Positions 1-64,000 of a stretch of 64,000 nucleotides of DNA are shown here, one piece after another. Below the pieces are notes generated by a model. The model was given only the letters and a program-made list of their open reading frames with translations. It was not told where the DNA came from and ran no database searches. Position 1 is the first letter of the stretch; the number at the start of each line of letters is the position of its first letter. The translations under genes were made by a program, and so were the position numbers. Origin of the DNA: Brachybacterium muris (lineage in GTDB: Bacteria; Actinomycetota; Actinomycetes; Actinomycetales; Dermabacteraceae); the NCBI RefSeq assembly GCF_016907455.1, contig NZ_JAFBCB010000001.1, positions 3,100,001-3,164,000 on the forward strand. The letters run 5' to 3'.

Positions 1-743
1 TGCACCTGATCGGCCCGCGCTACTACCTCACCTGGTGGCGTCTGCTGAAGGCGCTGCTGATCATCGTGCCGCTGTGCGCACTGGGCGGCGTCGCCGTCGC
101 GCAGGCCCTGATCGGCTCCCCGGTGGAGACGATCATCGCCGAGTCCCTGGCCATCGCGCTCAGCGCCGCCGTGCACGTGTTCTTCTGGGTGACGCTGGTG
201 TTCGTGATCCTGGAGCGCAGCGGCACCCATGCCGGTGGCGGCTGGGACGTGGACCAGCTGCCGCAGGCCCAGGATCCCGATGCCCGCCTCTCGGACGTGG
301 TGGCCTCCCTGGCGCTGCTCGCGGTGACGGCCGCCGCGGTCCTGTGGGACGGCACCCGCGGCGTGGTGCACGTGCGCGGCGAGACGCTCTCGTTCCTGCA
401 TCCGCAGCTGTGGCCGTGGTGGATGGCGGCGCTGTTCGTCCTGTTCGCACTGGAGGCCGTGATCGCGGTGACGGTGTGGATCCGGCGGGGCTGGACGGCG
501 CCCCTGGCGGCCGTGAACACCCTGGCCGCGCTGCTGGTGGTGAGCTGGACGCTGACCCTGCTGGGCCGGGGACTGCTGGTGAACCCCGCGTTCACCGAGG
601 CCGTGCTCCTGGACAACGGCGTGGATGCGGACGTGGTGCGCATCCTCGGTGTGCTGCTGGGCGTAGTCGTGACGGCCATCGCGGGGTGGGATGCGGCCAG
701 TGGATGGGTGAAGGCGCGGCGCTCCACCGGCCCGGCCCGCTGA
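1..743 (+). CDS. Integral membrane protein of unknown function, 5' end outside window
   Basis: The reading frame is open from base 3 and ends with TGA at 741-743, so the gene begins before the window. The visible product of about 246 residues has roughly five to six hydrophobic stretches (for example LLIIVPLCALGG, FWVTLVFVIL, LALLAVTAAAVLW, ALFVLFALEAVIAV). It starts with a juxtamembrane segment, GPRYYLTWWRLLKALL, reminiscent of small actinobacterial membrane proteins that sit beside PadR-type regulators. No catalytic motif is visible. The 134 bases after the stop lead into a degraded kinase fragment, so there is no obvious downstream partner. The frame is secure; the function is unknown. Confidence 0.75.
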   Translation, partial: HLIGPRYYLTWWRLLKALLIIVPLCALGGVAVAQALIGSPVETIIAESLAIALSAAVHVFFWVTLVFVILERSGTHAGGGWDVDQLPQAQDPDARLSDVVASLALLAVTAAAVLWDGTRGVVHVRGETLSFLHPQLWPWWMAALFVLFALEAVIAVTVWIRRGWTAPLAAVNTLAALLVVSWTLTLLGRGLLVNPAFTEAVLLDNGVDADVVRILGVLLGVVVTAIAGWDAASGWVKARRSTGPAR

Positions 744-877
744 GAACGACCCGGCCACTCCGGTGCCGTGCTGGCGGTGCTGTCTCAAACCGCCCCGGGA
801 GATGCCCTGCGGTCCTGGACCTGGGCGAGAGGGCCTCACCCCGTCCTCACACACCGGGCTGAACAAGGGTGAGATAG

Positions 878-1261
878 GCGATTCCCTCAGCGCGGAGAGA
901 CTGGACACTCGTAGAGTGGCGGGCACTGGGGAACCTGCTCTCCAATGCGCTGAAGTACACGCCGCGCGGTGGGACGGTGTGCGTGCACACCGCGGTGGAG
1001 GATCACCATCTCGAGCTCGCGGTCACCGACACCGGGATCGGAATGTCCGATCAGGAGCAGACGAACCTGTTCACCGACTACTACCGCACCGAGACCGCGC
1101 GCAACAGCGACATCCCCGGCCACGGCATCGGGCTGTCGCTGACCCGGCGGATCGTGGTCGCCCACGGCGGTCAGATCAGCGTGAGCTCCCGCCCGGGCGA
1201 GGGGTCGACCTTTACCATCCGGTTCGGTCTGGACGAGGTCGAGTGGGCGGACCGGGCGTGA
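878..1261 (+). pseudogene. Histidine kinase relic, C-terminal ATPase part only
   Basis: The frame opens just after an in-frame TAG at 875-877 and has no credible start codon before the conserved blocks. It encodes the HATPase_c domain of a sensor kinase: N box (NLLSNALKYTP), G1 box (DTGIGM), F box (LFTDYYRT) and G2 box (GHGIGLSL), ending normally at TGA 1261. The sensor, HAMP and phospho-accepting His regions are missing, so this is a beheaded kinase that cannot phosphorylate itself. A second kinase tail with the same unusual block (EQTNLFTD.YRTETARNSDIPGHG) is fused to another gene at 18.3-18.8 kb. The two differ at many other positions, so they are paralogous tails rather than one recent duplication. 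Confidence 0.8.
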
Positions 1262-1291
1262 ACAGGCGGCGGGCGGCCTGGATCTCACACC

Positions 1292-2476
1292 TCAGCTCGC
1301 CCCGTCGATCACCCGCAGCACATCGTCCGCCTGGAAGGCCTCCGAGCGGCGGTATCTACCTGTTCCCGGAGTGAGGATCCCACGGGTGACCAGGGTGTCC
1401 ACGGCGCGATGCGCGGCCACTGCAGAGACTCCCAGCTGCTCAGCGATGAACTTCGCGGTGACGACCGGCTGCTCCCTGAGGACCGGGAGGATCCGGCGGG
1501 CCGAGGAATCGGCGCGCAGGCCCGCGGCCTTCTCCGCGAGCAGCGTGTCGAGGGCACGGATCTCGTCCTGGACGCCCTGCATCCGCTCGCATGCCTCGGC
1601 GGCGATCTCGACGAAGAATCGCACCCACGCGTTCAGTGCCTCCGCCGCCTCTGACGGGTCGTCCGTACGTGAAGTGCTGAGATGCTGCACGTACTCCCGC
1701 TCTCGTGCACGGATCGCGGTGGAGACGGGGAGGAGGCCGGAGCGCACGACGCCACCACGTTCGAGGACCGCGTGGATCAGTGCTCGTCCGGCGCGTCCGT
1801 TTCCGTCCTCGAACGGGTGGATGGACTCGAACTGCAGGTGGCCGATGGCGGCGAGCAGAAGGGGATGCTCTCCGGAGCTGCTGAGGTACTGCAGGAAATC
1901 CTCCACCAGGGCGGGGACCTCACCCGGCGGAGGGGCCACATACTCTGCGCGGAGCTTGTCCCGGCCGCCGATCCACACGTCCACCCGGCGCAGACCTTCC
2001 GAGGCGCCCACCACTCCCAGCGCACGATGGACCTGCTCGACATCACCGATGGTCCATTCATCGCGCCCCGCGAGCTCCTCGATCGCGTCGCGCGTCGCCT
2101 GGACGTTGCGGGCCACGCTCATGGCCTCGTGATTGGGCAGATGGTCCTGCTGATCGCCGAGCTGGGCGTAGGAGACATCCCGCCCGGAGGCATTGACGCG
2201 TTCGATCCGCGAGGAGGCGATGGACTCGGAGCGCAGGAGCAGGGGGTAGATGCCCCGTCGCGTCGCCTCATCGACCTGCGCGGAGGTCGCAGTGATGAGG
2301 CTGGCGATCTCGAGTGCTTCCTCCCGCAGCTCCCGCCCGAGCAGAGCTCCCACGTCCTGCTCGGCGAGACGTGCAGGCACGTAGTAGGAGTAGGCGCCGC
2401 CCCGTCGTTCCGCCGCCGTCGCGCCTCGGAAGTCGGGCTGCTGACGGCCTGGCAGCCATGAGCCATGGATACCCAT
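1292..2476 (-). CDS. Fic family protein (probable AMP-transferase) with C-terminal winged helix
   Basis: Fic enzymes transfer AMP or other nucleotide parts onto hydroxyl groups of target proteins. The 394-residue product carries the full catalytic motif HPFEDGNGRAGRAL near its middle. Before it lies a segment SIASSRIERV at the place of the class II inhibitory helix ([S/T]xxxE[G/N]), although here the Glu is followed by Arg. The last 60 residues look like a winged helix (TAKFIAEQLGVSAVAAHRAVDTLV). The start at 2476 is chosen because GAAGGGG lies six bases upstream; longer starts would run through the palindrome at 2489-2516. The helix plus that operator suggest autoregulation. A second Fic protein of the same type lies at 50.4-51.7 kb. 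The target is unknown. Confidence 0.88.
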   Translation of the reverse strand: MGIHGSWLPGRQQPDFRGATAAERRGGAYSYYVPARLAEQDVGALLGRELREEALEIASLITATSAQVDEATRRGIYPLLLRSESIASSRIERVNASGRDVSYAQLGDQQDHLPNHEAMSVARNVQATRDAIEELAGRDEWTIGDVEQVHRALGVVGASEGLRRVDVWIGGRDKLRAEYVAPPPGEVPALVEDFLQYLSSSGEHPLLLAAIGHLQFESIHPFEDGNGRAGRALIHAVLERGGVVRSGLLPVSTAIRAREREYVQHLSTSRTDDPSEAAEALNAWVRFFVEIAAEACERMQGVQDEIRALDTLLAEKAAGLRADSSARRILPVLREQPVVTAKFIAEQLGVSAVAAHRAVDTLVTRGILTPGTGRYRRSEAFQADDVLRVIDGAS

Positions 2477-2488
2477 GAGCACCCCTTC

Positions 2489-2516
2489 AGTAAACCTTAG
2501 ATGCATAAGGTTAACT
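2489..2516. promoter_or_regulatory. Interrupted palindrome, probable operator of the Fic gene
   Basis: Arms AGTAAACCTTA (2489-2499) and TAAGGTTAACT (2506-2516) match at 10 of 11 positions around the spacer GATGCA. The site lies 13 bases before the Fic start codon and overlaps where its promoter and leader must be. Since the Fic protein has a C-terminal winged helix, binding by its own product is the simplest reading (inference). Confidence 0.6.
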
Positions 2517-2557
2517 GAACCTTGTCCGGGGTTCACGCTCGCAGCATGGCTGCCGGC

Positions 2558-3151
2558 TCAGTCCCCCTCGGAGCGGGGCGCCGGCGCCTCCTCGGCCGTG
2601 CGCTTCTTCTGCCGTCGTTCCCGCAACCCGGAGCCGACGGTCCAGGCCGCGTAGACGAACAGCGCACCGGTGAGGGTGGGCACCGCCCAGTTGCGGGTGC
2701 TGCCGTCGATGGCCTGATTGGCCCAGCCCAGGTACGGGATCGCATACCAGACCTTTCCCCGGATCTGCACGGGCTGGACCGGTTCGGCGTCGGGGGTGTT
2801 GTTGGCGTCGCCCTGGGTGGTGAAGCGCACCTCGCCGGTGCCGCTGTCCGTGCTGCGGGCGATGACCCGGTGTGTCGCCACAGCAGGGTTGCCGGACTCG
2901 ATCTGGAAGGTGATCACATCCCCCACCCCGATCTCCTCGGGGGCGGCGGGCTTGATCACCACGAGCGTGCCGGGCGGGTAGGTGGGACGCATCGAGCCGG
3001 TGAGCACGCTCAGCGGCATCCCGCCCACGGCGGCGGGCACCACGATGGTGAGGGCTCCGAGAGCCACGATGATCAGCAGGACGCCCAGGCTGAGCCCGTT
3101 CAGAAGCGTCCGGAGCACCTCTCGGGCGCGGCGCGGGCTCTCGGTGCCCAT
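2558..3151 (-). CDS. sipW: SipW-type signal peptidase I (family S26)
   Basis: This is a membrane-bound signal peptidase of the archaeal/ER type that cleaves a special class of exported proteins. It is 197 residues long: an N-terminal membrane helix (LSLGVLLIIVALGALTIVV), the catalytic Ser in LTGSMRPTYPPGT, a His (ATHRVI) in place of the usual Lys as in SipW/Sec11 enzymes, the conserved TQGDANN box, and a C-terminal helix (TGALFVYAAWTV) followed by a charged tail. GGAGGGAGAG precedes the ATG by a few bases. It is the last gene of a three-gene minus-strand cluster with two exported proteins, which are its likely substrates, though both are damaged. The protein itself looks intact. Confidence 0.88.
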   Translation of the reverse strand: MGTESPRRAREVLRTLLNGLSLGVLLIIVALGALTIVVPAAVGGMPLSVLTGSMRPTYPPGTLVVIKPAAPEEIGVGDVITFQIESGNPAVATHRVIARSTDSGTGEVRFTTQGDANNTPDAEPVQPVQIRGKVWYAIPYLGWANQAIDGSTRNWAVPTLTGALFVYAAWTVGSGLRERRQKKRTAEEAPAPRSEGD

Positions 3152-3760
3152 CGTCTCTCCCTCCGGCGGGCGGCGAGGAGCAGCAGGAGTCCACCGCTGA
3201 TCATGCCCGTTGCCGCCACGAGCACCACGGTACGTGCGAAACCGGTGACGGCGAGGGCACCAGCGAAGTCCGAACCCGGCGCCTCGCTCGTGGCCAGCTT
3301 CTCGGGTCGGGGTTCCTGCACGGGGTCGGGGCCGGGGTCGAGCCTGACCGGCGGGCCGAGCGGCGTGGAGTCCGTGAGATCCGCGAACCTGGTCCACGGC
3401 AGGCCGACCCCCACCCCCCACCCCGGCTCCTGCCTCGGTGAGGACGGCGAGACCGAAGGCTCGACCGGCGTCTGCGGTCGAGATCTGCACGTTGGTGAGC
3501 GAGACGTCGAGCATGCCCGGGGAGCTGGCGATGCTGCGCAGGTGGAGGGTCGCGGTCGCAGAGCCACCGGGGACGAGCACCACGTCCTCGCCGAAGAGGG
3601 CGGCCGATGGGGCAGATGTCCAGTGCACGCCGTCCAAGGAGAACTCGAGCGGCCGCTCGTCGGCGTGGCTCGGCGTGATCGATGCGAGGGCGAGCACGAG
3701 GGTGAGCAGCAGGACGGTGAGGACGTCCCACCCTCCACGGCGGTGACGCTCGTCCCTCAC
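3100..3760 (-). pseudogene. Surface protein with LAXTG-like sorting signal, frameshifted
   Basis: The gene starts at GTG 3760, whose GTGA overlaps the stop of the upstream gene. It begins with a signal peptide (LTVLLLTLVLALASITPSHA|DE) and a beta-rich exported segment. The frame is lost near 3414-3419, a run of six C (six G in the coding strand). Dropping one base there joins it to a second frame that continues (LPWTRFADLTDSTPL) and ends with LAVTGF, a hydrophobic helix and RRRERR, a typical actinobacterial sortase-E-type anchor. Either a real one-base insertion or a sequencing error in the G tract explains this. The 3' end overlaps the sipW start by about 50 bases. The cluster suggests wall-anchored surface or fibre proteins. 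Confidence 0.7.
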
Positions 3761-4494
3761 TTCTGCCACCCGCAGTACACGCCCGTGGCGTTCATGTCCT
3801 GGGCGACGGTGGGGGTGGTGTGGAACTTCCCCGTGGCCACGGGGGCCCAGTCGCTGGTGCCGGGCAGCTTCATCTCGACGTACAGCCAGGCATTTCCGTG
3901 CCCGCTGCTCGCGATCAGCTTCTTCACCGTGTTCGAAGTGTTGCTCAGGGGCACCACGGTGTACCAGTCCGCGGTCGACGGGTTCGGCAGGGCGATGCGT
4001 GCCTTCGGCGTGTCGGCGTGGGCGATGAACATCCGGTACTGGACCTGGTTGCGGTACGAGGCGTCCTTCTTCCCGTTCGGTGAGGTGAAGGCGAGCTGCG
4101 GTTCCCACGGCCCGTCCACGCGGCAGGTCATCGTCTGGGCCTCGGGTTCGGCGGGCGGTGCGGGCTTCACGGTCTGGGTCACGCTCATCGCTCGATCGGC
4201 GGTGAGCTGCCACTGCGAGGCTCTCGCGTACTCCAGGGAGGAGGTCATCGCGAGCTCGAGGGTGCCGGCCGGGAGGGTGGCATGCGCCGCGGCGGTGAGG
4301 GAGGTCTGCAGGCACACGGTCGCGGTGGCGCCGGCGGCGAGCTCGCCGTGGAGGCTCAGGCCGGCCTCGGCATTCCCGGTGCGCGCTCCGCTCAGCGCGG
4401 CCTGAGGGCTGCAGTCCAAGGCGCGGGTCACCGGTGCGGCAGCGATCTGCACCGCGGCGGGCAGGACGGGGCTGCTCGCCTGGCCGGGGGCCAC
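3757..4494 (-). CDS. Exported TasA/camelysin-like protein, N-terminus missing
   Basis: From the first available GTG the product is 245 residues, rich in Ala, Thr and Ser with beta-strand character and paired Cys (ALDCSP, TVCLQT, MTCRV, YCGWQK). The same frame stays open and protein-like further upstream (about 4495-4575, reading HHGTITNTGSRAAEYTLEV) but meets no start codon before the stop near 4735, and no signal peptide occurs in any frame. The gene is therefore probably truncated at its 5' end. Such 'ITNTG...Y.L' proteins are usual partners of SipW peptidases, and sipW lies two genes downstream. The annotated start is only the first codon allowed in frame, not a convincing one. Confidence 0.55.
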   Translation of the reverse strand: MAPGQASSPVLPAAVQIAAAPVTRALDCSPQAALSGARTGNAEAGLSLHGELAAGATATVCLQTSLTAAAHATLPAGTLELAMTSSLEYARASQWQLTADRAMSVTQTVKPAPPAEPEAQTMTCRVDGPWEPQLAFTSPNGKKDASYRNQVQYRMFIAHADTPKARIALPNPSTADWYTVVPLSNTSNTVKKLIASSGHGNAWLYVEMKLPGTSDWAPVATGKFHTTPTVAQDMNATGVYCGWQK

Positions 4495-4774
4495 CTCGAG
4501 GGTGTACTCCGCCGCGCGGCTGCCCGTGTTCGTGATGGTGCCATGGTGGAGGATGCGGCTCGGCGCCTCGACCTGAGGGCGCCCTGAGGGCTGCTCTCCC
4601 CGAGCGCCCGGCCGGTGCAGGCGGTGCGCGGGTCTGCGGCCCGCCTGCGACCGGCGAGCCCGCTGGGGTGTGTTCGGAACCGTTCGGATGCCTGCGCCTG
4701 TCCGGAATCGCCCCCGCAGGCGGGCGCCCCAGGCCTACTCTGAGCGAAAAAGCTCCTGGGCATGGAGGTTCTCG

Positions 4775-7700
4775 ATGTCTCGCTCGGACTCGAACGAGGT
4801 CCCGAACAGCACGCCGGAGGGCGGCACCCACCAGGACGGGACGTCCGAGGACCCCGCCGCCCCCGTCGGCGATCAGGCCGCGCCCTCCGAACGGCGCGAG
4901 CGGCTCGAGCAGGCCGCGCTCAGAGGGCGGACAGCAGTCGCCGGTGCGCTCAACGAGGCGCGCCAGCGCCAGGGACTCTCGTACCGCGCGCTCGACAGGC
5001 TCTCCGGCATCCGGGTGGCGACGCTGCAGGGCTGGCTGACGGGAAAGTACACACCGCAGGTGGGGATGCGGAAGGACTTCATCCGGCTCATCGGCGTGCT
5101 CGGGCTGGCCGATCCCCCGGACGTCCCCGGCGGCGTGAGGGCGGTCGACTGGTGGGAGGCGATCCAGGAGCCGTCGGCCCGGAGCGTCCGTCCTGCGGAC
5201 AGCACCCCGCCCTATCCGGGGATGCTCCCCTACGACCTCAGCACGGCGCACATGTTCGCGGGGCGGGACGGGCCGATGGCCGACCTCCGTACCCGCCTGC
5301 AGCGGAGGCTCGAGGGGCGGGAGCGGCCGCTCCTCCTCGTGACCGGCCGCTCAGGAGTGGGGAAGTCCTCGCTCGTGGCGGCCACCGCCGCGCAGTTCGC
5401 TCCGGATGTCGAGACGGTGATCCTCTCACCGTCGACGGAGGCGCTCGAGGTCCTGCAGTCGCCTGCGGGCGATGTCCGCCGGATCGTGGTCCTCGACCAC
5501 ACCGAGACGCTCTGGACCAGCTGCCCTCCGCAGCTGGCCGGACAGCTGCTGGATGCCGTCTCCGCGGTGCAGGAGAAGAGCTCCTCCCTGGCCCTGGTGC
5601 TCGTGATGAGAGCTGATGCGATCGCCCCCGCCACCGACATCCCGCTGCTGCAGGATGCGCTCGAGCATGCTCACTTCGTCCTGGGTCCCATCGACCGGAA
5701 GGACGTCGTCCAGATCATGGAGGCTCCCACGTCCGGGCGCGGAGTCACCGTCGAACCCCGAGTCATCGATCTGGTGCTGAACGATCTGGGTGCCGATACG
5801 TTGCAGACCACCCGTGGCCGCACGGACGGTGTGCTCGTCGGTGCGCTGCCGTTGATCTCCCAGACCATGCGGATGCTGTGGGTGGAGCGTCGCGCTCCCG
5901 AGGCGATCACGATCGCCGACTACCACCGCACTGGAGGCATCGCGGCATCGGTCGAGACGACTGCGGAAGCTGCGTTCGCGCGGCTGAGCGCGCAGGGGCA
6001 GGCAGTGTGCTGGCCGGTCCTGCGGGAGATGATCCGCATGGACGAGGAACGTCCCTCGAGGGTCACAGCGACGAAGGAGACGTTCACCTCCGCTCCGGCG
6101 CGAGAGGTGCTGCAAGTCTTCCTCGCCTCGCATCTGCTGCTGAGCAGTGATGCCGGCATCACGATCGGTCATGACCTGCTGTTCACGACGTGGCCGCGGC
6201 TCACGGACTGGCTCGCCTCGGCGAAGAACTATTCGGCCGCGCGTCGCATGCTCACTCGGTACGCCCGGTTCTGGGATGACTCGGGGCGGCCGGATGACTT
6301 GCTGCGCACGACGGACGCCTCCATCATCTTGGCCTCCGAGGACGAGACCGATGACCGGGGCTCGCTCCGCCCGCCGCTGCCACGCGTCGAACGGGACTTC
6401 CTGGTGGCGAGTCGGCACGCTCACAATGCGCAGCTGCACGAGGCCGAGGAGGAGAACAGATCGCTGAAGAAATCGGCTCGGCGCTTCCGCACGGTCACCG
6501 CCTTCGCCAGCTCCTTCGCTGTGGTCGCCCTCGTGCTCGCGGTGACGGCCCTGGTCGGTGCTCATCGTCTTGATGATGCTCGCGCTACTGCGCTCGGGAA
6601 CGAGATCGCCAGCCGTTCGGAGGTGGTGGCCGAGACGCTGCCGTCCCAGGCGGCGCAGCTCGCCGTCTCCGCCTTCGGCATCGACGACAACGCAGCGACG
6701 CGTTCTCGGCTGCTCTCCTTGAGTGCCAGTGCACTCCCCAGGGACCTGCAGAGTGTTGCCGGTCCCGGTGCGCTGGCAGCCGTGTCGGATCTCGTGGCCC
6801 AGGGCGGCTCGGACTCCACAGTTCATCTCATCGACCCGATCTCCGGTGAGGTCCTCCATGAGATCGCGACGCCCTCTTCGCACACGTACGCGCTGAGCCT
6901 TGTAGATCTGGGGGATCGCGTCCTGCTCGCGGCCGCCGGTGAGGACATCTCCGGCGATCCGCCAGAAGGATGCGTCTGGGAGGTGGAGGCGGAACCTCGA
7001 AAACTGGGCTGCCTCACCATTCCCGCGGCATCCAATTCTGTGGCCGTTCTGCCGGATGGCAGCGGAGTGCTGTTCGGCTCCGGCGATGGCACGATCCAGA
7101 GGATGCGCCTGCAGGACGGCTCCGTCGAGGTCCTGCCCGCGCTGCGGGGGCCGGGCGGCGACGAGTCCGCCCCGTCGGCGGTGATGGGATTGGACGCGGC
7201 CGCCGGCACGGTGATCGCCGCCGCGGAGGACGGAACAGTCGCGGCGCTGGATGATCCCCTGGGGGATGGTCGATGGTCAGCGCCACTGCAGACCGGGCTT
7301 GTCCAGTCGGTCAGTCTCGCAGCCGACGGGACGCGATTCGCTGTCGCCACCCGTGACCACACGGTCGTCATCGGCAACATCCTCGGGACCGAGGGGGAGC
7401 CTCACGAGCTCGAGCCCGTGGTCGAGTCGAGCGCTTTCGAGTCCTGGACGAATCACACGGAGTTCCTGCCCGATGGGCGGATCGCCGCAGTCGGCTCGGA
7501 TCAGACACTGCGGATCATCGATGGTGAGGGGGTCGTGACCCGTACGCAGACTCTGGCCTCGCTGCCCACGCAGCTCGCCGTCACCGATTCCGTCCTCGCC
7601 ACGTACACAGTCGACGGCACGATCCTGCTGTGGCCGCTGGAACGCTTCGTGGGGCAGGACCCGCGGGGCCGCGTCTTCGAGGTGGTCTCCGATGATTCCG

Positions 7701-8695
7701 GCACGTTGGCCGCGAGTCTCGGATCTGCTGATGGTCTGCTCCAGGTCGAACGCCTCGGCGAGGACGGAGTGCACACTCCGATCACCGTCCCAGACACCGA
7801 CATCGAGACCCGGTACGGGATCGATGTCAGTCCCGACGGAAAGTTCGTCGCCAGCGCAGGACGGGGAGGCCTGCAGATCTGGCGGGTGGGCCAGACATCC
7901 CTCAGCACGCCGACCGTCATCGACCCGCTCCCTGATGCACTGATCATCTACGTGAAGTTCGCTCCTGACGGTTCCCGCATCGCCGTCGGCGACCAGTCCG
8001 AGGACACCGTCGTCGTCTACGACCTCGAGGACGCCCCCGGCTCCGGCGGAGCCGAGATCGAGCTGCGAAAGACTTCCGAGATCCCGGTGCTGGCCGGAGG
8101 CACCATGGACTTCGTGGACCGCGACACCCTCGTCGTCGAAGATGGCAGCTGGGAACTGCTCGTCTGGGATCTCGACTCCGATGAGGCGCTCGCCTCCGTG
8201 AGCCTGGACGGAGAGCGCCCCGCCATGATCCTCGCCCGACCGGGCCATCCAGGACAGATCGCCTTCGCCACGGAGTCCCGCAGCGTGGGCCTTCTCGACC
8301 TCACAGAGGCTTCCGCGCCACGCGTCCTCTCCCGGGCGACAGATCTGACCGACACCCCGAGGAGCCTGGACTTCAGCCCCGACGGGTCGACGCTCGCTAT
8401 CGCCGCCGTGAGCCATGTCGATATCCGCTCAGTGAGCGCGGACGGGACCGACATCGGCACCTCACAGCTGCGACTGACCGGCCCGATGCGCACCGAGATC
8501 GCGGACGTATCCTACCTCGATGGCGGAAAGCGGATCGTCGGCTCGACGTACAGCGGGAACCTGTGGTGGTGGGACCTCGACACCGAACGGGTCATCGAGC
8601 ACATCTGCGACGCCGTGGGCACCCCGCTCACCCTCGAGAAGGCTCGACAGCTCGCACCGAGCTTTCCGGAGGACGGCCTCTCCTGCGAAAGCTGA
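4775..8695 (+). CDS. HTH-STAND NTPase-WD40 membrane protein
   Basis: A 1306-residue signalling protein. Residues about 55-110 form an XRE-like helix-turn-helix (YRALDRLSGIRVATLQGWL). A STAND-type NTPase of the nSTAND1 kind starts near 150 (PYPGMLPYD...MFAGRD), with P-loop GRSGVGKSS near 190 and a Walker B-like VVLDHTETLW. One membrane helix lies near 575-600 (FAVVALVLAVTALVGA). The rest is a beta-propeller of WD40-like repeats (e.g. GIDVSPDGKFVASAGRGGLQIW), probably outside the membrane. GGAGG six bases before ATG 4775 fixes the start. STAND proteins switch on when a ligand triggers oligomerisation and many act in immunity or cell death. No effector domain is seen, so the N-terminal HTH or the membrane part would have to carry output. 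Function is inferred only by class. Confidence 0.85.
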   Translation: MSRSDSNEVPNSTPEGGTHQDGTSEDPAAPVGDQAAPSERRERLEQAALRGRTAVAGALNEARQRQGLSYRALDRLSGIRVATLQGWLTGKYTPQVGMRKDFIRLIGVLGLADPPDVPGGVRAVDWWEAIQEPSARSVRPADSTPPYPGMLPYDLSTAHMFAGRDGPMADLRTRLQRRLEGRERPLLLVTGRSGVGKSSLVAATAAQFAPDVETVILSPSTEALEVLQSPAGDVRRIVVLDHTETLWTSCPPQLAGQLLDAVSAVQEKSSSLALVLVMRADAIAPATDIPLLQDALEHAHFVLGPIDRKDVVQIMEAPTSGRGVTVEPRVIDLVLNDLGADTLQTTRGRTDGVLVGALPLISQTMRMLWVERRAPEAITIADYHRTGGIAASVETTAEAAFARLSAQGQAVCWPVLREMIRMDEERPSRVTATKETFTSAPAREVLQVFLASHLLLSSDAGITIGHDLLFTTWPRLTDWLASAKNYSAARRMLTRYARFWDDSGRPDDLLRTTDASIILASEDETDDRGSLRPPLPRVERDFLVASRHAHNAQLHEAEEENRSLKKSARRFRTVTAFASSFAVVALVLAVTALVGAHRLDDARATALGNEIASRSEVVAETLPSQAAQLAVSAFGIDDNAATRSRLLSLSASALPRDLQSVAGPGALAAVSDLVAQGGSDSTVHLIDPISGEVLHEIATPSSHTYALSLVDLGDRVLLAAAGEDISGDPPEGCVWEVEAEPRKLGCLTIPAASNSVAVLPDGSGVLFGSGDGTIQRMRLQDGSVEVLPALRGPGGDESAPSAVMGLDAAAGTVIAAAEDGTVAALDDPLGDGRWSAPLQTGLVQSVSLAADGTRFAVATRDHTVVIGNILGTEGEPHELEPVVESSAFESWTNHTEFLPDGRIAAVGSDQTLRIIDGEGVVTRTQTLASLPTQLAVTDSVLATYTVDGTILLWPLERFVGQDPRGRVFEVVSDDSGTLAASLGSADGLLQVERLGEDGVHTPITVPDTDIETRYGIDVSPDGKFVASAGRGGLQIWRVGQTSLSTPTVIDPLPDALIIYVKFAPDGSRIAVGDQSEDTVVVYDLEDAPGSGGAEIELRKTSEIPVLAGGTMDFVDRDTLVVEDGSWELLVWDLDSDEALASVSLDGERPAMILARPGHPGQIAFATESRSVGLLDLTEASAPRVLSRATDLTDTPRSLDFSPDGSTLAIAAVSHVDIRSVSADGTDIGTSQLRLTGPMRTEIADVSYLDGGKRIVGSTYSGNLWWWDLDTERVIEHICDAVGTPLTLEKARQLAPSFPEDGLSCES

Positions 8696-8869
8696 ACCCG
8701 CGCGGCGCCGGTGCATAACAGTGCAGGTTGTGACGGTGTCTCGAGCTGTTCTCGAACATTTCCGGACGCTGAGGAGCGCAACGGCGCCCCGATGCTGGAG
8801 CGCGGTGAGTGATTGCCTCAGGTCCCGATCAGACCCGGACGGCTTCCGCCTGTTCTCCGGCTGCCGGGG

Positions 8870-8880
8870 CTGGCTACGTT
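8870..8880 (+). promoter_or_regulatory. Putative promoter element CTGGCTACGTT
   Basis: The 11-mer CTGGCTACGTT, containing TACGTT (TAnnnT, actinobacterial -10 type), lies 67 bases before the ATG at 8947. The identical 11-mer stands 72 bases before the LRV gene at 13204, and the bases upstream also resemble each other (CTTCTGCTGCTCTCC versus CTTCCGCCTGTTCTCC). Confidence 0.4.
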
Positions 8881-8946
8881 GCCACTGAGGGCGGCGCCAA
8901 GGAGCGCTGGCCCCGGGACAGTGACGACGAAGGGACTGCGAGGGCA

Positions 8947-9177
8947 ATGAGTTCACCCATTCCGGGATACCTCGTATGCGGCATCGGCCTGGTGCTGCTC
9001 GCGATCGCTTTCGTCTGGGGAGTGGTGATCGGCTACTACCCGAAGGACCTGCCGATGCTCGCCGTCACCGGGCTCGGTGGTGCCGGCCTGGCCCTGCTCG
9101 GGCAGCGGATGTTTCAGGCGGCGCAGCGCCAGGCAGCCGAGCGGGAGATCGCCGGCCGCGAGGTGGAGGAGCGCTGA
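8947..9177 (+). CDS. Small protein with two membrane helices
   Basis: The 76-residue product has two hydrophobic helices (YLVCGIGLVLLAIAFVWGVVIGYY and MLAVTGLGGAGLALLG) and an amphipathic, charged C-terminal helix (QAAQRQAAEREIAGREVEER). It ends one base before the start of the next gene, so the two are probably translated together. A weak GAGGG stands before the ATG. I recognise no family. The arrangement of two helices with a cytoplasmic charged tail would suit a membrane anchor for a partner. Confidence 0.65.
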   Translation: MSSPIPGYLVCGIGLVLLAIAFVWGVVIGYYPKDLPMLAVTGLGGAGLALLGQRMFQAAQRQAAEREIAGREVEER

Positions 9178-9178
9178 C

Positions 9179-9673
9179 ATGGCAGGGATCGACGACAAGA
9201 TCGCGGCACTGGCCTTCACCGTCACCACCTCCCGTACCCACGAGCGGATCGCCGAGCTCGTCGGTGACGCGGCACAGATCGCTCGCTCGACCGGCCCGAA
9301 GGTCTCGGTGTCCGAGAACTCAGAGGGCGGGTTCGACGGAGTCATCAAGAACTTCGCCGGAGTCACTCTCGCCGAGTTCACCGTGCGGGTCGAGACGGGC
9401 GGAGACGGGAGCAACGTCGTGATGTTCCAGGTCGACGACGTCTTCCGCACGCGGGAGATGTTGTTCTACGTCATCCCGATCTCGCCGTGGGGCGCCCCGG
9501 GGTACAAGACGCTCAGAGCGTTCAGCGAGTACCTGCGGGAGAAGGTGCAGGGCGACACCGTACGGATCTGCGGAGTCTCACGTCCGCACGCATGTCTCGC
9601 GACCGGCGAAGGTACAGGGAATGCGGGCGTCTCCGGACGGAGCGACGTCGGGCGCTGTGCTGGCGCATTGTGA
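9179..9673 (+). CDS. Conserved actinobacterial hypothetical protein
   Basis: The 164-residue product starts one base after the stop of the two-helix protein. Its first 125 residues (DDKIAALAFTVTTSRTHERIAELVGDAA...VISPWGAPGYKTLRAFSEYLR) resemble a soluble alpha-beta protein common in actinobacteria, with no assigned role. The last 40 residues after EKVQGDTVRI are Gly/Arg/Ala-rich and do not look conserved, so the natural C-terminus may have been replaced when the neighbouring DNA changed. It probably forms a two-gene operon with the preceding gene. Confidence 0.6.
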   Translation: MAGIDDKIAALAFTVTTSRTHERIAELVGDAAQIARSTGPKVSVSENSEGGFDGVIKNFAGVTLAEFTVRVETGGDGSNVVMFQVDDVFRTREMLFYVIPISPWGAPGYKTLRAFSEYLREKVQGDTVRICGVSRPHACLATGEGTGNAGVSGRSDVGRCAGAL

Positions 9674-9699
9674 TCAGGTAAGACTCGGGAGGACCAGCA

Positions 9700-10191
9700 G
9701 TGACGCTGAACAGGGACCAGAACGGCACCGAAGGCATGGTGCTGCGTCCGCGGAATCGCTCCCGCCTCGCAGCGAACGTGCTGGCACCTTCCACCACCCA
9801 CAGCACTGGAGCATCGCCCAGTCCACTCCAGCTCCAGGCTCGCCGCAGACCTCGTGCCGCAAACCTGCTCGACAATGTTCGGACTATCGACGCCTCACCT
9901 ACGCCCCAGGCACAGGCCGCAGTGCGCGAATGGCTTCAAGAATGGTACGAGACACGTGGAGGTGGCCAGCTCATCGGGCTCTTCGGTCACTGCTACCTCG
10001 GAGCACCGTACGTCGATCACGCCATCGGATTCGACGGGGTGATCCTCGAGCATTACCAGGCTCAGCAGGAGGTGCCCGGCATATACACCGCGGCCAGGCC
10101 CCTCGCGGTCTCCGAGGCGTACGCCTACATCGAGATCTACGCGGACGGGCACGTAGTCCCGATCCGTCCAGACGGATCACCCGTCATCTGA
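9700..10191 (+). CDS. Hypothetical protein, 163 residues
   Basis: The GTG start has GGAGG seven bases upstream. The first 60 residues are basic and Ser/Pro-rich, probably unstructured. The second half (AVREWLQEWYETRGGGQLIGLFGHCYLGAPYVDHAIG...YAYIEIYADGHVVPI) looks like a small alpha/beta domain with conserved-looking aromatic and His residues, but I do not recognise it. A strong hairpin follows immediately. Base composition is close to that of its neighbours. Confidence 0.55.
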   Translation: MTLNRDQNGTEGMVLRPRNRSRLAANVLAPSTTHSTGASPSPLQLQARRRPRAANLLDNVRTIDASPTPQAQAAVREWLQEWYETRGGGQLIGLFGHCYLGAPYVDHAIGFDGVILEHYQAQQEVPGIYTAARPLAVSEAYAYIEIYADGHVVPIRPDGSPVI

Positions 10192-10198
10192 TGTCAGA

Positions 10199-10233
10199 GG
10201 CGACACGGGCTCGCTCTGGGAGCCCGTGTCGCC
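10199..10233 (+). terminator. 14-bp perfect hairpin between two small genes
   Basis: GGCGACACGGGCTC (10199-10212) pairs perfectly with GAGCCCGTGTCGCC (10220-10233) over a seven-base loop. There is no T tract, as is common for actinobacterial terminators. The RBS of the next gene (AGGAGAGG, 10241-10248) follows at once, so the hairpin could also be a leader element. Confidence 0.55.
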
Positions 10234-10257
10234 GTCCCACAGGAGAGGAAACCGCCC

Positions 10258-10464
10258 ATGTCTGACGTACGTATCGACCTCAGCGGAGTAGAACGAGCCA
10301 TCACTGAAATGGGCACGATTCTTGAGAGGGATATCCAGCAGGTGTCTGTCGAGGTGGGTGAAGTCCGTGCTGACGTCGCCACCACTTCGCAAGAGCTCAA
10401 GGATCTGCGCCAGCGGTTCGAGGAGTACGCCCAGCAGTCCGAGCGCCTCGCTGAGTATTCGTAG
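10258..10464 (+). CDS. Small coiled-coil protein cut short by IS21 copy 1
   Basis: AGGAGAGG precedes the ATG. The 68-residue product is a continuous charged heptad pattern (VERAITEMGTILERDIQQ...ELKDLRQRFEEYAQQ), so it should form a coiled coil. The insertion begins at 10452, and the last codons and the TAG stop come from the IS end (GAGTATTCGTAG). The native C-terminus is therefore lost. It may have been a regulator or structural partner of the genes upstream; nothing more can be said. Confidence 0.6.
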   Translation: MSDVRIDLSGVERAITEMGTILERDIQQVSVEVGEVRADVATTSQELKDLRQRFEEYAQQSERLAEYS

Positions 10465-10564
10465 TCGTGGGAGCCACCGAATCTTGCTCTTGGGGACCGC
10501 CGATCGTGCCGACGGGGGCCAGTAGCCGCCGCGGTGGGGACCACTGGCTCCCGCCGGCATCGGG

Positions 10565-11311
10565 TCACTGGGGCAGTGCGGTGTGTTCTCGCATGTTCCT
10601 GTCGCCGGTGTCGATCCAGATTGTGTTGTGCACGATGCGGTCCATGATCGCATCGGCGTGGACTGCTCCACCGAGCCGGGCGTGCCAGTCCTTCTTCGGG
10701 TACTGGGTGCAGAACACGGTCGAGCCGGTGTCATAGCGGCGCTCGAGCAGTTCCAGCAGCATCGAACGCATTCCCTCGTCAGGATGGTCCAGCAGCCACT
10801 CGTCGATCACCAGCAGCGAGAACGTGGAGTACTTCCGCAGGAACTTCGTCTGGCCCTGCGGCTTGTCCTTTGCCAGGGCCCAGGCCTCTTCGAGGTCGGG
10901 CATTCGGATGTAGTGGGCTCGGAGCCGGTGCTGGCAGGCCTGCTTCGCCAGCGCGCAGCCGAGGTAGGACTTCCCTGAGCCGGTGAAGCCCTGGAAGACC
11001 ACGTTCTGTTGCCGCTGGATGAAGGAGCAGGTTGCCAGTTGCGCGATCACGTTCCGGTTCAGTCCCCGTTCCTCGACCAGATCCAGCCGCCGCAGGTCCG
11101 CTCCGGGATAACGCAGCCCCGCCCGGCGGATCAGACCCTCGACCTTTCCATGATTGAAGATGGAATGCGCCTCGTCCACGATCAGCTGGAGCCGTTCCTG
11201 GAACGACATCCCCAGCACGTGAGCCTCATCCTGGGCATCGATCGCGTCCAGCAGCGCGGTCGCGCCCATCTCGCGCAGCTTCCGCTTCGTGTCGTTATCG
11301 ATCACGCTCAC
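10565..11311 (-). CDS. istB: IS21 transposition helper ATPase IstB, copy 1
   Basis: The 248-residue AAA+ ATPase assists the IstA transposase in target choice and strand transfer. It shows Walker A GFTGSGKSY and Walker B LLVIDEW. The GTG start at 11311 overlaps the istA stop (GTGA), the usual IS21 coupling. Its sequence is identical to the intact copy at 34821-35567. Confidence 0.92.
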   Translation of the reverse strand: MSVIDNDTKRKLREMGATALLDAIDAQDEAHVLGMSFQERLQLIVDEAHSIFNHGKVEGLIRRAGLRYPGADLRRLDLVEERGLNRNVIAQLATCSFIQRQQNVVFQGFTGSGKSYLGCALAKQACQHRLRAHYIRMPDLEEAWALAKDKPQGQTKFLRKYSTFSLLVIDEWLLDHPDEGMRSMLLELLERRYDTGSTVFCTQYPKKDWHARLGGAVHADAIMDRIVHNTIWIDTGDRNMREHTALPQ

Positions 11312-12870
11312 CGGACACCTCCGGCGTAGTAGTCGGCGCCACGGACGTATCCGCCGTCTTCCGCGGGTTCCTCGCGGGGTGGACGCAGGGCGGCGACCTT
11401 GTCCTGCCCGGTGGCCAAGATCGGGTGCAGATGCGCATAGCGCGGTGAACGGACCCGTCCCGTCAGCGCGAGTGCGCAGGCCGCCTCGACCCGATCTACG
11501 GAGAAGCGGCGAGAGAGCCGTAGCACCGCCAACGCGGGATCCAGGCCCTGTTCCACGATCGGCACGGACTCGAAGATCCGCTGGATCACGATCACCGTGG
11601 CCGGCCCGACCCGATCTGCCCACGCCCGCACCCTCTGCGCGTCCCAGGCCTGGAAACGCTCGCCCGCAGGTAGGTCCGCGTCGTTGGTGCGGTACTCATT
11701 GCTCGCGGTCTCCGGGAGCAGCAGGTGACTGGTCAGTCGCTGGCTGCCCTGATAGATCTCCAGCGTCCGGGCCGTGATGCGCAGATCGACCTTCGCGCCG
11801 ATGTGCGCGAACGGCGCGGAGTAGAAGTTCCGCGCGAACGTGACGTGCCCGTTCCTGCCCACTCGTCGTCCGTAGTGCCATGTCGAGATCTCGTAGGGCA
11901 CCGCCGGCAGCGGCGTCAGCAGCGGCCGCTCCTCCGCGTCGAACACGCTGGCGCGGGATCCGGGCCGCTTCTGGAACGGCTCCGCGTTATAGGCCTCCAT
12001 CCGCTGCCCGATGGCGGCTGCAAGTTCGGGCAGGGACGTGAATCGCTGATCCCGCAGCCCGGCGATGACCCAGGTCGCGACGTGCGCGACGGTGTTCTCC
12101 ACGCTCGCCTTGTCTTTCGGTTTCCGCACCCTCCCCGGGAGCACCGCCGCCGAGTAATGCGCTGCCATCTCGCGATACGCATCGTTCAGGACGATCTCGC
12201 CCTCGCGGGGGTGCTTCACCACACCGGTCTTGAGGTTGTCCGGAACGATCCTCGGGACCGTCCCGCCCAGCGCCTCGAACATCGCTACGTGCGCTCGCAG
12301 CCAGGACTCCTGGCGCATATCCAGCGCCGGGAAGCAGAACGCGTAACGAGAAAAAGGCAGGCAGGCAACGAACAAGAACACCTTCGAGACCTCGCCGGTG
12401 ACCGGATCGGCCAGCTCCATCGTGGGGCCGGACCAGTCGACCTCCACGCTCTGGCCGGCCTTGTGACCGACTCTCGAAGCGGCACCGGTGACCATGACGT
12501 GGTGCTGGTAGGTGCGGCAAAACCGGTCATACCCCATCGCCGGATCCCCAGCCGCCGTGGTCGCGTCGAAGTACTCGCCGTGCAACAGCTTCAGCGTCAC
12601 GCCGACCCTGGCCATCTCTCGATGGACCTGTTCCCAGTCCGGCTGTGCGAACACGCTCTCGTGCTCGCCCCGGCCCGGGAACAACCGGGCATACACCTGC
12701 TCATCGGCGACGTCCGCGATATCGCCCCACCCGATCCCTGCAGCGTCAGCGGCCTCGAACACCGCCCTCACGGACTTGCGGGACATGCCCTGCGAGGACG
12801 AAATCGCTCGCCCCGACAGACCTTCTGCGCGCAGCTGGAGCACCAGCTTCGCCCTGATCTTCCGTACCAT
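11308..12870 (-). CDS. istA: IS21 transposase IstA, copy 1
   Basis: The 520-residue DDE transposase begins with an N-terminal HTH (LRAEGLSGRAISSSQGMSRKSV). Its rve-type catalytic core has EVDWSG, PDNLKTGV and KASVENTV supplying the D, D and E. The C-terminal beta part is normal. The protein is identical to the other two copies in the window, which indicates very recent spread. The RBS (GGAAGGAG) lies inside a perfect hairpin. Confidence 0.93.
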   Translation of the reverse strand: MVRKIRAKLVLQLRAEGLSGRAISSSQGMSRKSVRAVFEAADAAGIGWGDIADVADEQVYARLFPGRGEHESVFAQPDWEQVHREMARVGVTLKLLHGEYFDATTAAGDPAMGYDRFCRTYQHHVMVTGAASRVGHKAGQSVEVDWSGPTMELADPVTGEVSKVFLFVACLPFSRYAFCFPALDMRQESWLRAHVAMFEALGGTVPRIVPDNLKTGVVKHPREGEIVLNDAYREMAAHYSAAVLPGRVRKPKDKASVENTVAHVATWVIAGLRDQRFTSLPELAAAIGQRMEAYNAEPFQKRPGSRASVFDAEERPLLTPLPAVPYEISTWHYGRRVGRNGHVTFARNFYSAPFAHIGAKVDLRITARTLEIYQGSQRLTSHLLLPETASNEYRTNDADLPAGERFQAWDAQRVRAWADRVGPATVIVIQRIFESVPIVEQGLDPALAVLRLSRRFSVDRVEAACALALTGRVRSPRYAHLHPILATGQDKVAALRPPREEPAEDGGYVRGADYYAGGVR

Positions 12871-12878
12871 TCCAGATT

Positions 12879-12919
12879 GCTCCTTCCGCCGCGTGCCCTA
12901 TACACACGGCGGAAGGAGC
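12879..12919 (-). promoter_or_regulatory. Hairpin hiding the istA ribosome-binding site, copy 1
   Basis: On the istA strand GCTCCTTCCGCCG pairs perfectly with CGGCGGAAGGAGC. The second arm contains the RBS nine bases before the ATG. A transcript entering from outside would fold and hide the RBS, whereas one starting inside the hairpin would not. Confidence 0.6.
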
Positions 12920-13121
12920 GTAGACAGAGCGGCCCCAACGACACCACTGGTGGTCCCGAACGACGCCACCGCTACGGCAGCGACGTGGCACCCGAACCCT
13001 CGATCAGCGGACCCCAGCGAGGCGAATATTCAATCGAGAGGCTGCGGCGCCGATGACCCTGGGTTCCCGCGCGGTCCCGAACACCCTCGGACACCTTCTG
13101 CTGCTCTCCAGGAGGGCATTC

Positions 13122-13132
13122 CTGGCTACGTT
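13122..13132 (+). promoter_or_regulatory. Putative promoter element CTGGCTACGTT
   Basis: Second occurrence of the 11-mer seen at 8870, 72 bases before the LRV gene start at 13204. TACGTT fits a TAnnnT -10 box. No good -35 is visible. Confidence 0.4.
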
Positions 13133-13203
13133 CCCTTATGGGGAGGCGCGCTCGCGCCGCACCGCGGACGGCCCGGTCCGCCTCGTCACGTCTGGAGGCT
13201 GCG

Positions 13204-14355
13204 ATGAACGACACCTGGAACGCCCTTCGCCGGGAGGCGGAGGACCCTCTGACTTCCGCACGCCGCCTCGCCGAGCTCGCACAGCAGGATCCGAGCCTGT
13301 GGGAGCTGATCCTCCGCAATCCGCAGTGCGACCCGGCCTACCGTGAGTGGATCCTCGCCCAGCGCCCGAACCTCGCGGCGCCGTCGGACCGTGACGAATC
13401 GCCCCCGGTCGGCACCCCAGCCCCTGCACCGGTCAAATTTCCTGATCCGGCCCCACCCGCCGCCTCGATGTCGAAGAAGGCCCCCCGCGCCACCCTCGCG
13501 GGGCGACAGGCTCGTGGGGGTCGAAGGCATCGCAACCTGCTGATCGTGGCCGCGGCGCTCGGAGTTCTGACCCTCCTGACTCCAGCCAGCGCCGTCGGCG
13601 TGATCTGGTTGCTCAGCGACCGGAACCCGGACCCAGTCTCGGCGGTCGCCGAAGAGGGACAGGAGCGCCCGCGGCGCGAGGAGCTCACAGAGGAGCCGTC
13701 GGAGTTCGCCAGCGGCGAGGCATCCGATGAGTCGGCGGCAGAAGATGGCGCCTCCGCGGGCTCAGCAGTCGAGGAGGATACTCCCGCGAACCCACCGTCC
13801 GATGGTGAGAACGCGGTCCCTGGGATCGAAGAGATGGCGGACGAAGACCCAGCTGCGCAGGACGGTTCCTCGACAGTCGACGGCACCACACACGAGGACC
13901 CTGGGACGGCGACTGCCGGTGGCACTTCAGAGGGCGCCGCAGATGCTCCACCGCAGGCATCAGGCGCAGACGACGATGAGGACAACATCATGATCGTCAG
14001 CCTCCCGGGCGGTGACGGCAGCTACGTGCTCATCTCCTCACCGTCATTGAACATCTCCTGTGAGCTCGGGGGCATCACGGCCGGCTGCTCCATCGCCGAC
14101 CGTCCGAAGGACTCCGAGTGTGGGGAGAACACGCGCGTCGCCTCATATCTGATCTACGACGGCACATACCCCATGCGGATGTGCGAGGCAGAGTACTTGG
14201 GCGTCCCGGGCGACCGGGTGATCACCCTCGAGTATGGTCAGACGATCATGGTCGAGGACCATATCTGCACCTCTGAGTCCACCGGGATGACCTGCTGGAG
14301 CAATCATTCCGGGCATGGCATGACACTCAGCAGGAAGGGCGCGGTGCTCTTCTGA
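13204..14355 (+). CDS. Membrane protein with N-terminal LRV domain and Cys-rich exported domain
   Basis: 383 residues; GGAGG six bases before the ATG fixes the start. Residues 1-55 resemble the variant leucine-rich repeat (LRV) domain of actinobacterial proteins (SARRLAELAQQDPSLWELILRNP...YREWILAQ). A Pro/basic linker and one membrane helix near 115-135 (LIVAAALGVLTLLTPASAVGVIWLL) follow, then a 130-residue acidic Ser/Glu/Asp-rich stalk. The C-terminal exported domain has six Cys (ISCEL, AGCS, SECG, RMCE, HICT, MTCW) and ends with the GHGMTLSRKG block, seen in the extracellular parts of some actinobacterial membrane proteins. The topology is cytoplasmic N, extracellular C. It converges with the next gene, which has the same N-terminal domain. 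Role unknown; signal transfer or wall sensing is a guess. Confidence 0.7.
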   Translation: MNDTWNALRREAEDPLTSARRLAELAQQDPSLWELILRNPQCDPAYREWILAQRPNLAAPSDRDESPPVGTPAPAPVKFPDPAPPAASMSKKAPRATLAGRQARGGRRHRNLLIVAAALGVLTLLTPASAVGVIWLLSDRNPDPVSAVAEEGQERPRREELTEEPSEFASGEASDESAAEDGASAGSAVEEDTPANPPSDGENAVPGIEEMADEDPAAQDGSSTVDGTTHEDPGTATAGGTSEGAADAPPQASGADDDEDNIMIVSLPGGDGSYVLISSPSLNISCELGGITAGCSIADRPKDSECGENTRVASYLIYDGTYPMRMCEAEYLGVPGDRVITLEYGQTIMVEDHICTSESTGMTCWSNHSGHGMTLSRKGAVLF

Positions 14356-14386
14356 TCTCTCGGGACGAGATCTTCCCGGACGGCGA

Positions 14387-16567
14387 TCATCGGTACCTTG
14401 TCGACTCCTCGAAGGTGCCGTTCTGGTCGAGGCGCTTCGCGTAGCAGGAGGAGGGGTCGAAACCTTCGTCCGCGCACCATTGGAGCGTCTCCTCGGCCGT
14501 CTCGAACGGGATGCCGGCGATCACCACCCAGTACGGACCACCCGGCGCGAAGACAGGCCAATCGTCGCTGTGGAGCAGCTTGGCGCTCGGGTACTGGGCG
14601 CGCTGGCGCACCAGCTCTTCCAGGAACGCCTGCTCGTCGGCAGCGGAGCCGGCCTTCCCCGACGCGAGCTGAGGGGTCCAGTAGCCCGTCAGATCCACGT
14701 CGACCAGGGGGCGATCCCGGTCGACCTCCTGCTGCAGCAGCTCGGCTGGGGAGAGGTCGCCCCCGAGAGAGTGCGCTGGAGGCACTGCGGTGATGACCCG
14801 GCCTTGGCTCTCGCCCTCCACGAGGGGCACCGGCTCGGTCGGCTGGCGTCCAGGGTCATGCTTGACGGTGAACGTCCCCACATTCATCCCAGTCACGTCC
14901 TGGAAGTGCTGCCCCGGCCCGAAGATCAAGGTGACCTCTGCGCCGTCCGGCGGGATGACCAGCGGTGTGGACAAGTCGAAGAGCCCTTGGGCGATGGTCA
15001 CCGGCAGCCCGTTGCCCGCACTCGTCAACGATGGCCCCACGATCGTGATGTGGTGCTCCGGCCCGGCCAGGACGTCGCCGGCGGAGCAGGCGGGGGCCAT
15101 CGCCACGTGGAGGCGCAGGCTGTGATCCGCGTAGTCCCCGGAGCGGACTGTGAACGTCGGGGCGGTCTCGCACTGCGTGATGTGCGATGGATCCGAGGCA
15201 GAGGGCAGAGCGGGTGAATCGTCTGGCTCCTCGGACGTGCCGGACGGGTCAGGTGCGCGGATCGCAGAGGACGGTGTGCTCGTGCCGTCTCCGGATGGTC
15301 CGTGCTCATCCTCCCCCTCGAGATTGCCGAGCAGGTCTCTGATGAGAGCTGCTCGTGGGCCAGCCAGACCGTCGGTGGTGCCGTGGAACGGGATCTCAAG
15401 AATCACGAGCGATCCCTCCTGGCGGACTGTCGGCTCGAGGTCAAGCCTGAGCCGGTCTCCTGTCCGACGGACCTGCGAGGGTGCCGTTTCGGCGACATCA
15501 AGCGCCCGGCTCTCGGAGCGGACGTCCGCCACGAGGGTCACATGGGGCCGATCGTCCTTCACTCCCACGGCATAGCCGCTGGTGAAGGCCGAAGAATCGC
15601 CCCAACGCGAGATCCCGATCGCATAGCCGCCGGTGTCATCGAGGAACCGCAGCACCCGCAGAGCCTCGTCATCGTCCGCGAGGGTCCCCTCATGATGGGA
15701 CTCAGAGAAGCTCATCCCGTCCTCCAGATCCCAGGAGGAGCGGTGGAAGACCCCTCCTTCACGCAGTGAGAGGACTCCAGGATCGGCGACGCCCTCAAGG
15801 CCCGGATACAGTTCCCCACTGCCAGCATCAGAGAACCCCTCTTCCAGCAGTTCCCCGGGGATGTCTCCTGCCCACACCCCGAGCTCACGTTCCTCGCAGC
15901 TCACGGGATCGCAGACGCGGCGCAAGAGCGTCGCGTGAGCATCAGCATGCAACGGGATCGATCCATAGCTCTCGATCCACCACTCGCTCATCCGACCGGC
16001 ACCGAGGTCTACCAGCTGGCTCGGCCCTTCCCCTGCCTGCGCGACCCAGCGAGAGACTTCCGCGCGGTCTCCTGCCTGCGGCAGATCAGAGCCCATCGCC
16101 TCAGCGACCCGATCCGGGTAGGAGATGTCGAGTGCGAAGTTCTGCGAGTCCTCTGGCAGACCGACCAGCGCGAGCAAGTCTTCGAGGCGCCGGTCCGAGA
16201 AGGGATTCACGATCACGAGGGCCATCACGACCGCGGCGATGGCGATGATCGACGTGGTGCTCACGGCGATCAGCGGCACGCGACCCCTGCTCCGAGGGCG
16301 CGAACGGTGCCGGTCCTCGACCGGAGCCGCAGAGCCCTGCGGCGCTGACGACGGCGCCGCAGATGCGAAATTCTCCGACGGCTCACCACCGTTGTGCGCC
16401 GCACGAGCCATCTCGATCCATGCGATGAGATCGGGATAGGCACTCGGATGGACAGCGATCTGATCCCAGAGCTCGGGGAAGCCCGCAGCGATCTGGGCGA
16501 GGTCGCTTGGCGCAGTATCAGGCGCGGCGACGAGCTCCGCCGCCGTGCGCGGATCGATCTCAGGCAT
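14387..16567 (-). CDS. Large LRV-domain membrane protein with exported C-terminal region
   Basis: 726 residues; GAGGAG five bases before ATG 16567. The N-terminus is again an LRV domain (TAAELVAAPDTAPSDLAQIAAGFPELW...YPDLIAWI). A Ser/Arg-rich linker and one membrane helix near 125-145 (VSTTSIIAIAAVVMALVIV) follow, then a long extracellular region: a first domain to about residue 390, an acidic Ser/Pro stalk, then a second domain with Cys and Gly (ITQCETAPTFTV, LIFGPGQHF). The last 60 residues contain WPVFAPGGPYWVVIAGIPF and paired Cys (WCADEGFDPSSCYAKRL), as in SPOR-like or peptidoglycan-binding tails. Convergent with the LRV gene on the plus strand, 31 bases apart. Function unknown. Confidence 0.7.
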   Translation of the reverse strand: MPEIDPRTAAELVAAPDTAPSDLAQIAAGFPELWDQIAVHPSAYPDLIAWIEMARAAHNGGEPSENFASAAPSSAPQGSAAPVEDRHRSRPRSRGRVPLIAVSTTSIIAIAAVVMALVIVNPFSDRRLEDLLALVGLPEDSQNFALDISYPDRVAEAMGSDLPQAGDRAEVSRWVAQAGEGPSQLVDLGAGRMSEWWIESYGSIPLHADAHATLLRRVCDPVSCEERELGVWAGDIPGELLEEGFSDAGSGELYPGLEGVADPGVLSLREGGVFHRSSWDLEDGMSFSESHHEGTLADDDEALRVLRFLDDTGGYAIGISRWGDSSAFTSGYAVGVKDDRPHVTLVADVRSESRALDVAETAPSQVRRTGDRLRLDLEPTVRQEGSLVILEIPFHGTTDGLAGPRAALIRDLLGNLEGEDEHGPSGDGTSTPSSAIRAPDPSGTSEEPDDSPALPSASDPSHITQCETAPTFTVRSGDYADHSLRLHVAMAPACSAGDVLAGPEHHITIVGPSLTSAGNGLPVTIAQGLFDLSTPLVIPPDGAEVTLIFGPGQHFQDVTGMNVGTFTVKHDPGRQPTEPVPLVEGESQGRVITAVPPAHSLGGDLSPAELLQQEVDRDRPLVDVDLTGYWTPQLASGKAGSAADEQAFLEELVRQRAQYPSAKLLHSDDWPVFAPGGPYWVVIAGIPFETAEETLQWCADEGFDPSSCYAKRLDQNGTFEESTRYR

Positions 16568-16796
16568 GTGCGCTCCTCGATAAGGGTCAGCTCCTGGGAG
16601 CCACGCTAGAACCCCACTGGCAGGCATAGGGATGGAACACCGAACTCGTACGACCTCGTACAGGACTCAACGCGAGGATGGACTGTTGAACACGGCGAGC
16701 TCTGCGTGAGCGGCCGGCCCCTTCGTCGTCGCTGCCGCAGTCCTCTCCCATGGTTCGCCCTTCACACGCACCCTGGTACGGGTGGCGCCACACTGA

Positions 16797-16826
16797 TTGC
16801 ACCGCGCCGTTACCGGTTCGTTATCG
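16797..16826 (+). promoter_or_regulatory. Putative promoter of the acyltransferase-kinase chimera
   Basis: TTGCAC (16797-16802), an 18-base spacer and TTATCG (16821-16826). The GTG start at 16834 lies only seven bases after the -10 box and no RBS is present, which would give a leaderless message. Confidence 0.35.
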
Positions 16827-16833
16827 TGCAGGC

Positions 16834-18831
16834 GTGAGCCGGTCCCTGAACACGTCGCCCGCCGCGACAGCACGCCCCCTGAACACCGCGCCCCTGCACG
16901 CTGCGCCGGGTGCCGCCGCGCCCCGTCCCGGTTTCCGCCCCGACATCCAGGGTCTGCGAGCGATCGCGGTGCTGCTGGTGCTGCTGTACCACTCCGGGGT
17001 CTCGCTGCTCTCGGGCGGGTTCGTGGGCGTGGACGTGTTCTTCGTGCTCTCCGGTTTCCTGATCACCACCCACCTGCTCGAGGCGCTCGAGCGGGACGGG
17101 AGGATCCGCTTCGGCGCCTTCTACGCCAAGCGCGCCCGCCGCATCCTGCCCGCCGCCCTGGTGGTCGCGCTGCTCTCCGTGTTCGCAGCCTGGATCTGGA
17201 TGTCACCGCTGCTGCTGCCAGAGGTGCTGCGCGGCGCAGCGGCGACCGCGCTGTACGTGCCGAACTACCTCTTCGCCCAGCAGGGCACGAACTATCTCGC
17301 CGAGGCCACATCCTCGGTGTTCCAGCACTACTGGTCCCTCGGCATCGAGGAGCAGTTCTACCTGCTCTGGCCGCTGCTGCTGATGGCAGGATTCTGGCTG
17401 GGCCGGCGCAGCGAGCGCCGCCTGATGTGGGGCGCCGCCGCGCTCACCGCCGCCTCGTTCCTGTTCTGCGTGGCGCTGATGGACGTGTCCCAGCCGTGGA
17501 CCTTCTTCTCCCTGCCCACCCGTGCCTGGGAGCTCGGAGCGGGCGCACTGGTCGCCTTCACGCTCCGCTCCGGCGCGCGCTGGCTGCGCTCCCCGCGCAC
17601 CGGGCAGCTGGCCTGGGCGGGCCTGGCGGGGCTGGCGCTGGTGGTGCTGACCTACGACGAGGCCACCGCCTTCCCCGGCGGGCTCCATGCCGGGCGGCTG
17701 CTGGGACTTCCGCCGTTGCAGTTCCTGGGCGCGATCTCCTACTCGCTGTACCTGGTGCACTGGCCGCTGCAGGTGATCCCGCAGGCCGCCTCCCTCACCG
17801 AGGAGCCGCTGCCGCTGAGCACCCGCCTGCTGCTGGGTGCGGCGGCCGTGCCGCTGGCGTGGCTGCTGCACCGCCTGGTGGAGCAGCCGGTGCTGCGCCG
17901 GCCCTCGCTGCGCCGCAGCCCGGCCTGGGTGACCGGCGCGATTGCCGCCGCCGCGTCGCTCGCGGTGATCATCACCGCCACCGGCATCTCCCGGGCCCTC
18001 CCCCAGCAGACCTCCTCGGATCGCGTCGCCGCCGCGGAGCAGCCCTCCCTCTCCCCCACGGGAACGGGTTTCGTCCGGGCTAACCTCTCCCCCACCCTTA
18101 AAACGGTCTCGGGGGACAACCCCTCCGTCTACGCCGCCGGCTGCCATCAGGAGGGGGAGGCGGCCGACGCGAACGGCTGCCAGGCCGGCGAGAATCCCGA
18201 CGCCCCGCTGGTGTTCCTGGTGGGCGACTCCCACGCCGCGAACTGGTACCCGGCGCTCGAGCGCCTCGCCGAGGAGGGCCGGATCCGGTTGGACAGCAGC
18301 ACCAAGAGCTCCTGCCTGCCGCTGGAGACCCCGCAGCAGGATCAGGTGAGCCGCTCCGGAGAGGAGAAGCTGGTGCTGCGGCCGGGCCGGCTCTCCGAAA
18401 TCGCCGAGCATTCCGTGGAGTCCTTCGCGCTGCGCGCCGAGGAGGCGGGGATCGCCCTCATCTCGGATCTGCAGCCCACGCCGGAGGTGCCGGTGGACAC
18501 CGCCCGCATGCAGCAGGCCGTCGACAACCTGATCTCCAACGCGGTGAAATACACGCGATGCGGCGGGACGGTCAGGGTCGCCACCGGGATGATCGAGGGG
18601 CAGGCAGAGCTGCGGGTCACTGACACCGGGATCGGCATGACCGCGCAGGAGCAGACCAACCTGTTCACCGACTTCTACCGCACTGAGACCGCCCGCAACA
18701 GCGACATCCCCGGCCACGGCATCGGCCTCTCGCTCACGCGGCGGATCGTCGTCTCCCACAACGGGCAGATCAGCGTGCGCTCCCAGCCCGGGGAGGGCTC
18801 GACCTTCCGGATCCGCTTCGCGGTGGAGTAG
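16834..18831 (+). CDS. Chimeric gene: OafA-type acyltransferase fused to a histidine kinase tail
   Basis: 665 residues in one open frame. Residues about 30-400 form a membrane acyltransferase-3 domain (FRPDIQGLRAIAV, GFVGVDVFFVLSGFL, FYAKRARRILPAAL, YWSLGIEEQFYLLWP). Near 464 an SGNH esterase domain begins (GDSHAANWYPALE), but it stops after about 40 residues. At about 18325-18350 the frame passes straight into a sensor kinase C-terminus (LISNAVKYT N box, DTGIGM, LFTDFYRT, GHGIGLSL) and ends normally. The SGNH domain lacks its distal catalytic DxxH and the kinase part has no phospho-accepting His. The product may still be a membrane acyltransferase, though O-acetylation of wall polymers would probably need the lost part. 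The junction looks like illegitimate recombination, or a misassembly. Confidence 0.8.
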   Translation: MSRSLNTSPAATARPLNTAPLHAAPGAAAPRPGFRPDIQGLRAIAVLLVLLYHSGVSLLSGGFVGVDVFFVLSGFLITTHLLEALERDGRIRFGAFYAKRARRILPAALVVALLSVFAAWIWMSPLLLPEVLRGAAATALYVPNYLFAQQGTNYLAEATSSVFQHYWSLGIEEQFYLLWPLLLMAGFWLGRRSERRLMWGAAALTAASFLFCVALMDVSQPWTFFSLPTRAWELGAGALVAFTLRSGARWLRSPRTGQLAWAGLAGLALVVLTYDEATAFPGGLHAGRLLGLPPLQFLGAISYSLYLVHWPLQVIPQAASLTEEPLPLSTRLLLGAAAVPLAWLLHRLVEQPVLRRPSLRRSPAWVTGAIAAAASLAVIITATGISRALPQQTSSDRVAAAEQPSLSPTGTGFVRANLSPTLKTVSGDNPSVYAAGCHQEGEAADANGCQAGENPDAPLVFLVGDSHAANWYPALERLAEEGRIRLDSSTKSSCLPLETPQQDQVSRSGEEKLVLRPGRLSEIAEHSVESFALRAEEAGIALISDLQPTPEVPVDTARMQQAVDNLISNAVKYTRCGGTVRVATGMIEGQAELRVTDTGIGMTAQEQTNLFTDFYRTETARNSDIPGHGIGLSLTRRIVVSHNGQISVRSQPGEGSTFRIRFAVE

Positions 18832-18936
18832 GGCGGGTGGTGCGGTCGATCGCAGGTGGTGCTGCGTCCAGGGGCAGGGCAGCGGGCGGGTCTGCGCCTA
18901 CTATGTGGGAGTTCGCGTCCCCGGCCCGGAGGTCCC

Positions 18937-20415
18937 ATGCCGTCCCCGCTCTCGACCCTGCGCAAGGCCCTGTGGCACTTCCGGCACGGAGGCATGGAGC
19001 AGGTGCGGCTGTGGTGGAGCAGGCAGGAGTCGCGGCGCGCGAAGCCGTCGAGGCTCACCAACACCGGCACCGACACTGGCACCCACACTGGCTCGGGCGG
19101 TCCGAAACCTGTGGTGGTGCGCAACAGCGATCTTGCCCGCGACGGCTTCCCCTTCCCGCAGCAGCGCCCTGAACCGGAGTTCGAGCCGCGGTGCGACCAC
19201 GCGCTGTACCTGCTGCACAACGCCCTGCCGTACCACTCGGGCGGCTACGCGACCCGCACCCACGGCCTGCTCACGGAGCTGAACCGCATGGGCTGGGACG
19301 TGGACGGGGTGACCCGCCTGGGCTACCCGTACGACATGCCCAAGATGGCGGACCTGCCCGATCTTCCCGCGCACGAGGTGGTGGGCGAGGTGGACTACCA
19401 CCACCTGCTCACGGGCCGGCAGATCGAGAAGAAGAACCCCATGTTCGACTACACCGAGCGGTACATGGACGCGCTGCTCCCCCTTGCGCGTGCGGAGCGG
19501 CCGGCGATCCTGCACGGCGCCTCGAACCACTGGAACGGCCTGGCGGCGATCAAGACCGCCCGCACCCTGGGCATCCGCTCGGTGTACGAGGTGCGCGGCC
19601 TGTGGGAGGTCACCCGCGCCTCCCGCGATCCGGAGTGGGGTCGCAGCGACCAGTACCGCTACATCGCCCGGATGGAGGCCGACACCGCACGCGGCGCGGA
19701 CCGCGTGCTCGCGATCACCGGCGCCCTGAAGGCTGAGCTGATCGACCGCGGGGTGGACGAGGAGACGATCACTCTGGTCCCCAACGGGGTGGACACCGAG
19801 CGCTTCGTGCCGATCCCCCGCGACCAGGAGCTGGCCGCGCAGCTGGGCGTCACCGACAAGACGGTGATCGGCTACGTGGGCACCATCGCCGACTACGAGG
19901 GTCTGGGCCTGCTGCTCACCGCCGCCCGTGAGCTGCGGCGCACCCGCGAGGACTTCCACGTGCTGATCGTGGGGGACGGTGCTGTGCTCGAGGAGCTGCA
20001 GGCGCAGGTGGAGGCCGATGGTCTCACCGATGTGGTCACCTTCGCGGGCCGGGTCCCGCACGAGGAGGTGGAGCGCTACTACTCGATCATCGACATCACG
20101 CCATTCCCGCGGCTGCCGCTGCCGGTGTGCGAGATGGTCTCCCCACTGAAGCCCTTCGAGGCGATGGCGATGGGCAAGGCCGTGGTGGCCTCGGACGTCG
20201 CCGCTCTGGCGGAGATCGTCACCCCCGGCCAGAACGGCATGCTGCACGAGAAGGGCTCGGCCGAGTCGCTCATGGAGCAGTTGGGCACCCTGCTGGACCA
20301 GCCGGAGCTGGCTGGCAGGCTGGGCGGGCAGTCCCGCCAGTGGGTGGTGGAGCACCGTGACTGGCGCCAGCTGGCCCAGCGCATCGCGGGCGTGTACGAG
20401 GAGCTGACCCGATGA
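18937..20415 (+). CDS. Family 4 glycosyltransferase
   Basis: 492 residues; GGAGG precedes ATG 18937. A GT-B enzyme transferring a sugar from a nucleotide-sugar to a glycan acceptor in the cytoplasm. The N-terminal Rossmann half starts near residue 85 (LYLLHNALPYHSGGYATRTHGLL). The C-terminal half carries LVPNGVDTERF, IGYVGTIADYEGL and the donor-binding VCEMVSPLKPFEAMAMGKAVVASD, with its E-x7-E-like pair. The start of the domain closely resembles the glycosyltransferase at 43.8-45.6 kb (NSLPHTQSGYSLRSHRIL), so the two are paralogues. The stop overlaps the next start (ATGA), an operon with the heparinase-like gene. Confidence 0.88.
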   Translation: MPSPLSTLRKALWHFRHGGMEQVRLWWSRQESRRAKPSRLTNTGTDTGTHTGSGGPKPVVVRNSDLARDGFPFPQQRPEPEFEPRCDHALYLLHNALPYHSGGYATRTHGLLTELNRMGWDVDGVTRLGYPYDMPKMADLPDLPAHEVVGEVDYHHLLTGRQIEKKNPMFDYTERYMDALLPLARAERPAILHGASNHWNGLAAIKTARTLGIRSVYEVRGLWEVTRASRDPEWGRSDQYRYIARMEADTARGADRVLAITGALKAELIDRGVDEETITLVPNGVDTERFVPIPRDQELAAQLGVTDKTVIGYVGTIADYEGLGLLLTAARELRRTREDFHVLIVGDGAVLEELQAQVEADGLTDVVTFAGRVPHEEVERYYSIIDITPFPRLPLPVCEMVSPLKPFEAMAMGKAVVASDVAALAEIVTPGQNGMLHEKGSAESLMEQLGTLLDQPELAGRLGGQSRQWVVEHRDWRQLAQRIAGVYEELTR

Positions 20416-22121
20416 CCCTGGATCTGGACGCTGCGCGCCGGCAGGACTTCACCACCTCGTTCAACTCGAAGGAAGTGGCGGATCTGCTGGAGGGTCGCCT
20501 TCGCATGTCCCCGCACCCCGAGTGGGAGCTCCCGGCGGAGCCGACGTGGAAGGAGGATCCGTTCAAGGACCGCAACTGGTGCTTCCAGTACCACATGCTG
20601 CGCTGGCTGGAGCCCCTGCGCCGCGCCGCGGCGAAGGGTGACGACGCCGCCTATGAGATGTGGCTGCGCTGGGTGCGTGACTGGGTGGAGAAGAACCCGC
20701 CCGCCTCGCCGCGATCGTCCTGGGCATGGGTGGACATGTCCGACGGGATCCGTGGCCAGCACCTGTGCGTGGCAGCACCGCTGGTGGCGGAGCGCTCCCC
20801 CGAACTGCTCGAGTGGTTGGAAGCGGCGATCCGCACCCACGCCGAGCATCTCGCGGATCCTTCGAACATGGGCAATGCCAACCATGCCCTGCATCAGCAG
20901 GAATCGCTGTTCGTGTGCGGGCGGGTGCTGGGCGAGGAGCGTCTGTGGCAGCTGGCGCTGGAGCGCATGGGGGCGCTGCTGCGGGAGCAGTACGACGAGC
21001 AGGGCGTCAATGCCGAGGGAGCGATCGCCTACCACCACAACAACTACCTGTGGTGGGAGCGCACGCTGCGGCGCATGGACGTGGAGCAGATCCCTCGGCC
21101 CGACGGCGCGGACCGGCATCTGCACGCTCCGGAGGAGATCGCGCATGCCACCCGTCCTGACGGCACCTACGTGACCATCGGGGACACCGACCACATGACG
21201 CCCATCGTGCTGGGCACCCCGCTCACCGACTACACCGCCACCCTGGGCCAGGAGGGTGAGGCCCCGGGCGACGCGGTGAAGGTGTACGACGCCGGTTACG
21301 TGTTCGCGCGCAGCGGCTGGGGTGACGAGCAGCGCCCCTACACGGACCACACGTTCTACTCGCTGCGCTTCGGTCCTTCCCGCCGCGTGCATGGCCACCC
21401 GGACGGCACCTCGGTGACCTACTCCGCCGCGCGGACGAACTGGGTGGTGGACCCGGGCAAGTTCGACTACTCCAGCAGCGTGCCGCGCAAGCACGTGACC
21501 TCCCGCGCCGCGCACTCCGTGCTCTCCTTCGACGGCCGCAAGCCCCAGAAGGACGCCCAGGTCACCCTGGTGCGCCGGGAGATCACCTCGCGCCATCACG
21601 ACTTCGTGCTGGAGGACGACAGCTTCGCACGGATCGCCCTGAGCAGACGGGTGGTCTACTCGGTGGCCGGTGAGTACCTGGTGGTGATCGACCACGCCAC
21701 TTCGCCTCGGGTGATGAACGCGCAGCAGCGCTGGCAGCTGGGACCGGACGTCACGGCGCGGCACCGGGCCGAGGGAGGCGTGGACCTTACCGCCGGCGAG
21801 CAGCACGCAGCGCTGTGGTTCTGCGAGCCCGAGGTGGAGGTTCGCACCGTGCGCGGCCAGGAGGATCCGTTCGACGGGTGGGTGGCGACCGGATGGAAGA
21901 AGAAGGCACCCGCTGCTGCCGTCACAGCGCACGCCTCCGGGAAGGAACTGCGCTTCGTGACCGTGCTCGCTGCGGGCCGCGGTGAGCATCCGGCAGTTCG
22001 CCAGATCTCCGAACCCGGGGACCAGGTGATCGCGTTGGAGGTCGCCATCGGTGCACTGACCGAGCAGATCGTGATCGGTGCGGAGTCGGTGGAGTTCCCG
22101 GCGACGGCGCAAGGAGCCTGA
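20412..22121 (+). CDS. Heparinase II/III-like protein
   Basis: 569 residues. The N-terminal half is an alpha-toroid (WCFQYHMLRWLEPLRRAA, NHALHQQESLFVCGRVLG, GAIAYHHNNYLWW). The C-terminal half is a beta-sandwich lyase-type domain (YVFARSGWGD, SLRFGPSRRVHGHPDGTSVTY, WVVDPGKFDY). The family includes polysaccharide lyases for uronic acid glycans and partner enzymes in capsule loci. YHH.N and HGHPDG supply candidate catalytic Tyr/His. No signal peptide is visible, so it may act inside the cell or leave by another route. Coupled by a 4-base overlap to the glycosyltransferase upstream, it may trim or edit the same polymer. Confidence 0.82.
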   Translation: MTLDLDAARRQDFTTSFNSKEVADLLEGRLRMSPHPEWELPAEPTWKEDPFKDRNWCFQYHMLRWLEPLRRAAAKGDDAAYEMWLRWVRDWVEKNPPASPRSSWAWVDMSDGIRGQHLCVAAPLVAERSPELLEWLEAAIRTHAEHLADPSNMGNANHALHQQESLFVCGRVLGEERLWQLALERMGALLREQYDEQGVNAEGAIAYHHNNYLWWERTLRRMDVEQIPRPDGADRHLHAPEEIAHATRPDGTYVTIGDTDHMTPIVLGTPLTDYTATLGQEGEAPGDAVKVYDAGYVFARSGWGDEQRPYTDHTFYSLRFGPSRRVHGHPDGTSVTYSAARTNWVVDPGKFDYSSSVPRKHVTSRAAHSVLSFDGRKPQKDAQVTLVRREITSRHHDFVLEDDSFARIALSRRVVYSVAGEYLVVIDHATSPRVMNAQQRWQLGPDVTARHRAEGGVDLTAGEQHAALWFCEPEVEVRTVRGQEDPFDGWVATGWKKKAPAAAVTAHASGKELRFVTVLAAGRGEHPAVRQISEPGDQVIALEVAIGALTEQIVIGAESVEFPATAQGA

Positions 22122-22196
22122 CCCCGGAGCACTCGTCCCGCTGACCGCAGCGAGCCCGGGGGCGATGGCGATCAGCGGCTGACGACGTGAACGAGC

Positions 22197-23258
22197 TCAG
22201 CCATCGGCAATAATGATGAGCGAGGAGTTGGACTCGTGCACCACCAGGGAGGCCGGCCCGCGGTTCTCGATCACCACCGATACCCGCAGTGCATCCCCGC
22301 AGAGGCTTTCCGGCACGTCCACCGCGAGCTCGAGCGGGATCAGCTGGTGGTGGCGCCACTTGTCGATGTCGATCGACTGAGCATCGGCCTCGAGGGGCAC
22401 GCATACCGAGCCGTCGGCCCCGATCACATCGACTTTGGTGGTGACGTCGAAGCTGCTTCCGGTCTCGTTCACATCGTCGGCCGCGCACCAGGTGCGGCCG
22501 TTCTCGCTGGAGCCGTTGACGCCGGTGCAGGTGGTCACGTGCAGGCTGGAGAGCACCGTCAGGGAGGTCTCGTCGAGCTGGTCAGCGGGGATGACCTGCC
22601 CGATTGCGACCTCGGGCTGGCCCGGTGTGACGGTGCGGGGCAGGTGCTCCTCTGCGATCGCTTGATGGGCGCTGCCGTCGATCTCGGTGACCCGCCAGTG
22701 CGAGCTCAGGTCGATCGTGGTGCCGGAAGCCGCCACATCGTCGTACGGGGCGTTCACGCGGATGCTGCAGGAGTGCACCCCATCTGCCTGCGGTTCGATC
22801 AGCAGGTGGTTGACGTAGGAGACGGGCTCTGCCGGCAACAGGTTCTCGGTGCCACCGATGGAACCCACTCCGCGGCCGTCCTCGGTGATGCAGCTGAAGG
22901 ACACCCCGAGGTACATGCCCACACCGGGCGCGTCCTCCGGCTTCACTGTGGAGAGGTCGAAGCTCACCAGGTACGTGGATCCGGCCTGGAGGTAGAACTC
23001 GCCCTGGGCGAAGCGGAAGGTCTGCGGAAGGGTGAGGGGTTCGCGATCCTCCACGCTGAACGGGGGCCGCGGCGCCGAAGGAGTGAACAAGGCCCCGGCA
23101 CTCGGCATCGGCTCCGGATCCGCAACCGGATGACCGGGCCCGGGGGTGAGCGCACGGATCGTCACCAGCAGTGCCAGCACGAGAAATGCCAGCAGCGCTG
23201 CTCCCCCGGCGATCCACCCCCGCCGCCGGATCGGCCGACGGCGAGGCTGCGCTGGCAT
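22197..23258 (-). CDS. Membrane-anchored exported protein of unknown function
   Basis: 353 residues; GAGGAG five bases before ATG 23258. A very basic N-terminus (RRRPIRRRGWIAGG) leads into one membrane helix (AALLAFLVLALLVTIRAL), followed by a long beta-rich extracellular domain containing Cys (FSCITEDG, HSCSIRV, TTCTGVN, TWCAADD, VCVPLEA, LCGDALR) that could form three disulfides. The gene faces the heparinase gene with a 75-base gap and diverges from wecC. I do not recognise the family. Its position in the polysaccharide locus suggests a surface role. Confidence 0.7.
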   Translation of the reverse strand: MPAQPRRRPIRRRGWIAGGAALLAFLVLALLVTIRALTPGPGHPVADPEPMPSAGALFTPSAPRPPFSVEDREPLTLPQTFRFAQGEFYLQAGSTYLVSFDLSTVKPEDAPGVGMYLGVSFSCITEDGRGVGSIGGTENLLPAEPVSYVNHLLIEPQADGVHSCSIRVNAPYDDVAASGTTIDLSSHWRVTEIDGSAHQAIAEEHLPRTVTPGQPEVAIGQVIPADQLDETSLTVLSSLHVTTCTGVNGSSENGRTWCAADDVNETGSSFDVTTKVDVIGADGSVCVPLEADAQSIDIDKWRHHQLIPLELAVDVPESLCGDALRVSVVIENRGPASLVVHESNSSLIIIADG

Positions 23259-23551
23259 GGAGCTCCTCACACGGGGACGGGGCGACCGGCTCTCTGATCG
23301 TATCCAGTCGCACCGGCGGATCGACGGGCCGAGAACGGGACGTGTGACCAGAAATGGGAGACCCGCCACGCAATGAGCACTTATGCTGAACCAGCCGGTA
23401 GTCTCACTTTCAGCTTCGTCACTGATTGTTCACATCGTTCTGGCAGGTTGCATCCAGTACGAGAAGGTCATCGTTCTGAGCGGAGGCGTCCCTCCGCGTG
23501 TAGCGCCCGGGCATCGCTGCGGACCCGGGCGAAGAGAGGTCCCCACCAAGC

Positions 23552-24808
23552 ATGAGCCCCATCAACGCCCCCCTGGACACCGTCTGTGTGATCGGACTTG
23601 GCTACATCGGCCTTCCCACGGCGGCCGTACTGGCACAGGCCGGCAAAACCGTGATCGGCGTGGACATCAAGCAGGACACCGTCGATGCGATCAATGCCGG
23701 CCAGGTGCCGTTCGTGGAGGAGGGCCTCGAAGCGGTGCTGGCGGGCGTGGTGGCCCAGGGCAAGCTCTCCGCCCAGCTGGAAACCCCTGCAGCCGATGCC
23801 TACATCGTCTCCGTCCCCACCCCCTTCAAAGGCGACCACGAGGCTGACCTGTCCTACATCGAAGCGGCTGCCCGTGGCATCGCACCGCAGCTGAAGGGCG
23901 GTGAGCTGGTGGTGCTGGAATCCACCGCTCCCCCCGGGGCGACCGAGCACATGGCAGAGGTGATCCTCGAGGTCCGCCCGGAGTTCACCAATGAGCCGAA
24001 CCTCGCCAACTCCCTGTACTTCTCCCATGCTCCCGAGCGCGTACTGCCGGGCCGCATCATGATCGAGATGGTGGAGAACGATCGCATCATCGGCGGCCTC
24101 ACTCCGGAGGCGGCAGAGATGAACAAGGAGCTGTACGCCAGCTTCTGCAACGGCGAGCTTCTGCTCACCGATGCCCGCACCGCCGAGATGGCCAAGCTCA
24201 CCGAGAACGCCTTCCGCGACGTGAACATCGCGTTCGCGAACGAGCTGTCGATGATCGCGGACAAGCAGGGCATCGACGTGTGGGAGCTGATCGAGCTGGC
24301 CAACCACCATCCCCGCGTGAACATCCTCCAGCCCGGCCCCGGCGTGGGCGGCCACTGCATCGCCGTGGATCCGTGGTTCATCGTCTCCGCCGAGCGTGAG
24401 ACCTCCAAGCTCATAGCCACAGCCCGCAAGGTCAACGACTCCAAGCCCGGCGTGGTGATCGACAAGGTGCTGGAGAGGGCCGAGAAGTTCAAGGCTCCCG
24501 TGGTGGCCGCCCTCGGCATCGCCTTCAAGGCCAACATCGACGACCTACGGGAGTCCCCCTCCCGGAACATCGCCAATGATCTCGCCGAGAAGCTCGGCGA
24601 CGGCACCGTACTGGTGGTGGAGCCAAACATCGAAACGCTCCCCCGAGAGCTCGCCGCCCGCACCAACGTGGAGCTGGCGGACCTGGACGACGCCCTGGAG
24701 CGGGCGGACATCGTGCTGCTGCTGGTGGACCACGACCCGTTCCGCGAGGTGGACCGTGAGAAGCTTCAGGAGAAGGTCATCATCGATACGAAGGGGCTCT
24801 GGCGTTGA
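23552..24808 (+). CDS. wecC: UDP-N-acetyl-D-mannosamine dehydrogenase
   Basis: 418 residues. It oxidises UDP-ManNAc to UDP-ManNAcA with two NAD+ in the cytoplasm. The N-terminal NAD-binding motif is IGLGYIGLPTAAVLA. The middle contains HAPERVLPGR and KLTENAFRDVNIAFANEL. The catalytic Cys lies in PGVGGHCIAVDPWF, and the C-terminal UDP-binding part has GIAFKANIDDLRESPS. These fit WecC better than UDP-glucose dehydrogenase. Its partner wecB is at 40.7-41.9 kb on the other strand, separated by the transposon pile-up. GAGAGG stands well upstream of ATG 23552. Confidence 0.92.
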   Translation: MSPINAPLDTVCVIGLGYIGLPTAAVLAQAGKTVIGVDIKQDTVDAINAGQVPFVEEGLEAVLAGVVAQGKLSAQLETPAADAYIVSVPTPFKGDHEADLSYIEAAARGIAPQLKGGELVVLESTAPPGATEHMAEVILEVRPEFTNEPNLANSLYFSHAPERVLPGRIMIEMVENDRIIGGLTPEAAEMNKELYASFCNGELLLTDARTAEMAKLTENAFRDVNIAFANELSMIADKQGIDVWELIELANHHPRVNILQPGPGVGGHCIAVDPWFIVSAERETSKLIATARKVNDSKPGVVIDKVLERAEKFKAPVVAALGIAFKANIDDLRESPSRNIANDLAEKLGDGTVLVVEPNIETLPRELAARTNVELADLDDALERADIVLLLVDHDPFREVDREKLQEKVIIDTKGLWR

Positions 24809-25265
24809 GGAGTGCAGTCATTCCGACCGACACACCGCCCCTCCGGACCACATAACCGTCACGGGAGTCGCCCGGACGCTCCCTGACAAATTTTCCGGTC
24901 GCCAAGATTGAAAACCCCAGGATTATCATCCATGGCAACTCAGTATTTTCCAAACCCCCAAAAGTGATCCGCATTGAGCTTCTGCCGCATAACCGACTCT
25001 TCAGAGTTGGGTGTGGGCGCGCAGATAGTGCGGGGTAGCTGGGGATAGACGTCGAGGTCCCCGATGATGAGTGGACTTCTACGCCCGCTGATCTCAGGGA
25101 CCTCGACGATGCACAACCATAGTTGCGTATGCCCTGACGCGCTGGATCGCTGCGACCGGCGCGTCCTTCTCCTCGACTTCCCCAGATCCCACTTGGTGCC
25201 CGTCACGAAGGCCCGGGTCGGCCACTCCTCGAGGTGGAGTCCTGCGATCCGGTCGCAGGATGCCC
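24809..25265. other. Intergenic region with decayed, AT-richer sequence
   Basis: No convincing gene. Bases about 24887-25000 are visibly richer in A and T than the surroundings and could be a scrap of a polysaccharide gene; one plus frame reads FPVAKIENPRIIIHGNSVF but has no start or end. At 25051-25107 a perfect 11-bp inverted repeat (GTCGAGGTCCC / GGGACCTCGAC) encloses 35 bases, resembling a hairpin or an IS end. The remainder up to the IS256 border shows nothing recognisable. Confidence 0.4.
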
Positions 25266-25660
25266 TGGTGGGTGTGTCCCTTAGCGTGGTGTCATTCCCG
25301 GGGTGGCGTTGGAGCTGCTGGTAGGCGATCAAGGGTCATCTCGGGACCTCGCAAATCGACCAAGAAATAGGGACCCGCGATGACCCACCACCAGTCTGCC
25401 CTATCCGCTCTTGTCAGTGAACTGCTCCAGGGCCGGGACCGCGCGCACGAGGAACTGTTCCGCCGCCTCCTCCAGGCTGGCCTTTAACCTCGATGTTTCA
25501 TCGGGCTGGTGGGCGGGGGCGTTCGGCGTCGTTGCCGGTGTTCAGCTGCTGATTCTGGCATGTGGGTGTGACAGATCGTCGCAGTGTCCGTTGCGGGCGG
25601 TCGGGTTCCACTCCCGAGAGGAGGATTCTGCTGGTCGGTGGGGCGGGTGGAGCCGCCTGG

Positions 25661-27073
25661 TCAGGTCTGTGCGACGGCGGTGCGGAGCCGGTTCATGCCG
25701 GTTAGGACGGTTCGGGCTTCGGGGGCGTGTTCGGCGAGATGGAGGACCTTGTGCCGGCAGCGGCGCACGAGAGTCGCGGGGATCTCGAACAAGCGTGCGC
25801 GGAGCCGTTTGGGTTCCCACTTCCTCGCGTCATGGCCGGTCAGAGCTATGGTCTGCATCCAGGCGACGAGCTCGGAGGCGAGCTGGATGATCTGGCACCA
25901 GATCTGGTTCTGCGCGAAGCCCTGCAGCGGGAACTTCATCAAGCCCAGGTCCTTGGCGTTGCGGATCCGGTCTTCGCATCGTGCGCGGCGGCGGTGACGC
26001 AGCTCGAGGACGGGTAGCTGGCCGCGCGGGGTGTTGGTGGCGAACGCGGTGATGCGCATTCCTTCGTGATCGGTGATCCGTAGTTGCGCTCCGGGGTGGG
26101 GGCGTTCCTTCCGCACGATCACCCGCATCCCGGCAGGCCACCCGGACAGGTCCAGCAGTCCGGTCAGCTCCGCCACCCACGCCCCCTCGCGGATCCCGTC
26201 GGTATCGGTGTCATAGGCCGGAGTCCACGCCTGCGCCTCATCGATATGTTCCAGCAGGTCAGGAGTGTGCGCGGGGAGAGTGAACCCGACGGAGTAGGCC
26301 AGCCGCCGCCTGGTCATCCACTGGAGAAATTCCTTGGTGCCGCCGGCTCCGTCGGTGCGGATCAGAATCTTCTTCGACCCCCGCCTGCTCCGGGCCAGCA
26401 GGGCTGGTGGGAGCTGCGCGAGCGCGGCCTTGGTGACGGTGATGTGATCAGCCGCGGTGTTCGAGCCGGCGTTGCCGGGGCGGAGATGGATCGCCAGTGG
26501 TTCCCCAGTCCCTTCGCTGCCGTGGTCGAGGAACGCGCACAGCGGGTGATAGCCGAAGCCGCGTTTGAACGTCGGTGCGGCCTGCTCCTTCTCGCTGTGG
26601 ACGTTGATCAGGGTGGCGTCGAGGTCGATGACCAGCGGGCTCTTCGCACTGGCCCCCGCGGCGGGGGAGTGCTCCCCGGCCAAGGCCCAGGCCCGTTCCC
26701 GCGCGGCGCGACGGGCATTCGAGATCGCCTCGATCACGGCGGGCGCGTCCTCAGCCAGCGTGGTGAGCATGCGGGAGATCGTGGGGGCCGAGGCGACGTC
26801 ACCGAACAGGTCCGGTTCGCACCGCAGCAGATCAGCATCCGAAGCGTGCTCGCCGCCGATCGCGAGAGTGAGTGCGAGATCCAGCAGGACCTTCGAGCCG
26901 TGATGCTCTGCCAGCGGTTTCGTCCACGAATCCAGCGCCTCACGCAGCGAAGCAGCGAGGCCAGTGGCGTGAATCGTGTCGGTCAGCAGCACAGCGCCCG
27001 CATGCGCGAGGGCCGGAACCTCGGCGACGTCCACGCGCGGACGGGGGTAGAAGAACAAGGTAGGGTGGGACAC
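25661..27073 (-). CDS. IS1380-family transposase
   Basis: 470 residues, the usual family length, starting at GTG 27073. DDE-type enzyme with Asp in VIDLDATLIN, Asp in IRTDGAGG and Glu in ARCEDRIRNAKDLG, followed by FAQNQIWCQIIQLA, a typical family block. It appears complete and potentially active. GGAAGGAG ahead of the start is buried in a hairpin (27076-27147). Confidence 0.92.
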   Translation of the reverse strand: MSHPTLFFYPRPRVDVAEVPALAHAGAVLLTDTIHATGLAASLREALDSWTKPLAEHHGSKVLLDLALTLAIGGEHASDADLLRCEPDLFGDVASAPTISRMLTTLAEDAPAVIEAISNARRAARERAWALAGEHSPAAGASAKSPLVIDLDATLINVHSEKEQAAPTFKRGFGYHPLCAFLDHGSEGTGEPLAIHLRPGNAGSNTAADHITVTKAALAQLPPALLARSRRGSKKILIRTDGAGGTKEFLQWMTRRRLAYSVGFTLPAHTPDLLEHIDEAQAWTPAYDTDTDGIREGAWVAELTGLLDLSGWPAGMRVIVRKERPHPGAQLRITDHEGMRITAFATNTPRGQLPVLELRHRRRARCEDRIRNAKDLGLMKFPLQGFAQNQIWCQIIQLASELVAWMQTIALTGHDARKWEPKRLRARLFEIPATLVRRCRHKVLHLAEHAPEARTVLTGMNRLRTAVAQT

Positions 27074-27075
27074 CT

Positions 27076-27147
27076 GAAAGGTGCTCCTTCCAGCGGATGG
27101 GTACGGGTCTCAACACCTCGTATCATCCCAGGCCAGGAGCACCTTTC
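27076..27147 (-). promoter_or_regulatory. Hairpin hiding the IS1380 transposase ribosome-binding site
   Basis: Perfect 13-bp arms GAAAGGTGCTCCT (27135-27147 on the transposase strand) and AGGAGCACCTTTC (27076-27088), 46 bases apart. The second arm contains the AGGAG just before the GTG start. Transcripts coming from outside would have the RBS paired. Confidence 0.55.
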
Positions 27148-28555
27148 GCCATTCATTCCGCCGGTCGAGACCACACCCCCGTGAAATCTCGAGGTTAAGA
27201 CCTTATCGACGCAGAAGCGACTGTCAAGATCGGCACGGATCGCTACGAACGAACCCCCTCCCGCTCGACCCGACGTAACGGCACCAGAGCGAAGCGCCTG
27301 GCCACCCCGGCGGGAGACCTGGATCTGGTGACCCCGAAGCTGCATGCCGGCTCGTTCTATCCCGCGCTGCTGAATCCCCGCCGCGGGTCGACAAAGCGCT
27401 CTGGGCGGTGATCTGCACGGCCTGGATCGACGGGGTCCCCACCAGGAAAGTCGCAGACCTCGTCAAGGCGCTGGGCAACGAGTCCGGTATCAGCACGTCC
27501 CAGGCCTCCAGGATCTGCGGCGAGATCGACGAGGTCGTTGCGGAGTTCCTCCACCGGCGCCTGGACCACACCTGGTTCCCTACTGTGTTCCTGAACGCGA
27601 CCCATCTCGACATCCGCCAGGGCGGCCGCGTCGTCTCCCAGGCCGTCGCCGTCGCCACTGTTGTTGCCACGACCGGTCACCGCGAGGTGCTCGAGATGGC
27701 GATCGGTGACGCGGAGACCACCGACTTCTGGACCGAGTTCCTCCGTAGCCTGCGCGAACGCGGGCTGAAGGTCTCCACACCCGCGTCCCCCGAAGGTGCC
27801 CTGCTGGTCACCAGCGAGGCGCATTCGGGGCTAAAGCATGCGATCAAGGCCGTGCTCCCCGGAGAATCGTGGCAGCGCTGCCGGGTCCACTTCGCCCGCA
27901 ACATCACCCAGGCCCTGGGCTCGGCGCGGTCCAAGCCCGTCGATGAGCTGGTCTCCACGATCTTCGCCCAGGCCAACCAGAGACCGTGAGGGAGTCGTAT
28001 CAGCAGGTCACCGCTTCGCTCAAGGCCCCGTTCCCGAAGATCGCGGCGATGCTCAAGGACGCCGAAGCGGACCTGACCGCGTTCGCCGCGTTCCCCATTG
28101 AGCCCTGGCGGAAGATCTGGTCGAACAACCCCATCGAGCGGGTGAACCGCGAGATCAAGCGCCGAGCGGTCGCAGTCCAGATCTTCCCGAACCGGGCCTC
28201 CGCCCCCAGGCTCGTCGGGGCACCCCTCCAGGACCAGCACGAAGAATGGTTGTACGGTGAACGCCGCTACATCGGCGACATCTCCCTACGCCACCTGGCC
28301 GACATGCTCACCCCCAACACCCCCGAGGCCACCAGCCGGCTCCTCATGACCGCCTGACCCAAAAGCCACCACACAACGGGTATTGACCCGCTTCCTGCAG
28401 TTCGACATGATCTGACCAGTCTCCCTGCCCACAACCACGGGCGACAGGACGATTCCCAGAACCACCGGACCTACAAAACGGGGTCACCCCAAGGCCATGG
28501 GTGGGCCATAATGTGGAAGGAGCGGTCCCCGCAGGGGCCTCAGGGGAAGGGCGAG

Positions 28556-30247
28556 ATGACCGGGTACCTAATTGCTGTTGGCCGACGCGAACGCGTCACC
28601 GGGGTCGGCTCTTTCGTCCAGCGCGACGAGAGCACGTTCGTAGACGTCGACGAACGCACGTCGATGCTCTACGTCTCACGCACGGGGCACTTGAACGAGG
28701 AACGCCTTTTCCAGGGCTATGCGATGGACCATGAAGCGGGCCGAATGGTCTTCGCAGGCGCACCCAGCGGCGCACTCCCGGACCCCGCGACCCCGCTGGA
28801 AGGCACCTACTTCACCGCCGTGCTCGACGGCCCCACCATCCGCTTCGGACGGGACCTCTACGGCTTCGTGCCGATGGTCTGGTCCTCAGCGGAAGGCCTC
28901 GTCCTCGTCTCCGACTCGTACACCAGCATCATCGCGCTCAGGAAACAGCTCGGCCTACCCGCCACCCCCAGTGAAGCCACCATCGAGGGCCGCTTCTGGA
29001 CGAACGCTATGGGCTCCCAGCAGCTCGGCATCGAAACCTACTGCTCCGAGGTCAACTACGCTCCTGCCGGGACGCAGCTGCGATACGAGACGACCGACGG
29101 CACGGTGCATCTTGACCCCTTCGACGCACCCGCGTACTTCGAGGGAACCGTCGAGAGTCACGCGCAAGCCGTCACCGAAGCCGCAACCCGCATGGTCCGC
29201 TCCATCAAGACCTACGCCGCGACCGGCGGGATCGTCTCGCTCAGCCTGTCCGGCGGTACCGACTCCCGGGTCTGCCTCGCCGCTGCCCTCGCAGCCGACA
29301 TCGGCGACTCGCTCCACATCGGATGCATGCCGAACAACAAGCTCGACCTCGAGATCGCAGAGAGCCTGTCCCAACGCTTCGGCTTCCCGCTGAACGAGCC
29401 CAGCGACCTCGTCCGCGGTGAGGAAGTACGCAACCACGTCTCGGCCGGATGGGCCGCGCTCTCGATGGGCATCTACGACGTGCTCTACATGCCCCGCAAC
29501 CGCCGATACCGGCCCGTCCCGTTCTTTAACATCGGCGGCCACGGAGCAGAAGCCGCGAAGGGCAACTACGGTTGGCGGTCGATCCAATCCGTCGGCATGC
29601 CAGCCCCCGCGCTTGTTCAGGCAGAACGAGGTCTCGAAGCTCTCGGCGTCGCACCCGACGACCGCTGGGGCGCCGAATGGCACTACTTTGGGTTCAGGAA
29701 CGCGATCCACGGCGGCCGCGCGATCCTCTCAAACCAGTACGTTGCGCGGCCGGCAGCTCAGATCCCGCTCATCGGCTTGAGCCGGTCCGAGCACAACGAG
29801 TTCCCCGCCCCCGCCAGGGGTCAGCCGAGCGTCATCCTCGACTCGATGATCAAGATGTCCCCCGACCTCGCAATCCATCGCTTCGACGACGCACGGAAGA
29901 ACAACTCGTTCGCGTTCATAACGGAGCGCACCAACGCTCTCGAAGGCACCCTCGACAGTGCGTCATTGGCCCCGTACGAGATCGTCGGGGATCCCATGGC
30001 TGACCCCCCTCCGCTCGAGACACACCTCGAGCTCGCACGGTCGGAAGGATTCACAGGGGGGATGATGTTGAAGAACGAGGTGCCGCGCATAGCAGCACCC
30101 GTGGCCGAGTTCGGTCACCTCGCGCCGCCGGAAGTGCAAGAGCTACTCGCAGCGCTCGTCGATGGAACCTTCCCCCTGGACTCCGCTGAGACCAGGGAGA
30201 AGACCCTGATCGGCAAGATGCTGGCACTCACGCCTCTGGTGTCATAG
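28556..30247 (+). CDS. Asparagine synthase-like amidotransferase without N-terminal Cys
   Basis: 563 residues; GGGAAGG five bases before ATG 28556. The C-terminal half is an ATP-pyrophosphatase domain of the asparagine synthase class: P-loop VSLSLSGGTDSRVCL near residue 225, LDLEIAESLSQRFGF after it, and FFNIGGHGAEAAKGNYG. Such domains adenylate a carboxylate and replace AMP with nitrogen. The N-terminal half matches the glutaminase fold but begins MTGYLIAVG instead of MC, so it lacks the nucleophile and would need free ammonia or a partner. CATAAT at 28507-28512 could be a -10 box. It is the only intact non-transposase gene inside the IS pile-up. Uronic acid amidation in polysaccharide synthesis is one possibility. 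Confidence 0.75.
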   Translation: MTGYLIAVGRRERVTGVGSFVQRDESTFVDVDERTSMLYVSRTGHLNEERLFQGYAMDHEAGRMVFAGAPSGALPDPATPLEGTYFTAVLDGPTIRFGRDLYGFVPMVWSSAEGLVLVSDSYTSIIALRKQLGLPATPSEATIEGRFWTNAMGSQQLGIETYCSEVNYAPAGTQLRYETTDGTVHLDPFDAPAYFEGTVESHAQAVTEAATRMVRSIKTYAATGGIVSLSLSGGTDSRVCLAAALAADIGDSLHIGCMPNNKLDLEIAESLSQRFGFPLNEPSDLVRGEEVRNHVSAGWAALSMGIYDVLYMPRNRRYRPVPFFNIGGHGAEAAKGNYGWRSIQSVGMPAPALVQAERGLEALGVAPDDRWGAEWHYFGFRNAIHGGRAILSNQYVARPAAQIPLIGLSRSEHNEFPAPARGQPSVILDSMIKMSPDLAIHRFDDARKNNSFAFITERTNALEGTLDSASLAPYEIVGDPMADPPPLETHLELARSEGFTGGMMLKNEVPRIAAPVAEFGHLAPPEVQELLAALVDGTFPLDSAETREKTLIGKMLALTPLVS

Positions 30248-30264
30248 GGCCGGGAACACGACGA

Positions 30265-30310
30265 AGCGCCCCCACCCACCCGGCCACGCAGCCAGGTAGG
30301 TGGGGGCGCT
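30265..30310 (+). terminator. Strong terminator hairpin after the asparagine synthase-like gene
   Basis: AGCGCCCCCACCCACC (30265-30280) pairs at 15 of 16 positions with GGTAGGTGGGGGCGCT (30295-30310). It starts 17 bases after the TAG stop of the gene. Confidence 0.7.
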
Positions 30311-30517
30311 GTGCTGCTCAAGGCTGGTCGTGGACGTGCCCGGCCTCGCACTCGTCACGGTCAACCGGGCCGGGGTAGAGAGCAGGGCAGAGGCGATACT
30401 GGAACACCGCCCGGCCCGTGTACCGCTCGTCAGGCGTCGCCATGGGGCCGCTGCGCGTTCTCGGCGAGGGAGCGGGCCTCGGCACACACGCCGAGGCTTA
30501 GCCCGATCGCCTCGAGG

Positions 30518-30536
30518 CCGGGCTGAATCAGCCCGG
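30518..30536. repeat. 19-bp palindrome
   Basis: CCGGGCTGAATCAGCCCGG is perfectly symmetrical around its central A. It lies 12 bases from the end of the IS3 transposase scrap and may belong to the old IS3 end or be a second terminator. The stretch 30311-30547 otherwise shows no gene. Confidence 0.4.
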
Positions 30537-30547
30537 GTTCTCTGCCG

Positions 30548-30633
30548 CTACTTTGTGGGAGCGGGCTCTCGGGAGAGGGCCTCGTAGTTATGCGTCTCGG
30601 GCTCTACCGGGGTGAGCATCCCGAGAGAGCCGT
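30548..30633 (-). pseudogene. IS3-family transposase, C-terminal scrap
   Basis: Reads GSLGMLTPVEPETHNYEALSR and ends at TAG 30548. This is the usual end of an IS3-family OrfB. The matching upstream part is at 36769-37006. Confidence 0.75.
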
Positions 30634-30918
30634 TGATGACGCTCGCTGAAATTCCCCTGTGCCCACCGAAATTTCTCAGTCCGGGTCGCTCCGTCGCATG
30701 AGGCGGGCCTCCCTGGATGCTGGTGGTCTCTGACCACTCACCAGCCTTCCAGGGAGGCCCTACGCTCAAGCTCTCAGAGAGGAGCAGCGTGAAGCTCGCC
30801 GACGCTGAATATTCGCCTCGCTGGGGTCCGCTGATCGAGGGTTCGGGTGCCACGTCGCTGCCGTAGCGGTGGCGTCGTTCGGGACCACCAGTGGTGTCGT
30901 TGGGGCCGCTCTGTCTAC

Positions 30919-30959
30919 GCTCCTTCCGCCGTGTGTATAGGGCACGCGGCGGAAGGAGC
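30919..30959 (+). promoter_or_regulatory. Hairpin hiding the istA ribosome-binding site, copy 2
   Basis: GCTCCTTCCGCCG (30919-30931) pairs perfectly with CGGCGGAAGGAGC (30947-30959). The second arm includes GGAAGGAG just ahead of istA ATG 30968. Confidence 0.6.
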
Positions 30960-30967
30960 AATCTGGA

Positions 30968-32530
30968 ATGGTACGGAAGATCAGGGCGAAGCTGGTGCTC
31001 CAGCTGCGCGCAGAAGGTCTGTCGGGGCGAGCGATTTCGTCCTCGCAGGGCATGTCCCGCAAGTCCGTGAGGGCGGTGTTCGAGGCCGCTGACGCTGCAG
31101 GGATCGGGTGGGGCGATATCGCGGACGTCGCCGATGAGCAGGTGTATGCCCGGTTGTTCCCGGGCCGGGGCGAGCACGAGAGCGTGTTCGCACAGCCGGA
31201 CTGGGAACAGGTCCATCGAGAGATGGCCAGGGTCGGCGTGACGCTGAAGCTGTTGCACGGCGAGTACTTCGACGCGACCACGGCGGCTGGGGATCCGGCG
31301 ATGGGGTATGACCGGTTTTGCCGCACCTACCAGCACCACGTCATGGTCACCGGTGCCGCTTCGAGAGTCGGTCACAAGGCCGGCCAGAGCGTGGAGGTCG
31401 ACTGGTCCGGCCCCACGATGGAGCTGGCCGATCCGGTCACCGGCGAGGTCTCGAAGGTGTTCTTGTTCGTTGCCTGCCTGCCTTTTTCTCGTTACGCGTT
31501 CTGCTTCCCGGCGCTGGATATGCGCCAGGAGTCCTGGCTGCGAGCGCACGTAGCGATGTTCGAGGCGCTGGGCGGGACGGTCCCGAGGATCGTTCCGGAC
31601 AACCTCAAGACCGGTGTGGTGAAGCACCCCCGCGAGGGCGAGATCGTCCTGAACGATGCGTATCGCGAGATGGCAGCGCATTACTCGGCGGCGGTGCTCC
31701 CGGGGAGGGTGCGGAAACCGAAAGACAAGGCGAGCGTGGAGAACACCGTCGCGCACGTCGCGACCTGGGTCATCGCCGGGCTGCGGGATCAGCGATTCAC
31801 GTCCCTGCCCGAACTTGCAGCCGCCATCGGGCAGCGGATGGAGGCCTATAACGCGGAGCCGTTCCAGAAGCGGCCCGGATCCCGCGCCAGCGTGTTCGAC
31901 GCGGAGGAGCGGCCGCTGCTGACGCCGCTGCCGGCGGTGCCCTACGAGATCTCGACATGGCACTACGGACGACGAGTGGGCAGGAACGGGCACGTCACGT
32001 TCGCGCGGAACTTCTACTCCGCGCCGTTCGCGCACATCGGCGCGAAGGTCGATCTGCGCATCACGGCCCGGACGCTGGAGATCTATCAGGGCAGCCAGCG
32101 ACTGACCAGTCACCTGCTGCTCCCGGAGACCGCGAGCAATGAGTACCGCACCAACGACGCGGACCTACCTGCGGGCGAGCGTTTCCAGGCCTGGGACGCG
32201 CAGAGGGTGCGGGCGTGGGCAGATCGGGTCGGGCCGGCCACGGTGATCGTGATCCAGCGGATCTTCGAGTCCGTGCCGATCGTGGAACAGGGCCTGGATC
32301 CCGCGTTGGCGGTGCTACGGCTCTCTCGCCGCTTCTCCGTAGATCGGGTCGAGGCGGCCTGCGCACTCGCGCTGACGGGACGGGTCCGTTCACCGCGCTA
32401 TGCGCATCTGCACCCGATCTTGGCCACCGGGCAGGACAAGGTCGCCGCCCTGCGTCCACCCCGCGAGGAACCCGCGGAAGACGGCGGATACGTCCGTGGC
32501 GCCGACTACTACGCCGGAGGTGTCCGGTGA
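30968..32530 (+). CDS. istA: IS21 transposase IstA, copy 2
   Basis: 520 residues, identical to copies 1 and 3, with DDE blocks EVDWSG, PDNLK and ASVENT. Intact. Its coupled istB is broken by copy 3, so transposition would depend on IstB from another copy. Confidence 0.93.
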   Translation: MVRKIRAKLVLQLRAEGLSGRAISSSQGMSRKSVRAVFEAADAAGIGWGDIADVADEQVYARLFPGRGEHESVFAQPDWEQVHREMARVGVTLKLLHGEYFDATTAAGDPAMGYDRFCRTYQHHVMVTGAASRVGHKAGQSVEVDWSGPTMELADPVTGEVSKVFLFVACLPFSRYAFCFPALDMRQESWLRAHVAMFEALGGTVPRIVPDNLKTGVVKHPREGEIVLNDAYREMAAHYSAAVLPGRVRKPKDKASVENTVAHVATWVIAGLRDQRFTSLPELAAAIGQRMEAYNAEPFQKRPGSRASVFDAEERPLLTPLPAVPYEISTWHYGRRVGRNGHVTFARNFYSAPFAHIGAKVDLRITARTLEIYQGSQRLTSHLLLPETASNEYRTNDADLPAGERFQAWDAQRVRAWADRVGPATVIVIQRIFESVPIVEQGLDPALAVLRLSRRFSVDRVEAACALALTGRVRSPRYAHLHPILATGQDKVAALRPPREEPAEDGGYVRGADYYAGGVR

Positions 32531-33102
32531 GCGTGATCGATAACGACACGAAGCGGAAGCTGCGCGAGATGGGCGCGACCGCGCTGCTGGACGCGATCGA
32601 TGCCCAGGATGAGGCTCACGTGCTGGGGATGTCGTTCCAGGAACGGCTCCAGCTGATCGTGGACGAGGCGCATTCCATCTTCAATCATGGAAAGGTCGAG
32701 GGTCTGATCCGCCGGGCGGGGCTGCGTTATCCCGGAGCGGACCTGCGGCGGCTGGATCTGGTCGAGGAACGGGGACTGAACCGGAACGTGATCGCGCAAC
32801 TGGCAACCTGCTCCTTCATCCAGCGGCAACAGAACGTGGTCTTCCAGGGCTTCACCGGCTCAGGGAAGTCCTACCTCGGCTGCGCGCTGGCGAAGCAGGC
32901 CTGCCAGCACCGGCTCCGAGCCCACTACATCCGAATGCCCGACCTCGAAGAGGCCTGGGCCCTGGCAAAGGACAAGCCGCAGGGCCAGACGAAGTTCCTG
33001 CGGAAGTACTCCACGTTCTCGCTGCTGGTGATCGACGAGTGGCTGCTGGACCATCCTGACGAGGGAATGCGTTCGATGCTGCTGGAACTGCTCGAGCGCT
33101 GA
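32527..33102 (+). pseudogene. istB: istB 5' part, copy 2, cut by copy 3
   Basis: Begins at GTG 32527 (GTGA overlap with istA) and keeps Walker A GFTGSGKSY and Walker B LLVIDEW. It stops at a TGA supplied by the end of the inserted IS (33100-33102). The last 57 codons lie at 35681-35859. Confidence 0.9.
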
Positions 33103-33212
33103 ATATTCGCCTCGCTGGGGTCCGCTGATCGAGGGTTCGGGTGCCACGTCGCTGCCGTAGCGGTGGCGTCGTTCGGGACCACCAGTGGTGTCGTTGGGGC
33201 CGCTCTGTCTAC

Positions 33213-33253
33213 GCTCCTTCCGCCGTGTGTATAGGGCACGCGGCGGAAGGAGC
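33213..33253 (+). promoter_or_regulatory. Hairpin hiding the istA ribosome-binding site, copy 3
   Basis: Same 13-bp perfect arms as in copies 1 and 2, the second arm covering the RBS of istA at 33262. Confidence 0.6.
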
Positions 33254-33261
33254 AATCTGGA

Positions 33262-34824
33262 ATGGTACGGAAGATCAGGGCGAAGCTGGTGCTCCAGCTG
33301 CGCGCAGAAGGTCTGTCGGGGCGAGCGATTTCGTCCTCGCAGGGCATGTCCCGCAAGTCCGTGAGGGCGGTGTTCGAGGCCGCTGACGCTGCAGGGATCG
33401 GGTGGGGCGATATCGCGGACGTCGCCGATGAGCAGGTGTATGCCCGGTTGTTCCCGGGCCGGGGCGAGCACGAGAGCGTGTTCGCACAGCCGGACTGGGA
33501 ACAGGTCCATCGAGAGATGGCCAGGGTCGGCGTGACGCTGAAGCTGTTGCACGGCGAGTACTTCGACGCGACCACGGCGGCTGGGGATCCGGCGATGGGG
33601 TATGACCGGTTTTGCCGCACCTACCAGCACCACGTCATGGTCACCGGTGCCGCTTCGAGAGTCGGTCACAAGGCCGGCCAGAGCGTGGAGGTCGACTGGT
33701 CCGGCCCCACGATGGAGCTGGCCGATCCGGTCACCGGCGAGGTCTCGAAGGTGTTCTTGTTCGTTGCCTGCCTGCCTTTTTCTCGTTACGCGTTCTGCTT
33801 CCCGGCGCTGGATATGCGCCAGGAGTCCTGGCTGCGAGCGCACGTAGCGATGTTCGAGGCGCTGGGCGGGACGGTCCCGAGGATCGTTCCGGACAACCTC
33901 AAGACCGGTGTGGTGAAGCACCCCCGCGAGGGCGAGATCGTCCTGAACGATGCGTATCGCGAGATGGCAGCGCATTACTCGGCGGCGGTGCTCCCGGGGA
34001 GGGTGCGGAAACCGAAAGACAAGGCGAGCGTGGAGAACACCGTCGCGCACGTCGCGACCTGGGTCATCGCCGGGCTGCGGGATCAGCGATTCACGTCCCT
34101 GCCCGAACTTGCAGCCGCCATCGGGCAGCGGATGGAGGCCTATAACGCGGAGCCGTTCCAGAAGCGGCCCGGATCCCGCGCCAGCGTGTTCGACGCGGAG
34201 GAGCGGCCGCTGCTGACGCCGCTGCCGGCGGTGCCCTACGAGATCTCGACATGGCACTACGGACGACGAGTGGGCAGGAACGGGCACGTCACGTTCGCGC
34301 GGAACTTCTACTCCGCGCCGTTCGCGCACATCGGCGCGAAGGTCGATCTGCGCATCACGGCCCGGACGCTGGAGATCTATCAGGGCAGCCAGCGACTGAC
34401 CAGTCACCTGCTGCTCCCGGAGACCGCGAGCAATGAGTACCGCACCAACGACGCGGACCTACCTGCGGGCGAGCGTTTCCAGGCCTGGGACGCGCAGAGG
34501 GTGCGGGCGTGGGCAGATCGGGTCGGGCCGGCCACGGTGATCGTGATCCAGCGGATCTTCGAGTCCGTGCCGATCGTGGAACAGGGCCTGGATCCCGCGT
34601 TGGCGGTGCTACGGCTCTCTCGCCGCTTCTCCGTAGATCGGGTCGAGGCGGCCTGCGCACTCGCGCTGACGGGACGGGTCCGTTCACCGCGCTATGCGCA
34701 TCTGCACCCGATCTTGGCCACCGGGCAGGACAAGGTCGCCGCCCTGCGTCCACCCCGCGAGGAACCCGCGGAAGACGGCGGATACGTCCGTGGCGCCGAC
34801 TACTACGCCGGAGGTGTCCGGTGA
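33262..34824 (+). CDS. istA: IS21 transposase IstA, copy 3
   Basis: 520 residues, identical to the other two copies, with a complete DDE core (EVDWSG, PDNLK, ASVENT). Its stop overlaps the istB start. With copy 1 this is a fully intact istA-istB pair. Confidence 0.93.
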   Translation: MVRKIRAKLVLQLRAEGLSGRAISSSQGMSRKSVRAVFEAADAAGIGWGDIADVADEQVYARLFPGRGEHESVFAQPDWEQVHREMARVGVTLKLLHGEYFDATTAAGDPAMGYDRFCRTYQHHVMVTGAASRVGHKAGQSVEVDWSGPTMELADPVTGEVSKVFLFVACLPFSRYAFCFPALDMRQESWLRAHVAMFEALGGTVPRIVPDNLKTGVVKHPREGEIVLNDAYREMAAHYSAAVLPGRVRKPKDKASVENTVAHVATWVIAGLRDQRFTSLPELAAAIGQRMEAYNAEPFQKRPGSRASVFDAEERPLLTPLPAVPYEISTWHYGRRVGRNGHVTFARNFYSAPFAHIGAKVDLRITARTLEIYQGSQRLTSHLLLPETASNEYRTNDADLPAGERFQAWDAQRVRAWADRVGPATVIVIQRIFESVPIVEQGLDPALAVLRLSRRFSVDRVEAACALALTGRVRSPRYAHLHPILATGQDKVAALRPPREEPAEDGGYVRGADYYAGGVR

Positions 34825-35567
34825 GCGTGATCGATAACGACACGAAGCGGAAGCTGCGCGAGATGGGCGCGACCGCGCTGCTGGACGCGATCGATGCCCA
34901 GGATGAGGCTCACGTGCTGGGGATGTCGTTCCAGGAACGGCTCCAGCTGATCGTGGACGAGGCGCATTCCATCTTCAATCATGGAAAGGTCGAGGGTCTG
35001 ATCCGCCGGGCGGGGCTGCGTTATCCCGGAGCGGACCTGCGGCGGCTGGATCTGGTCGAGGAACGGGGACTGAACCGGAACGTGATCGCGCAACTGGCAA
35101 CCTGCTCCTTCATCCAGCGGCAACAGAACGTGGTCTTCCAGGGCTTCACCGGCTCAGGGAAGTCCTACCTCGGCTGCGCGCTGGCGAAGCAGGCCTGCCA
35201 GCACCGGCTCCGAGCCCACTACATCCGAATGCCCGACCTCGAAGAGGCCTGGGCCCTGGCAAAGGACAAGCCGCAGGGCCAGACGAAGTTCCTGCGGAAG
35301 TACTCCACGTTCTCGCTGCTGGTGATCGACGAGTGGCTGCTGGACCATCCTGACGAGGGAATGCGTTCGATGCTGCTGGAACTGCTCGAGCGCCGCTATG
35401 ACACCGGCTCGACCGTGTTCTGCACCCAGTACCCGAAGAAGGACTGGCACGCCCGGCTCGGTGGAGCAGTCCACGCCGATGCGATCATGGACCGCATCGT
35501 GCACAACACAATCTGGATCGACACCGGCGACAGGAACATGCGAGAACACACCGCACTGCCCCAGTGA
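34821..35567 (+). CDS. istB: IS21 helper ATPase IstB, copy 3
   Basis: 248 residues, GTG start in a GTGA overlap with istA, Walker A GFTGSGKSY, Walker B LLVIDEW, C-terminus DRNMREHTALPQ. Intact. Confidence 0.92.
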   Translation: MSVIDNDTKRKLREMGATALLDAIDAQDEAHVLGMSFQERLQLIVDEAHSIFNHGKVEGLIRRAGLRYPGADLRRLDLVEERGLNRNVIAQLATCSFIQRQQNVVFQGFTGSGKSYLGCALAKQACQHRLRAHYIRMPDLEEAWALAKDKPQGQTKFLRKYSTFSLLVIDEWLLDHPDEGMRSMLLELLERRYDTGSTVFCTQYPKKDWHARLGGAVHADAIMDRIVHNTIWIDTGDRNMREHTALPQ

Positions 35568-35680
35568 CCCGATGCCGGCGGGAGCCAGTGGTCCCCACCG
35601 CGGCGGCTACTGGCCCCCGTCGGCACGATCGGCGGTCCCCAAGAGCAAGATTCGGTGGCTCCCACGACTACGAATACTCA

Positions 35681-35859
35681 AGCGCCGCTATGACACCGGC
35701 TCGACCGTGTTCTGCACCCAGTACCCGAAGAAGGACTGGCACGCCCGGCTCGGTGGAGCAGTCCACGCCGATGCGATCATGGACCGCATCGTGCACAACA
35801 CAATCTGGATCGACACCGGCGACAGGAACATGCGAGAACACACCGCACTGCCCCAGTGA
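35681..35859 (+). pseudogene. istB: istB 3' part, copy 2
   Basis: Continues the interrupted istB of copy 2 after copy 3 (RRYDTGSTVFCTQYPKKDW to the TGA at 35859). Without a start it is silent. Confidence 0.9.
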
Positions 35860-35972
35860 CCCGATGCCGGCGGGAGCCAGTGGTCCCCACCGCGGCGGCT
35901 ACTGGCCCCCGTCGGCACGATCGGCGGTCCCCAAGAGCAAGATTCGGTGGCTCCCACGACTACGAATACTCA

Positions 35973-36851
35973 GACGCCGCCGACGCCCTCCCCGGCATCC
36001 TGGACCAAGCCCAGGCCGAGGACTGGACCCTCACCCACGCCCTGGAGCGCCTGCTGGCGATCGAGGTGAGTGCCACCGAGAAGCGTCGCCTCGCGGGCCG
36101 GTTCCGGTTCGCGAACCTGCCCACCGGAGCGACGCTGGAGAACTTCGACCACGACGCCGCCTCCGGCATCGACCCCAACCTCCTCGCAGAACTCGGGTCC
36201 TGCCGGTTCCTAGAGAACGCAACGAACGTGCTGCTCATCGGCCCACCCGAAGTGGACAAGACCCATATCGCCACCGGCCTCGGCCACGCCGCGGTCAACG
36301 CCGGTTATCGGGTCTACTTCACCTCCGCTGCCGACCTCGCCGCCCGCTGCCACCGCGCCGCGATCGAGGGAAAATGGTCCACGATGATGCGGTTCTACGC
36401 TGGCCCCACCCTGCTGATCATCGATGAACTCGGCTACCTCCCGCTGCCGGCCGAAGCAGCCTCGGCACTGTTCCAGGTCACCAACCAGCAATACCTGAAG
36501 ACCTCGACCGTGATCACCACGAACAGGCCCGTCGGGGCCGGGGGCGAGATCCTCGGCGACACCACCGCCGCCGCCGCGATGCTCGACCGGCTCCTCCACC
36601 GCTCAGTCGTCATCACGCTCGACGGAGCCTCCTACAGGCTCCGTCACCACCCCACCGCCGCCGAGGAGATCCGTCGTGCCACCACCGGCACGAACCTCGG
36701 CCAATTTAGCCCCGCGGCCCTGGGGAAGTTCACCGAGCAACTCTGGGGAAAACCGATGAGCGCCATCAACGTGGAGGCGCCGGTCACTATGCCAGCCGAC
36801 CCAGCCAGCGGTCGCGAACTCGACGCCTGCGAGGGTCCGGTACGGCCCTGA
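35973..36851 (+). pseudogene. Second-type IstB ATPase, split and with a broken P-loop
   Basis: The start of this istB is at GTG 30789 (VKLAD) and resumes here after copies 2 and 3 (AADALPGILDQAQAED). The domain is IstB/DnaC-like with Walker B LLIIDELGYLPL and the sensor block STVITTNRPVG. The Walker A reads GPPEVDKTH where GPPGTGKTH is expected, so ATP binding should fail. The frame runs through the element end (36768) into antisense IS3 sequence before meeting a stop at 36849. It is distinct from the IstB of copies 1-3. Confidence 0.8.
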
Positions 36852-37006
36852 GTGGAAGACGGTGGTGCGGATGCACTCAGTCTCGTAGAGGCCGTTGATC
36901 GTCTCCATCGGCGCGTCATCAAAGGCGTCGCCGACGGTCCCGGTCAACGCAGCGATGCCCTCGCTGTCGAGGTCCTCCGTCAACCGAATCGCGGTGTATT
37001 GGCGGG
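36769..37006 (-). pseudogene. IS3-family transposase, middle scrap
   Basis: Reads QYTAIRLTEDLDSEGIAALTG, then VGDAFDDAPMETINGLYETE and GWVGWHSDRRLH, the second half of an IS3 OrfB with its catalytic Glu. It is cut at the left by the istA-less element and lost at the right near 37006. Confidence 0.78.
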
Positions 37007-37007
37007 T

Positions 37008-37054
37008 TCAACTGGCCGATGCAACACCGGGTTGATGTAGGAAGCCAGTTGAAT
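37008..37054. repeat. 10-bp perfect inverted repeat
   Basis: TTCAACTGGC (37008-37017) and GCCAGTTGAA (37045-37054) enclose 27 bases. The repeat sits at the broken edge of the IS3 relic and 82 bases downstream of the end of the glycosyltransferase gene on the minus strand, so it could be that gene's terminator. Confidence 0.4.
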
Positions 37055-37135
37055 CCGCCCCTCTCCGACTCAAACAGCAGCGGCATCAAACCTGGGCCGA
37101 TTCATTGACACCATCCCGTTCCTTTGTGCCGTCTA

Positions 37136-40100
37136 TCAGATTGTTATGCTCGCGCCGTACAGCTTGACGATCTGGCGCAGGATCCCCCGGGCCTCCTCCC
37201 GCCCCTCCGCGGGCATGCTCTCGAGCTTCGGGAGGTACCAGTTCCTGAGGAAGTTCTCGAAATGGTGGTCGCGGTACGCTTCAAGCAGTCCGTGCCTCAT
37301 CAGCGCCTCAACCTGCGCGGTTTCCATGATGAGCTTCTTACGGAAGTAGCTCATGTCCACCGTATTGGTCACCGATCCGTCCCGCTCGGCGTAGTAAATC
37401 AGGTGCGCTTCAGAGGTGAACGCGCCGTGCTCCGCCGTAAGCATGAGCTCCCACCCGAATAGGGTGTCCTGGCCAGCTGCACGTTCGACGAACCGAAGTC
37501 CTCCGTCGTCGAACAGACGCTTCTCCATTACTGCGCACTGGGTTGACACAACGGGAAACTTTCCGCGAAGGAAGTACTGCGCACGCAGATCTGTACGAAC
37601 CGTCAACCTCTCCTGAGTGTGGCGCCCTGTCATACCCGTCGTCTGAGTCACCTTAGCCTGGTATCCAGAGATGAAACCAACCCGAGAATCGGCGCCCTGG
37701 GCCTCATCCAGCAATTCGAGGAGAGTGTCATACCCCCCGTCGGAGATCTCGTTATCAGGGTCGAGGAATGTCAGCCGCGGGGCGCGAGCCATTTCGATCC
37801 CCTTGTTCCTCGGCCGGGACGCGCTGCCGCTACCACCAGTCTCGAAGCAGTACACGCGAATCCGGGAATCCCGGTCGGCGAGTTCGCGGCAGATTTGCGC
37901 CGTCGTCCCGTCCGTCGATCCATCGTCAACGAGTATGATCTCGAACTTCGGCGCGCGGGCATTCCGGTCGATGCTCGGAAGGCACTTGGTCACCAAGAAC
38001 TTGCTGGCGTTGTACACGGGCACGATTATCGAGAGAACCGGGGAGCCGGCACCGAGCGGAGCGGCCGTCCCCCCCTGGGGGCTTTGGCGTCTATTGGCCT
38101 CAAAGGGAGGCAGGCAGTACCCGGTGGCGACGACCGAGGGCTCGCCCCGAAGGAGGGACCGCAGGACCTCCGCACCGCTATGGCGGACAGAGTGGAGGGT
38201 GACCCCGTCCTCCGGCCGCTCCACAAACTCGTGCGCGGGTCCGTCGATGCGCCCGTCCTGGACGGAGGCGGACTGGGTGATGAAGGCAGAGTCGGTGTAC
38301 TTGAAGGCATTGACCCGATCCGTCACGTAGTGCTGTCCATAGGTGTGCGAGGTGTCCACGCGGCCTATGTAGCGGAACCCACGAGAGATCAGATCCCCGG
38401 GGTCCACATTGCCCTCAACCAGCTCGACCTCTGGGTACGACTGTGCGGCAATCTCGTGGCGCAGCTGGTCGTCCGGTTGCTCCGCGATGAGTGCGACACG
38501 AGGGGTGGTCCGCTGCAGTCCAGTGTCAATGCCTGCCGCGTTCAGCATCCTGGTAGCAATGTCCTGCGCGGTGCAGTTGGTCAGAATGCTTCGCACCTGA
38601 GTCTCATTGTTGCGGTGCTCGCTCAACGGGATCTCCGCGGTGAAGTAGGAAGCAAGGTTCTCGTGGTCGGCAACGATGCGGATCTCCGGAAACCGGTTGA
38701 ACACGGACCGAGCGTAGTTGGAGATGAGACCGCGGCCCTGCGCCTGGAGCTCGTAGATGCGCATGGCGCACATGGTGGGGCTCGACTTTATGGAGTTGAA
38801 GTTCAGACTCCACCGAAACAACTTATGGACCCTCTGGAGCAGGTCGTGCGGCATTGGCTCGAGGGATACGCCCGCGTAGAGCTCAGGAAAAGCGTACTCC
38901 TCGTTGCCGAAGTTCCTGTCTACCAGCGTGAGGTTCTCGCCGGTCGCGAGAATTGAATCGAAAATGACGTGCATGTCGTCGACGCGCTCTTGGTATCGCT
39001 TCGGGTACGACCCCGCAAAGAACGCCTTGTTCAAGGTGTGACGGTAGCTGCCGATGGGATTGTTGAGCAGGGGGTTCGCACCGTACTCGCCGTAGTGGAC
39101 ACGGTCGTGGCCGAGCTCTCGCCGATAGGCCTCGAGGCAGTCCGTGTCCGAGGTAAAGACATGATCGAACTTCTCGGCGATGGGGAGGAAGTACTCGAAG
39201 TTGCTTGGATCTTCGATCGATTGGAAAAAGGTCGGACGCCCGTTCTCGCGGGCATGCGCGAGCAACTTATCCAAAGCCTCGCGCGGGGTCTCGCGGAACT
39301 TAACGCCCCGCCACTCCTCGTCGTAAATACCCTTCCAGCACGTCACGTAGATAAGCAAATCGAAGCCATTGGCCACGACCTGGTCCACCATCGATGGGCG
39401 TACATAAGTGACCTTGGCGAAAGCGTCCTTGTAGAAGTTCAGCATGTACTCGTCGGTCACGATTGCCGCGTGGAAAGGGAGCTTTTCCGCAAAGTACTCA
39501 GAGCCATTGCTCTGGGGAAGCGTCGATGCGAGCTGGATAAGGAGCTCACGGGTAAGCCGTCGCGCCTCGAGCGAGCCCTCTCCCCTGGAGGACTTCGGCT
39601 CGCTGGCGGCGACGAGGCGGTCCTGAACCCGGTCGAGCACCTTTCCTGCACGTTGCCCTGCGAGGACGACTTCGCGGAGGCTCGTCGCGAAGGCGTCGAG
39701 ATCCTGGTCAGTCTGCCTCTGAGGCTCTGTGCCCGCAGCCCCGAAATCGACGACCTTAACTCCCGAGCGGGTGCCCGATGGCCGGTCGACGACAGCGAGG
39801 TCGAGACCACCCAACTCGAGTGGTGCGGTCCCGCGAACGCGCAGCGTGACAAGCAGCCGGTCGGCGCCTTCGGGCGGGATGTACAGCACCCTCCGCCTCG
39901 CGTCAATCTGCGTGACGCCCGTCCTCTTGCCGGCGGAGTCGTACTCCAGAAGGTGCACTTCGGCCCGCACCTCGGTACTCGGCTCCGCGTCGAGATGGAC
40001 CACGTAGGCGGCACCAGCCTCGATGTTGATCCCGCAGTGTTCGTCAAGTGCGCGGAACTGCCGTTCATTTCCGGCAAGCACGAGGTAGACCGGCTGCTCG

Positions 40101-40237
40101 GAGGAGGGGGTCACGACCGTCCGCCCGGAACGGCTGAGTCTGATGTCGACCGACTCGGCGCGAGTCGTGTTCCACGCATTCTCGACCTTAAGGTCGGTCC
40201 GGAACCCGACCAGGGGGAAATCTCGCAGGGAGGTCAT
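37136..40237 (-). CDS. Large multidomain glycosyltransferase
   Basis: 1033 residues. Residues 1-230 form a beta-rich domain of unknown role. Residues about 270-620 resemble CgeB-type GT-B transferases (VTYVRPSMVDQVV, FDHVFTSDTDCLEAYR, YGANPLLNNP, MRIYELQAQGRGLISNYA). Residues about 730-960 are a GT-A (GT2) domain with LSIIVPVYNASKF, LVDDGSTDGT and LDPDNE, where the metal-binding DxD is located. It probably adds two sugars in turn to a wall polysaccharide in the cytoplasm. The start is taken at ATG 40237; the RBS is weak. The sequence is visibly less GC-rich than the flanks. It is the last gene of the minus-strand polysaccharide operon, next to the IS3 relic. Confidence 0.82.
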   Translation of the reverse strand: MTSLRDFPLVGFRTDLKVENAWNTTRAESVDIRLSRSGRTVVTPSSEQPVYLVLAGNERQFRALDEHCGINIEAGAAYVVHLDAEPSTEVRAEVHLLEYDSAGKRTGVTQIDARRRVLYIPPEGADRLLVTLRVRGTAPLELGGLDLAVVDRPSGTRSGVKVVDFGAAGTEPQRQTDQDLDAFATSLREVVLAGQRAGKVLDRVQDRLVAASEPKSSRGEGSLEARRLTRELLIQLASTLPQSNGSEYFAEKLPFHAAIVTDEYMLNFYKDAFAKVTYVRPSMVDQVVANGFDLLIYVTCWKGIYDEEWRGVKFRETPREALDKLLAHARENGRPTFFQSIEDPSNFEYFLPIAEKFDHVFTSDTDCLEAYRRELGHDRVHYGEYGANPLLNNPIGSYRHTLNKAFFAGSYPKRYQERVDDMHVIFDSILATGENLTLVDRNFGNEEYAFPELYAGVSLEPMPHDLLQRVHKLFRWSLNFNSIKSSPTMCAMRIYELQAQGRGLISNYARSVFNRFPEIRIVADHENLASYFTAEIPLSEHRNNETQVRSILTNCTAQDIATRMLNAAGIDTGLQRTTPRVALIAEQPDDQLRHEIAAQSYPEVELVEGNVDPGDLISRGFRYIGRVDTSHTYGQHYVTDRVNAFKYTDSAFITQSASVQDGRIDGPAHEFVERPEDGVTLHSVRHSGAEVLRSLLRGEPSVVATGYCLPPFEANRRQSPQGGTAAPLGAGSPVLSIIVPVYNASKFLVTKCLPSIDRNARAPKFEIILVDDGSTDGTTAQICRELADRDSRIRVYCFETGGSGSASRPRNKGIEMARAPRLTFLDPDNEISDGGYDTLLELLDEAQGADSRVGFISGYQAKVTQTTGMTGRHTQERLTVRTDLRAQYFLRGKFPVVSTQCAVMEKRLFDDGGLRFVERAAGQDTLFGWELMLTAEHGAFTSEAHLIYYAERDGSVTNTVDMSYFRKKLIMETAQVEALMRHGLLEAYRDHHFENFLRNWYLPKLESMPAEGREEARGILRQIVKLYGASITI

Positions 40238-40274
40238 CGCTGGGTGCTCTCTCAATTCTGTTCGTGATCGGGGG

Positions 40275-40682
40275 TCATCGGCGCACGGGATGGAGAGAAG
40301 CCTCGAGCGAGAGAACCCGGTCGTGAAGGAGCGCCATCTGCGTGTACGTCGCGCTCTCGTCGACCTCATCCTGAATCATACGCACCTCGAAACTGAGGCC
40401 ATTCAACAGCGTTTCCGTCTCTCGGAGCTGCTCGCTGGTCGTCTCCCGCGCCTCGCGCAGCGCCGTCTCAAGCGCAGCGACTCGGGCCTGTACGACCCAT
40501 CGGTGGCGGCTCTCCGATCGGATCCGCGATCGAATTCGGAGGATAGCGGCACCGCCGGCAGCGAGCACGAGTAGTACCGCGACCCCGCCCAGCTCACCTC
40601 GAACTGCCGAGGCAATCGATACGATGACCGCCGCAATCACGAGGACGGCACCCACCAGGGAGTAAAGATGATTCCGTGACAT
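40275..40682 (-). CDS. Small membrane protein with coiled-coil tail
   Basis: 135 residues from ATG 40682. Two membrane helices (LVGAVLVIAAVIVSIASAV and VAVLLVLAAGGAAIL) are followed by a long charged heptad region (VAALETALREARETTSEQLRETETLLNGL) that should form a cytoplasmic coiled coil. It lies between wecB and the big glycosyltransferase in the same direction, so it may tether or organise glycosyltransferases at the membrane. No family recognised. Confidence 0.68.
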   Translation of the reverse strand: MSRNHLYSLVGAVLVIAAVIVSIASAVRGELGGVAVLLVLAAGGAAILRIRSRIRSESRHRWVVQARVAALETALREARETTSEQLRETETLLNGLSFEVRMIQDEVDESATYTQMALLHDRVLSLEASLHPVRR

Positions 40683-40710
40683 GGGAGAAGCCTTTCTGGG
40701 GTCTTGGTTC

Positions 40711-41889
40711 TCAGACTCCGAAGTCCAAGGGGCGGAGGCCGCCTGCGAACTTCCAGTTGATAGCCTCCACGGTTCGATTCGCTGCAACGCCGTCTCCGTA
40801 AGGGTTCACCGCGTAAGCCATTGCGGCGTAAGCCTGTTCGGAGTCCAGAAGAAGGGACACCTCATCTACGATCCGTTCGCGCCGGGTTCCGATGAGTTTG
40901 ACCGTACCGGCCAGGACTGCTTCCGGGCGCTCGGTGTTCTCCCGCATAACGAGCACCGGCTTGCCCAGACTCGGAGCCTCCTCCTGCACACCACCGGAGT
41001 CCGTGAGCACGATGTCCACCAAGCTAAGCGTCTTGGTGAACTCCGCGTAGGCCATCGGCTCCGTGACGATCACGTTGGGCAGACCTTCAAGCGGGGGGAG
41101 CGCGGCCTCTCGTACCTTGGGGTTGAGGTGCACAGGGAACACGATCGTGAGGTCGTCGTACTTGCGTGCCAAGTCAGCAACGGCATTGCCGATGTCCGCC
41201 ATCGCCGCACCGAGGTTCTCGCGGCGGTGCGCCGTGACCAGCAGCACCCTGCCGACTCCACCTTCCGTGTTGCGCTGCTCCTGCAGCTTCTGGAGGCGCT
41301 CATCGGAGAACTCCACTTCAAGCTTCGTGGCATAGAGGAGCGTGTCGATCACGCTGTTGCCGGTGACGACGATGTCGTTCTCACTGATGGACTCATGCAC
41401 CAGGTTCGCCTTGCTGGTCTCCGTGGGCGCCAGGTGCAGCTTGGTGATCTGACTGGTGAGCTTGCGGTTCGCCTCCTCCGGGAACGGCGAGTCGATGTTG
41501 CCCGAGCGCAGTCCGGCCTCGAGGTGGATCACCGGGATCTGCCTGTTGAAGGCAGCGACCGCTGCTCCCATCACTGTCGAGGTATCACCCTGGACGATGA
41601 CTGCATCGGGCTGCTCCAGCTCCAGGATCCTGTCCACACCCGAGATCACCTTGGCCACGATGCCGTTCAGGCTCTGACCGGCGCTCATGATGTTGAGGTC
41701 GTGATCGGGGATGATCCCGAACATGGTGTTCACCTGATCCAGCATCTCGCGATGCTGTCCCGTGACGACCACGATGCTCTCCAGATCGTCGGCCTTCTCG
41801 ATCGCCTTGATCACCGGGGCGACCTTGATCGCTTCGGGCCGGGTGCCATAGATGGTCATGATGCGCAGTGTCACGGAAACCTCTTCCAT
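40711..41889 (-). CDS. wecB: UDP-N-acetylglucosamine 2-epimerase (non-hydrolysing)
   Basis: 392 residues. Converts UDP-GlcNAc to UDP-ManNAc, the substrate of WecC. Family motifs: IYGTRPEAIKVAPVI, VTGQHREMLDQV, VQGDTSTVM, HLEAGLRSGN, TAHRRENLG, LTDSGGVQEEAPSLGKPVLV and NTERPEAV. ATG 41889 overlaps the stop of tagH by one base (TGATG). A GTG at 41874 with GAAGAGG ahead of it is an equally good start. Gene order tagG-tagH-wecB supports a role in an exported wall polymer with ManNAc-derived sugars. Confidence 0.92.
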   Translation of the reverse strand: MEEVSVTLRIMTIYGTRPEAIKVAPVIKAIEKADDLESIVVVTGQHREMLDQVNTMFGIIPDHDLNIMSAGQSLNGIVAKVISGVDRILELEQPDAVIVQGDTSTVMGAAVAAFNRQIPVIHLEAGLRSGNIDSPFPEEANRKLTSQITKLHLAPTETSKANLVHESISENDIVVTGNSVIDTLLYATKLEVEFSDERLQKLQEQRNTEGGVGRVLLVTAHRRENLGAAMADIGNAVADLARKYDDLTIVFPVHLNPKVREAALPPLEGLPNVIVTEPMAYAEFTKTLSLVDIVLTDSGGVQEEAPSLGKPVLVMRENTERPEAVLAGTVKLIGTRRERIVDEVSLLLDSEQAYAAMAYAVNPYGDGVAANRTVEAINWKFAGGLRPLDFGV

Positions 41890-42950
41890 CAGGGGTGGGT
41901 GTCAGTCGAGCGGTCGTGAGCAGTGGGGAACACAGTGGAGGGGAAGGACTTCTTCTCGTAGTTCTCAGTGAAGATCTTCTGGAACGGGTCCGGCTCGTAG
42001 TCCGGCAGGTCCTTCTTCTCGGGTTCGGTCACAGGATCGGGGAGCATGAGCCGGGATGCCTGCCGCTGAGCCTCGCCCTCGAGCACGGCATCGCGAAGGA
42101 TGCGCATGGCTTCGTCCTCCCGATCCTTGGCGAGGCGGTAGGCGAAGGAGCGGTACCGGCTGGAGACCTCCTTGGTGTCACCATCCAGCACGATGCGGCC
42201 CTTCTCCATCCAGATCACGCGGGAGCACACGTTCTCGATGGTGCGGGGGGCGTGGTTCACCATGAACACCGTGCCGGCACGCTCCAGCAGATCGTCCATC
42301 TTCCTCTTGGAGCGCTCGGCGAAGGTGGCATCCCCGGTGGAGAGCGCCTCGTCGATCATGAGGATCTTGGGTTCGGCCATCACGGAGATCGCGAACTTCA
42401 GGCGCGCCCCCATGCCGGAGGAGTAGGTGCGCATCGGCAGATCCAGCGCATCACCGAGCGCCGAGAGCTCAGCCGCTTCCTCGAACCGGTCATCGATCTC
42501 CTGCTGGGTCATGCCCAGCGCCAGGAAGCCCAGCTTGATGTTCTCCGCACCGGTGAGATCCGGGATCAGCGCCGCGCTCACTCCCAGCAGCTGAGGCCGG
42601 GAGCTGGTGAGCACCAGGCCGGATGTGGGAGGCTCCACGCCGGCGAGCATGCGCAGCAAGGTGGACTTCCCGGACCCGTTGCGGCCGATGATGCCCACAA
42701 ACTCGCCCTCGCGCACCGTAAGGTCCACGCCACGCACAGCGGGCACGGAGACCATCTGCCGACGCGGCAGCAGCCTCGCCACCAGCCCCTTACGGGGCGT
42801 CCTGTCGGTGCGGGGAGCCTTGTAGCGCATCCGCAGCCTGTGGGCGACCACGGTGAGGGGTGATTCCTCGGGCGCCACCCACGGGGTCTCCTGGGGGTCG
42901 TCCTCGTTTTCGGCAGCTGCGCTCTTCGTCTCAGCGGAGTTCGCGACCAT
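41889..42950 (-). CDS. tagH: Polysaccharide/teichoic acid ABC exporter, ATPase
   Basis: 353 residues. Powers export of a lipid-linked wall polymer together with TagG. Walker A GRNGSGKST, Q-loop region, signature YSSGMGARLKFA, Walker B ILMIDEAL and the H-loop NHAP are all present. Beyond residue 270 there is a tail (SRYRSFAYRLAKDRED...) typical of TagH/Wzt-like ATPases but too short for a carbohydrate-binding domain. The start overlaps the tagG end by 20 bases. Confidence 0.9.
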   Translation of the reverse strand: MVANSAETKSAAAENEDDPQETPWVAPEESPLTVVAHRLRMRYKAPRTDRTPRKGLVARLLPRRQMVSVPAVRGVDLTVREGEFVGIIGRNGSGKSTLLRMLAGVEPPTSGLVLTSSRPQLLGVSAALIPDLTGAENIKLGFLALGMTQQEIDDRFEEAAELSALGDALDLPMRTYSSGMGARLKFAISVMAEPKILMIDEALSTGDATFAERSKRKMDDLLERAGTVFMVNHAPRTIENVCSRVIWMEKGRIVLDGDTKEVSSRYRSFAYRLAKDREDEAMRILRDAVLEGEAQRQASRLMLPDPVTEPEKKDLPDYEPDPFQKIFTENYEKKSFPSTVFPTAHDRSTDTHP

Positions 42951-43830
42951 ACATCTCCTCCCCTCGCCAGAAGTAGAGGAACCCGCCCACGAGCAGCACG
43001 AGGGTCCAGGCGATCACGATCAGCCACGAGTCCAGGCCAGGAACCCGGCCGTCGATCAGCGCGGTGCGGGCCATGTCGATGATCCGGAACACCGGGTTGA
43101 GCATCACGATCTCGCGAATGCCGTCGTGGTTGATGAACCGCTCGATCGGGAAGATCACCCCCGAGCCATACATGAGGAAGCGGCTCAGCACGCTGAGCAC
43201 ATTGCCCATGTCAGGGAAGTGGAACCCGATGCGGGCGGTGATGAAGGCGATGCCCAGGTTCATCAGCATCTGCAGCGCGAAGATGGGCACCAGCAGCATC
43301 CACATCAGGTTCGGAGGGGCGAACGGCGGTGCGATCCAGATCGCCGCGCACATCGCCACCATGGTGAATGCCGCCGTCATCGCGCTGCGCACGGTGCTCG
43401 CGATCGGGATAGAGGCGCGCGGGAAGTTGAAAGCGCGGATCATCGAGCGGTTGTTCTGCATGAGGTTGGCTCCGCCGGCCAGAGCCGCGGAGGTGGCGCG
43501 GAACATCAGCACCCCGATGATGACGAAGGCGGGGAAGTTGTCCACCCCGTCGGCCACCCGCGGGAGCAGCACCCCGAAGATCAGGAAGTAGAACGCGGCA
43601 TCGATCAGGGGCCGCAGGATCAGCCAGGCATTGCCCAGCAGATTGCGGGCGTTCTGGGTTGCAGTGCGCTGCCGCGAGTCGTACCAGATGAACCGGCGGC
43701 GCTCCCACACCTGCCGCAAGTACACCGGCAGCGGCGGCCGCACCCCGATGGGGAACAGCTTGCTGGGGTCCAGGCCCGCATGCTCGAGCGCCTCCACCAC
43801 CTGGGAGGCGCTCCTCACCTCATTCGCCAC
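42931..43830 (-). CDS. tagG: Polysaccharide/teichoic acid ABC exporter, permease
   Basis: 299 residues with six membrane helices of the ABC-2 type (AFYFLIFGVLLPRVAD, FVIIGVLMFRATSAAL, MTAAFTMVAMCAAIWIA, LLVPIFALQMLMNLGIAF, WLIVIAWTLVLLVGGFLYF) after an amphipathic N-terminus. A conserved RGLLGN-like segment appears as NARNLLGNAW. Partner of TagH. Its start lies 11 bases inside the end of the upstream glycosyltransferase gene. Confidence 0.9.
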   Translation of the reverse strand: MANEVRSASQVVEALEHAGLDPSKLFPIGVRPPLPVYLRQVWERRRFIWYDSRQRTATQNARNLLGNAWLILRPLIDAAFYFLIFGVLLPRVADGVDNFPAFVIIGVLMFRATSAALAGGANLMQNNRSMIRAFNFPRASIPIASTVRSAMTAAFTMVAMCAAIWIAPPFAPPNLMWMLLVPIFALQMLMNLGIAFITARIGFHFPDMGNVLSVLSRFLMYGSGVIFPIERFINHDGIREIVMLNPVFRIIDMARTALIDGRVPGLDSWLIVIAWTLVLLVGGFLYFWRGEEMYGRELR

Positions 43831-45640
43831 GCGCTGAGACCTCCTTGGATCCGGCCACGGCTCGCCCGTACACCGTCTCGTATCGTCTCACCAGCACGTC
43901 CCACCGGCGATGCGCGGCAATCTCCGGTCCCGCGTGCACCAGCTGAATGCGCCCCTGCGTGTCCTCGTACAGATCCCGTATCGCGGCCGCCAGGGCAATG
44001 GGATCCTCGGGCGGCACCAGCAGCGCCCCGGTTTCACCGTCGGGCCCGGTGACGGACTCGCGGATCGCGGGAAGATCGCTGGCGATCACCGCTCGCCCAA
44101 GGGCCATCGCCTCGACGGGCTTCTGCGGGGTGACGCTGCGGGTCACAGCCAGATCGTGGCGCGGCACCGTAACCACGTCCATCGCCTCGATCCACCAGCG
44201 GGCCCCGTCCCTGCCCACCCGGCCGGGCATGACCACGCGATCACCGATTCCCAGCCGCTGCGCCTGGGCGACCAGACGAGGCGCCTCGGTCCCGTCGCCG
44301 ACCAAACACGCGTGCAGGATCTTGCGCAGGTCGCTCTGATCGGAGTCGTCGTGGATGATCGAGGCGACGGCCTGCAGCAGCACGTCGAAGCCCTCGTAGT
44401 CCACCAGCGCACTGGCCGCGCCCACCACGAACGCGCCGCGCAGGTCCATGCGCAGGCGCGCACGGGCCTCCTCGGCGGTGGCCCCGCCGAAGAACAGGCC
44501 GGGCTCCACCCCGTTGGGGACCAGGGTGATCAAGACAGGGTCCACACCGCGGGCTGCGAGCTCGTCGGCCATGGTGCGCGAGAGGGTGATCACGGCGCTC
44601 GCCGCTCGGGCCAGCTCTCCCTCGCGCTCAGCGATCAGCTGCACCTTCTGGGCGGAGGCCGCAGCTTCTCGCTCCTCGGCCACCGCGTGGGAGGCGATCC
44701 ACGTCTGCTCGGCCAGGCCCCGCACCTCGTACACCCACGGGATGCCCGTGGCCTCGGAGACGGCCTGGGCCACCAGGGCGTTGGGGTACGGGGTGGTGGC
44801 GTGGATGACGTGGGGGCGCAGCTCGCGCACGATCTTCAGGGCCTCGGCGACCTGCTGGGCCAGGCGCTCCTCCTGGGTGGCGCCCAGGCGGGACGGCAGG
44901 CAGCGGCGGTAGCGGATCCCGTCGACCACGTCCTCGTCGGCCGCGAGCACCTTGCCCACCATCACCGGGTAGCCGGTGCGGGTGAGCGCCGCCGACTCCA
45001 CTCCCGCGTCCTTCAGCGCGCGCAGGATCCGGTGGGAGCGCAGGGAGTAGCCGGACTGGGTGTGCGGCAGGGAGTTGGTGAGCACGTGCAGCACCCGCAT
45101 CGACTCATCGGGGCTCGGCACGGAGGCCCCGCTCGCCGAAGGCGAACGAGCGGCCGTGCCAGGGGCCGGGAGCCGGAAGCCGGGCTGCAGCAGACGCAGT
45201 TCGCTCTCCAGCCGGCGGGCGTGGCGAGCGGTGCCCTGCCCGGCCTCGTGCAGCAGCTGCACCGCCTCGTCGAGCCGGCCCTGTGCCCAGGTGGCACGGG
45301 CACGGGACAGAGCGGGGGCGTCACCGGGCACCAGCTCGGGCCGGTCCAGCAGCACCGCGACCGCGGCGTGCAGACGGGATCCGGAGGCGGATCGCCGCCG
45401 CAGGGCCTGCTCAGCCCCCGTCGGGTCGCCCTCCATGGCGGCACCGAGCGCCTGCAGGGACGTGCCCGGCAGCACGGAACCCGCACGGCGCAGCACGGCG
45501 CCGACCCGCGTGCGGACAGGCAGGGGGGTGCGGCGGCTCACCTGGACGGCGAGAAGTGCGGGATCGTCGACAAGATGCTCCAACCCGGATTGGGCGAGCA
45601 ACTGCAGATTGCGCAGCAGCGGGGGAACGCTGCGAGCCAC
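43820..45640 (-). CDS. Family 4 glycosyltransferase with long N-terminal helical region
   Basis: 606 residues from GTG 45640, preceded by GGGAGG. Residues 1-165 are helical and Arg/Ala/Leu-rich, probably a binding or scaffold part. The GT-B fold starts near 180 (RVLHVLTNSLPHTQSGYSLRSHRIL) and includes VIHATTPYPN, WVYEVRGLAEQTW, LVPNGVEPGLF and the donor-site block VTPQKPVEAMALGRAVIASD. Paralogue of the enzyme at 18.9-20.4 kb. As the first gene of the operon with tagGH and wecB it may begin polymer assembly. Confidence 0.86.
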   Translation of the reverse strand: MARSVPPLLRNLQLLAQSGLEHLVDDPALLAVQVSRRTPLPVRTRVGAVLRRAGSVLPGTSLQALGAAMEGDPTGAEQALRRRSASGSRLHAAVAVLLDRPELVPGDAPALSRARATWAQGRLDEAVQLLHEAGQGTARHARRLESELRLLQPGFRLPAPGTAARSPSASGASVPSPDESMRVLHVLTNSLPHTQSGYSLRSHRILRALKDAGVESAALTRTGYPVMVGKVLAADEDVVDGIRYRRCLPSRLGATQEERLAQQVAEALKIVRELRPHVIHATTPYPNALVAQAVSEATGIPWVYEVRGLAEQTWIASHAVAEEREAAASAQKVQLIAEREGELARAASAVITLSRTMADELAARGVDPVLITLVPNGVEPGLFFGGATAEEARARLRMDLRGAFVVGAASALVDYEGFDVLLQAVASIIHDDSDQSDLRKILHACLVGDGTEAPRLVAQAQRLGIGDRVVMPGRVGRDGARWWIEAMDVVTVPRHDLAVTRSVTPQKPVEAMALGRAVIASDLPAIRESVTGPDGETGALLVPPEDPIALAAAIRDLYEDTQGRIQLVHAGPEIAAHRRWDVLVRRYETVYGRAVAGSKEVSARGE

Positions 45641-45841
45641 GCTGCCTCCCGCATGGTCGACGGTCGTGCTTTGTGCACGGCTGACCAGATCGTACCGCGA
45701 GGTCTCAGAGTTCTCCCAGGGTCACTACTACGATTCGATCACAGAAAAGCCAGGAGTATCAGGTATTTCTCGCATTTGCGGGCAACACGGCGGCGGTGGT
45801 CACCGGCCGACGGGCCTCCAGCCGGTCGTTCCCTCGCCCCC

Positions 45842-46042
45842 TCACCCCTCGAGGATCACCTGCTCCAGCTCCTTCTCGGGCATCTCGTCCACCGCGGGCT
45901 TGCGCAGCACGAAGAACACGATGCCCATCACCACCCAGGCAGCCAGGGCGATCAGCGGCTCGGTGGCCAGGGCGCCCGGGGAGCCGGGCACGACCAGCAG
46001 CAGGAAGCCCACCGACAGCACCGCCCCCACGATGGCGATCAC
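45842..46042 (-). repeat. Duplicate of the APC permease 3' end (copy A)
   Basis: About 200 bases nearly identical to 48882-49085: same stop (TCACCCCTCGAGGATCACC), same last two membrane helices (ALATEPL.ALAAWVV.GIVFFVLRK) and same tail (QVILEG apart from a few changes). Same orientation, 3040 bases apart, so it is a direct repeat. Confidence 0.88.
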
Positions 46043-47836
46043 CTTTGGCGCAGCGACCCTGAGATCCGCGCCCTGATCCGCGACGGGGAGATCGCCGACG
46101 GCATCACGCTCTCGGCGCTGCTGCTCGCCGGGCTCGGGGACTGAGGACGTCAGCGAGCGGCTGGCCCAGCTCGGCCGCGCCCCGATCAGCACCAGCCGGT
46201 CCCCGGCGGCGACGGCCACCTGGCCGGGTGCGACGGGCGCGACGACCCAGACGTCGTCGGGTGTGAGCAGCGACCCGGTCACCTGGCCGGTGGCCGTGTC
46301 GACGGCGAGGATCCTGCGGGCGAGGGTCAGGTCGTCGACCGCGAGGAAGGGGTTGCGGCCGGGGTGGTCCTCGACGTCGTAGCGCACCACGACCGCGCCG
46401 TGCGCCGCCTCGACCCCGGGGACGATCGTGGTGCCGGTGACCCCGAACGACCAGGTCTCCTCGCCGGTCGCAGGATCGACCGCGGTGATCTGCTGGTCCC
46501 TCCTCTGCACGACGACATCCGTGCCGGGCACCCCGGTGCGGGGCGCGGCGCGGCTCGAGAAGAAGTCCAGCGGTCCGACCGCCTGCCGGGCCCCGGTCTC
46601 CGGATCCAGCGCATACGCCTCGACGGGGACGTCCTCGCCGGGCGTCTCGCCGTCGGCCTCCTGGACGGTGCGCAGGGTCCCGTAGATCCAGTCGCCGATC
46701 GCGGCCGCGCCCCGGCCGAGGCACGGCAGATCCCGCTCCCAGGACACCCGGCCGTCGGCGGACCAGCCGCGGGTCGTGCACAGGCCGTCCGGACCCTGCT
46801 CCGCCGACTCGTGGACGACGACGTCGCCCATCACCCCGAGGAAGCCCGCCACCTCGAGGGTCCCGAGCACCTCGCCGGTCGCGGGGTCGAGGAGATCCGT
46901 CGGCCGCGGCGCGCGGGTCGACGAGTCCGGGCCGTGCACCGCCGCGACCGCCGGGATCTCCCGCGGCTCCCCGGGATCGACGTCGACCTGGCGGACCGTG
47001 CGGAGGCCGAGCGGACGGGGATGGGAGGCGCGGGACCAGGCCTCCGTCCCGTCCGGGCCGATGCCGAGCGTGCGGCAGGACTCATGGTCGGCGTCGTCCG
47101 CGCAGGTGACGACCACGAGGGCACCGTCAGCGGCGGCGACCGGTTCGCGGAGATGGTGGCCCTCGAGATCGATCTCGACGGGAGCGCCGTCCCCGTCTCC
47201 CACCGCCGCCTCGGCGGGATGGCTCCACAGCACCTCTCCGCCCGGGGAGATCCACTGGGTGAGGACCTGGCCCGGTCGGCTCTCGTGCTGCACCAGCACG
47301 TGCCCGTCGGTCGCGACATGGAAGCGCCGCGGCGTGCCTGCGCCCGACGGATCGTGCACCCACAGCTCTTCCCCGCTCGCGAGGTCCACCGCGTGGAGGC
47401 CCACATCGTCCGAGTACAGCAGCCGTGTCCCGTCGGAGTGGACCCTTCGCACGAACCCCTGGACGTCGAGGGACCACAGTGGGTCGCCGTGCAGCTCCCG
47501 GACGGCGAGGCGCCACGGGACGGCGACGGCGAGCGCGAGGGCGAGGACGAGCAGAGCTGTGCCGAGGGCGCGCCAGCGGGTGGTCGGCAGCGCCGTGAGC
47601 AGGACGAGCACGCCCACTGCCGCGAGCGCGAGGGCGAGCAGGTACGGGACGAGCCCCCCGCCGGTCCACAGCACCGCGCCGATCGCCGCCGCTGCGCCGA
47701 GCACGACCACCGCCCCGATGCCGATCCGCCGGCGCGCCTGCCGCTCCCCCGTGGCCCCTCCCCTGGTGTCCTCACCTCGGGCGGTTCTCCCGCCCTGGTC
47801 AGTCAGGCTATCGAGGGCGCGGCCCGGGCGAGGCAT
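45842..47836 (-). CDS. Chimeric gene: beta-propeller membrane protein with a permease tail
   Basis: 664 residues. The N-terminal part has three membrane helices (IGIGAVVVLGAAAAIGAVLW, LLALALAAVGVLVLLTAL, ALLVLALALAVAVPW), followed by a PQQ-like beta-propeller (YSDDVGLHAVDLASGEELWVHDP, AVDPATGEETWSFG, VDTATGQVTGSLL) expected outside the cell. After about residue 570 the frame runs antisense through a scrap of another gene and then into the last two helices and tail of an amino acid permease (VIAIVGAVLSVGFLLL...FFVLRKPAVDEM), a duplicate of the neighbour at 48.9 kb. The propeller's own stop is lost. There is no RBS at ATG 47836, so a leaderless start is possible. Function unknown; propellers of this type often assist cell-envelope assembly. 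Confidence 0.78.
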   Translation of the reverse strand: MPRPGRALDSLTDQGGRTARGEDTRGGATGERQARRRIGIGAVVVLGAAAAIGAVLWTGGGLVPYLLALALAAVGVLVLLTALPTTRWRALGTALLVLALALAVAVPWRLAVRELHGDPLWSLDVQGFVRRVHSDGTRLLYSDDVGLHAVDLASGEELWVHDPSGAGTPRRFHVATDGHVLVQHESRPGQVLTQWISPGGEVLWSHPAEAAVGDGDGAPVEIDLEGHHLREPVAAADGALVVVTCADDADHESCRTLGIGPDGTEAWSRASHPRPLGLRTVRQVDVDPGEPREIPAVAAVHGPDSSTRAPRPTDLLDPATGEVLGTLEVAGFLGVMGDVVVHESAEQGPDGLCTTRGWSADGRVSWERDLPCLGRGAAAIGDWIYGTLRTVQEADGETPGEDVPVEAYALDPETGARQAVGPLDFFSSRAAPRTGVPGTDVVVQRRDQQITAVDPATGEETWSFGVTGTTIVPGVEAAHGAVVVRYDVEDHPGRNPFLAVDDLTLARRILAVDTATGQVTGSLLTPDDVWVVAPVAPGQVAVAAGDRLVLIGARPSWASRSLTSSVPEPGEQQRRERDAVGDLPVADQGADLRVAAPKVIAIVGAVLSVGFLLLVVPGSPGALATEPLIALAAWVVMGIVFFVLRKPAVDEMPEKELEQVILEG
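46046..46144 (+). pseudogene. C-terminal scrap of an unidentified gene, perhaps NUDIX-like
   Basis: The plus frame WRSDPEIRALIRDGEIADGITL...ALLLAGLGD* looks like a real protein end, similar in pattern to the last helix of NUDIX hydrolases. No upstream part exists; it is sandwiched between the permease tail and the propeller gene and read antisense by the chimera. The identification is weak. Confidence 0.35.
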
Positions 47837-47873
47837 TTAGCGGATCGACCGATGCACACTCACCCACCCAGCC

Positions 47874-47893
47874 GCATACCACGCTGGGTATGC
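47874..47893. promoter_or_regulatory. Palindromic operator of the mntA-hepT pair
   Basis: GCATACC (47874-47880) and GGTATGC (47887-47893) are perfect 7-bp arms around ACGCTG, ending eight bases before ATG 47902. MntA here carries an N-terminal XRE-type HTH, so self-repression is likely. Confidence 0.65.
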
Positions 47894-47901
47894 TTAGCGT
47901 C

Positions 47902-48363
47902 ATGAGCGTGCCGCTCCAGGATGCCCCCCGGGTGCTCCGCGCCGCCCGCGAGGATGCCGGGATGACGCAGCGTGCGCTGGCCGAGGCGGTCGGAGCCCAG
48001 CAGCCGCACATCGCGGCCATCGAATCCGGGCGTCGAGCGGTCTCCGCCGAGATGCTCGCCCGATTGCTCGCCGCGGCGGACTACCGCCCCTCCCTCGCTC
48101 TGGCCGCTCATCGGGACGAGCTGCTGGCCCTCGCCGCGCGGCGGGGACTCCACCACGTCAGAGTCTTCGGCTCCGTCGCCCGAGGATCGGACCATCACCA
48201 GTCCGATGTCGACCTCCTGGTGTCCCGGGACCCTGACTCCGACCCCCTGGACTATGCGCTCTTCGTCGCCGACGCGTCCGACCTGCTCGGGTTCCCGGTC
48301 GACGTGGTGATCGACGGGGTGGAGACGCCCGAGCACCTCCGGGAGACGGCGGTGCCGCTGTGA
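47902..48363 (+). CDS. mntA: Antitoxin MntA: HTH fused to minimal nucleotidyltransferase
   Basis: 153 residues from ATG 47902; an upstream ATG at 47890 lies inside the operator. Residues 5-65 form an XRE-type HTH (LRAAREDAGMTQRALAEAVGAQQPHIAAIESGRRAVSAEM region). Residues 80-153 are a MNT-family nucleotidyltransferase with the catalytic GSVARG and SDVDLLV and a third Asp in FPVDVVIDG. Antitoxins of this family modify the HEPN toxin with AMP and block it. The stop overlaps the toxin start by four bases. The fused HTH would let it repress its own promoter. Confidence 0.85.
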   Translation: MSVPLQDAPRVLRAAREDAGMTQRALAEAVGAQQPHIAAIESGRRAVSAEMLARLLAAADYRPSLALAAHRDELLALAARRGLHHVRVFGSVARGSDHHQSDVDLLVSRDPDSDPLDYALFVADASDLLGFPVDVVIDGVETPEHLRETAVPL

Positions 48364-48785
48364 GCTCGGCAGACGATTCCCCGTCGGCGCGGCACCGGTG
48401 GCGGATCCAGGGCCGCGCCGAGTGCGAAGCCCCCGGTGCGCCCTCGCCCGCGGAGGCGCTGCTGGTCGAGCTCGACCGCATCCAGGTCCGCCTCGACGAC
48501 GTCATCGAGCAGGGGCGCCCGGCCTTCTTCGAGGGCTCGGGCAGCTATGACCGGGCGACAGTGGCCGTCATCCGACTCGCCGCGCTGTTCGAGGATCCGA
48601 GCCGCTTCGCACCATTCCTCACCGCAGTGGCGGACGACGAGCGCCGGGGGATCATCACGACCCGGAACATCGCCGCACACAGCGGCTACCGGGCGATGGA
48701 CGCCGACCTCTTCTGGCAGACCACCACGGAGCACCTGCCGGGCGTCATCGCGCGTCTCCGCACTGAAGTCGAGTCGGCTCCCTGA
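48360..48785 (+). CDS. hepT: HEPN toxin HepT-like
   Basis: 141 residues, GTG start in a GTGA overlap with mntA. An all-helical HEPN domain with the RNase motif RNIAAH (Rx4H) near residue 105; a Tyr follows as HSGY, one place further than the usual HxY that is AMP-modified. The first 30 residues are Ser/Arg/Pro-rich and probably unstructured. The toxin would cut RNA when MntA is lost. A long terminator hairpin follows at 48806. Confidence 0.8.
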   Translation: MSSADDSPSARHRWRIQGRAECEAPGAPSPAEALLVELDRIQVRLDDVIEQGRPAFFEGSGSYDRATVAVIRLAALFEDPSRFAPFLTAVADDERRGIITTRNIAAHSGYRAMDADLFWQTTTEHLPGVIARLRTEVESAP

Positions 48786-48805
48786 CGGCGCAACTCACCG
48801 AATTG

Positions 48806-48837
48806 TCCGCTGTGCTTCCACTACTGGAAGCACAGCG
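48806..48837. terminator. Bidirectional terminator between hepT and the APC permease
   Basis: CCGCTGTGCTTCCA (48806-48819) pairs perfectly with TGGAAGCACAGCGG (48824-48837) over the loop CTAC, with GCAAAA after it on the plus strand. It separates two converging genes. Confidence 0.78.
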
Positions 48838-48881
48838 GGCAAAACCGTGAGGGGCGGGCCTCAGCAAGCCCGCTCGCCGGC

Positions 48882-49085
48882 TCACCCCTCGAGGATCACC
48901 TGCTCCAGCTGCTCCTCGGGCATCTCGTCCACCGCGGGCTTGCGCAGCACGAAGAACACGATGCCCAGCACGACCCAGGCAGCCAGGGCGACCAGCGGTT
49001 CGGTGGCCAGGGCGCCCGGGGAGCCGGGCACGATCAGCAGCAGCAAGAAGCCCACCGACAGCACCGCCCCCACGATGGCGATCAT
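48882..49085 (-). repeat. APC permease 3' end (copy B of the direct repeat)
   Basis: The original location of the tail duplicated at 45842-46042. Together the two copies bracket the propeller gene and the mntA-hepT pair. Confidence 0.85.
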
Positions 49086-50345
49086 CTTCGCCAGCTTGGT
49101 CCGTCCCGGCGACCAGTCGTCCTGCTCGGCGATCTTGAACGCCACCAGGCAGGTGACGAAGTAGGCCACGGTGACGCCCACGGAGGTCATGTCCACGATC
49201 CACAGCAGCGCCGAGCGGCCGAAGAACGGGGACGGGGAGGCGATCAGGATCGCGACCGCGACCGCCACCACGGGGGTGCCGAAGCGGTGGCTGACCCGCC
49301 CCAGCACGGGCGGCAGCATCCGGGCCCGGCCCATCGTCATCAGGATCCGGCTGGCGGAGACGGTGAACCCGTTCAGCCCGGTGATCACGCCCATGAACAC
49401 GGCGATCACCACCAGTGCGCGGCCCCCCGGGCCCAGCATCGCGGTGATCGCATCGGCCGTGGCCCACACGGAACCGTCGACGCTGCCGCCGGCGTGGGAG
49501 GCCGCCACCGAGGTCACCAGGATCATCGTGAGGTAGATGGCGCCGGAGGCGAAGATCGCAGCCACGATCAGGCCCATCGCCTTCTTCGGGGAGAAGTCGA
49601 ACTCACCGGCCGCCTGGGGCACGTTGTCGAAGCCCACGAACGCCCACGGCGCGAACGCCACCATGACCGCGATCGCCGCGAACGGGGACACCTCCGCGGG
49701 GAAGCCCTGGTACAGCGGCACGGGGTCCTGGAGGTACAGCACCGCAGTCCACACCAGGATGATGGCCACCGCCGCCATCATGATCACGCAGGCGTAGAAC
49801 TGGAAGCGTCCCGACAGCGCCGCGCCACGGGCGTTGAGCGCACCGGCGATGATCATCGCGGCCAGGGCCACCACCACCTCGTGGGCGTGGATCTCCCAGC
49901 CGGCGATCGTGTACAGGTAGCCGCGCTCCATGACCGAGGGGAACAGCTGGCGGAACACCAGGGTCATCGCCGAGGCGTTCAGCGCGATGATGCACGCGTA
50001 CGCCAGAGCCAGGAACCAGCCCACCACGAAGGAGGCGTACCTCCCGAAGGCGTGCAGCGTGAAGGAGAGCTCCCCACCGGTGACCGGCAGCGCCCGGATC
50101 ACCAGACCGTAGGAGACGGCGATGATCGCCATCAGCACCGTGCCGATCGCGAAGCCGATCAGCGCACCGGCGGTGCCGCCGTCGGCCAGCCACTGCACCG
50201 GCAGGATGAACGCACCCCAGCCCACGGCAGAGCCCAACGCGATCGCGAACACCCACGCGGGCTTCATCGTCCTCTCGAGCTTGCGGGCCTCGGCGTGCGC
50301 GGCGGCGTCGACCGGGGAGGACGCGGGGCTGTCCGATGCGGACAT
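48882..50345 (-). CDS. APC-superfamily amino acid/amine permease
   Basis: 487 residues with twelve predicted membrane helices. The first helix contains the APC signature GSAVGWGAFILP. Conserved later parts are SFVVGWFLALAYACIIALNASAM, PWAFVGFDNVPQAAGEFDF and FMGVITGLNGFTVSASRILMTMGR. It takes up an amino acid or amine by proton or ion coupling; the substrate cannot be told. GGAG stands before ATG 50345. The last 200 bases recur at 45.8 kb. Confidence 0.88.
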   Translation of the reverse strand: MSASDSPASSPVDAAAHAEARKLERTMKPAWVFAIALGSAVGWGAFILPVQWLADGGTAGALIGFAIGTVLMAIIAVSYGLVIRALPVTGGELSFTLHAFGRYASFVVGWFLALAYACIIALNASAMTLVFRQLFPSVMERGYLYTIAGWEIHAHEVVVALAAMIIAGALNARGAALSGRFQFYACVIMMAAVAIILVWTAVLYLQDPVPLYQGFPAEVSPFAAIAVMVAFAPWAFVGFDNVPQAAGEFDFSPKKAMGLIVAAIFASGAIYLTMILVTSVAASHAGGSVDGSVWATADAITAMLGPGGRALVVIAVFMGVITGLNGFTVSASRILMTMGRARMLPPVLGRVSHRFGTPVVAVAVAILIASPSPFFGRSALLWIVDMTSVGVTVAYFVTCLVAFKIAEQDDWSPGRTKLAKMIAIVGAVLSVGFLLLLIVPGSPGALATEPLVALAAWVVLGIVFFVLRKPAVDEMPEEQLEQVILEG

Positions 50346-50432
50346 GAAGAGGCTCCAGTAATCCGGGGGCGTGACTGGGGACACACGCTACCGGCGTTCG
50401 GCCTGGCCGGAGACCGACACCTCCGCCGCTGT

Positions 50433-51725
50433 TCACAGGGGAGGGCGCTGAGGTGGAGCAGGAACCCCCGGGTGCGGAGGCGACTTCCGGGTGTCGAACT
50501 TCGTGCTCGCCAATCGTCTTTCAGCCCACGTGATCAGATCCAGGACCTCGCCCGACACATACGCGTGACGACCGGAACCGATCGACCGTCGAGTGAGGAT
50601 CTCAGCCTCATGCAGCTCATCAAGCGCACGAAGTGCAGCAACCCTGGACACCCCGTGGATCCTCTGCGCCGTATCGACGGTGAGGACGGGTGTACCCACC
50701 ATGTCCGCCAGGATCAACGCTGTGGCGGAATCACTGCGAAGTGCTCGTTGACTCCCCCGCCGCTGGCGCGACGACGTCAAGCGCTGCTCCCACTCCTCCC
50801 GGATCTCCGACAGCTCTCCGGACAGCGTGACGGCCTGTTCGCTCGCCAGAAGGGTCACCTCCGCGAAGAAGCTGATCCATCGCTCACGACCACTGCTCCC
50901 GCTCCCCCGGCCCTCGACGTCACGGAACTGCTGAAGATGATCGACGTACCTGTCACGCAGCGTCGAGAGCACGAGGCTCACGGGGAGCACCGAGTCAGGG
51001 GTGAGACCTCGCCGGGTGAGAACCGAGTGGATCAGAGCTCGACCAACCCGTCCGTTCCCGTCGGTGAAGGGGTGGATCGTCTCGAACTGGGCGTGGACGA
51101 GTGCGGCCTGCACGATAGGTGCGTGCGAGGCACCGTTCATGTAGTCCACGAGGTCCTGCATCGCCGGTTCCACACGGACCGCAGGAGGCGGGACGAAATC
51201 CGCGTCGAGTGGATGCCAGTCGGATCCACCGATCCAGTTCTGGACGTCCCTGATCCCGTGATGGTGGGGTTCATCGCGCAGCAGGCTCCGGTGCAGGTCG
51301 ATGATGCTCTCCACGGTCACCAGCGGCGCGCCGACCAGGCGTGTGGTCGCCTCACGAACCAGTGTCATGTTGTTGGCGACCATCTGTGCCGGTGCGCTGA
51401 CACCCTGAACGGTCTCGCTCTGGCCGAGTTCGGCGAGCGCCACCTGCCGCGCCGACGGCGCGATCCCCTCGATCCGCGATGAAGCGATCGCCTCGGAGCG
51501 CAGCAGGAACCTGGAGATCGCCGGGAGGTCATCGCTAAGGCCGGTCAACGACCTGACCTTCGACTCCGCCGTGGCGAGCAGATGTTCGGCCTCCCGACCC
51601 AGCACGAGAGGAGCCTGGACGAGAGTGTCGGGAACATACGCGAGGAACGGCCCGGAGCGCCGGTCGCGCCGTGGCAACCCCGACACCGCGGACGACTGCC
51701 ATTCCTGTTCTTCCCACGCGTTCAT
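50433..51725 (-). CDS. Fic family protein with class II inhibitory helix
   Basis: 430 residues from ATG 51725 with GAGGA ahead. Complete Fic motif HPFTDGNGRVGRAL. The N-terminal helix has ASSRIEGIAPS, the [S/T]xxxE[G/N] inhibition motif, so the enzyme should be kept off by its own Glu. The C-terminus has a winged helix (VDTAQRIHGVSRVAALRALDEL) for DNA binding. It differs clearly from the Fic protein at 1.3 kb (different motif residues and ends). A GGATAA/TTATCC palindrome lies upstream. Confidence 0.88.
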   Translation of the reverse strand: MNAWEEQEWQSSAVSGLPRRDRRSGPFLAYVPDTLVQAPLVLGREAEHLLATAESKVRSLTGLSDDLPAISRFLLRSEAIASSRIEGIAPSARQVALAELGQSETVQGVSAPAQMVANNMTLVREATTRLVGAPLVTVESIIDLHRSLLRDEPHHHGIRDVQNWIGGSDWHPLDADFVPPPAVRVEPAMQDLVDYMNGASHAPIVQAALVHAQFETIHPFTDGNGRVGRALIHSVLTRRGLTPDSVLPVSLVLSTLRDRYVDHLQQFRDVEGRGSGSSGRERWISFFAEVTLLASEQAVTLSGELSEIREEWEQRLTSSRQRRGSQRALRSDSATALILADMVGTPVLTVDTAQRIHGVSRVAALRALDELHEAEILTRRSIGSGRHAYVSGEVLDLITWAERRLASTKFDTRKSPPHPGVPAPPQRPPL

Positions 51726-51763
51726 GTAGTCCTCACCCGGCCGCTGACACCTCGATGATGTTC

Positions 51764-51778
51764 GGATAACTCTTATCC
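51764..51778. promoter_or_regulatory. Palindrome GGATAA-CTC-TTATCC upstream of the second Fic gene
   Basis: Perfect 6-bp arms 39 bases before the Fic start. GGATAAC occurs again at 51804-51810, exactly 40 bases from the first. A binding site for the Fic protein's own winged helix is plausible. Confidence 0.5.
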
Positions 51779-51864
51779 TTACATCTCGGGGCGCCGCCCG
51801 CCCGGATAACCGCTACCTGTTCCTGACTTCTCCCAGGCAACGGCGCCCCACATGGTGCTCGCCC

Positions 51865-53307
51865 TCACCCCCGCTGCAGGTACTCCCCCAGCGCACGCAT
51901 GTGGTCCCGCACCTCGAAGCCGGTCGCCTCGATCTTCGCCAGGTCCAGCGCGGAGTTGCGCGGCCGGGGCGCCACGGTGCCGTCGCCCTCGGCCTTGCCC
52001 TGGGCGGCGTAGTACGCGGCGGTGCTCACCGGGTGCACCCGTGCGCGGTCGTGACCGGCAAGGGCGAACACCTCTGCGGCGATGTCGGCCCAGCTCATCG
52101 GCTCCCCTCCTCCGCTGAGGTTGTACACCCCGGGCTGCGGCCGCTGCGTGAGCAGGTGGTCGATCGCGGCGGCGAGATCACTGGTGAAGGTGAGGCGGCC
52201 GATCTGGTCGTCCACCACCGTCGGGTCGATCCCCCGCTCGGCCAGCTGCGCCATCGTCCGTACGAAGTTCGTGCCCTCGCCGATCACCCAGCTGGTGCGC
52301 ACGATGTAGTGATCCGGCACGGTGGCGACCAGCTGGTCACCTGCGGCCTTGGTCTGCCCGTACACGCCCAGCGGACTGAGCGGTTCGGCCTCGTCGTGCA
52401 GCTCGCGCTCACCGTCGAACACGTAGTCGCTGGAGACGTGCACCAACGTGGCCCGCTCCCGCCGGGCCGCCTCCACCAGGCGGCCCACACCGGTGACGTT
52501 CACCGCCCAGGCCTCGCGCCTGCCCTCGGGGGTCTCCGCGGCATCGACTGCGGTGTGCGCGGCGGCGTTGACGAGCACGGCGTACGGGGAGAAGTCGAAG
52601 GCGTCCACGCTGGCGGCGTCGGCGATGTCCAGCTCGTTGCGATCCACGGCGTCGACGTCGGCCCGGCCCTGCCAGCGCTCGGCGAGCGCGCGGCCCAGCT
52701 GGCCGCCGGCGCCCACCACCAGGGTGCGGCGCGGCGGCACCGGGGTGACCTCCGAAAGTCGGGGGTGGGCCTTGTCCTTCTCGGACAGCTCCGCCTGCTC
52801 CAGGGGGATGGGCCAGGGGATCGCGGCGGTCTCATCGGCCAGGTTCAGGAAGGTGTACTGGGCCTGTGCGGCTTCGGACCAGTGCGCGCTGACCAGGTAG
52901 GTGTACGCGGCGGGCGCTTCGAGGGTCTGGAAGGCATTGCCCACCCCGCGCGGCACGAAGATCGCCGTATCGGGGGTGATCTCGTGGTGGTAGGTGGCCC
53001 CGAACGTCGGGCCCTCGCGCAGATCCACCCAGGCGCCGAACACGCGGCCGGTGGCCACCGAGATGTACTTGTCCCACGGCTCGGCGTGGATGCCGCGGGT
53101 GACACCCACCGCCTGGTTGAAGGAGATGTTGTTCTGCACGGGGCCGAAGTCCGGCAGCCCGGCGGCAACCATCTTCTGGCGCTGCCAGTTCTCCTTGAAC
53201 CAGCCGCGCTGATCGCCGTGCACAGGCAGGTCGATCACCAGCAGGCCGGGGATCGGGGTGGTGTGGACGGCCAGCTGCTTCGGGCCCGCTGGTGCCGCGG
53301 CGGTCAT
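51865..53307 (-). CDS. rmlCD: Bifunctional dTDP-4-dehydrorhamnose 3,5-epimerase / reductase
   Basis: 480 residues from ATG 53307. Residues 1-190 are a RmlC epimerase (DQRGWFKENWQ, NNISFNQAVGVTRGIHAEPWDKYI, VPRGVGNAFQTLE). Residues 205-480 are a RmlD reductase with NAD(P) motif VVGAGGQLGRALAE, AAHTAVDAAE, VHVSSDYVFDG and the catalytic YGQTKAAGD. It carries out the last two steps to dTDP-L-rhamnose. Fusion of the two is known in actinobacteria. It starts 14 bases after rmlB, same operon. Confidence 0.92.
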   Translation of the reverse strand: MTAAAPAGPKQLAVHTTPIPGLLVIDLPVHGDQRGWFKENWQRQKMVAAGLPDFGPVQNNISFNQAVGVTRGIHAEPWDKYISVATGRVFGAWVDLREGPTFGATYHHEITPDTAIFVPRGVGNAFQTLEAPAAYTYLVSAHWSEAAQAQYTFLNLADETAAIPWPIPLEQAELSEKDKAHPRLSEVTPVPPRRTLVVGAGGQLGRALAERWQGRADVDAVDRNELDIADAASVDAFDFSPYAVLVNAAAHTAVDAAETPEGRREAWAVNVTGVGRLVEAARRERATLVHVSSDYVFDGERELHDEAEPLSPLGVYGQTKAAGDQLVATVPDHYIVRTSWVIGEGTNFVRTMAQLAERGIDPTVVDDQIGRLTFTSDLAAAIDHLLTQRPQPGVYNLSGGGEPMSWADIAAEVFALAGHDRARVHPVSTAAYYAAQGKAEGDGTVAPRPRNSALDLAKIEATGFEVRDHMRALGEYLQRG

Positions 53308-53321
53308 GTCGTCTCCCCCGC

Positions 53322-55413
<2,092 letters not shown>

Positions 55414-55438
55414 ACTGCGCAGTATCCCAGGTCCGGGC

Positions 55439-56755
55439 TCAGGCCCCGGCAGTGCGCCCCTCCATCGCGTTGCCCCGCACCACGTCTTCCAGCATTCCCA
55501 GGTACCTGGCAGCCAGCACATCATCGTCGGCATGCTCGGCCACCCATGCCCGGCCGCTGTCGCGCACGGCCGCCAGGGAGCGGTCCGCGGCGAGACGGCC
55601 CCACAGGCGGACCAGGGCGTCCTCGTCCTGCGGGGCCAGCACGTCCCCGGCGCCCGCCTCCCGCACCACCTCGGCGGCTTCCCCGTCCAGCAGGGCGGTG
55701 ACGTGGCGGCGGGTGGCCAGCAGTTCGTACAGCTTGGAGGGCACCGTCCACGCGAACGGAGCCCAGCCGCGCAAGGACACCACCACGGTGTCGGCCCAGG
55801 CGTACTGCTCCTCCACGTCGCTGTGCTCGATGCGAGGCAGCACCTGCACCGGGGCGTCCAGTTCGTGGGCGAGGGCCGCGAGCGCCGTGGCCTCCACGCC
55901 GTGACCGATCATCCGCACCTCGATGGGCACGCCCTGCTCACGGAGCCGGGCGGCGGCCCGTACCAGGGTGTCCAGCCCCTGGGAGCGGCCCATGTTGCCC
56001 AGGTACAGGCAGCGCAGCTCCGGATGGTCGCCCGGTGCATGATCGACCTGCGGGTGCACCCCGTCCAGGTCGGTGCCGTTGCGCACCACCTGCGGCTCTG
56101 CGATGCCGCGCTCCCGCAGCACCTCGGCGAAGCGCCCGGTGGTGGTGACCACCGTCTGCGCGCCCTGCTGCCAGTGGGTCACGGTGTGGTGGACGGCGCC
56201 CTTGGCGTAGCCGATCAGCAGGCCCAGTCCCTTGCGCAGCGGGGCCGGGCTCGCCGCGTGGGCGAGCTCCACCGGCACCGCCCCGGCGGGGCCCACATGG
56301 GTGACCAGGTCCGGCCAGGCGTCGCGCATCTCCGCCACCAGCGGCACCTTCCAGTGCAGGGCCAGCACACGGCCCACCAGCAGGCTGGGGATCGCCGGGG
56401 CGGTCGCGATCACCACGTCGGGCCGGGCATCGGGCCGGGTGAAGCGGCGCAGCAGCCGGCGCAGGGAGTCGGCGGCGGCCACGACGTGGTCGGCGGTGCG
56501 GGTGCCGATGTCGGAGCGGTGCGGGAGGTAGGCGGTGCGCACCACCGTCTCCCCGTGCTCCCCTCGCTCCACGGCCCCCACCCGGTGGTCGCGGCTCTGC
56601 TGCGGGGTGGGCCTGCCTGAGGGGTAGTGCGGCACGGGGGCCGCCACTGTGACCTGGTGACCGGCGGCGACGAAGCGCTGGATCAGGGCCGACCAGCGCC
56701 GCTGCGGGGCCCCGAACTCCGGTGCGTAGTAGTGCGTGACCAGGAGGATCCTCAT
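55439..56755 (-). CDS. Family 4 glycosyltransferase (WcaI-like)
   Basis: 438 residues. N-terminus [24 protein letters not shown] is typical of WcaI/WbuB-like transferases. Later blocks are [53 protein letters not shown] and [20 protein letters not shown]. Its position next to rmlA suggests transfer of rhamnose or of a nearby sugar. The start overlaps the stop of the PRC-barrel gene (ATGA). Confidence 0.86.
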
Positions 56756-57117
56756 GCCCGGGGTGCCTCCTCGATGCCCAGTGCCCGGGCCGCGCGGCGC
56801 AGGGTCTGCGGATCGGCGTGGGCCGTGTCCGGCGGGGCAGCGCCGGCGCGGGCCGCGGCGGCGTCCACCACCAGGGTGAGGGCCTGGGAGGGGGTGTCGA
56901 ACAGCTCGGTGAGGGCTCCTGGGGCGATCGCGACAGCTGGCAGCAACACGGTGCGCCCCCGCAGACGCCCCACGGTCACGGTGATCGCGGCCAGCTGGCC
57001 GGTGGCGTCGTGCAGGTAGATGTCCCGCACCCGCCCCACGTGCTCTCCGTCGCTACCGTGCACGGTGGCGCCCGACAGCTCCAGCACGTGCTGGGGCGCG
57101 GGGATGTGGCGGGTCAC
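56752..57117 (-). CDS. PRC-barrel domain protein
   Basis: 121 residues from GTG 57117, with AGGAGGAGG some distance upstream. A PRC-barrel fold (LSGATVHGSDGEHVGRVRDIYLHDATGQLAAITVTVG) with a second, similar half and an Ala-rich tail. PRC-barrels bind proteins or RNA (RimM, photosynthetic reaction centre H). The 4-base overlap with the glycosyltransferase implies joint expression; its role there is unclear. Confidence 0.75.
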   Translation of the reverse strand: MTRHIPAPQHVLELSGATVHGSDGEHVGRVRDIYLHDATGQLAAITVTVGRLRGRTVLLPAVAIAPGALTELFDTPSQALTLVVDAAAARAGAAPPDTAHADPQTLRRAARALGIEEAPRA

Positions 57118-57169
57118 CGGTGGTCGACCTCCTCCTGGGCGGGGCGGCGGTGCGCCCCGGGGACCGTGG

Positions 57170-60605
<3,436 letters not shown>

Positions 60606-60997
60606 GGAACTCCTCAGGTTGGGGACGGCGAGGTCACGGTGCTCTATCGGTGCATCGTCCTGCGATGACGCTGCGGTGACGGCGCAGCGGCGCGCGAGGG
60701 CGTCACCCGGAAGCAGCGCCGCGGGGGCGACGGTACGCGAAGGCGCACAGGCGTCAGCGGGACCGCGGGCCCTCGCCACTTCCGGTTGGTGCGCCACCAT
60801 TCTAGGAGCCGACGGGCCCCGGGGTGCGGAACTGCCATGAACGATGGACGCACCTGGGAACGGTACCCCCTCCCGGTATCGGCCGCGCGTCGGGCCGGCA
60901 GCAGTACGCACACCCGCGCAGGGCCCCGACTGCTATAGGTTGAGCCGGTGCCGGAGAAGTCGACAGGCTCCGGCGAGGGTGACGAGGAAGAGGCACG
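60606..60997. other. Divergent promoter region between lysC and the sugar ABC operon
   Basis: 392 bases with no credible gene. On the minus strand TAGAAT (near 60800-60805) could be a -10 for lysC. On the plus strand TATAGG near 60935 could serve the ABC operon. No clear operator palindrome was found. Confidence 0.4.
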
Positions 60998-61861
60998 ATG
61001 AATGCTCGGCGACCGCTGATCGGCTGGCTGCTGATCGCCCCGAGCCTGATCGGCGTGACCGCCTTCCTGATCCTCCCGGTGATCCTCGCCTTCGTGATCT
61101 CCCTGTTCAACTGGGACCTGCTGGGCACCCGACAGTTCGTGGGCCTGGACAACTACACCACCCTGATCAGCGGCGGCACCCTCATCAACTCCCTGCTGGT
61201 CACCGCGATCTTCACCCTGATCTCCGTGCCGGTGTCCCTGGCGCTCGGGCTGGCGCTGGCCACGCAGCTGGTGCGGGCCCTGCCCGGCTCGGCGATCGTG
61301 CGGGTGATCGTGGTGATCCCCTGGGTGTGCGCCCCGTTGGCCCTGGGCGTGGTGTGGAAGTGGATCTTCCAGCCCTCGGTGGGCGCGCTGAACCAGATCC
61401 TGGGGGTGCGCATCGAGTGGCTCACCGACCCGCAGCTGGCGCTGCCGGCCGTGGCGTTCGTGGCGATCTGGCAGAACGTCGGCTACATCTCGCTGTTCTT
61501 CCAGGCCGGCCTGGGGAAGATCCCCACCTCGATCTACGAGGCCGCCCGGTTGGACGGCGCCGGCTCCTGGCAGCAGATGTGGCACATGACGATCCCGCTG
61601 CTGCGACCCACCACGTTCTTCCTGGCGGTGACCCAGGTGGTGGCCAGCTTCCAGGTGTTCGACATGGTGTTCGCCCTCACCGGCGGCGGCCCCCAGCGCC
61701 GCACCGAGGTGATCGCCTCCCTGATCTACAACGAGGCGTTCGAGGCCTCCCGCCTGGGCCGCGCCAGCGCCGTGGCCGTGATCCTGTTCGTGATCCTGGT
61801 GGTCATCACCCTGATCCAGCAGCGGTACTTCTCTCGCCGCATCACCTACGACATGAGCTGA
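60998..61861 (+). CDS. Sugar ABC transporter permease (MalF-like)
   Basis: 287 residues, GGAAGAGG before ATG 60998. Six membrane helices; the EAA loop reads YEAARLDGAGSWQQMWHMTIPLLRP. One of the two channel subunits of a CUT1 importer. Followed after 12 bases by the second permease and then a binding protein. No ATPase gene is present in the visible part, as is usual for actinobacterial CUT1 systems that share a common ATPase (MsiK type). Confidence 0.92.
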   Translation: MNARRPLIGWLLIAPSLIGVTAFLILPVILAFVISLFNWDLLGTRQFVGLDNYTTLISGGTLINSLLVTAIFTLISVPVSLALGLALATQLVRALPGSAIVRVIVVIPWVCAPLALGVVWKWIFQPSVGALNQILGVRIEWLTDPQLALPAVAFVAIWQNVGYISLFFQAGLGKIPTSIYEAARLDGAGSWQQMWHMTIPLLRPTTFFLAVTQVVASFQVFDMVFALTGGGPQRRTEVIASLIYNEAFEASRLGRASAVAVILFVILVVITLIQQRYFSRRITYDMS

Positions 61862-61873
61862 GAGGAGGACGTC

Positions 61874-62833
61874 ATGACTGCACAGCACCCATTGGACGCC
61901 CAGCCCCCATCCGACGCTCAGGCCCCATCGGACGCTCGGACCCCGTCGTCGGGCCGGACCCCGTCGGCCCGCACCGCCCGCGACCGTCGCACCCCGCGCG
62001 GCCTGCACTCCCGGCGCCTGCTCGCTCACGCCGGCACCTACCTGGTGCTGCTGGTGGCCGCCCTGCTCACCCTGGCGCCGTTCCTGGTCTCGGTGATGAC
62101 GGCCTTCACCTCCCGCCAGCAGTTCGCGCAGCAGGGGCCGATGACCGTGCCGGACCCGCCGGTGCTCGACAACTTCGTGCGCCTGTTCACCGACCCCGAC
62201 GGGTTCGTGACCCCGGTGGTGGTGACCGTGCAGATGGTCGCGGTGATCCTGGCCGGACAGATGGTGTTCTCCGTGCTCGCCGCCTACGCCTTCTCCCACC
62301 TGCGCTTCCCCGGGCGCGATGCGCTGTTCTGGGTGTACGTGGCAACCCTGATGGTGCCGCAGGTCGTGGTGGTGGTGCCGCTGTACCTGATGATGAGCGA
62401 GATCGGCCTGCGCAACACCTTCTGGGCACTGGTGCTGCCGTTCGTGCTGGGCTCCCCGTACGCGATCTTCCTGCTGCGGGAGAACTTCCGCTCGGTTCCC
62501 ACCGAGCTGATGGACGCGATGCGCATCGACGGCGCCGGCACCGGCCGCCTGCTGTGGAACCTGGTGGTGCCGCTGAACCGCCCGATCATCGTGACGCTGG
62601 TGCTGATCACCGTGGTCACCCACTGGAACAACTTCATGTGGCCAATGGTGATCACCTCCGGACCCACCTGGCGGGTGATCACGGTGGCCACCTCCGCCCT
62701 GCAGTCGCAGTACAACAACAACTGGACCCTGGTGATGGCCGGCACCACGCTGGCGATGCTGCCGCTGGTGATCCTGATGATCGTGTTCCAGAAGCAGATC
62801 ACCCGCTCGGTGGGCGAGACCACGCTGCGCTGA
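61874..62833 (+). CDS. Sugar ABC transporter permease (MalG-like)
   Basis: 319 residues, GAGGAGG before ATG 61874. The first 40 residues are a flexible Pro/Ser/Ala stretch with an imperfect repeat (PSDAQ/PSDAR). Six membrane helices follow; EAA loop MDAMRIDGAGTGRLLWNLVVPLNRP. Partner of the preceding permease. Confidence 0.92.
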   Translation: MTAQHPLDAQPPSDAQAPSDARTPSSGRTPSARTARDRRTPRGLHSRRLLAHAGTYLVLLVAALLTLAPFLVSVMTAFTSRQQFAQQGPMTVPDPPVLDNFVRLFTDPDGFVTPVVVTVQMVAVILAGQMVFSVLAAYAFSHLRFPGRDALFWVYVATLMVPQVVVVVPLYLMMSEIGLRNTFWALVLPFVLGSPYAIFLLRENFRSVPTELMDAMRIDGAGTGRLLWNLVVPLNRPIIVTLVLITVVTHWNNFMWPMVITSGPTWRVITVATSALQSQYNNNWTLVMAGTTLAMLPLVILMIVFQKQITRSVGETTLR

Positions 62834-62884
62834 GCGCGTCGTCCGTCATCGGACGTCATCGCAGGTCACGATCCGGCCACCATG

Positions 62885-62915
62885 TCGACATACCCCCTCC
62901 GGGTCTCGTCATAAT
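62885..62915 (+). promoter_or_regulatory. Possible promoter before the sugar-binding protein gene
   Basis: TCGACA (62885-62890) and CATAAT (62910-62915) are spaced by 19 bases, 75 bases before the start codon. An internal promoter would give extra expression of the binding protein, as is common. Confidence 0.35.
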
Positions 62916-62990
62916 GGGAGCACCAGCCCACGCCGCCCCAGGCACCCCGGAACTTCCGGCACCCGCCTGGCGCCAACGGAAGGATCCGCC

Positions 62991-64000
62991 ATGCTGAACC
63001 GTCGAACGATGCTCGCCTCCCTCGCCGCCGCCGGCCTCGCGGGGACCGCCGTGGCCTGCTCCCCCTCCGCCGAGAACGGAGGCTCCGGTGGCGGCAGCGG
63101 CAACGGTGGCAGCGATGGTGGTGGCGGTGCAGCCGGCACCCTCACCTTCCGCCTCTGGGACGAGCTCGCCCAGCCCGCCTACGAGGAGTCCTTCAAGGCG
63201 TTCACCGAGCAGCACGGCTGGAACGTGGACATCGACCTGGTGCCGTGGGGCGACTACTGGACCCGCCTGCCCCTGGACGTGGCCAGCGGCGATGCGGCCG
63301 ACGTGTACTGGATGAACTCCGCCAACTACATCCAGTACAAGGACTCCGGCGACCTGCTGGACATCAACGAGGTCCTCCCCGATGCCTCCGACCAGTGGGA
63401 GGACAGCGTGGTCGAGCTCTACTCCCGCGACGGCGGCCTGTGGGGCGTGCCCCAGCTGTGGGACTCGATCGCGCTGTTCTACAACAAGAACCTCACCGAC
63501 GAAGCAGGCGTGGATCCCAACGGCCTGGCCTTCGACCCGTCGGCCGATTCCGACACCCTGCGCGAGGCCGCCACGGCACTGACCCTGGACGGCGAGGGCC
63601 GCCACCCGGGCGAGGACGGCTTCGACCCCGACAGCCGTGCGCAGTTCGGCTTCAACTCCCAGGCCGATCGCCAGGCCATCATCGGCCCGATGCTGGCCTC
63701 CAACGGTGCGCAGTGGCAGGACCAGGACACCTACACCTTCGCCTCCGAGGAGGGCATCGCCGCCTTCCAGTACATGGCGGACCTGGTGAACGTGGACCAG
63801 GTGGCACCCAGCGCGGCCGACACCAACGAGAACGGCGACTTCAGCCGCGACCTGTTCACCCAGGGCAAGCTGGGCCTGTTCCAGTCCGGCCCCTACAACC
63901 TGGGCAACATCTCCGAGGGCGTGGGCGACACCTTCGAGTGGGCGATCGTGCCGCCGGTCGCCGGTCCCGCCGGCCCCAAGTCACTGGTGCACGGCGTGGT
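62991..64000 (+). CDS. Sugar ABC transporter lipoprotein, substrate-binding (3' end outside window)
   Basis: 336 residues are visible. The signal peptide MLNRRTMLASLAAAGLAGT leads to a lipobox-like AVAC, then a Gly/Ser-rich spacer and an extracellular solute-binding family 1 domain (LTFRLWDELAQPAYEESFKAF, WGDYWTRLPLDVASGDAADVYWM, GVPQLWDSIALFYNKNL). It holds the sugar at the membrane face for the two permeases. GGAAGGA precedes ATG 62991. Confidence 0.9.
   Translation, partial: MLNRRTMLASLAAAGLAGTAVACSPSAENGGSGGGSGNGGSDGGGGAAGTLTFRLWDELAQPAYEESFKAFTEQHGWNVDIDLVPWGDYWTRLPLDVASGDAADVYWMNSANYIQYKDSGDLLDINEVLPDASDQWEDSVVELYSRDGGLWGVPQLWDSIALFYNKNLTDEAGVDPNGLAFDPSADSDTLREAATALTLDGEGRHPGEDGFDPDSRAQFGFNSQADRQAIIGPMLASNGAQWQDQDTYTFASEEGIAAFQYMADLVNVDQVAPSAADTNENGDFSRDLFTQGKLGLFQSGPYNLGNISEGVGDTFEWAIVPPVAGPAGPKSLVHGV

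Follow-up and report, generated by a model that had tools for sequence, protein, structure and literature searches.

The window, a stretch of 64,000 nucleotides from the chromosome of Brachybacterium muris, carries four transposable elements inserted one within the other. The outermost level is a relic, probably of an IS3-family element, on the minus strand (approximately 30524-37104 of the window), in which the C-terminal part of the transposase and both element ends remain. Within this transposase part sits an internally deleted IS21-type element (30634-36769, plus strand), whose istB gene is interrupted by IS21 copy 2 (30806-35972, plus strand), and the istB of copy 2 is in turn interrupted by the identical copy 3 in the same orientation (33100-35680, plus strand). 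Copy 3 is complete, has a length of 2,581 bp and is flanked by the target duplication AGCGC, while copy 2 is divided into bases 1-2294 and 2290-2581 and has the target duplication GACGC. The fourfold nest is real, and for copies 2 and 3 the coordinates and both 5-bp duplications agree with a preliminary description of the sequence; with 2,581 identical bases and precise duplications the inner nest exceeds chance. Another identical copy, copy 1 (10452-13032, minus strand), lies outside the nest without a target duplication and probably represents a recombination scar.

In copy 3, istA (33262-34824, plus strand) encodes the IS21 transposase of 520 amino acids and istB (34821-35567, plus strand) the helper ATPase, and the two genes overlap by 4 bp. 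IstA matches the NCBIfam profile NF033546 with 228.2 bits (cut-off 160) and Pfam PF22483 (Mu-transpos_C_2) above its cut-off, and reaches 28.7 bits against PF00665, which is below the cut-off of 32.6. For IstB the scores were 140.6 bits against Pfam PF01695 (IstB_IS21; cut-off 24.1) and 184.9 bits against NCBIfam NF038214, just below the cut-off of 200. The element ends, TGAATATTCG and TGAGTATTCG, are alike in 9 of 10 positions as terminal inverted repeats, and the G+C content is 66.1% compared to 67.3% for the first fetched stretches together with the window. The DDE (rve-like) IstA, the downstream IstB ATPase, the inverted repeats and the short duplications place the element in the IS21 family, of which IS21, IS5376 and IS100 are named examples and in which target duplications usually are 4-8 bp. 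Overlapping istA and istB genes (4 bp), similar ends, short duplications and the IstB helper ATPase are shared with the family; what differs here is the presence of 130 left ends with all uninterrupted copies found being identical, the repeated self-nesting, and a duplication length that varies between 4 and 7 bp within one element.

These 130 occurrences of the exact left end were counted over the whole chromosome (3,647,194 bp), and the right end occurs 133 times in the stretches fetched. Uninterrupted copies number 121 (65 on the plus and 56 on the minus strand), and the identity noticed earlier for the innermost copies of the nest extends to all of them, which implies that the element has probably been transposing recently. 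Including fragments, the IS21 sequence found amounts to 339,478 bp or 9.3% of the genome, and 3,307,717 bases are IS-free. Copies were located by the exact left end, such that diverged ones outside the approximately 1.08 Mb examined could escape; in 20 further stretches (400 kb) from the gaps between copies neither a diverged copy nor any other similar sequence was detected.

Perfect target duplications of 4-7 bp flank 104 of the 121 uninterrupted copies (4 bp, n=15; 5 bp, n=49; 6 bp, n=30; 7 bp, n=10). The remaining 17 were classified by hand: three (L077, L087 and L126) carry the duplication where a larger unit ends, one is the full copy within the L046 unit, one (1595355) has an extra 23 bp of the right end preceding the duplication, one (2294359) has a duplication with one mismatch, one (480171) is an imperfect nest, two (2753035 and 2772692) form a reciprocal inversion pair, and for eight, including copy 1 of the window, a reciprocal partner is absent. 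The base preference at the targets is weak, e.g. among the 49 sites with a 5-bp duplication 57% have a G directly in front of it. Insertion sites were called coding in 56 of 108 cases, compared to 258 of the 429 controls and 300 of 515 sites drawn at random from the window (figures for one of four thresholds, obtained with a crude classifier trained on 11 window ORFs), i.e. the insertions show a mild avoidance of genes.

Identical repeats are difficult to assemble, and the nest could in principle be an assembly artefact. We give this reading hardly any credence, given the precise duplications at both IS21 levels of the nest, the further nests, which occupy several loci and differ in their outer sites, and an assembly in one contig that is 99.97% complete; moreover, there are 120 other identical uninterrupted copies, and the perfect duplications of the 104 are each copy's own. 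A count is also in print: IS21 (135) is tabulated for B. muris in PMC10581053, where the table gives the number without an analysis of nests.

For the two outer elements, for which a search in relatives had been suggested, undisturbed counterparts were found. The inverted ends of the second-level element are 27 bp long and 74% complementary (30631-30657 and 36745-36771), and its right end is at 36768, as first described, or at 36769; as target duplication it has CGT, or CCGT/ACGT if one mismatch is allowed. The element had been taken to be a different, istA-less type of IS21, which is not borne out. A relative with open istA and istB is present in genome G010 in two copies (L153 and L178, 99.96% alike) and matches the window with 89% identity across 799 bp. 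Compared with this relative, taken without its first bases, which are outside the stretch compared, the second-level element is shorter by approximately 1,364 bp, and in a hand-read alignment the deletion joint leads from istA codons 1-25 in frame into istB codon 22. Its Walker A motif reads GPPEVDKT, and that of the G010 relative GPPGVGKT. The second-level element derives by deletion from an ordinary element with istA and istB and has decayed; a separate istA-less IS21 lineage was ruled out by the open istA of L153.

The tentative IS3 assignment of the outermost level comes from a 71-residue fragment at 36771-36983 (minus strand) that matches NCBIfam NF033516 with an E-value of 2.7e-6 and 26.9 bits, compared to a curated cut-off of 160, and a Pfam profile search of the relic gave no match. 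At the DNA level, matches of 78-85% over 225-229 bases are present in eight of the 34 relatives searched. The two flanks are contiguous, with a 3-bp overlap, on uninterrupted copies in all seven of the relatives' loci that were compared (L183-L189), and the halves accordingly rejoin as the preliminary description had stated. The extent it gave for the IS3 element was too narrow: L186 and L188 match over 45 bp at the far end, which is thereby placed at 37104, and the relic, with both ends kept (30524 and 37104) and its interior mostly lost, thus covers approximately 30524-37104.

The proposal that the insertions can be dated relative to each other holds for the outer levels, where the order is secure: the IS3 element came first, the IS21-type element followed, and the pair of copies 2 and 3 was last. 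It does not hold for the two innermost levels, and the nest locus alone was rejected as a basis for treating copies 2 and 3 as two datable in situ events because their junction is shared elsewhere. It recurs to the base at three other loci, as a whole at L136, as its left half together with a full copy at L087, and as its right half at L126 (full copy plus right fragment), and the outer duplications all differ (GACGC in the window, ACCAGT at L136, GGCTC at L087 and CCGAGTC at L126). L136 is a triple self-nest, in which the nest with its junction at base 2294 lies at base 601 of a further copy, and no separate duplication flanks this outermost copy. Since the junction recurs with different outer duplications, copies 2 and 3 may have arrived jointly as one unit of 5,167 bp. 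The forms at L087 and L126 would fit either recombination between direct copies of the nest or transposition with mixed ends. Two units of 3,625 bp, each consisting of a full copy and bases 1538-2581, belong to the same kind; one is flanked by GCAGGT as its duplication, and the second, 46774-50398, lacks one.

Gene conversion could also have spread the 2290-2294 nest, with simple copies being converted by a nested copy and retaining their own outer duplication, and we regard this as a possible route and a close competitor of the unit move, on which we place limited weight. Recombination among the copies is evident from the inversion pair and the shortage of direct neighbours (see below), and L087, L126, L077 and 1595355 have the shapes that recombination of direct copies would leave; conversion would, however, have to act repeatedly across a heterology of 2.6 kb between dispersed copies, and approximately 130 transpositions would be needed anyway. 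Transposition of the unit and gene conversion give identical sequence.

Across the chromosome we find nine self-insertion sites, near element bases 316, 598, 601, 756-760, 763, 837, 1538, 1912 and 2294; these positions, and the 130 target choices used in the simulations, were tallied by hand. Perfect duplications are present on both sides at 598, 601, 837, 1912 and 2294, and with one mismatch at 316. Three of the nine lack a clean duplication or one of the halves: no duplication was seen at 756-760 and 763, and the 1538 site is visible only as two right halves. Two pairs of sites lie within approximately 5 bp of each other, where 0.15 such pairs are expected (P 0.008; positions 602 and 758 were used in this calculation, and a recount gives 601 and 756-760), suggesting that hot spots may exist in the element.

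These closely spaced pairs would also favour the idea that the istB site (AGCGC) is an insertion hot spot that was struck independently at several loci. We nevertheless find this improbable as the origin of the recurrent junction: the nests in the window and at L136 agree to the base in position, strand and duplication and L087 and L126 share their retained half, although duplications elsewhere vary between 4 and 7 bp; the chance that one site is struck at least three times among 12 uniform insertions is 2.5e-5; the base preference of the element is only weak; and the 121 outer loci have no flanks in common (at 28/40 identity).

IstB is an AAA+ helper like MuB and TnsC (PMC11208146), and target immunity was suggested for IS21 by Danilevich and Kostiuchenko in 1985, as cited in the same structural study from 2024, according to which how, and whether, IstB confers target immunity awaits investigation (PMC11208146). 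The preliminary description took self-insertion in the nest as an argument against strong immunity; a single event says little by itself, and it is the genome-wide count that bears this out. Random sequential insertion of 130 units gives 6.1 expected self-hits, and 7.1 when 15% of the remaining sequence is barred, a fraction chosen by us and based only on the crude coding-context classifier. If 60% is barred 14 self-hits are expected, for which nine is lowish (P 0.09) and seven or fewer has P 0.02. A fivefold reduced self-rate has P 0.002-0.004 for six events and <2e-5 for nine, and a twofold reduced rate P 0.09-0.15 and 0.004-0.011, respectively. Hence, since nine self-insertion sites stand against six to seven expected, this IS21 is unlikely to have strong target immunity, whether within its copies or in their vicinity, and a roughly twofold reduction stays compatible with the data. 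What Mu and Tn7 share with this element is the AAA+ helper, here IstB and there MuB or TnsC; unlike the immunity known from these systems, insertions into copies occur here (six to nine versus six to seven expected) and inverted neighbours near copies are not depleted. The counts of self-insertions and of neighbours are small.

For the spacing of copies the nests were collapsed to 121 outer loci, with the mixed unit 46774-52217 entered as minus. Neighbour gaps of less than 2 kb are as frequent as expected (8 versus 8.5), while those below 10 kb are too few (26 versus 36.9, P 0.006). This shortage is confined to direct neighbours, of which there are six below 10 kb compared to 18.4 expected (none of 5000 simulations was as low); inverted neighbours number 20 versus 18.4. 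With positions fixed and strands shuffled, same-strand pairs make up 6 of 26 below 10 kb (P 0.005), 11 of 30 at 10-20 kb (P 0.10), 12 of 35 at 20-40 kb (P 0.04, a weak shortage) and 14 of 30 above 40 kb (P 0.44). An immunity that acts only a few kilobases outside the element was considered as the cause of the thinning at 2-10 kb, where 18 gaps were observed versus 28.4 expected (P 0.008), and was judged very unlikely: neither gaps below 2 kb nor self-insertions are reduced, inverted pairs are at expectation, and a dependence on orientation is not expected of immunity. The spacing deficit is for the same reason, its limitation to the direct orientation, disfavoured as a sign of immunity in general.

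The depletion of direct pairs fits loss by homologous recombination between direct copies, and we infer that such recombination is what removed them. Such loss would leave copies without matching duplications, and there are eight. Copies 2753035 and 2772692 exchange their duplications reciprocally, which marks an inversion of 17 kb. CCGGG, one duplication of this pair, is likewise found at the right-hand flank of 532753, one of the eight, which has an 8-bp match at an offset of 6 bp; 2087410 and 1854924, also among the eight, have 4 bp in common, one way only. For copies without a duplication, empty sites were sought in the relatives: the region of copy 1 of the window is hardly conserved, the flanks of L099 match scattered places in many genomes, and those of L107 match genome G004 approximately 386 kb apart, both weakly (65% and 72%) and loosely consistent, its right-hand stretch having short matches in several genomes. 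As a replicate, genome G016 contains a related element (79%) with only five exact left ends, which are far apart.

Taken together, our data make it probable that one active IS21 has undergone a recent burst, with near-random self-insertion, multiplication of nested pairs, and trimming by recombination. A single, very active IS21-family element would have given rise to approximately 130 insertion units, and the copies found have not yet diverged. IstA would cut and join the element ends, and IstB would choose targets with a weak base preference and without strongly avoiding its own element, the lack of strong immunity then being a property of IstB, such that copies would land within copies at about the rate of random targeting. 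Nested pairs would multiply, the 2290-2294 nest being whole at two loci and half-decayed at two more, and we infer that the nest most likely used its outer ends to move as a unit of 5.2 kb, IstA and IstB being provided by intact copies. Homologous recombination between direct copies would delete neighbours and trim nests. More tentatively, and with less than even confidence, self-insertion may be a route of growth in this IS21 lineage, in which the element would lack target immunity and nested pairs would act as new composite transposons, with host recombination of direct copies as a brake that sets how copies are spaced and oriented; if true, any two compatible ends would suffice for a nested pair to move.

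Among named organisms the best protein match is to Candidatus Brachybacterium merdigallinarum (86%), and the locus concerned is identical in DNA to that of the relative G003, which falls in the genus of the window. To our knowledge Brachybacterium is not a host-restricted pathogen. A recent burst of one family is shared with the IS expansions described in PMC4072520 (IS21 and IS200 in Yersinia pestis, IS1 in Shigella and IS481 in Bordetella pertussis), with the differences, relative to the cases named there, that the host here is a Brachybacterium and that one sequence type is present, of which the copies found are undiverged. The kind of element is already known, and it is its state that is unusually informative and makes it a useful natural dataset: approximately 130 identical insertions in one chromosome provide a direct count bearing on immunity in IS21, and the orientation asymmetry of close neighbours tells targeting apart from later recombinational loss. 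Finally, the nest is a warning that nested elements were not necessarily inserted singly in place.

In the window, the nest is flanked by coding regions at 28511-30247 and 37136-42950. Judged from ORF translations, the first is an asparagine-synthetase-like ORF, and the second is a polysaccharide cluster, likely cell-surface (glycosyltransferase, UDP-GlcNAc epimerase and ABC transporter ATPase). The IS3 relic, the outermost level of the nest, contains a 59-bp stretch at 37001-37059 with inverted ends (GGCGGGTTCAACTGGC ... GCCAGTTGAATCCGCC), which is IS30-like; its end pattern occurs once genome-wide when at most one mismatch is allowed, and its border is not certain because the alignments of the IS3 flank to IS3 loci in relatives (L184 and L187) extend as far as 37040.

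Elsewhere on the same chromosome (G000:C1), the right end of the internally deleted IS21-type element of the nest is present as a 65-bp relic (95%; G000:C1:748199-748263) near another IS21 copy. The same IS21 is self-nested three deep at L136 (G000:C1:2882401-2890154), where the junction of the two inner levels is that of the window nest, and at G000:C1:1595355-1597958 an IS21 copy runs into a further 23 bp from its own right end, which precede the duplication GTAGG.

A matching target duplication, present in 104 of the 121 IS21 copies, is absent at copy 1 (10452-13032), and this copy probably represents a scar left by recombination between direct copies. At G000:C1:2753035-2775272, two IS21 copies in inverted orientation have exchanged their duplications, CCGGG and GTGCT; this exchange marks an approximately 17-kb inversion via recombination between the two copies.
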